Part shown: positions 1 to 37,652 of the stretch, in pieces
Numbering within the stretch: the first letter of the stretch is position 1
How the letters are laid out: every line of letters begins with the position of its first letter
Source: Actinomycetes bacterium
GTDB taxonomy: Bacteria > Actinomycetota > Acidimicrobiia > Acidimicrobiales > UBA8190
Direction of reading: 5' to 3'
Length of the DNA stretch: 37,652 nucleotides
NCBI GenBank assembly: GCA_021819525.1
Contig: JAKAQW010000016.1
Location: 1-37,652, forward strand
Position numbers and translations under genes: made by a program
Notes under the pieces: model-generated
Databases searched by the model: none
Told to the model about the DNA's origin: nothing
Seen by the model: only the letters and a program-made list of their open reading frames with translations

Positions 1-149
1 GGGGCCGTAGGCTCGAGCCAGCGAGCCAGGTACCAAGGCTCTGGCGGATCCTGCGTCGACGGCGCTGCTCGAGGGTCGGACGCCGGGGTCGGCGACCGAG
101 GGCGACAGGACCAACGGCGACTGACGGCGACTGACAAGGTCGAGTCACG
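1..149. other. 5' edge, no gene called
   Basis: This GC-rich leader precedes the first gene. One frame is open from base 11 to a TGA at 122-124 and would give a low-complexity, Ala/Gly/Thr-rich tail, but it has a TAG at 8-10 just inside the window. It therefore cannot be shown to be the end of an upstream gene. An AAGGT at 136-140 is a weak ribosome-binding site for the gene at 150. Confidence 0.3.
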
Positions 150-1841
150 ATGGCGACTACGGTGGCGACGATGAGGGCCGGCACGACCGATCGTTCGACA
201 GAGGGACCCGCTGCGGCGACGCCCGAAGTCCGGTTCCCGCTGATCGACCTGGCGTCGCAGCCTCCAGAGCCCGACGCAGCCCGCAACGACGCCTATCACC
301 GTGGACTCGCTTCAGACCTGCGCTCCCGCCTCCGGGCCGCGGCGAGCGGTGGGCCAGAGGCATCGCGTCGCCGGCACGTGGCGAGGGGCAAGCTGCTGCC
401 ACGTGACCGCCTCGCGCGACTGCTCGATCCCGGTTCTCCGTTCCTCGAGCTATCCGCACTGGCGGCGAACGGCTGCTACGACGACGAAGCCCCGGCTGCT
501 GGCATCGTCTGCGGGGTGGGGCGGGTGGCGGGTCGCCTGTGCGTCGTCGTAGTGAACGACGCCACCGTCAAGGGCGGCACCTACTACCCGCTCACCGTGA
601 AAAAGCATCTTCGGGCCCAGGAAGTGGCATTGGAGAACCGGCTTCCCTGCATCTACCTGGTGGACTCCGGCGGCGCGTTCCTTCCCGCTCAAGACGAGGT
701 GTTCCCCGATCGCGACCACTTCGGCCGCATCTTCTACAACCAGGCCACCATGTCACGACAGGGCATCGCCCAGATCGCTGCCGTGCTGGGGTCCTGCACG
801 GCGGGGGGCGCCTACGTGCCCGCCATGAGCGACGAGGCGGTCATCGTGGCCGGCCAGGGGACCATCTTTCTCGGCGGTCCGCCGTTGGTGAAGGCAGCGA
901 CCGGCGAGGTGGTGACCGCCGAGGAGCTCGGCGGCGGCGAGCTGCACGCTCGGCGCTCGGGGGTGACCGATCACTTGGCTGCAGATGACGCCGAGGCGCT
1001 GGCCATGGTGCGGGCCATGGTCGGCACGTTGCCGGCACCACCCCCGGCTCCGTGGACGGTGGCAGCCACCGAGGATCCCTTGGTCGATCCCACCAGCATC
1101 TACAGCGTCGTGCCCGTGGACCTGCGCACCCCCTACGACGTGCGGGCTGTGCTGGCCCGGGTGCTCGACGGGTCGCGGATGCTCGAGTTCAAAGCCGAGT
1201 ACGGCACCACCTTGGTGTGCGGCTTCGGCCGTGTCCATGGGCACATCGTGGGTGTGGTGGCGAACAACGGTGTGCTGTTCTCGGAGTCGGCGCTCAAAGG
1301 CGCCCACTTCGTCGAGGTGTGCGATCGAAGAGGCATCCCCTTGCTGTTCCTCCAGAACGTGAGCGGTTTCATGGTCGGGCGTGACTACGAGGCCGGTGGG
1401 ATCGCCAAGCACGGAGCGAAGATGGTGACCGCCGTGGCGTGCGCCCGAGTGCCGAAGCTCACCGTGGTGATCGGCGGGAGCTTCGGCGCCGGCAATTACT
1501 CGATGTGCGGCCGGGCATATGGCCCCCGGTTCCTCTGGATGTGGCCCAACGCACGGATCTCGGTGATGGGCGGCGAGCAGGCCGCCTCGGTGCTGGCCAC
1601 GGTGCGCCGGGACCAGGTCGAGGCGGCCGGTGGCCAGTGGTCCGAAGACGAGGAAGAAGCGTTGAAAGCCCCCGTGCGAGACCAGTACGAGCAGCAGGGC
1701 AACCCGTACTACGCCACCGCCCGGCTGTGGGACGACGGGATCATCGACCCGGCCGACACCCGCCGGGTGGTCGGCCTGGCTCTGTCGGCGGCAGCCAACG
1801 CTCCCCTCGGCGACGTCGGCTACGGCGTGTTCCGGATGTGA
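150..1841 (+). CDS. mccB: Methylcrotonyl-CoA carboxylase-type carboxyltransferase (beta) subunit
   Basis: This is the carboxyltransferase half of a biotin-dependent acyl-CoA carboxylase. It moves CO2 from carboxybiotin to the acyl-CoA, most likely 3-methylcrotonyl-CoA in leucine breakdown. At 563 residues it matches the family length. Both crotonase-like halves are present. The N-terminal half has [11 protein letters not shown] and [17 protein letters not shown] (about residues 218-250). The C-terminal half has [21 protein letters not shown] and [15 protein letters not shown] (about 405-480), which is the signature of methylcrotonyl-CoA rather than propionyl-CoA carboxylases. ATG at 150 follows AAGGT; an in-frame ATG at 171 is an alternative start. 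The biotin subunit follows after 10 bases and HMG-CoA lyase lies downstream, which supports the leucine assignment. A geranyl-CoA or other branched enoyl-CoA substrate cannot be excluded. Confidence 0.9.
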
Positions 1842-1851
1842 GGCGGGTACG

Positions 1852-4047
1852 GTGGTGGTGACGCATCGCCCTTCGGGCATCGGGTCGGTTCGGCGAGCGA
1901 TCAGCTGCGTGCTGGTCGCGAACCGGGGGGAGATCGTGGTCCGGATCTGTCGGACGCTGACAGCTCGGGGCATGGCGTCGGTGGCGGTGCACACACCGCC
2001 AGATGCCTCCGCCCCTCACGTGCGGGGCGCCGACACGGCCGTCGAGCTCGGAAGCTATCTCGATGCGGAGGCTCTGGTGGCCGCAGCGCTGCGAACCGGG
2101 GCCGATGCCGTGCACCCCGGCTACGGGTTCCTCTCCGAAGATGCCGGCTTCGCCCGGGCGGTGATCGACGCCGGGCTGACCTGGATCGGCCCACCGCCAG
2201 ATGCCATGGAGCAGATGGCTGACAAGGCCCGGGCCAAGCAGCTGGTGGCCGCGGCCGGTGTCCCGGTGGTCCCAGGCAGCGACGCCAGCATGGTGAGCGA
2301 CCGCGAGCTGCTCGAAGCGGCCAGGGAGGTGGGCTTCCCGGTGCTCGTGAAACCGGCTGCCGGCGGCGGAGGCAAAGGCATGCACGTCGTGAGCGCACCG
2401 AGCGACCTGCTCGCCGTGCTGGCGGCTGCGCGGCGCGAAGCAGCCGGCGCCTTCGGTGACGACCGGCTGCTCGTGGAGCGTCTGGTGACCCGACCCCGCC
2501 ACATCGAGGTCCAGGTGTTCGCCGACACCCATGGCCACGTGGTGCATCTCGGCGAGCGCGAGTGCAGCCTCCAGCGCCGCCACCAGAAGATCGTGGAAGA
2601 AGCCCCCTCTCCACTGCTCGACGCGAGGACTCGCCGGGCCATGGCGGACCATGCCATGGCCGTGGCATCGGCCTGCGGCTACGTCGGTGCCGGCACTGTG
2701 GAGCTCATCGTGTCAGCAGACCGACCAGACGAGTACTTCTTCATGGAGATGAACACCCGGCTGCAGGTCGAGCATCCGGTCACCGAGCTGGTGACCGGCA
2801 TCGACCTGGTGGACTGGCAGCTTCAGGTGGCTGCCGGGGAACCCTTGCCCCTCGGCCAGGACGACATCGTGGTGTCCGGTCATGCCGTGGAGGCCCGTCT
2901 CTACGCCGAAGATCCCCGGAGGGGGTTCCTTCCGGCAGCCGGCACCATCGTGGCGGTCGAGGAGCCCACTGGTCGGCCCGGAGTCCGGGTCGACTCCGCC
3001 CTCGAGGTCGGCCAGGTAGTCGGTACCCGCTACGATCCCATGCTGGCCAAGGTCGTCGCCTGGGGCGCCGGTCGAGGTGAGGCGCTTGGCCGCCTGCGTG
3101 GGGCGCTGCGGGCGACAACGGTGCTCGGGGTCACCACCAACCTCGACTACCTGGTGAAGCTGCTGGAGCATCCAGACGTGGCGGCCGGTCGTCTCGACAC
3201 CGAGCTGGTGGAGCGCACCGTGGACCAGCTCCTCGCCGAGGAGGGTCAGGTCACCGAGAAGTGCACGGCCTCCGAGCCCGAGGGCACTGCGCTTCGAGCC
3301 GGCACCGCTCGCGCAGCGGTGGCGGCGGTGGCATGGTGGCTCGTCTCCGTCGAGCCGTGCGGTGCATTGGTCGATCCGTGGGCCATGGCTGACGGGTGGC
3401 GGGTCGGGGGGCCGGACGCGTCGAGGTTCCCGTTGCACGTCGACGGCCAAGCGGTGACAGTGGCGGTCCGGGGCCGGGCCGACGGTGCCGAGGTGCAAGT
3501 GGGCGGGGGGCCACCGCAGACGGTCTCGGCCCGGGTCACAGGGAACAGGTTGCTCGTCACCCACGCCGGGGTCACCACCCCCTGGGTGGTGGCACGGAGC
3601 GGGGACGAGATCTGGCTGGGTCGAGGCGGCCGAGCCTGGCGGGTCCTCGTCGATCCGGCTACGACCACCAGCGGTACGGGAGCCCGCCGCGGTGGCGGGG
3701 TGGTGACGAGCCCCATGCCCGGTGTCGTGGTGGCGCTCCACGCGGCATCAGGGGACCGGGTCGCCGCGGGCCAGGTGCTGGTGGCGGTGGAAGCCATGAA
3801 GATGGAGCACGCTGTGGTGTCGCCGATCGACGGTGTGGTAGGCGCCGTGCTGGTGCGCGCCGGGGAGAACGTGGCACTCGATCAGCCGCTAGCCGAAGTG
3901 CAGGCAGAGGCAGCGGCAGAGGCAGAGGCAGCGGCAGAGTTAGAGGTAGAGGTAGAGGAAGCGGCAGAGGTAGCGGCAGAGTTAGAGGTAGAGGAAGCGG
4001 CAGAGGAGGCGGCAGAGGCAGAGCTGGACCGACGGGAGCGATGGTGA
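1852..4047 (+). CDS. mccA: Acyl-CoA carboxylase biotin carboxylase/BCCP (alpha) subunit
   Basis: This subunit carboxylates its own biotin using ATP and bicarbonate and pairs with the preceding carboxyltransferase. The biotin carboxylase domain starts at VLVANRGEI (about residue 20), has the ATP-grasp glycine loop GGGGKGMH near residue 170 and EMNTRLQVEHPVTE near 299-312. A bridging region follows. The biotinyl domain carries EAMKMEH, with the biotinylated lysine near residue 650. The start is one of three consecutive GTG codons (1852, 1855, 1858) behind a GGCGGG stretch; 1852 is given, and the choice matters little because homology begins about 20 residues in. Oddly, after the biotin domain the protein runs into about 50 residues made almost only of Ala, Glu, Val and Leu, encoded by a hexanucleotide repeat. 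The stop overlaps the next gene by 7 bases. Confidence 0.92.
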   Translation: MVVTHRPSGIGSVRRAISCVLVANRGEIVVRICRTLTARGMASVAVHTPPDASAPHVRGADTAVELGSYLDAEALVAAALRTGADAVHPGYGFLSEDAGFARAVIDAGLTWIGPPPDAMEQMADKARAKQLVAAAGVPVVPGSDASMVSDRELLEAAREVGFPVLVKPAAGGGGKGMHVVSAPSDLLAVLAAARREAAGAFGDDRLLVERLVTRPRHIEVQVFADTHGHVVHLGERECSLQRRHQKIVEEAPSPLLDARTRRAMADHAMAVASACGYVGAGTVELIVSADRPDEYFFMEMNTRLQVEHPVTELVTGIDLVDWQLQVAAGEPLPLGQDDIVVSGHAVEARLYAEDPRRGFLPAAGTIVAVEEPTGRPGVRVDSALEVGQVVGTRYDPMLAKVVAWGAGRGEALGRLRGALRATTVLGVTTNLDYLVKLLEHPDVAAGRLDTELVERTVDQLLAEEGQVTEKCTASEPEGTALRAGTARAAVAAVAWWLVSVEPCGALVDPWAMADGWRVGGPDASRFPLHVDGQAVTVAVRGRADGAEVQVGGGPPQTVSARVTGNRLLVTHAGVTTPWVVARSGDEIWLGRGGRAWRVLVDPATTTSGTGARRGGGVVTSPMPGVVVALHAASGDRVAAGQVLVAVEAMKMEHAVVSPIDGVVGAVLVRAGENVALDQPLAEVQAEAAAEAEAAAELEVEVEEAAEVAAELEVEEAAEEAAEAELDRRERW
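3904..4023 (+). repeat. Hexanucleotide-type repeat encoding an acidic Ala/Glu tail
   Basis: About 120 bases are built from GCAGAG, GCGGCAGAG and (G/T)TAGAG units. In frame they encode an AEAAAE/ELEVEE-type low-complexity tail at the C-terminus of the biotin carboxylase subunit, beyond the last structured strand of the biotinyl domain. The repeat is imperfect and in frame, so unit changes would alter length but not reading frame. Confidence 0.75.
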
Positions 4048-5153
4048 CCTGGGCCCTCCCTGTCGTTCACCGCCGTGGTGGGCTGCCCGAGCGGGTGACC
4101 ATCTGGGAAGTGGGACCCCGCGACGGCCTGCAGAACGAACCGTCGATGGTGCCGACTTCGGTGAAAGCCGAGCTCATCGCACGCCTGGTTGGTGCCGGGC
4201 TGCAGACGGTGGAAGCCACGAGCTTCGTCGCGCCGCAGTGGGTGCCGCAGCTGGCCGACGCCGAGCAGCTCTTCGAGCTGTTGGAGCGGCCGCAGGGGGT
4301 GCGGTTTCCAGTGCTCGTCCCGAACCGGGCCGGATTGGCCAGGGCCATGGCCTGCGGGGTGCAGGACGTCTGTGTGTTCGCCAGCGCCACCGAGTCCTTC
4401 GCCCGGCGCAACCTGAACCGGTCGATGGCCCAAGCGCTGGCCATGTTCGCCCCTGTCATCGGCGAAGCCGTGGCCAGCGGCCTTCGAGTCCGAGGCTACG
4501 TCTCGATGTGCTTCGGTGACCCATGGGAAGGTGACGTCCCCGCCGGCCAGGTCGTCGCTGTCACCGAGTCGCTGCTCGAGATGGGCTGCGACCAGGTGAG
4601 CTTGGGGGACACCATCGGGGTGGCTACCACCGGGCAGGTAGTCGACCTCGTGGCCGCCCTCCAGCGTGTAGGTATCGGGCCCGAGCACCTTGCCGTGCAC
4701 TTCCACGACACCTACGGCCAGGCCCTGGCCAACACCCTGGTCGCCGTCGAATGTGGCGTGACGACCCTCGACGCGTCGGCCGGAGGCCTCGGAGGCTGTC
4801 CGTTTGCCGCCAGCGCTACGGGGAACCTGGCCACCGAAGACCTCTGCTTCGCCCTTCACGGCTTGGGCATCGACACCGGGGTGGACCTCGATCGACTGGT
4901 GGAGGTCTCGCAATGGATGGCCGCCCAGCTCGGCCGGCCGAGCCCGTCGAAGGTGGTGCAGGCCCTCACGAGCCGACGAACCGCAGCGTCTGGCCGCCCA
5001 GCGGCCGACGACCTGGGGAGGCCCTTGCCGGGCGACGGCTCCGACGCGCTGCCGCCGGTTCCCGACCATGTCACCGAGCTGCCGGGCCGCACGCAGGAGC
5101 AGCAACGGTCTCGTAGGGGCGATGATGCCGGCCCATCGCGTGCAGGTCTCTAG
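4041..5153 (+). CDS. mvaB: Hydroxymethylglutaryl-CoA lyase
   Basis: It cleaves 3-hydroxy-3-methylglutaryl-CoA into acetoacetate and acetyl-CoA, the last step of leucine degradation. The TIM-barrel domain starts with the family hallmark GPRDGLQNE near residue 25. It also has VEATSFVAPQWVPQLADA and the cysteine-loop signature GGLGGCPFAASATGN with its active-site Cys. ATG at 4041 lies inside the end of the biotin subunit gene (7-base overlap), so translation is probably coupled. The family is usually about 300 residues. This one has 370, the extra being a Pro/Arg/Ser-rich, probably disordered C-terminal tail of about 60 residues after the SKVVQALTSRR region. Longer upstream readings in the same frame are a shadow of the carboxylase gene. 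Confidence 0.92.
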   Translation: MVTWALPVVHRRGGLPERVTIWEVGPRDGLQNEPSMVPTSVKAELIARLVGAGLQTVEATSFVAPQWVPQLADAEQLFELLERPQGVRFPVLVPNRAGLARAMACGVQDVCVFASATESFARRNLNRSMAQALAMFAPVIGEAVASGLRVRGYVSMCFGDPWEGDVPAGQVVAVTESLLEMGCDQVSLGDTIGVATTGQVVDLVAALQRVGIGPEHLAVHFHDTYGQALANTLVAVECGVTTLDASAGGLGGCPFAASATGNLATEDLCFALHGLGIDTGVDLDRLVEVSQWMAAQLGRPSPSKVVQALTSRRTAASGRPAADDLGRPLPGDGSDALPPVPDHVTELPGRTQEQQRSRRGDDAGPSRAGL

Positions 5154-5176
5154 TGTCACCAAGACGAGGAGGAACG

Positions 5177-6367
5177 GTGGGTCTGTCGTCCGAGGACGCG
5201 CTGTCGTCCGAGCATGGGCTGTCGTCCGAGCATGTCGAGCTCGTTCGGACGGTTCGGCGCTTCGCAGTGCAGGAGGTGGCACCGGTGATCGGCGGCTACT
5301 ACCAGCGCGGCGAGCTCCCCTATCCGCTGCTGGAGCGCATGGGGGCAATGGGCCTGTTCGGCCTGCCCTTCCCCGAGGAGTACGGGGGGATGGGGGGCGA
5401 CTACCTGGCGCTGTGCCTGGCGCTCGAAGAGCTGGCCCGGGTGGACTCGTCGCTGGCTATCACCCTGGAGGCCGGGGTCGGGCTCGGGGCTATGCCCATC
5501 TTCCGGTTCGGGACCGAAGCGCAACGCCTGCGGTGGCTGCCCGACCTGTGCACGGGCCGGGCGCTCGGCGCCTTCGGGCTCACCGAGCCCGGTGGGGGAT
5601 CCGACGCTGGCGCTACGCGGACCACCGCCCGACGTGAGGGAGACCAGTGGGTGATCGACGGCTCCAAGGCGTTCATCACCAACTCCGGCACTGCCATCAC
5701 GTCGCTGGTGACCGTGACAGCGGTGACCGGCCGCGCCGAAGACGGACGACCTCGGATCTCGACCATCATCGTGCCAGCGGGCACGGAAGGGTTCTCGGTG
5801 GCGCCCGGGTACTCCAAGGTCGGCTGGACGGCCTCTGATACCCACGAGCTGTCGTTCGCCGACTGCCGCGTGCCGGCGGACCACCTGCTCGGCGAAGAGG
5901 GCCGTGGCTATGCGCAGTTCCTCTCCATCCTCGACGAGGGGCGGATCGCGATCGCAGCGCTATCGGTCGGGCTGGCGCAGGGATGCATCGACGAGTGCGT
6001 GGCATACGTCGGTGAGCGTGAGGCGTTCGGCCACAAGATCGGCGCTTCCCAGGTCCTGCAGTTCAAGCTGGCGGACATGGACGCGAGGACCCACGTGGCG
6101 CGCCTGGCCTGGCGTGACGCCGCGGCCCGGCTGTTAGCCGGCCAGCCTGTGAAACGTGAGGCGGCCATCGCCAAGCTGGTGGCCTCCGACGCTGCCATGG
6201 TGAACGCCCGGGAGGCGACGCAGATCTTCGGCGGTGCAGGTTTCATGAACGACACCGCGGTCGGCCGTTTCTACCGTGACGCCAAGATCCTCGAGATCGG
6301 CGAGGGGACCTCCGAGGTCCAACGCATGCTCATCGCCCGGCACCTGGGTCTCCCGGTGACCACCTGA
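5177..6367 (+). CDS. Acyl-CoA dehydrogenase
   Basis: A flavin enzyme that alpha,beta-dehydrogenates an acyl-CoA and hands electrons to ETF. It has the N-terminal helical domain, the FAD-contact motif FGLTEPGGGSD and the C-terminal RDAKILEIGEGTSEVQ. The glutamate in IGEGTSE (about residue 376) is at the catalytic-base position of medium- and short-chain enzymes; authentic isovaleryl-CoA dehydrogenases have a small residue there and place the base elsewhere. So operon context suggests isovaleryl-CoA, but the residue argues for a short- or branched-chain or general enzyme. GTG at 5177 follows AGGAGG (5167-5172) and is preferred over the in-frame GTG at 5153. The N-terminus holds three near-identical LSSE units from a short DNA repeat. 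Confidence 0.85.
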   Translation: MGLSSEDALSSEHGLSSEHVELVRTVRRFAVQEVAPVIGGYYQRGELPYPLLERMGAMGLFGLPFPEEYGGMGGDYLALCLALEELARVDSSLAITLEAGVGLGAMPIFRFGTEAQRLRWLPDLCTGRALGAFGLTEPGGGSDAGATRTTARREGDQWVIDGSKAFITNSGTAITSLVTVTAVTGRAEDGRPRISTIIVPAGTEGFSVAPGYSKVGWTASDTHELSFADCRVPADHLLGEEGRGYAQFLSILDEGRIAIAALSVGLAQGCIDECVAYVGEREAFGHKIGASQVLQFKLADMDARTHVARLAWRDAAARLLAGQPVKREAAIAKLVASDAAMVNAREATQIFGGAGFMNDTAVGRFYRDAKILEIGEGTSEVQRMLIARHLGLPVTT

Positions 6368-6376
6368 GGACCCGCG

Positions 6377-6491
6377 CAGCGCCCCACCGCTCTGCCAGCA
6401 GGCCAGCCCGGCCTATGGGGCGGCCACCAGGGCAGTCCGGCCAGCGCCCCACCGCTCTGCCACCAGGCCAGCCCGGCCTATGGGGCGGCTA
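6377..6491. repeat. Two direct copies of a 50-bp hairpin-forming element
   Basis: Copy 1 (6377-6426) and copy 2 (6442-6491) differ at only two of 50 positions and start 65 bases apart. Each copy contains CGCCCCA near its start and TGGGGCG near its end, so each can fold into a 7-bp GC stem around an inner GGCC-rich loop. They sit just after the acyl-CoA dehydrogenase stop, so a duplicated intrinsic terminator or a REP-like element is plausible. No T-run follows either copy. Confidence 0.7.
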
Positions 6492-6516
6492 ACCACATGC
6501 TGGCACAAGAGGGGTG

Positions 6517-6606
6517 CTGCTCATCCTGGTCATCCTGCTCATCCTGCTCGTCCTGCTTGTCTTGCTCGTCCTGCTTGTCTTGCTCGCCCTGCTCGTCTTG
6601 CTCGTG
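6517..6606. repeat. 9-nt microsatellite (CTGCTCRTC type)
   Basis: About ten imperfect copies of a nine-base CTGCTCATC/CTGCTCGTC/CTGCTTGTC unit run through this non-coding gap. A frame opening at GTG 6514 would read Leu/Val/Ile repeats resembling a membrane helix (62 codons), and the other strand reads Gln/Asp/Glu repeats. No ribosome-binding site or conserved flank supports either, so it is recorded as a repeat only. The rest of 6368-6792 shows the hairpin repeats and a promoter-like site, but no gene. Confidence 0.7.
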
Positions 6607-6732
6607 CCGTGGCTGTTCCTGCACCCGGGCACCCGGCGAGGTGTGCCCGTCACATGGCGTACCACCACAACGCACAAGCATCACAATGACGAGACAATCT
6701 GAATACCTTCTCCTGATCCGCTTGTATGCGCC

Positions 6733-6762
6733 TTGACAGACGTGCGCATAGCTGCACACGAT
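6733..6762 (+). promoter_or_regulatory. Candidate sigma70-type promoter for the repeat-domain protein
   Basis: A perfect TTGACA (6733-6738) is followed after 18 bases by CACGAT (6757-6762), a weak TANNNT-like -10. The region from about 6655 to 6765 is less GC-rich than its surroundings. The predicted transcript would start about 20-25 bases before the ATG at 6793, leaving room for its GGGAGGGA ribosome-binding site. Confidence 0.4.
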
Positions 6763-6792
6763 AAGAGCGCGGGGGCAGGGGAGGGATCAAGT

Positions 6793-9441
6793 ATGGTTCG
6801 CAGTTGGTCGCGCGCGGGCTTGCGGCGGACGAGGCCTCGGACGCAGGCGATGAGCGTGATACTGCAAGGTGCCGTGGCCGCGATGCTCGGCGTCGGCCTC
6901 GTGGTCGGCGGTGCGGCATTGTCGGGGGGACCCCGTCCGCGGTCCGCTTTCAGCCTGGCTTCGCTGGCCGGCCCGCTGAAGGGAGTGTTCTCCGTCGAGC
7001 CGGGTCACTGCAACCTGATCGGCCCACCGAGCGGGAGCTACGTGGAGCTCGAAGAGCACGGGGTCCCGGTGCCGAACCCGAGCTCCACCTGCCCGCTCAC
7101 CAGCTCCTTCTACACACCGCTCAAGACCGGATCCGTCGGCTTGGTGAGCGGTGCCTACCAGCTCGATCCGGACCCGACCTTCAACCACAGTGGTGGTTCC
7201 GAAGCCAATGCGATCGTCACCCCGGTGTCGTTCCTCGGTGTGGGCTTCGGTCTGGCCACCACCTGTGCTGACCAGCAGCACCACGGCACTCCTACCGGGG
7301 CGTGCGCGAAAGGGACCACCGGTTTCCCGGTGCCCCAGCTCTACGCCGAGCCGATCGGTGCCGGTGGGTGCAAGGTGAGCCTCACCAGTGTCACCAGTGT
7401 GACCGGGGTGGTCGACATGTGCATCTACGGCAACCTCGAAGGGCTTGGCGTCACGTACAACGGCACGCCGAACGGCACCTGCGCGGATGGCGGTGGGGAC
7501 GGCTGCTACGACGTCGGAGCGGCCAGTGCAGCCTCCCTCGCGGCCACGAGCTGCGGGTCGGCTCCGCTGGGCGGGTGCAGCCTTTCGGGGACCCTGAACC
7601 CGATCACCGATGCCTACACCTTGCAGGTGACCTCAACCATCGTCGGGACGAGCTTCAACGGGGCCAAAGCGATCTTCTCGCTCGCCGGGACGTACAAGGC
7701 GGGCGTGCCGAGCAAGACGACGTCGAGCACCGGCTCGGGCGCCACGGCCACTTCGCCGTCGTCCACCTCGTCATCGAGCCCCTCGACGGCGACCCAGCCG
7801 ACGCCCGCCTCGGGCACGACCGGCCGGGCCATGGACGGTGTGTTCCATATCTCGGCCGGCTCGTGTGCCGGGAGCGCTGCTCCCAGCGGCAGCTGGATCC
7901 AGCTGGGCCTCGGTGGCGCCCCGATCAAGAACGCGAATTCTCCCTGCGACGGAGGCGCCTATACGCCCCTGAACCAGGGGACGACGGGCCTCGAGGCCGG
8001 TGCTTTCCAGCCTGATCCCACCCCCACCTTCGACAGCTCCGGGAATTCCCTTGCCGGCGCGATCGTCACCCCCACGAAATTCCTCGGTACCGACTTCGGT
8101 GCAGCCACGGACCCGCAGAACATGCAGGACGCGCCGACCGGGCCCGACGTGTTCCCGGCCCCGACAGCGATCCTGTCCGGCGACGTCATCCATGCCAACC
8201 TGAGCGCTGTCAATTTCACTTACAACGGGCCGCCCAACGGGACCTGCGCGTCCGGAGGCGGTGACGGGTGCTACGCGGTGGGATCCGCGGACGTGGTCGG
8301 ATCCTACGATCCGTCGACCCGAAGCTATCTGCTCAGCTGGACCTCCATCATCCATGGAGGCGCGTTCAACAACGCCACTGCTTCGTTCCACCTCGTCGGG
8401 GATTTCGTCGGCACCATCGCCGCGACGGAGTCCACGTTGAGCAGTGCGGGGGCCTCGGTGGTCAGTACGGCGCCTCCGTCTCCAGCCACATCGAGCAGCA
8501 CCTCGGGGGCTCAGAGCGCTTCCGTGACCACGACGCCGACGAGCACCGGCCCCCTCGACAACGCCATGGTGGGCACGTTCACGGTCGCGTCGGGCGCTTG
8601 CAACGCCAGCAGTGCACCGTCGGGAAGCTGGATCCAGCTGGGAAAGGGGGGTGCGCCCATCCCGAACCCGAGCTCGTCGTGCGACGGGGGCGCGTACACC
8701 CCGGTGAGCCAAGGGACCACCGGCCTCGAGACCGGCACCTTCCAGCCTGATCCCACCCCCACCTTCGACGGCTCCGGGAATTCCCTCGCCGGCGCGATCA
8801 TCACTCCGACGAAATTCCTCGGCACCGACTTCGGGGCAGCCACGGACCCGCAGAACATGCAGGACGCGCCGAGCGGACCAAGCGTCTTCCCGCCGCCGGA
8901 TGCTGTCCTGTCGGCGAGCAAGACGAGCTTCACTGCTGATCTGAGCGCCCTCAACTTCACGTACAACGGCACCCCGAACGCTACCTGCGCATCGGGGAAC
9001 GGGGACGGCTGTTACGCGGTGGGCTCGGCGGACGTCCCTGGCACCTACGATCCGACGAGCCACGCCTACACCATGTCCTGGACGGCCACCATCGTCGGGG
9101 GTGCGTTCAACGGCGCCACCGCGACGTTCCATCTGACCGGGACTTTCACGGGTCGCATCGTGACGGTGGCCGCGAGCTCGGTCCCCGCGACGTCTTCGAC
9201 CAAGAGCGCGCGGAGCCCGTCGTCGACAAGTGCCAGCGCGCCAGTGCCCACACCGAGCGGCGTCACTCCTGCCACCATCGCCGCTTCGGATGCCGGCTTG
9301 GCAGGTCGCGGTCCGTGGCCGGACGTCTTCGACGCCATCGTCCTGGCCATTGCGACAGCGGTTCTTGCCGCGGCAGCCGCAGAGACCCGTCGCCGCCGTC
9401 ATGCAGGCGGCTCGCACCGAGCCCGTAGAGCTTCGGGGTGA
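6793..9441 (+). CDS. Anchored surface protein with three copies of an undescribed four-Cys domain
   Basis: I do not recognise this family. ATG at 6793 follows GGGAGGGA with a 6-base spacer; the longer TTG reading would begin inside the promoter. The 882-residue protein has an Arg-rich N-terminus and a hydrophobic segment (about 22-45), probably a signal sequence or anchor. Three related domains follow at about 64-300, 348-537 and 593-790, separated by Ser/Thr/Pro-rich linkers, then a C-terminal helix (about 845-866) and an Arg/His-rich tail. Domains 2 and 3 share GSWIQLG, FQPDPTPTFD, FLGTDFG, DPQNMQDAP, NFTYNG, GDGCYAVGSADV and GGAFN. Each has four cysteines, probably two disulfides. Domain 1 is more divergent and carries an insertion with extra cysteines. 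Parts of domains 2 and 3 are nearly identical in DNA, indicating a recent duplication. The gene is followed by a lipoprotein with the same domain. Function is unknown. Confidence 0.8.
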   Translation: MVRSWSRAGLRRTRPRTQAMSVILQGAVAAMLGVGLVVGGAALSGGPRPRSAFSLASLAGPLKGVFSVEPGHCNLIGPPSGSYVELEEHGVPVPNPSSTCPLTSSFYTPLKTGSVGLVSGAYQLDPDPTFNHSGGSEANAIVTPVSFLGVGFGLATTCADQQHHGTPTGACAKGTTGFPVPQLYAEPIGAGGCKVSLTSVTSVTGVVDMCIYGNLEGLGVTYNGTPNGTCADGGGDGCYDVGAASAASLAATSCGSAPLGGCSLSGTLNPITDAYTLQVTSTIVGTSFNGAKAIFSLAGTYKAGVPSKTTSSTGSGATATSPSSTSSSSPSTATQPTPASGTTGRAMDGVFHISAGSCAGSAAPSGSWIQLGLGGAPIKNANSPCDGGAYTPLNQGTTGLEAGAFQPDPTPTFDSSGNSLAGAIVTPTKFLGTDFGAATDPQNMQDAPTGPDVFPAPTAILSGDVIHANLSAVNFTYNGPPNGTCASGGGDGCYAVGSADVVGSYDPSTRSYLLSWTSIIHGGAFNNATASFHLVGDFVGTIAATESTLSSAGASVVSTAPPSPATSSSTSGAQSASVTTTPTSTGPLDNAMVGTFTVASGACNASSAPSGSWIQLGKGGAPIPNPSSSCDGGAYTPVSQGTTGLETGTFQPDPTPTFDGSGNSLAGAIITPTKFLGTDFGAATDPQNMQDAPSGPSVFPPPDAVLSASKTSFTADLSALNFTYNGTPNATCASGNGDGCYAVGSADVPGTYDPTSHAYTMSWTATIVGGAFNGATATFHLTGTFTGRIVTVAASSVPATSSTKSARSPSSTSASAPVPTPSGVTPATIAASDAGLAGRGPWPDVFDAIVLAIATAVLAAAAAETRRRRHAGGSHRARRASG

Positions 9442-9485
9442 GCTGTGCTGCCCGAGCGAGCATTGCCGAACCACGAGGAGGATCG

Positions 9486-10226
9486 GTGCAGGTTCGAAGT
9501 ATGACAATCAAGATCGGTGTGCTCGCCGGCGTGGCCTGTCTGGCCGCGGCATGCGGCAGCTCCACCAGCTCCACCAGCGCTGCGCCGAGCTCGGCGAAGC
9601 CGAGCGGTACGCACGTGCTGGCGGGCACCTTCGACATCGCTCCAGGCACGTGCACCACGGGCACTGCCACGCCCGGCGGCAGTTGGTTCCAGATGCTCGG
9701 TCACGGTGGCGCCGTGGTCAAGAACTCCTTCGGAGGCTGTGCCAACCCCGATTACACCCCGTTGAAGCCGGGCACGAAAGGCGGGCTCGTGAGTGGGACC
9801 TACGAGCCCAATCCCACGCCCGCGTTCTCGGGGTCGAACGCCCTGGCCGACGAGATCGTGAAGCCCGTGAGCTTCTTCGGCAGCGACTTCGCGCTTGCCA
9901 CGCAGGCGGTCGACCCGCAGACGGGGAAGAGCGTGCCGAAGCCGTCGGTCACCTCTACTGCCGGCGTGCTGAGCGGGAACTTGGAAGCGATCGACGCCGC
10001 CTACAACGGCGCGTACTTCAACCAGGGCTCGCCGAAGCCCGGCGGCACCTACCCTGGTACCACGAAGGCGGTCTCGGGCACCATCAGCTGCTCTGGCAAC
10101 TACACCTTGGAGTGGCAGAGCCTGATCGTGGGTGGTGCTTTCAACGGCTACACCGGCGTGTGGCACCTGACAGGGACCTTCGTGCCGGCAGCCGGAACGT
10201 CTCTGGCCAAGGCACTGGGGTGCTGA
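9486..10226 (+). CDS. Lipoprotein with one copy of the same four-Cys domain
   Basis: An exported lipoprotein of about 246 residues. GTG at 9486 follows AGGAGG (9476-9481); ATG at 9501 is the other candidate. The leader ends in a lipobox (CLAAAC), giving lipidated Cys at about residue 23, then a Ser/Thr linker. The remaining 200 residues match the repeat domain of the preceding gene: GGSWFQMLGHGGA, DYTPLKPGTKGGLVSGTYEPNPTPAFSG, VSFFGSDFALAT, YNGAYFN, and IVGGAFNGYTGVWHLTGTF near the end. It lacks the CASG..GDGCYAVG segment, and its cysteines are placed somewhat differently. It follows the large protein by 44 bases and its stop overlaps the next gene by 7, so the three are probably co-transcribed. 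No function can be assigned. Confidence 0.8.
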   Translation: MQVRSMTIKIGVLAGVACLAAACGSSTSSTSAAPSSAKPSGTHVLAGTFDIAPGTCTTGTATPGGSWFQMLGHGGAVVKNSFGGCANPDYTPLKPGTKGGLVSGTYEPNPTPAFSGSNALADEIVKPVSFFGSDFALATQAVDPQTGKSVPKPSVTSTAGVLSGNLEAIDAAYNGAYFNQGSPKPGGTYPGTTKAVSGTISCSGNYTLEWQSLIVGGAFNGYTGVWHLTGTFVPAAGTSLAKALGC

Positions 10227-11404
10227 ACCGGCGATTGGCCGCCTGGCTGGTGCTCGTCGTCGGCGTCGCGTTGATGGTGGCGCCCGAGGCCTTCGACATG
10301 TGGGTCCGAGCACCACGCGGCGCCCAGATGATCGGCGGGTTCGCGAGCATCATGACGGCGAAGAACGTGCCGCTCGTCGCCAGCTATGGCCGCACCGTGC
10401 TCGGTGGCTTCGGGAACGCGGCGCTGACCATCCAGCGCGCGGCCTCTCGTTTCAGTGGCGGGCACCGGTCGCTGAGCTACAGCCAGGCCACCTCGTTCAT
10501 CGCCAGCCAGGGCAACCTGCGAGGTCTCGCTTACATGGACCGGAACCTGCCGGTGCTCGGACCGCCATTCTCCACGTTGCTGTCGGTGCTCTACAAGGAC
10601 CAGCCGGCGTTCGCAGGGATGCACGGTCTGCCGAGCTTCACCCTGTTCCCGCTGTTCTTCGTCGTCCCTGGCCTGCTCATCGCCGGCGGGGCTGCGGTGT
10701 TCTTGCACCGTGACGGTCGTCCTGACAGCCTGGGGCGGCCGGTCTCGGCCCGCGGGCCGGCGGCATTCCTTCTCGTGATCGGGTTCCTCGTAGCCATCGC
10801 CCCGCTGCTGCCGATGCCGCCGGGCTTCCACTCGATCCGCACGGTGGGCCCCCACGGCGCCGCCATGCTCGACGACTTCGCAGCGCCGATCAACGGTCCG
10901 GGGTCAGCGCCGGTGATGAGCCTGAAGACGGTGGCCCAATTCGATGGGTACGTCGCGGAGATGCGCCTCGCGTCGACCGAGATCGTGCCTGCGGTCCAAG
11001 ATGCAGCCGCGACGTTCGGGCACCGCCACATCAGCGCTAGCACCGCGACAGCCTTCTTGGCATCGCAGCCCTCGCTCGCCCTGGTCTACCGGATCGAGCG
11101 GGACTTCCCGGCCATGTACCGGTCGTTCCACCACATGCTGGCGACCATGGCGAAGGACATGCCTGATTATCAGGCGGTACAGAAGCTGCCGTCGTTCTCC
11201 CTGTTCCCGCTCTTCTTCTACGTGCCCGGGGGCATCGTCTTCCTGCTCGCACTGTTCGGGTTGCTGCGTGGGGCGCCCGCCAAGCCAAACGCCAGCAGGG
11301 CGCTGCTCGGTGACAACCCAGTGCCCGGCAACGAGGCGCTCGCTGGGATCGGCACCCCGGGTACAGCGCCCACCCCGGGAGCAGCGCCCACCCCGGGGGC
11401 ATAG
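10220..11404 (+). CDS. Internally duplicated four-helix membrane protein
   Basis: An unrecognised integral membrane protein of 394 residues, starting at GTG 10220 inside the end of the lipoprotein gene. It looks like two tandem halves. Each half has a hydrophobic helix (about 6-24 and 180-200), an outside domain of about 115-125 residues, and a second helix preceded by LPSFTLFPLFF or LPSFSLFPLFF (near 137 and 323). Both halves share RTV/KTV.., ATSFIASQ/ATAFLASQ, LPVL/FPAM and LLSVLYKDQP/MLATMAKDMP elements, supporting duplication. The C-terminus is a short Pro/Ala/Thr repeat tail encoded by an 18-bp DNA repeat. The coupling suggests it works with the two four-Cys-domain proteins at the cell surface, perhaps as their anchor or export partner, but this is only an inference. 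Confidence 0.75.
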   Translation: MLNRRLAAWLVLVVGVALMVAPEAFDMWVRAPRGAQMIGGFASIMTAKNVPLVASYGRTVLGGFGNAALTIQRAASRFSGGHRSLSYSQATSFIASQGNLRGLAYMDRNLPVLGPPFSTLLSVLYKDQPAFAGMHGLPSFTLFPLFFVVPGLLIAGGAAVFLHRDGRPDSLGRPVSARGPAAFLLVIGFLVAIAPLLPMPPGFHSIRTVGPHGAAMLDDFAAPINGPGSAPVMSLKTVAQFDGYVAEMRLASTEIVPAVQDAAATFGHRHISASTATAFLASQPSLALVYRIERDFPAMYRSFHHMLATMAKDMPDYQAVQKLPSFSLFPLFFYVPGGIVFLLALFGLLRGAPAKPNASRALLGDNPVPGNEALAGIGTPGTAPTPGAAPTPGA

Positions 11405-11725
11405 AGCAGCGCCGAGCCCCCAATGACGTGCCCCGCCGCAGCGCGAGGTACCGACGGTGCGGCCTGGTGGCGACCCCGGCGGGTCATCGCCCCAACTGGA
11501 ACCGTAGAGCTGTTCCTCGGGTGCCGGCGGTGGCAGTGCGCTGCGGTGGCCCTGGACGATCCACGGTGGCCCTGGACGATCCACGGTGGCCCTTCCCCGG
11601 CAGGCATCGCCGTCCCCAGCGACGCTACCATGCACGAAGACGCGTGGATCCGGCCGTTTCGAGACGAGAGGGGGGCTGGTGGGACGAGAGGGTGGTGGCG
11701 AGGAGGCCGAGCTGGCGATGTTCCA
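11405..11725. other. Non-coding gap before the sat remnant
   Basis: No credible gene was found in these 321 bases; readings on both strands are Arg/Pro-rich shadows without ribosome-binding sites. The stretch contains the 20-bp tandem repeat listed separately. It may carry the promoter of the original sat-apr operon, but no convincing -10/-35 pair was seen. Confidence 0.5.
11545..11592. repeat. 20-bp tandem repeat, two copies plus a partial third
   Basis: Two perfect copies of a 20-base unit beginning GGTGGCCCTGG lie at 11545-11564 and 11565-11584, followed by GGTGGCCC of a third. It lies in the damaged region upstream of the sat remnant and is one of several repeats clustered there. Confidence 0.8.
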
Positions 11726-12005
11726 GTGAGCCTCGTGCGAGCGCACGGGCTCGGCGGGAGGCTACGCCCGCTGATGGTACCTCCCGAGGAGCGCGGCGAG
11801 ATGCAGTCTCGTGCCGCGACGCTGCCTCGCTTGCAGGTGGCCTCGCGGGAGGCATCCGACCTGATGATGCTCGGCATCGGTGCCTGCACCTCTCTCGGGC
11901 TCGCCGAGACGAGGGTGCTCTTCGAGCGCCACGGATGGTCGACCGTGGCAGCCTTCCAGACCCGTACCCCCATGCACTGGGCACACGAGCACCCGAAGTG
12001 TTGGC
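11726..12005 (+). pseudogene. sat: Remnant of ATP sulfurylase (sat), internally deleted and truncated
   Basis: From GTG 11726 the frame reads like the N-terminus of a dissimilatory ATP sulfurylase: [45 protein letters not shown]. It then jumps directly to the active-site segment, [16 protein letters not shown] followed by [15 protein letters not shown]. In intact enzymes about 120 residues separate these parts, and some 180 more follow. The catalytic QTRN.PMHRxHE block is altered too: Asn is Thr and Arg is Trp, though the two His of HxxH remain. After HEHP homology stops and the frame runs into short repeats. This is therefore a dead gene with an internal deletion and a lost 3' half. Its position just before aprBA is where sat often lies in sulfur operons, which supports the identification. 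Confidence 0.8.
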
Positions 12006-12012
12006 TATCGTG

Positions 12013-12050
12013 CACGAGTACCATGGCGGTTCACGAGTACCATAGCGGTT
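12013..12050. repeat. 19-bp direct repeat at the end of the sat remnant
   Basis: The 19-base unit CACGAGTACCATGGCGGTT (12013-12031) recurs at 12032-12050 with a single G-to-A change. Each copy would read HEYH in one frame, reminiscent of the HExL-type end of the sulfurylase active-site block, so the repeat may be a scar of slippage during gene loss. Confidence 0.75.
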
Positions 12051-12073
12051 CGGCCGATGCCGCCGTCGAAGGC

Positions 12074-12136
12074 CAGTCCACAGCCACAGAGAGCAAGTCC
12101 ACAGCCACAGAGAGCCAGTCCACAGCCACAGAGAGC
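12074..12136. repeat. Three 21-bp tandem repeats upstream of aprB
   Basis: Three copies of a 21-base unit (starting CAGTCCACAGCC, ending GAGAGC) run head to tail at 12074-12094, 12095-12115 and 12116-12136, with one C-to-A change in copy 2, followed by a CAGCAGAG partial. In the frame of the sat remnant they would read a (Q/K)STATES heptad. They lie 45 bases before the aprB start, so they are probably in its leader. Confidence 0.85.
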
Positions 12137-12180
12137 CAGCAGAGTGCCAGCAGTCGGAGCGTGTCAACGAAGGAGGAGCT

Positions 12181-12636
12181 GTGCCCACCTATGTCAACCC
12201 GGACAAGTGCGATGGCTGCAAGGCGCTCGACAAGCCTGCCTGCGCGTACATCTGCCCGAACGACCTGATGGCGCTCGATCCGGCACTCGGCCAGGCCTTC
12301 AACCAGGAGCCCGACCAGTGCTGGGAGTGCTACGCGTGCGTGAAGACCTGCCCGCAGTCGGCCATCGCGATGCGGGGCTACTCCGACGTCGTGCCCCTCG
12401 GAGCGAGCCTGACGCCGTTGCGGGGCACCGACTCGATCATGTGGACGGTGCAGTTTCGCGACAAGCGGGTGAAGCGCTTCAAGTTCCCGATACGGACCAC
12501 TCCATGGGGCACGAGCGAGGGCTACGAAGCCATGCCCGAGCCCGATGTGTCGCGTCTGAGAGATCCACACCTCTGCGGTGAGGAGACGTACCTGGGCGTA
12601 GACGCCCTGCCCGTTCCCGAGGGGAGCGCCCGGTGA
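12181..12636 (+). CDS. aprB: Adenylylsulfate (APS) reductase beta subunit
   Basis: The iron-sulfur subunit of APS reductase passes electrons between the AprA flavin and the Qmo complex in the cytoplasm. The 151-residue protein starts [21 protein letters not shown], matching AprB closely. Two [4Fe-4S] ligand sets are visible: CDGC...C...CP in the first 25 residues and [12 protein letters not shown] near 54-65. The AprB tail that wraps around AprA follows, with [24 protein letters not shown] and so on. GTG at 12181 follows AAGGAGGA. The stop overlaps the aprA start (GTGA). With sHdr genes nearby, the enzyme more likely runs from sulfite plus AMP to APS than as a sulfate reducer, but sequence alone does not fix direction. 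Confidence 0.95.
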
Positions 12637-14498
12637 ACCCGCCCGAGATAGAGGTCGTGGAGACAGACCTCCTCATCCTCGGCGGGGGGATGGCAGGGTG
12701 TGGCGCCGCCTACGAAGCCGGCTACTGGGCCCGCACCCAGGGGCTGCGCACCACCCTCGTGGAGAAGGCGGCGGTCGAGCGCAGCGGCGCAGTCGCCATG
12801 GGCCTGTCGGCCATCAACTGCTACATGGGTATGCAGTGGGGCGAGAACCAGCCAGAGGACTTCGTCCGCTACGTGCGCCAGGACCTGATGGGCATCTGCC
12901 GGGAAGACCTTGTCTACGACATCGCCCGCCACGTCGACGAGTGCGTCCACCTCTTCGAGAAGTGGGGTCTTCCCATCTTCAAGAACGAGGACGGGCACTA
13001 CAAACGCGAGGGCCGCTGGCAGATCATGATCCATGGCGAGTCCTACAAGCCCATCGTCGCCGAGGCGGCGAAGCGGGCCATCGGGCCCGAGAACGTCTAC
13101 GAGCGGATCTTCGTGTCCCACCTGCTGAAGGACCCCGGGAGCGGTCGGGTGTCGGGAGCGGTCGGGTTCTCGGCTCGTGAGCACAAGGCCTACGTGTTCA
13201 AGGCCCAGGCCGTCATCGTTGCGGCCGGAGGCGCCACCGGGGTGTTCCGCCCGCATGCGGTCGGCGAGGGCTTGGGCCGCATCTGGTACGCCCCGTGGAA
13301 CACCGGCTCTGCCTACTCGCTCCCGATCCAGGCCGGTGCCACCATGACCCAGATGGAGCACCGCCTCGTCGTGACCCGGTTCAAGGACGGATACGGCCCC
13401 GTGGGCATGTGGTTCCTGCTCTTCAAGGGCAAGGTCCGCAACGCTTACGGCGAGCTCTACGAGGAGACCCAGGCGGCCGCCCTCGACGACTTCCCTCCCT
13501 ATGGCAACGCCCGGCCCATCCCCACGCCGCTTCGGAACCACCAGATGCTGCTCGACCGGGCCCAGGGCAAGGGCCCGCACTACATGCGCACCGACGAGGC
13601 GCTCCAGGCGCTGACCAAGGGCCTGGACCCGAAGGCCGTCCGCGAGATCGAGAGCGACGCGTGGGAGGACTTCCTCGACATGACCATGTCGCAGGCGCTG
13701 CTGTGGGCCTCGTACAACATCGACCCGGCACAGCTTCCCTCCGAGCTCGACCTCACCGAGCCATACCTGATGGGCTCGCACTCGTCGGGTACGGGAGCCT
13801 GGGTGAGCGGCCCCGAGGACCTGGCTCCCGAAGGCTACTTCTGGGGGTACAACCGCATGACCACCGTGCCTGGCCTGTTCGCCGCGGGCGACGGAGTGGG
13901 CGGCTCGGCGCACAAGTTCTCCTCTGGCTCCTATGCCGAGGGGCGGCTGGCCGCCAAGGGGGCGATCGCCTACATAGTCGACAGCCACCAGCGCCCCGAG
14001 GTCGACGACGGCCAGGCCGACGCGATGGTCGACTCCCTGTTCGCTCCCTACCGGGTTCTCGAGGACTCCCAGGGAGAGTCGACCAGGGCAGAGGTGAGCC
14101 CGAACTACTTCTTCCCGAAGCAGGGCCTGCTCAGGCTGCAGAAGCTGATGGAGGAGTATGCAGGCGGGCTCAGCAGCAACCTCATGGTGAACGAGCCCAT
14201 GCTGCTGCGAGGGCTCGAGCTGATGGAGATGCTGAAGCAGGACATGGACCGGGTAGCTGCCCGCGACCGCCACGATCTTCTCCGTTGCTGGGAGCTGCGC
14301 GACCGTATCTGGTGCGCCGAGGCACACATGCGGCACCTCCTCCACCGGAAGGAGACCCGCTGGCCGGGCTACTACTACCGTGGCGACTACCCCCAGCTCG
14401 ACGACGAGAACTGGAGGGTGTTCGTGAACTCCTCCTACGACGCGGCGACAGCGCAGTGGACGGTCGGCACCGCTCCGTACCACTCGATCGTGCCGTGA
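12633..14498 (+). CDS. aprA: Adenylylsulfate (APS) reductase alpha subunit
   Basis: The FAD subunit interconverts APS and sulfite plus AMP. Its 621 residues are a normal AprA length. The N-terminal dinucleotide motif LILGGGMAGCGAAYEA binds FAD. VVAAGGATGVFRP closes the flavin domain. The substrate-site segments VTRFKDGYGPVG (Arg near residue 249) and MGSHSSGTGAWVSGPED (His near 383) correspond to the Arg and His known to contact APS in archaeal AprA. The C-terminal part includes KETRWPGYYYRGDYPQLDDENW, also typical. GTG at 12633 overlaps the aprB stop by four bases, and the gene's own stop overlaps the qmoA start in the same way. The protein looks intact, unlike the sat remnant upstream. Confidence 0.96.
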   Translation: MNPPEIEVVETDLLILGGGMAGCGAAYEAGYWARTQGLRTTLVEKAAVERSGAVAMGLSAINCYMGMQWGENQPEDFVRYVRQDLMGICREDLVYDIARHVDECVHLFEKWGLPIFKNEDGHYKREGRWQIMIHGESYKPIVAEAAKRAIGPENVYERIFVSHLLKDPGSGRVSGAVGFSAREHKAYVFKAQAVIVAAGGATGVFRPHAVGEGLGRIWYAPWNTGSAYSLPIQAGATMTQMEHRLVVTRFKDGYGPVGMWFLLFKGKVRNAYGELYEETQAAALDDFPPYGNARPIPTPLRNHQMLLDRAQGKGPHYMRTDEALQALTKGLDPKAVREIESDAWEDFLDMTMSQALLWASYNIDPAQLPSELDLTEPYLMGSHSSGTGAWVSGPEDLAPEGYFWGYNRMTTVPGLFAAGDGVGGSAHKFSSGSYAEGRLAAKGAIAYIVDSHQRPEVDDGQADAMVDSLFAPYRVLEDSQGESTRAEVSPNYFFPKQGLLRLQKLMEEYAGGLSSNLMVNEPMLLRGLELMEMLKQDMDRVAARDRHDLLRCWELRDRIWCAEAHMRHLLHRKETRWPGYYYRGDYPQLDDENWRVFVNSSYDAATAQWTVGTAPYHSIVP

Positions 14499-15820
14499 GC
14501 GGTCGCGACGCCGATCCGCTCGGCGGTGCGGTGAGCGACGGGATCCTCGTCGTCGGCGGCGGGATCGCAGGGATCACCGCTGCCCTCGAAGCAGCCGAGG
14601 CCGGGGTCCAGGTGTACCTGGTCGAGAAGAGCGCGCACCTCGGGGGGCGCGTCGCCCAGCTCGCGCGGTACTTCCCGAAGCTGTGCCCACCGACGTGTGG
14701 TCTCGAGATCAACTACCGGCGGCTCCGTGAGAACCGCGACGTCCACGTCTTCACGACGGCCGAGGTGGAGGAGATCCGCGGCGAGCCCGGGCACTACGAG
14801 GCGACGATCCGCAGGCACCCCCGCTACGTGAACGACCGCTGCACCGCGTGCGGAGCCTGCAGCGCGCCCTGCCCGGTGGAACGGCCGAACCCGTTCGACT
14901 ACGGGATGAGCACCACCAAGACGATCTCCCTGGGCCACGAGATGGCGTTCCCCATGAAGTACTCCATCGACGCCTCCACATGCCTGTTCGACGACTGTGC
15001 CAAGTGCGTCGACGCCTGCCCCTACGGCGCCGTAGACCTCCACATGGAAGAGGAGAGGATCCAGCTCGAGGTGGGGGCTGTCGTGGTGGCCACCGGCTGG
15101 CAGCCTTACGACGCCGGGGCCATCGCGAACCTGGCCTTCGGCCACTATCCCGACGTCGTCACGAACGTGATGCTCGAGCGGATGCTGGCTGAGAACGGCC
15201 CGACCGCAGGACAGGTGCTGCGTCCCTCCGACGGTACACCGGTCAGGAGCGCAGCCTTCGTCCAGTGCGCCGGGTCGCGCGACCGGTTGCACCTCGGCTA
15301 CTGCTCGAGCATCTGCTGCCTTGCCTCGCTCAAGGAAGCGAGCCTGCTCCTGGAACGCAACCCCGAGGCCACGGCGCACGTCTTCTTCATCGACCTTCGC
15401 ACGCCAGGCACCTACGAGGCGTTCGCCACCAAGGTGCTCGCGCATCCGAACGTGCGCACCACCAAGGGCAAGGTGGCCGACATCCTCCAGGACCCCGACA
15501 GCGGTCAGCTCGTGGTGGTGGCCGACGACATGGTCGCCGGAGCGATGCGCCGGCTCCCTGTGGATCTGGTGGTCCTGGCTTCGGGCATGGAGCCCAGCCT
15601 CACCCAGGGCCGACCGGCTGCCGAGGTGGCCTACGACCCCGACGGCTTCGTGGCCGAGGGTGCCGACGGCGGCGGTATCTTCGCTGCCGGCTGCGCGCGG
15701 GCGCCCGTGGACGTGGCCACCGCGACCCTGGATGCCACCGCGGCGGCAATGCGCGCTATCAGGGTGCTGCGACAGGCGACACCGCTGCCGGCGCCGACCG
15801 TGACGGTGCCGGTCCCATGA
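14495..15820 (+). CDS. qmoA: QmoA-like subunit (HdrA-type flavoprotein)
   Basis: QmoA is the first flavoprotein of the quinone-interacting complex that exchanges electrons with APS reductase. The 441-residue protein has an N-terminal FAD motif (VVGGGIAGITAALEA, near residue 20), EKSAHLGGRVAQLARYFPKLCPPTCGLEI with its paired cysteines, CTACGACSAPCPVE and CLFDDCAKCVDACP ligand sets, and a second flavin-fold segment with CAGSRD and YCSSICCLASLKEA. GTG at 14495 overlaps the aprA stop; an in-frame GTG at 14531 is an alternative. The much longer upstream reading in this frame is a shadow of aprA. Its place after aprBA, with qmoB overlapping its stop (ATGA), separates it from the shorter sHdrA encoded further down. 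Confidence 0.92.
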   Translation: MSGRDADPLGGAVSDGILVVGGGIAGITAALEAAEAGVQVYLVEKSAHLGGRVAQLARYFPKLCPPTCGLEINYRRLRENRDVHVFTTAEVEEIRGEPGHYEATIRRHPRYVNDRCTACGACSAPCPVERPNPFDYGMSTTKTISLGHEMAFPMKYSIDASTCLFDDCAKCVDACPYGAVDLHMEEERIQLEVGAVVVATGWQPYDAGAIANLAFGHYPDVVTNVMLERMLAENGPTAGQVLRPSDGTPVRSAAFVQCAGSRDRLHLGYCSSICCLASLKEASLLLERNPEATAHVFFIDLRTPGTYEAFATKVLAHPNVRTTKGKVADILQDPDSGQLVVVADDMVAGAMRRLPVDLVVLASGMEPSLTQGRPAAEVAYDPDGFVAEGADGGGIFAAGCARAPVDVATATLDATAAAMRAIRVLRQATPLPAPTVTVPVP

Positions 15821-17970
15821 GCGCGGAGAAGCGGGCCGGGGTCTACCTCTGCCACGGGTGTGGCATCGGCGACAGCGTCGACGTCGACGCACTGGCGGCC
15901 ACAGCCAGGAGCACCGGTGGCGTGACGGTGACGCGCACCTCTCGGGCGTTCTGCCTCGAGGACGCCGAGCTCATCGCCAGCGACATCGAGGCCCAAGCAC
16001 TCGACGCGGTGGTCGTCGCGGCCTGCTCCCCCAGGGTCAACCGCCAGGTGTTCGGCTTCGGGGCCGTGAAGGTGGAGCGCGTCAACCTGCGCGAGCAGGT
16101 GGCCTGGAGCCACCCACCCCGAGAAGAAGCCACCGAAGAGCTGGCGGCCGATCTGCTCCGCATGGGCATCGCGGCCTGCGGGTACGCCAGCGCGCCCACG
16201 CCCCATACGCAAGCCCACCAGCGCTCCGTCGTGGTGGTGGGAGCAGGGCCGGCCGGGCTCGAAGCTGCCGTCGCCGCTGCCGATGCGGGCTACGCGGTGA
16301 CAGTCGTCGAGCGCGAGCCCGAGGCCGGTGGCTTCCTGCGCCGCATCCATCGGTGCTGGCCTTCACGGCCGAACGTGGACACCTCGCTCGAGAACCCCCA
16401 CCTCGACGAACTGGTCGAGCGGGCCGTCTCCCATCCCAACGTCACGCTGCGAACCTCCACGACGGTCGAGGCGCTGGTGGGCGAGCCCGGGCACTTCGTG
16501 GCGTCGCTCCAGAGCGCGTCCGGCGCGACCGAGGTGGTTGCCGGCTCGGTCGTGCTCGCGACGGGCTCCGAGCCCCTTGCCTCCGAGCACTTCGCCGCCT
16601 ACGGGCTCGGCACGCTCCCCGACGTGATCACCTCCTCGGAGATGGAGGAGCTGGCCCGTCAAGGCGAGATCCGGCGGCCATCGGACGGCCGGGTCGCGTC
16701 GCGCGTAGCGATACTGGCATGTGACGGCCCGAGCGACGACGCCAACCTGCCATACACGGGCACCGTCGCGAGCATGGTGGCGCTCAAGCAGGCCGTCTAC
16801 GTGCACGACAGCCAGCCCGACGCCGAGGTGTTCCTGGTCTACGAGGACATGCAGACCCCGGGCTTCGACGAGCTCTACTACCGGTTCGTGCAACGTCAGC
16901 GAGGCGTGTACCTGGTGCGAGGGCACGTGAGCTCGGTCGATCAGGGAGAAGACGGGCATCTCGGCGTCGTCGCCCGGGACTCGGTGCTGGCGCGTGACGT
17001 TCGCTTCGATGTCGACCTGGTCGTGCTCGACATCGGCATGGTCCCCACCTCTGCACCTTCTCTATCCGAGCCGGTCAACCTGCACCTTAAGTACCTGCAG
17101 GGTGAGGCCATGCCCCTGGAGCGCTCCGGGTTCGTCGACTCGAACTTCCTCTGCTTCCCGTTCGAGACCCGCCGCACCGGTATCTACGCGGCGGGCGCTG
17201 TGCACCGCTCCCAGGATGTGGCTGCCAGCCGGCGCGACGGTGCCGCCGCCGCGTTGAAGGCGGTACAGGTGGTGGAGAAGGCGTCGACCGGGGAGGCGGT
17301 GCACCCACGGGTGGGCGAGCTCGGCTACCCACAGTTCTTCATGCAGAAGTGCACGGCGTGCGGTCGTTGCACCCAGGAGTGCCCTTTCGGGGCACTGGAG
17401 CTCGACGAGGCACGCCACCCGGTCATCAACCCCAACCGCTGCCGGAGATGCGGCATATGCATGGGCGCCTGCCCCGTGCAGGTCATCTCGTTCCCTGACT
17501 ACTCGGTCGAGATGGTGTCCGCCATGCAGAAGGCGGTCGAGCTTCCCGAGGACGACAGCAAGCCGCGGGTGCTGGTGCTGGCCTGTGAGAACGACGCCTA
17601 CCCGGCCATCGACATGATGGGGATCAACCGGCTGCAGTACCCCGCGCACCTCCGGGTGCTGCCCGTGCGCTGTCTCGGCTCGGTGAACGCCATCACGGTC
17701 ACCGATGCCATCCAGCGGGGCTTCGACGGCGTCGCCCTCCTCGGCTGCCGTTCCGGGGAGGACTACCAGTGCCACTTCATCCAGGGCAGCGAGCTGCTCG
17801 GGACCCGCATGGACAACGTACGCGAGACGCTCGGCCGCCTGGCTCTCGAAGAGGACAGGGTGCAGGTCCTCGAGACCTCCATCGCCGATGCCAGGCGCCT
17901 GCCCGACCTCCTCGCCGGCTTCGCCGCCGGCGTCGCCGAACTGGGCCCGAACCCGATGAAAGGCTTCTGA
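15817..17970 (+). CDS. qmoB: QmoB-like subunit (HdrA fused to MvhD/FrhD-type domain)
   Basis: The second flavoprotein of the Qmo complex, 717 residues. It starts with GVYLCHGCGIGDSVDVDAL, where HdrA-like proteins carry their N-terminal domain, followed by CSPRVNRQVFGF. The FAD motif VVVGAGPAGLEAAVAA is near residue 140. Two [4Fe-4S] sites, CTACGRCTQECPFGALEL and CRRCGICMGACPVQVI, lie near 510-560. The C-terminal domain resembles the delta subunit of methyl-viologen hydrogenase (MvhD/FrhD), with LACENDAYPAIDMMG, VRCLGSVN and GCRSGEDYQCHFIQGSELL. This architecture is diagnostic of QmoB. The ATG overlaps the qmoA stop, and the HdrCB-type partner follows five bases after the stop. Confidence 0.92.
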   Translation: MSAEKRAGVYLCHGCGIGDSVDVDALAATARSTGGVTVTRTSRAFCLEDAELIASDIEAQALDAVVVAACSPRVNRQVFGFGAVKVERVNLREQVAWSHPPREEATEELAADLLRMGIAACGYASAPTPHTQAHQRSVVVVGAGPAGLEAAVAAADAGYAVTVVEREPEAGGFLRRIHRCWPSRPNVDTSLENPHLDELVERAVSHPNVTLRTSTTVEALVGEPGHFVASLQSASGATEVVAGSVVLATGSEPLASEHFAAYGLGTLPDVITSSEMEELARQGEIRRPSDGRVASRVAILACDGPSDDANLPYTGTVASMVALKQAVYVHDSQPDAEVFLVYEDMQTPGFDELYYRFVQRQRGVYLVRGHVSSVDQGEDGHLGVVARDSVLARDVRFDVDLVVLDIGMVPTSAPSLSEPVNLHLKYLQGEAMPLERSGFVDSNFLCFPFETRRTGIYAAGAVHRSQDVAASRRDGAAAALKAVQVVEKASTGEAVHPRVGELGYPQFFMQKCTACGRCTQECPFGALELDEARHPVINPNRCRRCGICMGACPVQVISFPDYSVEMVSAMQKAVELPEDDSKPRVLVLACENDAYPAIDMMGINRLQYPAHLRVLPVRCLGSVNAITVTDAIQRGFDGVALLGCRSGEDYQCHFIQGSELLGTRMDNVRETLGRLALEEDRVQVLETSIADARRLPDLLAGFAAGVAELGPNPMKGF

Positions 17971-17974
17971 GGAG

Positions 17975-19219
17975 ATGACCACCACCGAGAAGCCACCCGA
18001 GGCGCTCGCGCCCCTCTCGCTGCAACCCGACCGCGCCTTCACGGACCGGCTGACCGAGCTGGCCGGGGACTCCTTCTCGAGCTGCTACCAGTGCGGGACC
18101 TGCTCGGTCGTCTGCCCGTTCTCCGCCCAGGGCACCCACCTGCCTCGCCAGGAGATGCTCTTCGCCCAGTGGGGGCTCGAGAACGAGCTTCTTTCCAGCC
18201 CCAACCTGTGGATCTGCACGACGTGCGGCAACTGCGCGCGGCTGTGCCCACGCGAGGTGGACATTCCCGGAACGATCCGGGCGGCGAGAGACCTCTACGT
18301 CGCTGCGCGGGACATCCCGAGAGAGCTCTCGACGGCGTTCGAGAGCACCAGCCGTCACGGGAACCCGCTCGGTCAGAGCGCTCGCAAGCGGGCGGCCTGG
18401 GCGTCGGGCGCGGGTGTGGACGTCCCGGTGATGGCGAAGCTGGGCCGGCGAGTGGAAGTGCTGTTCTTCACCGAGTGCTACTGGTCCTACCATCCCCGCG
18501 GGATCGAGGCGGCACAGGCCATGGCCCGCGTCATGGCGGCGCTCGGCACCGACTGGGCCATCCTCGGCACCGAGGAGCAGTGCGTGGCAGACTCGCAGCG
18601 CCTTGCCGGCGAGACGGGCCTGTTCGAGGAGGCGGCTGCCCATAACGTCGAGACGCTGCGCAAGTACGAGTTCGGCCGCATCGTCACGCCCGACCCTCAC
18701 GCCTATAACGCCCTGCGCAACCTCTATCCTCACTACGGCGGGACCTACGAGGTGCAGCACTACACCCAGTTCCTGGCCGAGCGGATGGACGACCTGGAGC
18801 TGCATGCGATCCCGCAGCGCTCGGTCACCTTCCACGACCCCTGCTACCTCGGTCGCCACAACGGCGAGTTCGAGGCGCCACGGCGTCTTCTCGAAGCCAT
18901 TCCCGGGGTCGATCTGATCGAGATGGGGCACTGCAGGGAGGATGGCTACTGCTGCGGCGGGGGCGGCGGAGGGATGTGGAACAGCTCGTTCGTTGCCGAC
19001 CACGTCGACGAGCGCCTGGCGGAGGTGCGGGTCAAGGAGGCCATCGGCACCGGCGCCGACGTGCTCGCCGTGTGCTGCCCGTTCGAGGTGTCACTGTTCG
19101 AGGACGCGCTCAAGTCGACCGGTAACGACGGGAAGATCGTCGTCCGCGACATCGTCGAGCTCCTCGACGAGTCCCACGGCCCGGCGCCTGTCGCCGGTGG
19201 TGCCTCGGCGCCAGGGTGA
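17975..19219 (+). CDS. Soluble HdrC-HdrB fusion replacing QmoC
   Basis: An iron-sulfur protein of 414 residues that takes the place of membrane-bound QmoC. HdrC part: ligands at C37, C40, C43, C47 (CYQCGTCSVVCP) and C81, C84, C87, C91 (CTTCGNCARLCP). HdrB part: a first cysteine-poor CCG-type module (FFTECYWSYHPRG; EEQCVADSQR) and a second full module with HDPCYLGRHNGE, GYCCGGGGGGMW and AVCCPFEV. No membrane helix is seen, so docking to quinone must be indirect. HdrBC is known to replace QmoC in several Gram-positive Qmo clusters. It is clearly paralogous to the fused sHdr subunit at 24696, but unlike that protein it keeps cysteines in the first module. ATG at 17975 sits right after AGGAG, so the real ribosome contact may be the AAAGG further upstream. 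Confidence 0.9.
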   Translation: MTTTEKPPEALAPLSLQPDRAFTDRLTELAGDSFSSCYQCGTCSVVCPFSAQGTHLPRQEMLFAQWGLENELLSSPNLWICTTCGNCARLCPREVDIPGTIRAARDLYVAARDIPRELSTAFESTSRHGNPLGQSARKRAAWASGAGVDVPVMAKLGRRVEVLFFTECYWSYHPRGIEAAQAMARVMAALGTDWAILGTEEQCVADSQRLAGETGLFEEAAAHNVETLRKYEFGRIVTPDPHAYNALRNLYPHYGGTYEVQHYTQFLAERMDDLELHAIPQRSVTFHDPCYLGRHNGEFEAPRRLLEAIPGVDLIEMGHCREDGYCCGGGGGGMWNSSFVADHVDERLAEVRVKEAIGTGADVLAVCCPFEVSLFEDALKSTGNDGKIVVRDIVELLDESHGPAPVAGGASAPG

Positions 19220-19284
19220 CCCGTTGCGCGCAGTGCAGCTGCCGGGGCGCACCGGGGGCCGCATCCCCAGCGTGGCGCGGGCGG

Positions 19285-19461
19285 CACCAGTTCACCGCCC
19301 GGCCGGGCCACGGCAACCTGCCGGCGCGCCGAACGGGAGCTCCGTGGAGCTCGAAGAGCACGGCGTAGCGGTCTCCAACCCGAATTCCCCCTGCCCGTTC
19401 ACCAGCTGGTCCTGCGCACCGCTCGAGACGAGCTCCGTCGGATCAATGAGCGGCGAGGCTC
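19285..19461 (+). pseudogene. Decayed fragment of the four-Cys repeat domain
   Basis: This stretch aligns base by base with the beginning of domain 1 of the large surface protein (6985-7161). PGH.NL, then GSSVELEEHGVAVSNPNSPCPFTSW and APLETSSVGSMSG, match GSYVELEEHGVPVPNPSSTCPLTSS and TPLKTGSVGLVSG. One base is missing soon after AACCTG (near 19320), which throws the two halves into different frames. There is no start, signal or downstream half. It ends where the arsR gene begins on the other strand. It is therefore a broken relic of a third gene of this family. Confidence 0.75.
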
Positions 19462-19846
19462 AGGCGGAGCGCAGCGCGTGCTGCCGGGAGATCTCCTCGT
19501 TCAGCACCCCACGAAGCAGGTCGACAGCCTCGATGATCTTCGGGTACCGCAGCGCGTACACCACATGGCTGCCACGGCGCTCGACGTCGACCAGGCCGCG
19601 GTTCCGCAGCACCGCGAGATGCTGCGATGTGTTCGACTGGGGGGCGCCCAGGATCGACGCGAGCTCGTTGACCGTCCGCGGCCCGTCGCCGAGCGCATAG
19701 ATCACCATCAGCCTCTTGGGCTCGTTTATCGCGGTGCACATCTGGGCGACCAGCTCTTCGAGCTCCTGACGCAGGCGAGGATCGATACCGGGCGCGGACG
19801 CGGGTGCGGGTCCAGGCGTAGCGAGCGGGCGTGCCATGGAGTCCAT
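19460..19846 (-). CDS. ArsR-family winged-helix repressor (sHdrR/SoxR-like)
   Basis: A small DNA-binding repressor transcribed away from the sHdr operon. About 128 residues from ATG 19846; longer (19882) and shorter (19837) starts exist and none has a clear ribosome-binding site. The ArsR fold is visible as NEPKRLMVIYALGDGPRTVNELASILG, then the recognition helix APQSNTSQHLAVLRNRGLV and the wing VERRGSHVVYAL. Related regulators of shdr and sox operons sense sulfur through two conserved cysteines. Here only C37 (AQMC) is present from the 19846 start. The 19882 start would add two N-terminal cysteines (ECLC), so start choice affects any sensing model. Its position suggests control of the tusA-dsrE-hdr operon. 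Confidence 0.8.
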   Translation of the reverse strand: MDSMARPLATPGPAPASAPGIDPRLRQELEELVAQMCTAINEPKRLMVIYALGDGPRTVNELASILGAPQSNTSQHLAVLRNRGLVDVERRGSHVVYALRYPKIIEAVDLLRGVLNEEISRQHALRSA

Positions 19847-19921
19847 GCGCAGAGCATAGCAGAGACATTCGTGGCGGCGCATGTCGAGCTGACGGCAGGT
19901 GCGAGATCGCGAAGAAGGTTC

Positions 19922-19950
19922 TTGCGCTGCGTCCGATATGCCTGTATGCT
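19922..19950 (+). promoter_or_regulatory. Candidate promoter of the sHdr operon
   Basis: TTGCGC (19922-19927) and TATGCT (19945-19950) are separated by exactly 17 bases in the gap between divergent arsR and tusA. The -10 fits the actinobacterial TANNNT pattern and lies in one of the least GC-rich spots here. The predicted start would leave a leader of about 100 bases before tusA. Confidence 0.5.
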
Positions 19951-20006
19951 AATCAACGCAGATCCTGCTGTCTGGGGCCAAATCGCAGGTCTTGTCCGAT
20001 ATGGAC
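19931..20006. promoter_or_regulatory. Candidate ArsR operator pair
   Basis: The ten bases GTCCGATATG occur at 19931-19940, between the proposed -35 and -10, and again at 19994-20003. The second copy extends to an imperfect palindrome GTCCGATATGGAC (19994-20006). ArsR-family repressors bind short AT-centred inverted repeats, so a dimer on each copy would cover the promoter and the early leader. Confidence 0.4.
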
Positions 20007-20057
20007 GCAGGTCCTGTTGGTATCGAGATGGCGAGATCGATCGACCGGGGAGGGGCG

Positions 20058-20297
20058 ATGACAGACACAGCGGCCGACGTAGTCCTCAATTGCGAGGGTA
20101 TGCAGTGCCCGTTGCCGGTAGTGAAGACGGCGCAAGCCATCAAGAACCTCGAATTGGGCCAACTGTTGGAGCTGCTGGCCACCGACCCCGGCGTCGAGCC
20201 CGACATGACCGCGTGGTCGTCGCGTACGGGCAACACCATCGAGGAGATCCGCAAGGACGGTGACGTCTTCCACGTCCTCATTCGTAAAGGGAGCTGA
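20058..20297 (+). CDS. tusA: TusA-type sulfur carrier protein
   Basis: A small cytoplasmic persulfide carrier (79 residues) that feeds sulfane sulfur to the sHdr system. It has the defining CPLPV motif (CPxP, with Cys at residue 17) after NCEGMQ, and the family tail IEEIRKDGDVFHVLIRK. ATG at 20058 follows GGGGAGGGG; the reading that begins at 19992 lacks such a site and adds a non-homologous leader. It is the first gene of the sHdr operon, and the DsrE protein starts two bases after its stop, matching the common tusA-dsrE pairing in sulfur oxidisers. Confidence 0.93.
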   Translation: MTDTAADVVLNCEGMQCPLPVVKTAQAIKNLELGQLLELLATDPGVEPDMTAWSSRTGNTIEEIRKDGDVFHVLIRKGS

Positions 20298-20298
20298 G

Positions 20299-20694
20299 AT
20301 GGCAGTCGGCGCTTGGAGCGGCGACGGGGAAGGCAAGGTCCTCTACGTCCAGACCCATGGGGTGGACGACCCAGGGCGCTGCGCCACCCCGTTCTTCTTG
20401 GCGGCTTCCGCCGCGGCCATGGAGTGCGAGGTGGCCATCTACTTCACCATGTACGGCCCGCAGCTGCTGCAGCGAGCCGTGGTGGACAAGATCGGCCCGA
20501 AGGGCGAGCGGGGCCAGCCGCTGTCGTACTTCATCAAGCAGGCGACGGATCTCGGTGTGCGCCTGTATGTCTGCCAGCCGTCGTTGGATCTGAACGACCT
20601 GCTGATCGAGGATCTCATCGACGGGGTGGAGATGATCGGCGGGGCCTCGTTCAACGAACTGGCCCTGACCGCCGACTCGGTGATCTCGTTCTGA
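20299..20694 (+). CDS. dsrE3: DsrE3-type sulfurtransferase
   Basis: A DsrE-family protein of 131 residues that probably exchanges persulfide sulfur with TusA. The sequence has KVLYVQTHGVDDPGRCATPFFLA near the start, IYFTMYGP in the middle and VRLYVCQPSLDLNDL. The cysteine at residue 92 is at the family's persulfide position. The ending EMIGGASFNELALTADSVISF is typical. An AAGGGAG lies just upstream, and the stop overlaps the hdrC1 start (TGATG). It differs from the DsrE2-type protein at 36874. Whether it is the catalytic or the regulatory DsrE3 subtype cannot be settled by eye. Confidence 0.88.
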   Translation: MAVGAWSGDGEGKVLYVQTHGVDDPGRCATPFFLAASAAAMECEVAIYFTMYGPQLLQRAVVDKIGPKGERGQPLSYFIKQATDLGVRLYVCQPSLDLNDLLIEDLIDGVEMIGGASFNELALTADSVISF

Positions 20695-21509
20695 TGGCGA
20701 TCGGCACCGAGCTCCAGGGCGGCACCGTCACGCAGAGCGGCACCGGTATCGCTCGCGGGGTCGTCGGTGGCAGCCCGGATACGGGGAACGGGGCGATCCT
20801 CGAGGGCAACGCCTTCTTCAAGAACCCCGCGGTGGCCGGCTTCGAGGACGTGGCCTACGAGGAGAAGGAGCGCTTCTTCGAAGCCGTGCGCAGCGACATG
20901 CGCTTCCCGGACTACCTCTACGGGTGCTACGAGTGCGGGATCTGCGTGGCAGTGTGCCCGTCGGCTCGCTTCTACGACTTCAGCCCCCGGCGTATCGCCC
21001 AGGCGGCTGCTCGAAAGGATGTCGCCCTCTTCTACCAGCAGATGCAGGAGGACATCTGGGAGTGCTCCCAGTGCTTCTCGTGCGTGCGCTGCCCACGGGG
21101 CAACAACCCCGGGGGCATCATCACGATCATGCGAGAGGTGGCCATAAACGAGGGCATGGCATCGGCGAAAGAGGCGCTCGAGGGCTACTCGCGCATCGTG
21201 TACAAGATCATGTCCACCGGCACCCAGGTCTCTCCCGACATGCTGCAGCCCGACGCCTTTCCCGACTGGGGGCCCGAAGTGCGTGACGTCTCGGAGCACC
21301 TGGCGCTGTGGCGGCGAGCGCTGCCACCGGAGACGCTGCACACCACCGCCACCAGCTGGGACGTCTCCGAGCGCACCTTGATCGAGCTGTACCTCATATG
21401 GATGGAGACCGGGGCGCTGGACATGATCCGGAACGTCGACGAGAGCCTGCACATGATCCTCGAAGAAGTCATGGAGGAGCGGCTCGAGGAGGAGGGGATC
21501 GAACGATGA
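20694..21509 (+). CDS. hdrC1: sHdr subunit HdrC1 (iron-sulfur protein)
   Basis: An electron-transfer subunit of the sulfur-oxidising heterodisulfide reductase-like complex, 271 residues. Two [4Fe-4S] ligand sets are present: C78, C81, C84, C88 (CYECGICVAVCPS) and C124, C127, C130, C133 (CSQCFSCVRCP). The second set is the compressed CxxCxxCxxCP spacing of HdrC1 rather than a standard ferredoxin. Long helical stretches follow, including LIELYLIWMETGALDMIRNVDESLHMILEE, ending in a very acidic C-terminus. The gene is coupled to dsrE3 by TGATG and to hdrB1 by ATGA. The order hdrC1-hdrB1-hdrA is the hallmark of shdr operons. Confidence 0.92.
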   Translation: MAIGTELQGGTVTQSGTGIARGVVGGSPDTGNGAILEGNAFFKNPAVAGFEDVAYEEKERFFEAVRSDMRFPDYLYGCYECGICVAVCPSARFYDFSPRRIAQAAARKDVALFYQQMQEDIWECSQCFSCVRCPRGNNPGGIITIMREVAINEGMASAKEALEGYSRIVYKIMSTGTQVSPDMLQPDAFPDWGPEVRDVSEHLALWRRALPPETLHTTATSWDVSERTLIELYLIWMETGALDMIRNVDESLHMILEEVMEERLEEEGIER

Positions 21510-22714
21510 CGACCCGAAGTGCCACACCAGTGTCGGTGATCTTGCAGAAGAAGCAGCATTTCGAGCGTGATCCGGAGCGTCTGCCGGTGGACTTCCACGA
21601 CCGGCTCTACGAGCTCGAGGCGGCCGGGGAGCTGGTCGTGCAGCGCCCACCGGATCCGACCGACGTCGTCACGGTCCCCACCAAGTACGGCCGACCCAAG
21701 GTGATACCCCGAGGGCATCTGTGGCACCACAAGTCCTGTGGTCAGTGCGGGCATATCCCGGGCTACTCCACCTCGATCTTCTGGGTGATGCGGAAGCTCG
21801 GCTACGAGTACCACGACCCACGCGACCAGACGTCGTGCACGGCGTGGAACTACTACGCGAGCGCAACGTCGAACCCCGCGGCGCAGGCAGCCGTGGCGTT
21901 ACGGAATTTCGCCGCTGCGTACGAGTCGGGCTACTACCCGCTCATCCACTGCGCCACCTCCTACGGGCATTACAAGGAAGTGCGCGGGGAGCTGCTGCGC
22001 CATCCCGAGCTGCGCCAGCAGGTCCGCCAGGTGATGGACAAGCTGGGCAAGCCCATGGTGCTCCCCGAGGAGATCGTGCACTACTCGGAGTGGTTCTACG
22101 CCATGCGCGACGAGATCGCCGCTCGTCAGGTACGGGACTTCTCCGGTATCGGGGTGACCGTGCACCCGGCCTGTCACTATTACAAGCTGGTCGAAGGGGA
22201 TGCCATCTACGACCCAGACGTCTACCAGGGGCAACGGACCGCCGTGGTCACCGGTCTGGCCGAATCGCTCGGTGCCGAGGTCCGGGAGTACTCGACATGG
22301 TACGACTGCTGCGGTTTCGGGTTCCGCCACATACTGGTGCAGCGTGACTTCACCCGTTCGTTCGCCACGATGCGCAAGATCGAGGTCATGAAGGAAGAGG
22401 CGAACCCCGACGTCGTGCTCACACACGACACGGGATGTGTCACCACCCTCGACAAGAGCCAGTTCGCCGCCCAGGCGCACGACCGCAAGGTCGGGGTGGC
22501 CGTGATGTCCGAGGCCCAGTTCGCCGCGCTGGCCATGGGGGCTCATCCCTACAAGGTCTGCCAGCTGCACTGGCATTCGGCGGACTACCGGCCGCTGCTC
22601 GAGAAGATGGGCATCGACTGGCGCCAGGCGTGGGCCGAGTTCGAGGACGAGGTCAAGCGGCTCGAGCGGGGAGACGTACAGTACTTGACGTGGGACGACG
22701 TGGACGCCTCCTGA
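21506..22714 (+). CDS. hdrB1: sHdr subunit HdrB1 (CCG-domain, cubane iron-sulfur)
   Basis: The putative catalytic disulfide/sulfur-handling subunit, 402 residues. Family members bind noncanonical [4Fe-4S] clusters through CCG domains. The first module shows HHKSCGQCGHIPGYS (C78, C81) and QTSCTAWNYYASA. The second shows HPACHYYKL, YDCCGFGFRH and HDTGCVTTLDKSQF. The C-terminus has HPYKVCQLHWHSADYRPLLEKMGIDW, a helper histidine/cysteine segment typical of sHdrB1. ATG 21506 overlaps the hdrC1 stop. Unlike its neighbours, it is followed by a 185-base gap before hdrA. Confidence 0.92.
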   Translation: MTTRSATPVSVILQKKQHFERDPERLPVDFHDRLYELEAAGELVVQRPPDPTDVVTVPTKYGRPKVIPRGHLWHHKSCGQCGHIPGYSTSIFWVMRKLGYEYHDPRDQTSCTAWNYYASATSNPAAQAAVALRNFAAAYESGYYPLIHCATSYGHYKEVRGELLRHPELRQQVRQVMDKLGKPMVLPEEIVHYSEWFYAMRDEIAARQVRDFSGIGVTVHPACHYYKLVEGDAIYDPDVYQGQRTAVVTGLAESLGAEVREYSTWYDCCGFGFRHILVQRDFTRSFATMRKIEVMKEEANPDVVLTHDTGCVTTLDKSQFAAQAHDRKVGVAVMSEAQFAALAMGAHPYKVCQLHWHSADYRPLLEKMGIDWRQAWAEFEDEVKRLERGDVQYLTWDDVDAS

Positions 22715-22899
22715 CCAGGGGCAGCCGTACCAGCACCGGGTGCGTTCCGTGGTTCACCGGGCAGGGACCGAGCGCGGCTTGCGGACGCTTGGGCGCCGGC
22801 GACGCCCAGCGTCATCGGTCGGTCGGAGGACCGCTGCTCGGCACCGAGGACGAGACAGTTCGATCTGGGGCCATGGGTCCCAGCAGAGGGGAGGGGTTC
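22715..22899. other. 185-base gap inside the sHdr operon
   Basis: The only sizeable break among otherwise overlapping sHdr genes. It is GC-rich, contains a GGGCGCCGGCGACGCCC inverted repeat near 22790, and no ORF with a ribosome-binding site. It may hold an internal processing, attenuation or promoter site; none is clear. Confidence 0.35.
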
Positions 22900-23958
22900 G
22901 TGGCCAGTGAGTCCGTGTTGGTCATCGGAGGTGGTCCGGCTGGTCTGGCTGCGGCCCGGTCGGTGGCAGATCTCGGCGGCAACGTCGTGCTGGTGGAGCA
23001 GCGTGACTTCCTCGGCGGCACGCCTATCGCCGAGAACTACGCGTCGATCACCCCACACCTGGAGAGCGCCGAAGTGGCGCTCGGGCGGGTCGTCGATGCG
23101 GTGCAGGGGCATCCCGGGATCACCGTCCACTTGGGGGCAGAGGTCATCTCCTGCACCGGCGATGCAGGCGAGCTCACCGCAGTGCTGCGCAGCGCCGAAG
23201 GCGAGCAGCCCGTCGAGTGTGGCGCTGTGATCGTGGCGACGGGCTTCCAGCACTTCGACCCGGGGCGCGAGACCCAGCTCTACGGCTACTACGAATTGCC
23301 TGACGTGCTCGCCTTGCAGGATCTCGAGTCGATGCTGAAGGCGGGGTCGGTGGTCCGCCCCAGTAATGGCCAGGCGCCGAAGCGCCTGTGCTTCATCCAG
23401 TGCGTGGGAAGCCGAGACCGCCACATCGGCAACGAGTACTGCTCCAAGGTGTGCTGTGGGGTGGCGTCGAAGGAGGCCATCGAGGTCCGCCAGGCCCTGC
23501 CGGACTGCGAAGTGTTCATCTTCTACATCGACATGCGCATGTACGGCTACTGGGAGAGCCAGATCTACTGGCCTGCCCAGGAGCAGCACAACGTGCAGTA
23601 CGTGAAAGGCATCGTCAGCGAGATCCTTCCCTTCGGCGACCGGTTGCTGGTCCGAGGTGAGGACACCACGATGGGCAGGCCCATGGAGATCCCCATGGAC
23701 ATGGTGGTGTTGTCGGTCGGCATGGAGCCTTCCCCAGGTACCCGTCGCACCGCCCAGGTGCTCGGTGTCGCCCAGAACAAGTACGGGTTCATCGACGCGG
23801 TCGACTTGCCGCTCGACACAGTGTCCACCAGCCGGCCCGGTGTCTTCGCCGCGGGTGCCGCACTTGGCCCGGCCGACTTGGAGGACTGCGCTTCGAGCGG
23901 CGCGGCTGCCGCCATGCGGGCCATGGCCGTCATCCGTGGCGCGCAGGTAGCGGTCTGA
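22900..23958 (+). CDS. hdrA: sHdr subunit HdrA (FAD/iron-sulfur)
   Basis: The flavin subunit of sHdr, about 352 residues, the short form typical of sHdrA and without the extra ferredoxin domains of methanogen HdrA. The FAD motif VLVIGGGPAGLAAARSV is at the N-terminus. LVEQRDFLGGTPIAENYASITPHLESAE follows; then FIQCVGSRDRHIGNEYCSKVCCGVASKEA gives the cysteines for its single [4Fe-4S] cluster. The C-terminal part has VFAAGAALGPADLEDCASSGAAAAMRA, closing the flavin fold. GTG at 22900 is preferred because GAGGGGAGGGG lies just upstream; ATG at 22873 is in frame but lacks such a site. It is closer to sHdrA than to the QmoA paralogue at 14495. Confidence 0.92.
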   Translation: MASESVLVIGGGPAGLAAARSVADLGGNVVLVEQRDFLGGTPIAENYASITPHLESAEVALGRVVDAVQGHPGITVHLGAEVISCTGDAGELTAVLRSAEGEQPVECGAVIVATGFQHFDPGRETQLYGYYELPDVLALQDLESMLKAGSVVRPSNGQAPKRLCFIQCVGSRDRHIGNEYCSKVCCGVASKEAIEVRQALPDCEVFIFYIDMRMYGYWESQIYWPAQEQHNVQYVKGIVSEILPFGDRLLVRGEDTTMGRPMEIPMDMVVLSVGMEPSPGTRRTAQVLGVAQNKYGFIDAVDLPLDTVSTSRPGVFAAGAALGPADLEDCASSGAAAAMRAMAVIRGAQVAV

Positions 23959-23961
23959 GTG

Positions 23962-24693
23962 ATGACCGGGCCGATCGTCGACACTCCGGCCGCGCAGGAG
24001 CTGATGGCGGAGATCCTGGAGCGCGTGGACCGTCGCGATCTCTCTGCCACCTCGGAGCGCCTCGGGAAGAAGAGCGAAGGCTTCCAGCGCCTGCTCGGCG
24101 AGCATCGGTCGTCGAGCATAGCGCCCGACGACCTGCGCCGGGTGCTGCGGAGCGTCTTCTCGTGCCGCCGCCATGCCGACCAGATCCTTGCCGCGGTGGG
24201 AGCAGACCGGTTGGGTGCCGGCATCGAGGAGCTCTTGGAGGGCCACGGAGCACTCTCGGAGCGGATCGACCGGTTCGACGCGCTGCTGGCGGAGCACGGC
24301 GGTCCGGGGTTCGACCTCCCCGGCGAACTGCTGCACTTCACCTACCCGGACCGCTACTGGTTGTGGACCCGCTGGATGTGGGATCCGCGCACCGAGACCG
24401 GTGCGCTGCGGCTGGTGACAGCCGACGACGTGGACCTCATGGGCGACGGGCGGGGAGCTACGTACGTGAAAGTCGGTCGAGCGGTCGCGTTCGTCGAGGA
24501 GACCGGCAAGGCAGTCGGGTTCACGGCCATGGGCCAAGGTCTGCTGGGCATCGACGTGTTCTTGGCGGCAGCCTACGGCATCTACATGTACACGGTGCTG
24601 CGCATGCGGATGACCCAAGAATTCAACCGGATCGTACCGCCGCTGCCGGATCTGCTGCAGCGGCTGCTCGGCGTTCGCGCTCTGGAGGTGTGA
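23962..24693 (+). CDS. sHdr-associated conserved protein (Hyp)
   Basis: The uncharacterised protein always found between hdrA and hdrC2B2 in shdr operons; 243 residues here. It has no cofactor motif. The first 120 residues are helical and charged (AAQELMAEILERVDRRDLS; LLGEHRSSSIAPDDLRRVLRSVF). A central aromatic block follows (LLHFTYPDRYWLWTRWMWDP). Near the end is a hydrophobic stretch, GQGLLGIDVFLAAAYGIYMYTVLRMRM, that could be a membrane-touching or buried helix. ATG at 23962 is preceded directly by GTG (23959). Position rather than motif makes the call. Its role in the complex is unknown. Confidence 0.85.
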   Translation: MTGPIVDTPAAQELMAEILERVDRRDLSATSERLGKKSEGFQRLLGEHRSSSIAPDDLRRVLRSVFSCRRHADQILAAVGADRLGAGIEELLEGHGALSERIDRFDALLAEHGGPGFDLPGELLHFTYPDRYWLWTRWMWDPRTETGALRLVTADDVDLMGDGRGATYVKVGRAVAFVEETGKAVGFTAMGQGLLGIDVFLAAAYGIYMYTVLRMRMTQEFNRIVPPLPDLLQRLLGVRALEV

Positions 24694-24695
24694 CC

Positions 24696-26009
24696 ATGCC
24701 AGTCGGTGGGAAGAAACAGCTGCCCGTCGTGATGGAGAAGGAGCAGGTCAGCGTTCGCTCGCTCATCTCCGACCGGGAGTCGGAGCTGCCGGGGATGTGG
24801 AACCGGATGTTCGAACAGCGGGTGCTGCGTGACTACACCACTCGCGAGCTCGACCGGGTCGCGGCGCTTCCCGGCGGGGAGTCGCTCGAATGGTGCTACG
24901 GCTGCGGCAAGTGCGTCCCGGTGTGCCCCGTCGACCTGGTCGGCGAGTACGGGCCGCGGAAGATCCATCGCAGGACCCAGACCGGTACGAACCTGCTCGA
25001 GAGCGCCGATCTGTGGCTGTGCACCACGTGTGGCAACTGCCTGCGGGTGTGCCCGAAAGAGGTCGACATGATGCAGATCATGCCAGCCGCCCGTGCAGCC
25101 GCCGTCGGCCAGAGCACCGTCCCCGGCGAGCTGCAAGACGTCTTCGAGAAGACCTTTCGTTACGGGAATTGTCTGGGTCAGAACGCTCGTCGCCGCCACG
25201 CGTGGACGCGGGGAGCCGGCGTGCCGGTGCGGGTCCTGGCCGACGAGCCCGGGCCGGTCGACGTGCTGTTCTACGTAGAGGACTACTGGAGCTACCACCC
25301 CCGCGGCCAGCAAGCGGCGCAGGCCATGGCCCGGGTGCTGAGCGCGCTCGGCATCGACTGGGCGATCCTGGGCGCCGAGGAGAAGACGTTGGGTGACTCG
25401 CAACGCACGGCCGGTGAGAAAGGGCTGTTCGAGGCGCTCATGGAAGACGTGGTCGCCACGCTGGACAAGTACGAGTTCTCGCGCATCGTGACGCCTGACC
25501 CCCATGGGTTCAATGCGCTGGTAAAAGAGTACCCCAAGCACGGGCATCGCTACGACGTGCTCCACTACACCCAGCTGCTCGCCCCCCTCGTCGACCAGCT
25601 CGAGCTGACCGTGCCCGTGGAGCGAACGGTGACGTTCCACGACCCGTGCTACCTCGGCCGGCACCACGGCGAGTACGACGCGCCTCGCCGCCTCATCGAG
25701 GCCATCCCCGGCATCCGGCTGACCGAGATGTCCCGATGCCGGGAGAACGGCTACTGCTGCGGCGGCGGCGGCGGCGGCATGTGGCTCGACGGCTTCACCG
25801 CCTCGCACACCACCGAGCGGCTCTCCGAGCGCCGCGTGCGCGAGGCGGCTGCCACCGGGGCCGACGTGCTGGCGGTGTGCTGTCCCTACGAGGTGTCGCG
25901 CTTCGAGGACGCGGCAAAGTCCACCGGCAACGAGCAGCTGCAAGTGAAGGACATCATCGAGCTGATCGACGAGGCCATGGGCCATGGTGCCGATGCCGAG
26001 CCAGCTTAG
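24696..26009 (+). CDS. sHdr subunit HdrC2-HdrB2 fusion (HdrB3 type)
   Basis: One 437-residue polypeptide combining an HdrC part with an HdrB part; in the best-studied operons these are separate HdrC2 and HdrB2. From memory, the fused form is called HdrB3 and goes with EtfAB-type operons, as here. HdrC ligands: C67, C70, C73, C77 (CYGCGKCVPVCP) and C109, C112, C115, C119 (CTTCGNCLRVCP). The HdrB part has a first module that has lost its cysteines (FYVEDYWSYHPRG; EEKTLGDSQR), and an intact second one with HDPCYLGRHHGE, GYCCGGGGGGMW and AVCCPYEV. It is strikingly similar to the Qmo-linked paralogue at 17975, which keeps a cysteine at each of the two changed positions. TGGAGG precedes ATG 24696. 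The next gene overlaps the end by 26 bases. Confidence 0.9.
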   Translation: MPVGGKKQLPVVMEKEQVSVRSLISDRESELPGMWNRMFEQRVLRDYTTRELDRVAALPGGESLEWCYGCGKCVPVCPVDLVGEYGPRKIHRRTQTGTNLLESADLWLCTTCGNCLRVCPKEVDMMQIMPAARAAAVGQSTVPGELQDVFEKTFRYGNCLGQNARRRHAWTRGAGVPVRVLADEPGPVDVLFYVEDYWSYHPRGQQAAQAMARVLSALGIDWAILGAEEKTLGDSQRTAGEKGLFEALMEDVVATLDKYEFSRIVTPDPHGFNALVKEYPKHGHRYDVLHYTQLLAPLVDQLELTVPVERTVTFHDPCYLGRHHGEYDAPRRLIEAIPGIRLTEMSRCRENGYCCGGGGGGMWLDGFTASHTTERLSERRVREAAATGADVLAVCCPYEVSRFEDAAKSTGNEQLQVKDIIELIDEAMGHGADAEPA

Positions 26010-27114
26010 AGTCCTCGACTTCGGGCAGGTGAGCCCGCTTCGCTCGCAGACCCTGTGGCATGCGGTGGCCTACGGGGTGGACGGCGGAGCGCCGGCCACG
26101 GTGGCCTTCTGCCGCCCGCAGCGCCCGTATGTCTGCGTGGGGTACCACCGGAGCCTGGCCGAGATCGACCTGGCCTGGTGCCGGCGGCGAGGCCTGCCGG
26201 TGTACCGCAGGATGGCGGGTGGGGGTCCGGTCTACGTGGACCAGGAGCAGCTCCTGTTCCAGCTGGTGGTGTCGCGCGAGATGCTGCCCCGGTCCAGGAC
26301 CGAGGCGGTGCGAACGGTCTTGAACTGGGTGGTCCCGGCCTTCGTGGCTGCGGGCCTGGATGCCGCGCTCGACGAGCACGGTGAGATCAGCGTGGGGGTC
26401 CGCAAGGTGTGCGGGCACGGTGCGGTGGAGATCGGTGAGGCGGTGGCCGTGGTCGGGAACTTGCTCGGACGGTTCGACCACCACGTCGCCACTGCGATCC
26501 TGGCGATCCCCGACGCGCCGCTGCGATCCGAGGTCGAGCAGGCGATGCGGCGCTACGTCGGTACCGGCGAGACCACGCTCGACGCGGACGCGTTCAAGGA
26601 GGAGGCCGTGTCCTCCTTCGCCCATCACCTGGGGCTCGAGCCCTGGCCCGGATCGCTTACCTGCGCGGAGCGCACCTGGCTGGGCCAGCTCGACGAGCAG
26701 TTCGAGAGCGACAGCTGGCGGATGGGCACCGATCGCTCGGCGTCACCAGTGCTCGATGTGAAGATCCGCGCCGGGGTGCACGTCACCGAGTCGGGACCCC
26801 GGATCGGTGTGCGGCTCGGGTCGAGGGAGGCACCGACGAGGCCATGTTCGGTGAGGTCGGATCGGCAGGCGACGCCCTCCCAGGCGACGCCCTCCCAGGC
26901 GACGCCCTCCCAGGCGACGCCCTCCCAGGCGACGCCCTCCCAGGCGACGCTCTCCCAGGCGCCGCCGTCCGGGCGTGGTGCAGCGGTGCTCGGGTCGAGA
27001 GCGACGGAGGTGCCCGGTCCAGCTGCGCCCACCCCTCCTCCTGACAGGGCACATGCCAGTACCGGCGCACCCGTGGCGCCGAGCTCGAGTGGAGGTGTGC
27101 CATGTCGTCTGTGA
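25984..27114 (+). CDS. Lipoate-protein ligase/octanoyltransferase-family protein with repeat tail
   Basis: A biotin/lipoate transferase-fold protein (376 residues) likely to act in lipoylating the LbpA proteins of this locus. Core motifs are PYVCVGYHRSLAEID, RRMAGGGPVYVD (about 75-86) and the invariant lysine K141 in GVRKVCGHGAVE. There is no separate accessory domain. From about residue 280 it runs into a low-complexity tail containing seven QATPS-type units, then a Pro/Ala/Ser-rich end. ATG 25984 lies 26 bases inside the upstream gene; ATG 25993 is an alternative. The lysine and GGG loop suggest it is active. It is distinct from the second ligase at 28663, which has the usual accessory domain. 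Whether it takes lipoate, octanoate or moves a lipoyl group between proteins cannot be told. Confidence 0.8.
   Translation: MVPMPSQLRVLDFGQVSPLRSQTLWHAVAYGVDGGAPATVAFCRPQRPYVCVGYHRSLAEIDLAWCRRRGLPVYRRMAGGGPVYVDQEQLLFQLVVSREMLPRSRTEAVRTVLNWVVPAFVAAGLDAALDEHGEISVGVRKVCGHGAVEIGEAVAVVGNLLGRFDHHVATAILAIPDAPLRSEVEQAMRRYVGTGETTLDADAFKEEAVSSFAHHLGLEPWPGSLTCAERTWLGQLDEQFESDSWRMGTDRSASPVLDVKIRAGVHVTESGPRIGVRLGSREAPTRPCSVRSDRQATPSQATPSQATPSQATPSQATPSQATLSQAPPSGRGAAVLGSRATEVPGPAAPTPPPDRAHASTGAPVAPSSSGGVPCRL
26866..26970 (+). repeat. 15-bp tandem repeat coding QATPS units
   Basis: Six near-perfect copies of CAGGCGACGCCCTCC (26866-26955; the sixth has one changed base) and a seventh degenerate one (26956-26970) lie inside the lipoate ligase-family gene. 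The units are in frame, so copy changes lengthen or shorten a disordered tail without a frameshift. Confidence 0.9.
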
Positions 27115-27566
27115 CGACGGTCCGCGGCTTCGAGGTGTGGCTGGATCTGGCCTACGCCGAGGGAAGCCATATGTGGGTGGACCAGCCGACCCCCGAGACC
27201 GCCCGTGTGGGTCTCGACACGCTCGGGGTGCAGACCAGCGGCAGCCTCGCTCATGTCGACCTGGTCGCGCTGGGCACCGAGCTCCGCCGGGGTGAGCCCA
27301 TGGGCACGGTGGAGGCAGACAAGTTCGTCGGGCCACTGCGCTCGCCGCTGTCGGGAGTCGTGCGCCAACGCAACGAGGCGGTGCTGGGGGACCCGGGCCT
27401 GGTCCAGCGCGCGCCCTACAGCGCCGGTTGGCTGCTGGTGCTGGCCCCGCCGGCCGGAGGATGGGACGGGGAGCTGGATCGCCTGGTGCACGGGCCCGAC
27501 GCTGTGCGGTCGTGGTTCGACGAGGAGATCCGGCGCTTTCGACGGGAGGGGGTGCTGGCGTGGTGA
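27102..27566 (+). CDS. lbpA: GcvH-like lipoate-binding protein LbpA, divergent copy
   Basis: A carrier of the lipoyl group used by sHdr, 154 residues with the GcvH fold. The lipoylated lysine should be K74 in VEADKFVGPLRSPLSG, the spot where the other two LbpA proteins here have VES.KWVGP. It is the most divergent of the three: it begins with a different N-terminus (RGFEVWLDLAYAEGSHMWV) and lacks the DAEGI.C ending. ATG 27102 follows GGAGG and overlaps the tail of the ligase-like gene by 13 bases. Its stop overlaps the following radical-SAM gene. Position among ligase and synthase genes suggests that it may serve as the assembly scaffold rather than the working carrier, which is only an inference. 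Confidence 0.85.
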   Translation: MSSVTTVRGFEVWLDLAYAEGSHMWVDQPTPETARVGLDTLGVQTSGSLAHVDLVALGTELRRGEPMGTVEADKFVGPLRSPLSGVVRQRNEAVLGDPGLVQRAPYSAGWLLVLAPPAGGWDGELDRLVHGPDAVRSWFDEEIRRFRREGVLAW

Positions 27567-28666
27567 ACGGCGTACCGCCCGCCGTGGGCAGCTCGGCGAC
27601 TGCCGTCAGTGTCCGGGCCGGAGCCCGTGATCGTGGTGCTGGTGGTTCACTGTCCGCCTCGGGCGCCGTGAGCGCAGTGTCCGAGGCGCCTGGCGACTAT
27701 GCCCCGGGGCTGGTTGCCCGGCAGCAGCACTTTCCCGATGTCATGGACTTCTACGCGCCGGGCCTCAAGCACTGGGAGACAAGCGAGTGGCGTCCGCAGA
27801 ACCCGCGGCGCTTCCTGCCGGTGTCGGTCACCGGCCCGGCGTGCGCGCTGCAGTGCGACCACTGCCAGGCCAAGGTCCTCGACGGGATGGTGTCGGTCCG
27901 AGCTGGCCAAGATCTGCTGGATCTGGCCCGGAGGCTCCAGGCATCGGGAGCACAGGGTCTGCTGGTGTCGGGCGGGTCGGGGCGCACCGGCGAGGTGCCG
28001 TTGCTGCCGCACCTGTGGGCGGTGCGCCGCGTGCGCGAAGAGCTGGGCATGCGGGTGGTGGTCCACTCCGGGGTGGTCTCGCCGAAGCTGGCGGCCGGTC
28101 TGGCTGAGTGCGAGGTCGACGGGGTCATGCTCGACGTCATCGGCGCGGACGAGACGATCGGCCAGGTGTACCACCTGGATCTGACGGTAGCCGACTTCGA
28201 CCGCTCGCTCGGTCTGCTGGCCGAACGAGGACTGCGGATCATCCCCCATATCGTGCTCGGCTTGCACTACGGGAGCTTCCTCGGCGAGCACCGGGCGCTC
28301 GAGATGGTGGCGAGCCACCGCGTCTCGACGTTGATCCTGGTGGTGCTCACCCCACTGGTCGGCACCCCGATGGCGCATCTGCCGCCACCGCCGGTGGACG
28401 ACGTGGTGGACTTCTTCGCCACGGCCCGCCTGGCCGTACCGTCGGTACCGGTGAACTTGGGTTGCGCCAGGCCCATGGGCTCCATGAAGGTGGACCTGGA
28501 CCGCGCCGCGGTGGACCACGGGCTCAACGGCATCGCCTACCCGGCGGACGGTGTCATCGCCTACGCCCAGGCCCGTGGTCTCGAGACGCGGCTGCACGAA
28601 TGGTGCTGCTCGCTCACCTGGGCCGGGGACGAGGGCGACTACCGCAGCGTGACGGTGGCGTCGTGA
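27563..28666 (+). CDS. Radical-SAM lipoyl synthase component (LipS1/LipS2 type), first
   Basis: A radical-SAM enzyme of 367 residues with the cluster motif CALQCDHC (C94, C98, C101). Shortly after come VSGGSGRTGEVPL and a barrel with HSGVVSPKLAAGL and VDGVMLDVIGADETI, and further on HIVLGLHYG and LGCARPMG. A late EWCC pair could serve as a second cluster or substrate site. Split lipoyl synthases made of two such proteins (LipS1 and LipS2) are known to insert sulfur into octanoyl-LbpA in sHdr organisms. With the BioB-like protein at 29775 it makes the expected pair; which of the two is LipS1 I cannot decide by eye. GTG 27563 overlaps the lbpA stop. The first 45 residues are a Ser/Ala-rich, probably disordered extension. 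Confidence 0.8.
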   Translation: MNGVPPAVGSSATAVSVRAGARDRGAGGSLSASGAVSAVSEAPGDYAPGLVARQQHFPDVMDFYAPGLKHWETSEWRPQNPRRFLPVSVTGPACALQCDHCQAKVLDGMVSVRAGQDLLDLARRLQASGAQGLLVSGGSGRTGEVPLLPHLWAVRRVREELGMRVVVHSGVVSPKLAAGLAECEVDGVMLDVIGADETIGQVYHLDLTVADFDRSLGLLAERGLRIIPHIVLGLHYGSFLGEHRALEMVASHRVSTLILVVLTPLVGTPMAHLPPPPVDDVVDFFATARLAVPSVPVNLGCARPMGSMKVDLDRAAVDHGLNGIAYPADGVIAYAQARGLETRLHEWCCSLTWAGDEGDYRSVTVAS

Positions 28667-29778
28667 GCGCGGTGTGGCGCCTGCTGGTCGACGACGGCGC
28701 CGACGCGGCGGGAGGTCTCGCTCTCGACGAGGCGCTCATGGCCACCTACCACCGGGGGCAGTCCGAGCAACCGCCGACGCTGCGCCTCTACACCTACGCG
28801 GACCACTGCGCGTTGGTGGGGCGCTACCAGCACCTGGCCGCCGAGGTCGACCTCGACGCCTGCGCAGAGCTGGGCGTGGCGGTGAACCGCCGGCCCACCG
28901 GAGGTGGGGCGATCATCATGGGGGCAGGCCAGCTCGGTGTGGCGTTCGTCACCGCGGCGCCGGCCGCCGAACGCCCCCGCCAGCTGCTCGAGCGCTGCTC
29001 GGCGGGGATCGTTGCGGGGCTGGCCAAGATCGGTCTGACCGCCACCTTCCGAGGCAAGAACGACCTCCAGATCGACGGCCGTAAGGTGGCGGGCCTGGGC
29101 CTGTACCTCGACGGCAGCGGCGGGTTGCTGTTCCACGCCAGCGTGCTGGCCGATCTCGATGTCCCGACCATGCTCCGGGTGCTGCGGATCCCCGCGGCAC
29201 GCCTCGGAGAGGCTGCAGTGGCGGCAGTGCACCAGCGGATCACCACCGTCAGCCGGGAGACCCGCGAGCCCTGGGACGGCGCCCGGCTCCGCCAAGTCGT
29301 GCAGCTCGGGTTCACCGAGGCGCTGGGTGTCGACCTGCGTCCCGGCATGCCCTCTGCCGACGAGACGCGCCACGCCGATGCGCTTCGCCGTGATCGCTAC
29401 GACGACGACGCCTGGCGCATGCGCAATACCCCGCAACCCGACGCCACTGCCACCGCGACCCTGCGCACGCCCGGCGGCCTGCTGCGGGTCTACCTGGCCC
29501 TGCAGGGCGACGTGATCAAGAGCGCGTTGTTCACCGGCGACGTGAACGAGCTACCCTGCGAGCTGACCGACCTCGAGGCGGCTCTGAAGTGGCAGCGGCT
29601 CGACCCGGAGACCCTCGGGGCCACGCTGGACGCGTTCTACCGGGCCACACCGGTGCCCGATCTCCCCGCCGAGACCGTGGCCGGGGCGTTGCTCGAGGCG
29701 GGGACGCGCGCGACGTCGCACGAGGTCCGAGCCGTGCCGTACCGGCAAGGATCGTGCTACTTCCCGGAGGAGACATGA
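28663..29778 (+). CDS. lplA: sHdr-type lipoate-protein ligase (catalytic plus accessory domain)
   Basis: A full-length lipoate ligase of 371 residues that activates lipoate or octanoate and attaches it to LbpA. The catalytic part shows RRPTGGGAIIMG (76-87) and the invariant lysine K141 in QIDGRKVAGLG, then GGLLFHASVLADLD. After about residue 250 comes a C-terminal accessory domain, RTPGGLLRVYLALQGDVIKSALFTGDVN, followed by two helices and CYFPEE. This fused layout matches the sLpl(AB) enzymes reported in sHdr loci. GTG 28663 overlaps the first LipS stop, and its own stop overlaps the second LipS gene. Confidence 0.85.
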   Translation: MSAVWRLLVDDGADAAGGLALDEALMATYHRGQSEQPPTLRLYTYADHCALVGRYQHLAAEVDLDACAELGVAVNRRPTGGGAIIMGAGQLGVAFVTAAPAAERPRQLLERCSAGIVAGLAKIGLTATFRGKNDLQIDGRKVAGLGLYLDGSGGLLFHASVLADLDVPTMLRVLRIPAARLGEAAVAAVHQRITTVSRETREPWDGARLRQVVQLGFTEALGVDLRPGMPSADETRHADALRRDRYDDDAWRMRNTPQPDATATATLRTPGGLLRVYLALQGDVIKSALFTGDVNELPCELTDLEAALKWQRLDPETLGATLDAFYRATPVPDLPAETVAGALLEAGTRATSHEVRAVPYRQGSCYFPEET

Positions 29779-30956
29779 CCACAGGCGAGCGCGCCGTGAG
29801 CATCCCGGTGATGATCGGTGGCCCCATCGAGCGCCGGAGTGCCGGGCGGGGTGCGCAGGGTCGGCGGTCACAGCCATCGCCGGCCCCGATGCAGACCCAG
29901 ATCAGCCCGGACTGGGTCCGGATCTCGGGAGCGAGCGCCATCGCCCTGGGCTTCGCCTCGGGACGCTTCACTCGCCAGTTCGCCTTCGGCGGCATCAACC
30001 TGCTCCTCAACTACGAGGACGGCTGCCGGTCCGACTGCGCGTACTGCGGCCTGGCTCGTACCAGACCGGGCGCCTACGAGGACAAGTCCTTCATCCGGGT
30101 CGACTGGCCGTTGGTGGAGACCGACCAGCTGGTGGAGCGCATGGCTGCCTGCCGGGAGTCGCTCACCAGGCTGTGCATCTCCATGGTCACCAGCGCCCAT
30201 GCCTTCGCCGACACCTGCGACATCACCCGCCGGATCCGCTCCGAGGTGGCCACCCCACTGTCGATCCTGGTGGCCCCGCCGACGTTGAACCGACGGCGGA
30301 TCGAGGAGCTCGCCTCGCTGGGTGTGGACATGATCGGCGTCGGCATGGACGCCGTCACCGAGGACCTGTTCCGCCGGCATCGCACCGACGTCCCCGCCGG
30401 AGGGGCCGGGCTGCGCTGGGAGAAGTACTGGCAGGTGGTGGACGACTCGCGCCAGGTGCTCGGGCCCTGGAAGGTGAACTGCCACACCGTGGTCGGCCTC
30501 GGCGAGACCGACCGTGACCTGGTGGAGACGTTCGTCCGCCTGCGCGACCGAGAGATCTTCTCCTACCTGTTCTGCTTCAACCCCGAACCCGACTCGCGCT
30601 TGGCGGACCTGGCCAAGTCGCCGCTGCGACGCTGGCGCCGCATGCAGCTGGCCAAGCACCTGGTGGAGCAGGAGGGGTTCGGGGTCGAACAGTTCGAGTT
30701 CGACGACGACGGTGCGCTGGTGGAGCTGGCGGGGCCGCACGACGTGGTCGAGCATGCGGCAAGCAGCGGCGTGGTGTTCATGACCGATGGCTGCCCCGGC
30801 GAGTCCGGCGAGCCGGGTTGTACCCGTCCCTACGGGTCGTACCGGCCCTCGGAGCCCTTCCGGGACTTCCCGTTCCACCCGACCGAGCAAGACATGGCTC
30901 GGATCCGTGACGAATTGGCGGTCGAAGAGCTGTGCCCGGGTGTGAGGAGAGCCTGA
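29775..30956 (+). CDS. Radical-SAM lipoyl synthase component (LipS1/LipS2 type), BioB-like
   Basis: A biotin-synthase-like radical-SAM protein of 393 residues, with cluster cysteines C84, C88 and C91 (CRSDCAYC) after GGINLLLNYEDG. The barrel strands carry SMVTSAHAFADTCDI, LVAPPTLNRRRIEELA, GVGMDAVTEDLF and NCHTVVGLGETDRDLV. The C-terminus has the cysteine pair MTDGCPGESGEPGCTRPYG, which may bind an auxiliary cluster that is the sulfur source. It forms the second half of a LipS1/LipS2 pair. GGAGGAGA lies just upstream of ATG 29775. The first 40 residues (Gly/Arg-rich) look non-homologous, so a later start near the MQTQISPDW segment is possible. Confidence 0.82.
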   Translation: MTTGERAVSIPVMIGGPIERRSAGRGAQGRRSQPSPAPMQTQISPDWVRISGASAIALGFASGRFTRQFAFGGINLLLNYEDGCRSDCAYCGLARTRPGAYEDKSFIRVDWPLVETDQLVERMAACRESLTRLCISMVTSAHAFADTCDITRRIRSEVATPLSILVAPPTLNRRRIEELASLGVDMIGVGMDAVTEDLFRRHRTDVPAGGAGLRWEKYWQVVDDSRQVLGPWKVNCHTVVGLGETDRDLVETFVRLRDREIFSYLFCFNPEPDSRLADLAKSPLRRWRRMQLAKHLVEQEGFGVEQFEFDDDGALVELAGPHDVVEHAASSGVVFMTDGCPGESGEPGCTRPYGSYRPSEPFRDFPFHPTEQDMARIRDELAVEELCPGVRRA

Positions 30957-31018
30957 TGACGAGCAGCTACGGGTAATGGACATCGCGGAGATTGTGGAGT
31001 TGGCTATGGAGGGTGCAC

Positions 31019-31117
31019 GTGCAGGCTGAAGTCGACGAGAACCTCGGCGAGGTCGGAGTGCGTGGGAGGGCTCGCGTGGCCTGGACCGAGGCGTTGGAGG
31101 AAAGGAGAGCTACATGA
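31019..31117 (+). CDS. Possible 32-codon small ORF coupled to etfB
   Basis: GTG 31019 opens a short frame (QAEVDENLGEVGVR...) that ends in a TGA overlapping the etfB start (ATGA). A second mini-frame (30976-31029, MDIAEIVELAMEGARAG) overlaps its start. The two could be a leader peptide pair or a decayed small gene. There is no homology that I can name, and chance is a real possibility in GC-rich DNA. Confidence 0.2.
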   Translation: MQAEVDENLGEVGVRGRARVAWTEALEERRAT

Positions 31118-31893
31118 GGATCCTGGTGCTGATGAGGCAGCTGCCCGACCTGGTAGAGGAGCTGGAGATCTCCTCCGAAGGCACTGACATAGATCGTGAG
31201 CTCGTCAAGTTCGTGATGAACGAGTTCGACGACCAGGCGTTGGAGGAAGCACTGCTGCTGAAGGAGTCCTCTGGCGCAGAGGTGGTCGTGGTGGCCCTCG
31301 ACGAGCCGGACGTGGACCAGGCTCTCTACACCGCGATTGCCAAAGGGGCGGACCGGGCCGTAAAGCTGACCGGTGTCTCGAACGAGAGGTGGATGTCTAC
31401 TCACGAGCGGGCGGCGATCCTGGCCCCCTACGTCGAAGAGAGCGCAGCCGACCTCGTTCTTACCGGCGTACAGGCGGCGGACGACCTCGACGGCCAGCTC
31501 GCGGGCGTGCTGGCCGGGCTGCTCGGCCTTCCCCACGCCGCGGTGGTGGTCGGGGTGGAGCTGAAGGACTCGACGGTGCTGGTCACCCAGGAGCTCGGTG
31601 GGGGGCGCTCGGTGGACGAGGAGATCGATCTTCCTGCGGTGCTGGGTCTCCAGGCTGCTCGCCAGGCACCTCGGTACGCCCCGATCAGCAAGATACGTCA
31701 GGTCACGCAGGCAGGTGGTATCGAGGAGGTGGCGGCGCACACCCCTCCAGAGGCCAGCGCCACGGCGATAAGCCTACGCCGGCTCTACGTGCCGGAGAGA
31801 TCGGGCCATGCGGAGATGCTCGAGGGCACCCCGGGAGAGGTGGCGGAGCGCATAGCCGAGATCCTGCGTTCGAGAGGCCTGGTGAAGGGCTGA
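31114..31893 (+). CDS. etfB: Electron transfer flavoprotein beta subunit
   Basis: The AMP-binding half of an ETF heterodimer, 259 residues, normal family length. The Rossmann-like fold starts with ILVLMRQLPDLVEEL and shows VMNEFDDQALEEALLL, VVALDEPDVDQALYTAIAKGADRAVKL and ADLVLTGVQAADDLDGQ, where the DLDGQ loop is a hallmark. PRYAPISKIRQV follows near the dimer arm. AAAGGAGA precedes ATG 31114. Because it lies between lipoyl-synthase genes and a further LbpA pair, it probably carries electrons from the sHdr/LbpA system. It could also serve the acyl-CoA dehydrogenase upstream. Confidence 0.93.
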   Translation: MRILVLMRQLPDLVEELEISSEGTDIDRELVKFVMNEFDDQALEEALLLKESSGAEVVVVALDEPDVDQALYTAIAKGADRAVKLTGVSNERWMSTHERAAILAPYVEESAADLVLTGVQAADDLDGQLAGVLAGLLGLPHAAVVVGVELKDSTVLVTQELGGGRSVDEEIDLPAVLGLQAARQAPRYAPISKIRQVTQAGGIEEVAAHTPPEASATAISLRRLYVPERSGHAEMLEGTPGEVAERIAEILRSRGLVKG

Positions 31894-31939
31894 TGGGAAG
31901 ATCTCGAGGATCTGTGGAGATGCCTGAGAGGAGAGTGCT

Positions 31940-32899
31940 ATGAGCAATGACATCCTGGTGCTGGCCGAGCACGACGGGCAGGCCGTGTCGGACATCACCT
32001 TCGAGCTCTTGGGAGCGGCGCGCCGGCTCGCCTCGGGATCAGGGGGCCAGGTGGCGGTGGCCTTGGTGGGCGGCGCTGGCCTCACGGGCACCTTGGGCGC
32101 TGCTTCGACGGTGTACGTGGTGGACGGCACCTCTGGCGCGATCTACTCGCCAGAGGTTTTCGAGAAGGCCTTCCTGGGGGTGTTGAAGGAGGCCGATCCG
32201 CGCCTTGTGCTGACCGGTACCTCCACCATGGGGATCGATGTCGCAGGCGCGCTCTCGGTGGCTTGGCCGGCGCCCGTGGTCTCCTACGTGGTAGGCCTCG
32301 AGGCAGAGGGGACAGAGCTGGTGGCAACCTCGCAGATCTACGGCGGTAAGCTCATGGCCGAGGTGGCCATAGGTGGACCTCATGCCATTTGTGCCGTGAT
32401 CGCAGGTTCTTTTCCCGCAGACGCAGGGAGGAGCGACGGCACCCCCGAGGTGCGCGAGGTTGCGGTGGCCGGGCTCGACTCGGCGCGGACCACACCTCGT
32501 GGCGTTCACGAGCCGGACACGAGCGGGGTGGATATCGCAGCCGCCGAGGTGCTGGTCTCCGTCGGCCGCGGAATTGGCGGCAAGGAGAACCTCGAGGTGG
32601 TGCAGGAGCTCGCGGACGCTCTCGGGGCACCACTGGCCGCTTCCCGGCCGATCACCGACCAGGGCTGGCTTCCCAAGCCCCAGCAGGTGGGCAAGTCCGG
32701 CAAGAAGGTGAAGCCTCGCGCGTATCTTGCCTTCGGGATCTCCGGTGCGCCCGAGCATCTGGAGGGGATGCGGGATGCCGAGCTGATCATCGCCTGCAAC
32801 ACCGATCCCAATGCGCCGATATTCGATGTGGCTCACTACGGGACGACCGCCGACCTCTTCGACCTTGCTCCCGAGCTGGCGGAGAAGCTCGGAAGTTGA
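31940..32899 (+). CDS. etfA: Electron transfer flavoprotein alpha subunit
   Basis: The FAD-binding half of ETF, 319 residues. Its N-terminal domain resembles EtfB. The C-terminal FAD domain contains VSVGRGIGGKENLEVVQELADALGAPLAASRPITDQGWLP, QVGKSGKKVKPRAYLAFGISGAPEHLEGM and IACNTDPNAPIFDVAHYG, which are all family hallmarks. GAGAGGAGAG stands just before ATG 31940. etfB ends 46 bases earlier, and the membrane partner follows 184 bases later. No [4Fe-4S] insertion typical of bifurcating ETF variants is visible. Confidence 0.94.
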   Translation: MSNDILVLAEHDGQAVSDITFELLGAARRLASGSGGQVAVALVGGAGLTGTLGAASTVYVVDGTSGAIYSPEVFEKAFLGVLKEADPRLVLTGTSTMGIDVAGALSVAWPAPVVSYVVGLEAEGTELVATSQIYGGKLMAEVAIGGPHAICAVIAGSFPADAGRSDGTPEVREVAVAGLDSARTTPRGVHEPDTSGVDIAAAEVLVSVGRGIGGKENLEVVQELADALGAPLAASRPITDQGWLPKPQQVGKSGKKVKPRAYLAFGISGAPEHLEGMRDAELIIACNTDPNAPIFDVAHYGTTADLFDLAPELAEKLGS

Positions 32900-33083
32900 G
32901 CCGACGTGCACCGTCACCGGCCTGGCTGTGCCGGCGCCGCCCTTCGATCAACGTGGGTCCTACGGAGTGCATTCACCCGGTTGGCAGGCCAAGTACCTGC
33001 CCGACAAAACCCACTGCAGTCGACGGGGGGGCCGGCGTAGCCGCACCGCTCGAGGCTGCTGTGATCGCGCGAAAGGAGCGTTG

Positions 33084-35183
33084 GTGGTCTTGCGCATAGC
33101 TATCGGGGGGGCCGTGGTCCTCATCGGCTTGGCCCTGGGTGGCGCGCGGCTGTGGTGGCTCGCGCGCCTCATCCGATCAGGCAGCCCGGCACCTGGGAGG
33201 ACCAAAGGAGCGCTGCGTCGCAGTTGGGCAGAGCTTGCAGAGGTGCTGGGCCAGAGAAAGCTGTTGCGCCGCCGCCAGTCGGGGATCCCCCATGCCCTTA
33301 CGTTTTGGGGGTTCATAATTCTGTTGTTCACGGTCATCGAAGCTTTCGGTGACGTGTTCTCCTCGAAGCGGTTTGCCATTCCCGGCATAGGGCACTCACC
33401 AGTGCTCGGGTTTCTCGAGGACCTGTTCGCCGTGGTCGTGCTTCTCGCGGTCATCAGCTTCGTGGTGATCAGGCTGGTCGACTCCCCGGCGCGGCGGGAG
33501 AGGCGCTCCAGGTTCTACGGATCGCATACCGGCGCAGCATGGGTCACGTTGACGCTGATCGCGCTGGTCATGATCACGCTGCTCGGCTACAGGGCGGCAC
33601 AGACCAATACGGGAGACTTCCCGTACGGTTCGTGGGCCTTCGCGTCGCATGCGATCGGGGGCTGGCTCGCGCCACTCGGAAGAGGCACGAACAGTGTCAT
33701 AGAGACGACACTGTTGCTGTGCAATGTGGCGGTCATCATGGGCTTCCTCGTGTTCGTCACCTACTCCAAGCACCTTCACATCTTCCTGGCGCCCATGAAT
33801 GTGGGGCTGTCGCGCCGCCCACGTGCTCTTGGCGCGCTGGAGGTGACCGATGGGGGATCCGGTGCCCGGACGATCGAGCAGCTGAGCTGGAAGCACCTGC
33901 TCGACTTCGCGACCTGCACCGAGTGCGGGCGCTGCCAGGCTGCGTGCCCGGCGTGGAACACGAACAAGCCCCTCTCACCCAAGCTGCTGGTCATGGGATT
34001 GCGCGACCACCTCTTCACCTCTGCGCCCCGGCTCTTGGCAGCCGGCCACGGTGCGTCTCGTGGCAGCGCTCTCACCTCCAGCAATGGAGCCTCGAGTGCC
34101 GAGGGGAAGGTCGTGGGCCAGTCCCGTGGGAGCTCGGACGCACCGGCTGCGCCGGCGCTGGTCCCAGACGTGATCTCGCCGGACGTGATCTGGGCCTGCA
34201 CGACCTGTGGTGCATGTGTGGAGCAGTGCCCGGTGGACATAGAGCACGTCGACACGATCGTCGACATACGGCGCGGGCTCGTGAACGACGGCAAGATGGA
34301 AGCCAGCGTCCAACAGGTGCTCGAGAACATCGCCCAGCAGGGGAACTCGTTCGGCAAGTCCGGGCGCATGCGCGCTCGCTGGGTTCGTGAGCTAGGGTTC
34401 CCCGTGAAAGATGCTCGCAAGGAACCAGTGCGGTACCTATGGTTCGTAGGCGATTTCGCGTCTTTCGACGAGAGGATCCTAGAGCTCTCCCGGACTCTCG
34501 CGCACGTCCTGCACGATGCGGACGTGGACTTCGGTCTCTTGTACGAGGGCGAGCGAAACGCCGGAAATGACGTTCGCCGTATCGGCGAAGAGGGCCTCTT
34601 CGAGATGCTCGTCGAGCACAACATGAGCACGCTGAACGGGGCTCAGTTCGAGTCGATCTTCACCACCGATCCGCACTCGCTCAACACCTTGCGCAACGAG
34701 TACCCCGCCTATGGCCTGGACAAGCCGGTGCTCCACTACAGCCAGCTCCTCCAGGAGCTGCTCGAGTCGACGGCGATCACCGTAAAGCCACTGGGCACCC
34801 GGGTGACGTACCACGACCCGTGCTATCTTGCCAGGCACAACCGCATCACCGAGGCGCCGCGCAAGGTCCTGCACGCTCTCGGCTGCGAGCTCGTAGAGAT
34901 GCCGCGCCACGGGCTCAACACGTTCTGCTGCGGAGCAGGTGGTGGCCGTATCTGGATGTCGGACGATCCTGCCCTCGGAGAGCGGCCGAGCGAGAACCGC
35001 ATCAGGGAGGCAGTTGCCCTGGGGGTCGACACGTTCGTGGTGGCGTGCCCGAAGGACTTCGCCATGTACAGCGACGCGGTGAAGACGACCGGTCACGAGC
35101 CTGACCTGAGAGTCGTCGACCTGGTGGAGCTGGTGGCCACGGCGCTCGAGACGGCCACGCTGGCAGCGGTCAGCGGTTCCTGA
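33084..35183 (+). CDS. Membrane ETF:quinone oxidoreductase-like protein (EtfD/Emo type) with degenerate first CCG module
   Basis: A 699-residue membrane protein that should pass electrons from EtfAB to menaquinone. The N-terminal third is a heme-b/NarI-like block of hydrophobic helices (about 3-22, 75-95, 110-132, 150-170, 205-232). Two ferredoxin sites follow: CTECGRCQAACP (near 278) and CTTCGACVEQCP (near 372). The C-terminal part is HdrB-like. Its second CCG module is complete (HDPCYLARHN, FCCGAGGG, VACPKDF). The first has lost both cysteines: FVGDFASFDER where relatives have a Cys-Ala-Gly, and GERNAGND where relatives have GETC. GTG 33084 follows AAAGGAG; TTG 33081 is possible. Relatives include the mycobacterial EtfD, known to serve fatty acid oxidation. 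A Ser/Gly-rich linker separates the ferredoxin sites. Confidence 0.88.
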   Translation: MVLRIAIGGAVVLIGLALGGARLWWLARLIRSGSPAPGRTKGALRRSWAELAEVLGQRKLLRRRQSGIPHALTFWGFIILLFTVIEAFGDVFSSKRFAIPGIGHSPVLGFLEDLFAVVVLLAVISFVVIRLVDSPARRERRSRFYGSHTGAAWVTLTLIALVMITLLGYRAAQTNTGDFPYGSWAFASHAIGGWLAPLGRGTNSVIETTLLLCNVAVIMGFLVFVTYSKHLHIFLAPMNVGLSRRPRALGALEVTDGGSGARTIEQLSWKHLLDFATCTECGRCQAACPAWNTNKPLSPKLLVMGLRDHLFTSAPRLLAAGHGASRGSALTSSNGASSAEGKVVGQSRGSSDAPAAPALVPDVISPDVIWACTTCGACVEQCPVDIEHVDTIVDIRRGLVNDGKMEASVQQVLENIAQQGNSFGKSGRMRARWVRELGFPVKDARKEPVRYLWFVGDFASFDERILELSRTLAHVLHDADVDFGLLYEGERNAGNDVRRIGEEGLFEMLVEHNMSTLNGAQFESIFTTDPHSLNTLRNEYPAYGLDKPVLHYSQLLQELLESTAITVKPLGTRVTYHDPCYLARHNRITEAPRKVLHALGCELVEMPRHGLNTFCCGAGGGRIWMSDDPALGERPSENRIREAVALGVDTFVVACPKDFAMYSDAVKTTGHEPDLRVVDLVELVATALETATLAAVSGS

Positions 35184-35184
35184 G

Positions 35185-35340
35185 ATGCCCAAGACGGTAC
35201 CTGCCGTCATCGGTGGCCACGTGTCGACGTCTCCAGTCGGCTCGGGAGCACCCGGCGCCGGCGCTCGGCCAGTACCGGTGGTGCCCGCGGCCGTCGCGAT
35301 GGCCCGGGCCGTGTCGGTGCAGCGGCAGGGTCACCGATGA
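35185..35340 (+). CDS. Possible 51-residue small protein
   Basis: ATG 35185 opens directly after the preceding stop and runs to TGA 35338-35340. The translation is Val/Ala/Pro/Gly-rich (VIGGHVSTSPVGSG..., VVPAAVAMARAV) and resembles no family I know. There is no clear ribosome-binding site beyond the end of the upstream gene. It is included because coupling is plausible, but it may be a chance frame in GC-rich DNA. Confidence 0.2.
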   Translation: MPKTVPAVIGGHVSTSPVGSGAPGAGARPVPVVPAAVAMARAVSVQRQGHR

Positions 35341-35398
35341 GGAGGAGCCGGGGGGCCACCGATGAGGGCGGGCTCAGCGGTGGGGTAGGGGGTCTGCG

Positions 35399-35671
35399 AT
35401 GAACTGTCCTTGGTGCACGTGGACGTCGCCGCCGCGGGCCTTGCACGCCCACCTGGCCGATGTGCATCCCGAAGGCGTCCAATTCGAAGAGGCCGACCGC
35501 TCGCGGTCGTATGTCGTGGTGTGCCCGCTGTGCGGGGCCAGCCATGTCCAGCCCATCAAGCCTCGATCCCGGGATCCGGACTTCCTCGCTGAGTACGAGC
35601 GGGAGATCCGTCTCGTCGGGTTCGACATGCTGGTCAACCACTTGCTCGCCGAGCACGACGGCGCCCCGTGA
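35399..35671 (+). CDS. Small double zinc-finger-like protein
   Basis: A 90-residue protein with two metal-binding-looking sites. The first is CPWC with a later HxH.. and H (C3, C6, H15, H17, H22) in a C2H2-finger-like spacing. The second is CPLCGASH, with a distant HLLAEHD histidine pair near the C-terminus. Between the two the chain is rich in charged residues. ATG 35399 has only a weak G-rich site in front. It lies between the ETF:quinone protein and two LbpA genes. No function is known to me; a metal- or thiol-responsive accessory factor for the sulfur complex is possible, but so is a nucleic-acid-binding role. Confidence 0.65.
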   Translation: MNCPWCTWTSPPRALHAHLADVHPEGVQFEEADRSRSYVVVCPLCGASHVQPIKPRSRDPDFLAEYEREIRLVGFDMLVNHLLAEHDGAP

Positions 35672-35750
35672 GCGCTCTGCGCGCTGGAGCGCCTGGCCCG
35701 AGACGTGGCGGGTGGGCTTGCGAAGAGACCAATACCCAGGAGGTGTCCCG

Positions 35751-36191
35751 GTGGCGACCGTCAACAATTGCAACTTGCCCGATGATCTGTACTACCTGGT
35801 GGAGAAGCACGTGTGGGCCCGGCGTGAAGGTGACGACACGGTGGTGGTGGGGTTGACCGATGTCGCGCAGAACATGGCGAAGACCATCATCTCGGTAGGC
35901 TTGAAAGACGTCGGTCGGACGGTGAAGAAGGCCCGCAGCTTGGCCACGGTGGAGAGCGGCAAGTGGGTAGGGCCGGTGCCGAGCCCGTTCGACGGTGAGA
36001 TCGTGGAGGTGAACCAGGTCCTGGCCGCCGCCCCGAGCACGATCAACCAGGATCCCTACGGAGCGGGCTGGATCGCGAAGATCCGCTTCGCCGATTGGGA
36101 TGCCGGCGCAGCCGACCTGGTGACCGGAGCCGAGGGGATCGAGGCGTACCGCCGCTTCCTGGAGGCCGAAGGTATCGTCTGCGAGGCGTGA
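35751..36191 (+). CDS. lbpA: GcvH-like lipoate-binding protein LbpA
   Basis: A typical sHdr LbpA, 146 residues, probably the main carrier of sulfur-loaded lipoyl groups. The lipoyl lysine is K71 in VESGKWVGPVPSPFDG. Other hallmarks are LYYLVEKHVWARREGDDTVVVGLTDVAQ at the N-terminus and NQDPYGAGWIAKI near residue 107. It ends EGIVCEA, with a single cysteine four residues from the end that lies close to the complex in relatives. GTG 35751 follows AGGAGGT with a six-base spacer. A second, similar gene begins at its stop codon. Confidence 0.93.
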   Translation: MATVNNCNLPDDLYYLVEKHVWARREGDDTVVVGLTDVAQNMAKTIISVGLKDVGRTVKKARSLATVESGKWVGPVPSPFDGEIVEVNQVLAAAPSTINQDPYGAGWIAKIRFADWDAGAADLVTGAEGIEAYRRFLEAEGIVCEA

Positions 36192-36664
36192 TGGGTGGCC
36201 CTCAGGAGATCTGGAGCGGCTGCGTCATCCCCGGAGATCTCCTCTACGACTTGGAAGCCGACGTATGGGTGCGCCTGGAGGACGCCGACGGCGGCCCCGA
36301 GGCAGTAGTGGGCATGACCGACGTCGCGCAGACCCGGGGGGGTCGGCTGGTCCAGGTGGGCTGGAAGAGACCGGGCAGCCGGGTCGTTCGCGGCCGGCCA
36401 CTGGCAGTCGTCGAGAGCGCGAAGTGGGTCGGGCCCATGCGAAGTCCCCTCAGTGGTGTGGTGCTCGAGAGCAACGAGCGAGCGTTCGAGCTCGACATCG
36501 CGGTGGCGAACAGGGATCCCTACGACCGCGGGTGGTTCTACCGAGTGCGCCCGACCCGGCTTGCCGAGGAGCTGTCACAGCTGGCCGGTGCCGATCGTGC
36601 CTACGAGCACTACCGCCATGTGATCGACGCCGAGGGGATCACCTGTATCCGATGCGCGGAGTGA
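36191..36664 (+). CDS. lbpA: Second LbpA-type lipoate-binding protein
   Basis: A 157-residue paralogue of the preceding gene, coupled by TGATG. The lipoyl lysine is K78 in VESAKWVGPMRSPLSG. It shares YDLEADVWVRLED, VVGMTDVAQTRGGRLVQVGWK, NRDPYDRGWFYRVRP and the ending DAEGITCIRC. It differs in two added cysteines (GCVIPG near residue 11, and CIRC at the end) and a longer N-terminus. The tandem pair suggests duplication followed by division of labour, such as one partner for each HdrB-type subunit. Confidence 0.9.
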   Translation: MGGPQEIWSGCVIPGDLLYDLEADVWVRLEDADGGPEAVVGMTDVAQTRGGRLVQVGWKRPGSRVVRGRPLAVVESAKWVGPMRSPLSGVVLESNERAFELDIAVANRDPYDRGWFYRVRPTRLAEELSQLAGADRAYEHYRHVIDAEGITCIRCAE

Positions 36665-36761
36665 CAGATCCGGCCCAGTGGCACGACGTTGGAGAAATGA
36701 CCCGCCGGTGGGACGAGTACGACGTCTCGGGGACCGGGCAGCGGACCGCATGGTGGCTGCC

Positions 36762-36789
36762 CTGTCAATCCGCCCACGCATATGATAAT
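36762..36789 (+). promoter_or_regulatory. Candidate promoter of dsrE2
   Basis: CTGTCA (36762-36767) and GATAAT (36784-36789) lie 16 bases apart, inside the sequence TATGATAATG, which is strikingly AT-rich for this window. TATGAT (36781-36786) is an overlapping alternative -10. Transcription would start about 75 bases before the dsrE2 ATG, so this gene may have its own regulation. Confidence 0.4.
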
Positions 36790-36873
36790 GTAAGTATGGA
36801 CAGTTGTCTGGTGGCACTGTGCGATGGCGCCGAGCCTCTAACCAGTGTCGGGTGGGCAAAGAGGGGAGGACGA

Positions 36874-37398
36874 ATGACCACAGAGGTCGGTAGTTCTGTG
36901 TCGCCCGGGGGGGGCGCGAAGGCACAGAAGCGGATGTCCATGGTCTGCTGGAGCTCGGATCTGGACCGGGTATGGCCCCAGTTGATCCTGGCCACCACGG
37001 CTGCTGCGTCAGGGCTCGAGGTGAACCTGTTCTTCACCTTCTGGGGCCTCCGGGTGCTCCAGCGGAACGACAAGCGGGTCACGGGCACCAATTGGAAGCA
37101 GATGGGCGAGTCGATCATGGACCGCGGCGGCACCGATCACCTGAAGCTCTCCAAGCTGCACATGGGAGGAGCCGGCACCGCCATGATCAGGAGCCTCGCC
37201 AACGAGTACAAGGTGGCCAGCCCCACCGAGCTGATCGAGATGGCGAAGGATCTCGGTGTCAAGTTCTATCCGTGCCAGATGACCATGGAGCTCTACGGGC
37301 TTTCCAAGGACGACTTCATCGACGGCCTCGAAGCGCCGCTCGGAGCCGCTAGCTTCATCGAGATGGCCTGCGAGTCCGACATCACCATGTTCATCTGA
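36874..37398 (+). CDS. dsrE2: DsrE2-type sulfurtransferase
   Basis: A DsrE-family protein (174 residues) of the DsrE2 group, likely involved in bringing persulfide sulfur to TusA or DsrE3. It has MSMVCWSSDLDRVWPQLILATTAAASGLEVNLFFTFWGL near the start, the cysteine C134 in VKFYPCQMTMELYGLSKDDFIDG, and the ending FIEMACESDITMFI, all characteristic of the group. A further cysteine, C25, sits in the first strand. ATG 36874 follows GAGGGGAGGA; an upstream in-frame ATG near 36796 would add 26 residues without homology. Its own promoter-like site is upstream and a hairpin follows. Confidence 0.88.
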   Translation: MTTEVGSSVSPGGGAKAQKRMSMVCWSSDLDRVWPQLILATTAAASGLEVNLFFTFWGLRVLQRNDKRVTGTNWKQMGESIMDRGGTDHLKLSKLHMGGAGTAMIRSLANEYKVASPTELIEMAKDLGVKFYPCQMTMELYGLSKDDFIDGLEAPLGAASFIEMACESDITMFI

Positions 37399-37400
37399 GC

Positions 37401-37428
37401 TGCTGCATGCCACGGCGGCGTGCCAGCA
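37401..37428 (+). terminator. Hairpin after dsrE2
   Basis: TGCTG pairs with CAGCA, and the inner GC(C)ACG pairs with CGTGC around a GCGG loop, starting two bases after the dsrE2 stop. No T-tract follows, as is common in GC-rich actinobacteria, so it may be a terminator or an mRNA-stabilising stem. Confidence 0.4.
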
Positions 37429-37479
37429 CATCGGCCCGGCGGTACGGTGGTGCCCTGCGGGGAGCCCGAGGCTGGTGAG

Positions 37480-37652
37480 GTGAGCGAACCCGGATCGCTG
37501 ATCGTCTACGGCGGGCACGACGCGGTGGTGAGCCGCACGCTGTACCGGGTGGCGGCGGAGCACGGCCTGACGGTGGCAGACGCGCCGGACGATCTCTCTT
37601 CGGGCCGTGCGGTCGTGGTGGTCGTCGTCGACGTGGACAGCGACGACGACCT
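37480..37652 (+). CDS. Unidentified gene, 3' end outside window
   Basis: The first 57 codons of an unrecognised protein. It reads SLIVYGGHDAVVSRTLYRVAAEHGLTVADAPDDL and then VVVVVVDVDSDDD, a beta-alpha-beta pattern that could belong to a receiver-like or small Rossmann domain. GTG 37480 has a GGTGAG in front; GTG 37447 and 37450 are in-frame alternatives. Too little is visible for a family assignment. Confidence 0.45.
   Translation, partial: MSEPGSLIVYGGHDAVVSRTLYRVAAEHGLTVADAPDDLSSGRAVVVVVVDVDSDDD

Follow-up and report, generated by a model that had tools for sequence, protein, structure and literature searches.

Isd/NEAT and HtaA systems are surface receptor relays of Gram-positive bacteria, in which an anchored protein with several homologous domains in tandem is combined with a lipid-anchored partner and a membrane protein. 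The locus described here lies in a 37,652-nucleotide stretch of the genome of a soil actinobacterium of the order Acidimicrobiales (the window, by which we mean the whole stretch that was analyzed). It resembles these relays in that an anchored protein with tandem domains (gene A), a lipoprotein (gene B), and a membrane protein (gene C) are encoded adjacently, an arrangement that is conserved in relatives. Unlike in the NEAT and HtaA relays, lipoprotein B bears the same domain as A, and an ABC transporter is only sometimes present. In addition, the domain matched neither the NEAT nor the HtaA families in sequence (Pfam/NCBIfam), nor did it match them in fold (PDB).

SoxT1A is described as the sole demonstrated importer of reduced sulfur into the cytoplasm of sHdr-type sulfur oxidizers, and it is said to be missing from type II sHdr genomes (PMC11582611). 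Like the SoxT/YeeE-type importers of these organisms (PMC11582611), the gene C family includes membrane proteins whose genes lie among those for sHdr-type sulfur oxidation. However, the YeeE/SoxT family (PF04143) is absent from the query genome, and C has four predicted transmembrane (TM) segments, compared with nine in TsuA, and is without a conserved Cys motif.

The predicted structure of C also weakly recalls the tweety homologues (TTYH), which have been implicated in lipid transfer (PMC12328215). The AlphaFold2 model of C, which is all-alpha and of modest confidence (pLDDT 75), combines membrane helices with a helical ectodomain, and TTYH was its top PDB match in Foldseek (probability 1.00). 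Given that TTYH proteins are eukaryotic and that the match reached a TM-score of only 0.27 and an E value of 5e-3, we treat it as a lead and not as homology. Finally, a set of hypothetical membrane proteins of undefined role has been reported as styrene-induced in Gordonia CWB2 and R. opacus 1CP (PMC13101518). On Gordonia, RHA1, and DK17 plasmids, a relative of C lies directly upstream of a block that matches this set (PMC13101518), although C is not one of the seven proteins as matched here and the A/B domain is absent there.

We propose that A, B, and C may form an envelope module that binds poorly soluble substrates and passes them on, a reading to which we assign a probability of roughly 0.35. 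The weak TTYH resemblance of the C model fits this proposal and proves nothing. We infer the role of the domain itself from its partners.

An undescribed domain in genes A and B

The module is laid out in the window as follows.

6793..9441, + strand: gene A, an open reading frame for an 882-aa exported, C-terminally membrane-anchored protein with three domain copies
6967..7713 (approximate), + strand: domain D1, carrying inserts plus six additional cysteines (hmmsearch domain E 4.7e-92)
7810..8418, + strand: domain D2 (hmmsearch domain E 2.9e-103)
8542..9159, + strand: domain D3 (hmmsearch domain E 1.5e-104; AlphaFold2 model m200ba7511b94)
9486..10226, + strand: gene B, a lipoprotein with one domain copy, D4, at about 9600-10196 (domain E 7.9e-86)
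10220..11404, + strand: gene C, a 394-aa membrane protein made of two TM - helical ectodomain - TM repeats, with four TM segments in all

Short tandem repeats occupy the gaps that flank the A-B-C module, at 6517-6605 (9 bp x 10) and 12072-12153 (21 bp x 3). Farther upstream (150-6367) are carboxylase, HMG-CoA-lyase-like, and acyl-CoA dehydrogenase genes, which suggest a leucine-degradation type cluster, with the dehydrogenase alone checked by family search.

The sequence-only reading had recognized one domain three times in gene A and once in the neighboring lipoprotein, and all four copies of this ~200-aa domain proved to be real. A profile made solely from the copies in other genomes scored those of the window at E 1e-44 to 1e-71, while the best of 1000 shuffles reached E 0.03 with the same profile. 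D2 and D3 are 71-72% identical, and identity to D3 is 46% for D1 and 39% for D4. The D2/D3 dN/dS of about 0.3 indicates that the copies are under selection.

The same reading had taken the Ser/Thr/Pro-rich linkers as typical of surface exposure, and our results support the prediction that the domains of both genes are exposed at the cell surface. The gene A protein has a single hydrophobic segment at either end (residues 20-38 and 845-863), and its linkers are 50-73% Ser/Thr/Pro, compared with 33% overall. Gene B has a GTG start at 9486 with AGGAGG upstream, a lipobox (LAAAC), and a stop at 10226. The C terminus of gene A in the window consists of a TM segment and an Arg-rich tail, but with LAGRG in place of LPXTG; relatives of the domain genes carry the LPXTG-like tails LPGTG, LPNTG, LAFTG, and LAHTG. 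In a Dormibacterota metagenome-assembled genome (L016), a sortase gene (5160-5747) and an ApbE-like fragment judged by eye (5941-6249) lie directly downstream of the module.

The claim that the domain belongs to no named family held up as well. Searches of Pfam, NCBIfam, and PHROGs gave no domain family over the cut-off (best E 0.008-0.3, single members), a PDB sequence search gave no match, and no phage match was found. Weak Pfam matches to DUF7015, SPW, and QPE, all below the cut-off, were rejected. The AlphaFold2 model of D3, built from a 16-row alignment, is all-beta with high confidence (pLDDT 93.7, pTM 0.88), and a Foldseek comparison with PDB and viral structures returned nothing at E<=0.001 (best PDB match E 0.3, TM below 0.25). 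The domain is therefore undescribed by each of these comparisons (named families, PDB sequences, and PDB and viral folds), and it is predicted with high confidence to adopt a fold that has no solved relative among the structures compared.

The domain had also been described as having four cysteines, which is accurate for D2 and D3 but not for the other copies, as D1 has the same four plus six more and D4 has the first pair only. Across 37 domains, the first two cysteines were both present in 30 and both absent in 7, and the last two were both present in 7 and both absent in 30. Given that the pairs are kept or lost jointly, they fit two disulfides and not the conserved reactive cysteine of a sulfane-sulfur carrier. 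Since the conserved cysteines look structural, covalent binding of sulfur by the domain is unlikely.

Gene C and the partners of the domain

The unit had been taken to end at 10226, a boundary that we had to abandon, since the start of gene C, at 10220, overlaps the gene B stop and this third gene is part of the conserved module. We found a homologue of C in 11 of the 12 domain-positive genomes of the order, versus 23 of 397 genomes overall (P about 2e-14), and almost every relative carries it beside the domain genes. One genome (L021) has a single 813-aa ORF in which DUF4395 is fused to the domain and both C repeats. The A/B/C set recurs in Dormibacterota L016, accompanied by DUF4395 and the sortase. 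A Tsukamurella plasmid has the set too, there joined by genes for a secreted helical protein and an ABC transporter. Given that A/B and C are neighbors across lineages and are fused in one genome, they belong together, and the three genes appear to constitute one envelope module. The pairing of C with the domain, the fusion, and the recurrence of the whole set also support our proposal that the module handles poorly soluble substrates. The L020, L024, L050, and Tsukamurella loci additionally encode a secreted, Pro/Ala-rich protein, one end of which is helical and conserved.

Alternatively, the domain genes could encode structural or adhesive surface proteins, whose repeats on Ser/Thr/Pro stalks would attach cells to sulfur, minerals, or other particles, an idea already raised by the sequence-only reading. 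The tandem domains, the stalk-like linkers, and the tails and sortase gene of relatives would suit such a role. However, the strict tie to lipoprotein B and a polytopic membrane protein, together with the fusion to membrane domains, is better suited to transport or signaling, and the link to sulfur is missing in most domain-positive genomes, which leaves this alternative doubtful.

It is also possible, although we think it rather unlikely, that the A-B-C proteins and DUF4395 form a thiol-redox module for extracytoplasmic disulfide or persulfide handling, with the domain as a substrate or redox partner. DUF4395 is fused to or beside the domain gene in 8 of the 16 genomes counted, thioredoxin lies beside DUF4395 in 4 of 30 loci, which is a weak link, and some loci are near CysM/CysO-type or cysteine dioxygenase genes. 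In the query genome, however, DUF4395 is on another contig, it is widespread in the order, where 84 of 148 genomes have it, and cysteine pairs are lost jointly in many members, as structural disulfides are.

Another alternative is that the module exports or maintains lipids or envelope polymers, powered by an ABC-2 type transporter, with sulfur and hydrocarbon neighbors that are incidental or secondary. ABC genes lie directly downstream of the module in L050, L052, L053, and the Tsukamurella plasmid, the transporter is of the ABC-2 type, whose members are usually exporters, and the TTYH-like hint would agree with this role. Yet neither the window module nor most of its relatives have an ABC gene, and single-repeat C genes occur in TusA/DsrE clusters, so we regard this explanation as improbable.

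Sulfur neighbors, distribution, and descent

Our preferred reading, an envelope module for poorly soluble substrates, can be set against the genes downstream of C.

12181..14498, + strand: aprB and aprA, 777 bp downstream of gene C (APS-reductase_C E 1.8e-28; FAD_binding_2); given as context, with module membership not implied
19290..19454, + strand: D1-like domain relic, frameshifted (79% nucleotide identity; blastn E 5e-34; genome search E 1.5e-6)
19992..35183, + strand: cluster of TusA, DsrE, sHdr, LbpA, LplA, LipS2, and Etf genes (Pfam/NCBIfam), type II sHdr with a fused C2-B2; given as context

The window also holds Qmo/Hdr-like genes, and its genes include the type II sHdr set as defined in PMC11582611. 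The relic lies within this sulfur cluster, between a Hdr/QmoC-like gene and an ArsR gene.

A role at sulfur particles had been suggested from this neighborhood, and the evidence bearing on it is divided. With window positions 23959-24690 as the sHdr marker, 25 of the 397 genomes in the order were positive, and none of the 11 other domain-positive genomes was among them. Since only 0.67 overlaps were expected, this zero neither shows nor excludes avoidance. Co-occurrence of the domain with sHdr in the order was rejected, as the query genome is the sole overlap, and the marker is absent from L016, the closest relative of the window module. On the other hand, domain genes stand on both sides of the sHdr cluster in G397, a distant actinobacterium outside the order, where a molybdopterin/Fe-S/NrfD-like oxidoreductase lies near the domain/sHdr region.

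Gene C homologues are enriched in sHdr genomes: 7 of the 23 genomes with a homologue carried the marker, compared with 1.45 expected (P 0.0002, or 0.001 without the query genome), although 18 of the 25 sHdr genomes of the order are without gene C. Single-repeat forms of C lie in the TusA/DsrE/Hdr clusters of five domain-negative genomes (L072, L073, L074, L076, and L081). In L081, which is without the sHdr marker, an operon at 4860-7522 reads C - DsrE - TusA - DsrE - TusA-like and is followed by an HdrA-like gene. Of 12 domain-negative genomes, 5 have C no more than 5 kb from TusA/Hdr genes; the corresponding chance of about 1e-7 is a rough guide only, since it assumes a hand-set chance of 1% per genome for TusA/DsrE genes at that distance. 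A wider search that added the single-repeat members revealed no further sHdr genomes with C, and because its controls were chosen and excluded known C-positives, all statistics are from the initial search. Gene C and its homologues showed no match to PF04143, and that family was absent from G397 and from six other tested C-positive genomes with such clusters or markers, as it was from the query genome; among the genomes tested, it was present in G287 only. A guess that a neighboring gene in L070 encodes a methanethiol oxidase found no Pfam support.

The order has 12 domain-positive genomes among 397, query genome included; outside the order, the domain was detected in two more genomes of a phylum sample, 1 of 96 Dormibacterota relatives, and one Tsukamurella plasmid. 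In the tree, D1 of the window groups with D1 of L016 (support 96/95) and was called orthologous to it, and D4 pairs with its L016 counterpart at lower support (93/81), a pattern consistent with movement of the entire A-B-C set from one phylum to another. That the module hitch-hikes on horizontally transferred islands, with neighbors uninformative about its function, would account for the patchy spread, the plasmid copies, and the grouping with Dormibacterota, but it is unlikely given the proximity of C to TusA/Hdr genes and its first position in the L081 operon.

Hydrocarbon neighbors and the proposed role

Relatives of C on plasmids, whose homology to C was established by HMM (E 1e-17 to 1e-36), are found among genes for hydrocarbon oxidation. 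The relative follows StyAB directly on the Gordonia CWB2 plasmid, the dmpG meta-cleavage genes on the RHA1 and DK17 plasmids, and P450/EthD genes in RHA1 and R. opacus 1CP, and another plasmid copy lies beside an aromatic hydroxylase cluster. In strain ZPP a relative follows propane-type monooxygenase and GroEL genes, and in R. koreensis one follows a toluene monooxygenase cluster. Since catabolic plasmids are full of oxygenases, the adjacency of C to oxygenases there is weak evidence. The seven-gene block matching the styrene-induced set (L135, 7103-11202) encodes small proteins, several with membrane segments, and recurs on Rhodococcus and Gordonia catabolic plasmids.

By sequence, A and B share a disulfide-stapled beta domain outside the membrane, with A anchored by its C-terminal TM segment and B by lipid. 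Under our preferred reading of A-B-C as a substrate-handling module, the domains would capture a substrate within the cell wall and pass it via lipoprotein B to the ectodomains of C at the membrane, in the manner of a receptor relay. The substrates would be poorly water-soluble; in the query organism the likeliest may be zero-valent or polymeric sulfur destined for the TusA/DsrE/sHdr/Apr pathway, and in relatives they may be hydrocarbons or lipids. The sulfur side of this proposal is suggested by C in the five TusA/DsrE/Hdr clusters, the overlap of C with sHdr, and the flanking domain genes of G397, and the hydrophobic-substrate side by the relatives of C near styrene, toluene, and propane monooxygenases, P450/EthD, and meta-cleavage genes. 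Counting against the proposal are the domain-positive genomes without the sHdr marker, which are the majority, the sHdr genomes without C, the usual export function of ABC-2 type transporters, and the modest confidence of the C model.

As a long shot, the C family, with the domain as an external partner in some lineages, may be a missing route by which zero-valent sulfur crosses the envelope to TusA/DsrE/sHdr in type II sHdr actinobacteria without SoxT, a way of handling poorly soluble substrates that would be shared with hydrocarbon oxidizers such as Rhodococcus. Found both in sHdr clusters and beside styrene, toluene, and propane oxygenases, the C family is a concrete candidate for an envelope device of general use with poorly soluble substrates.
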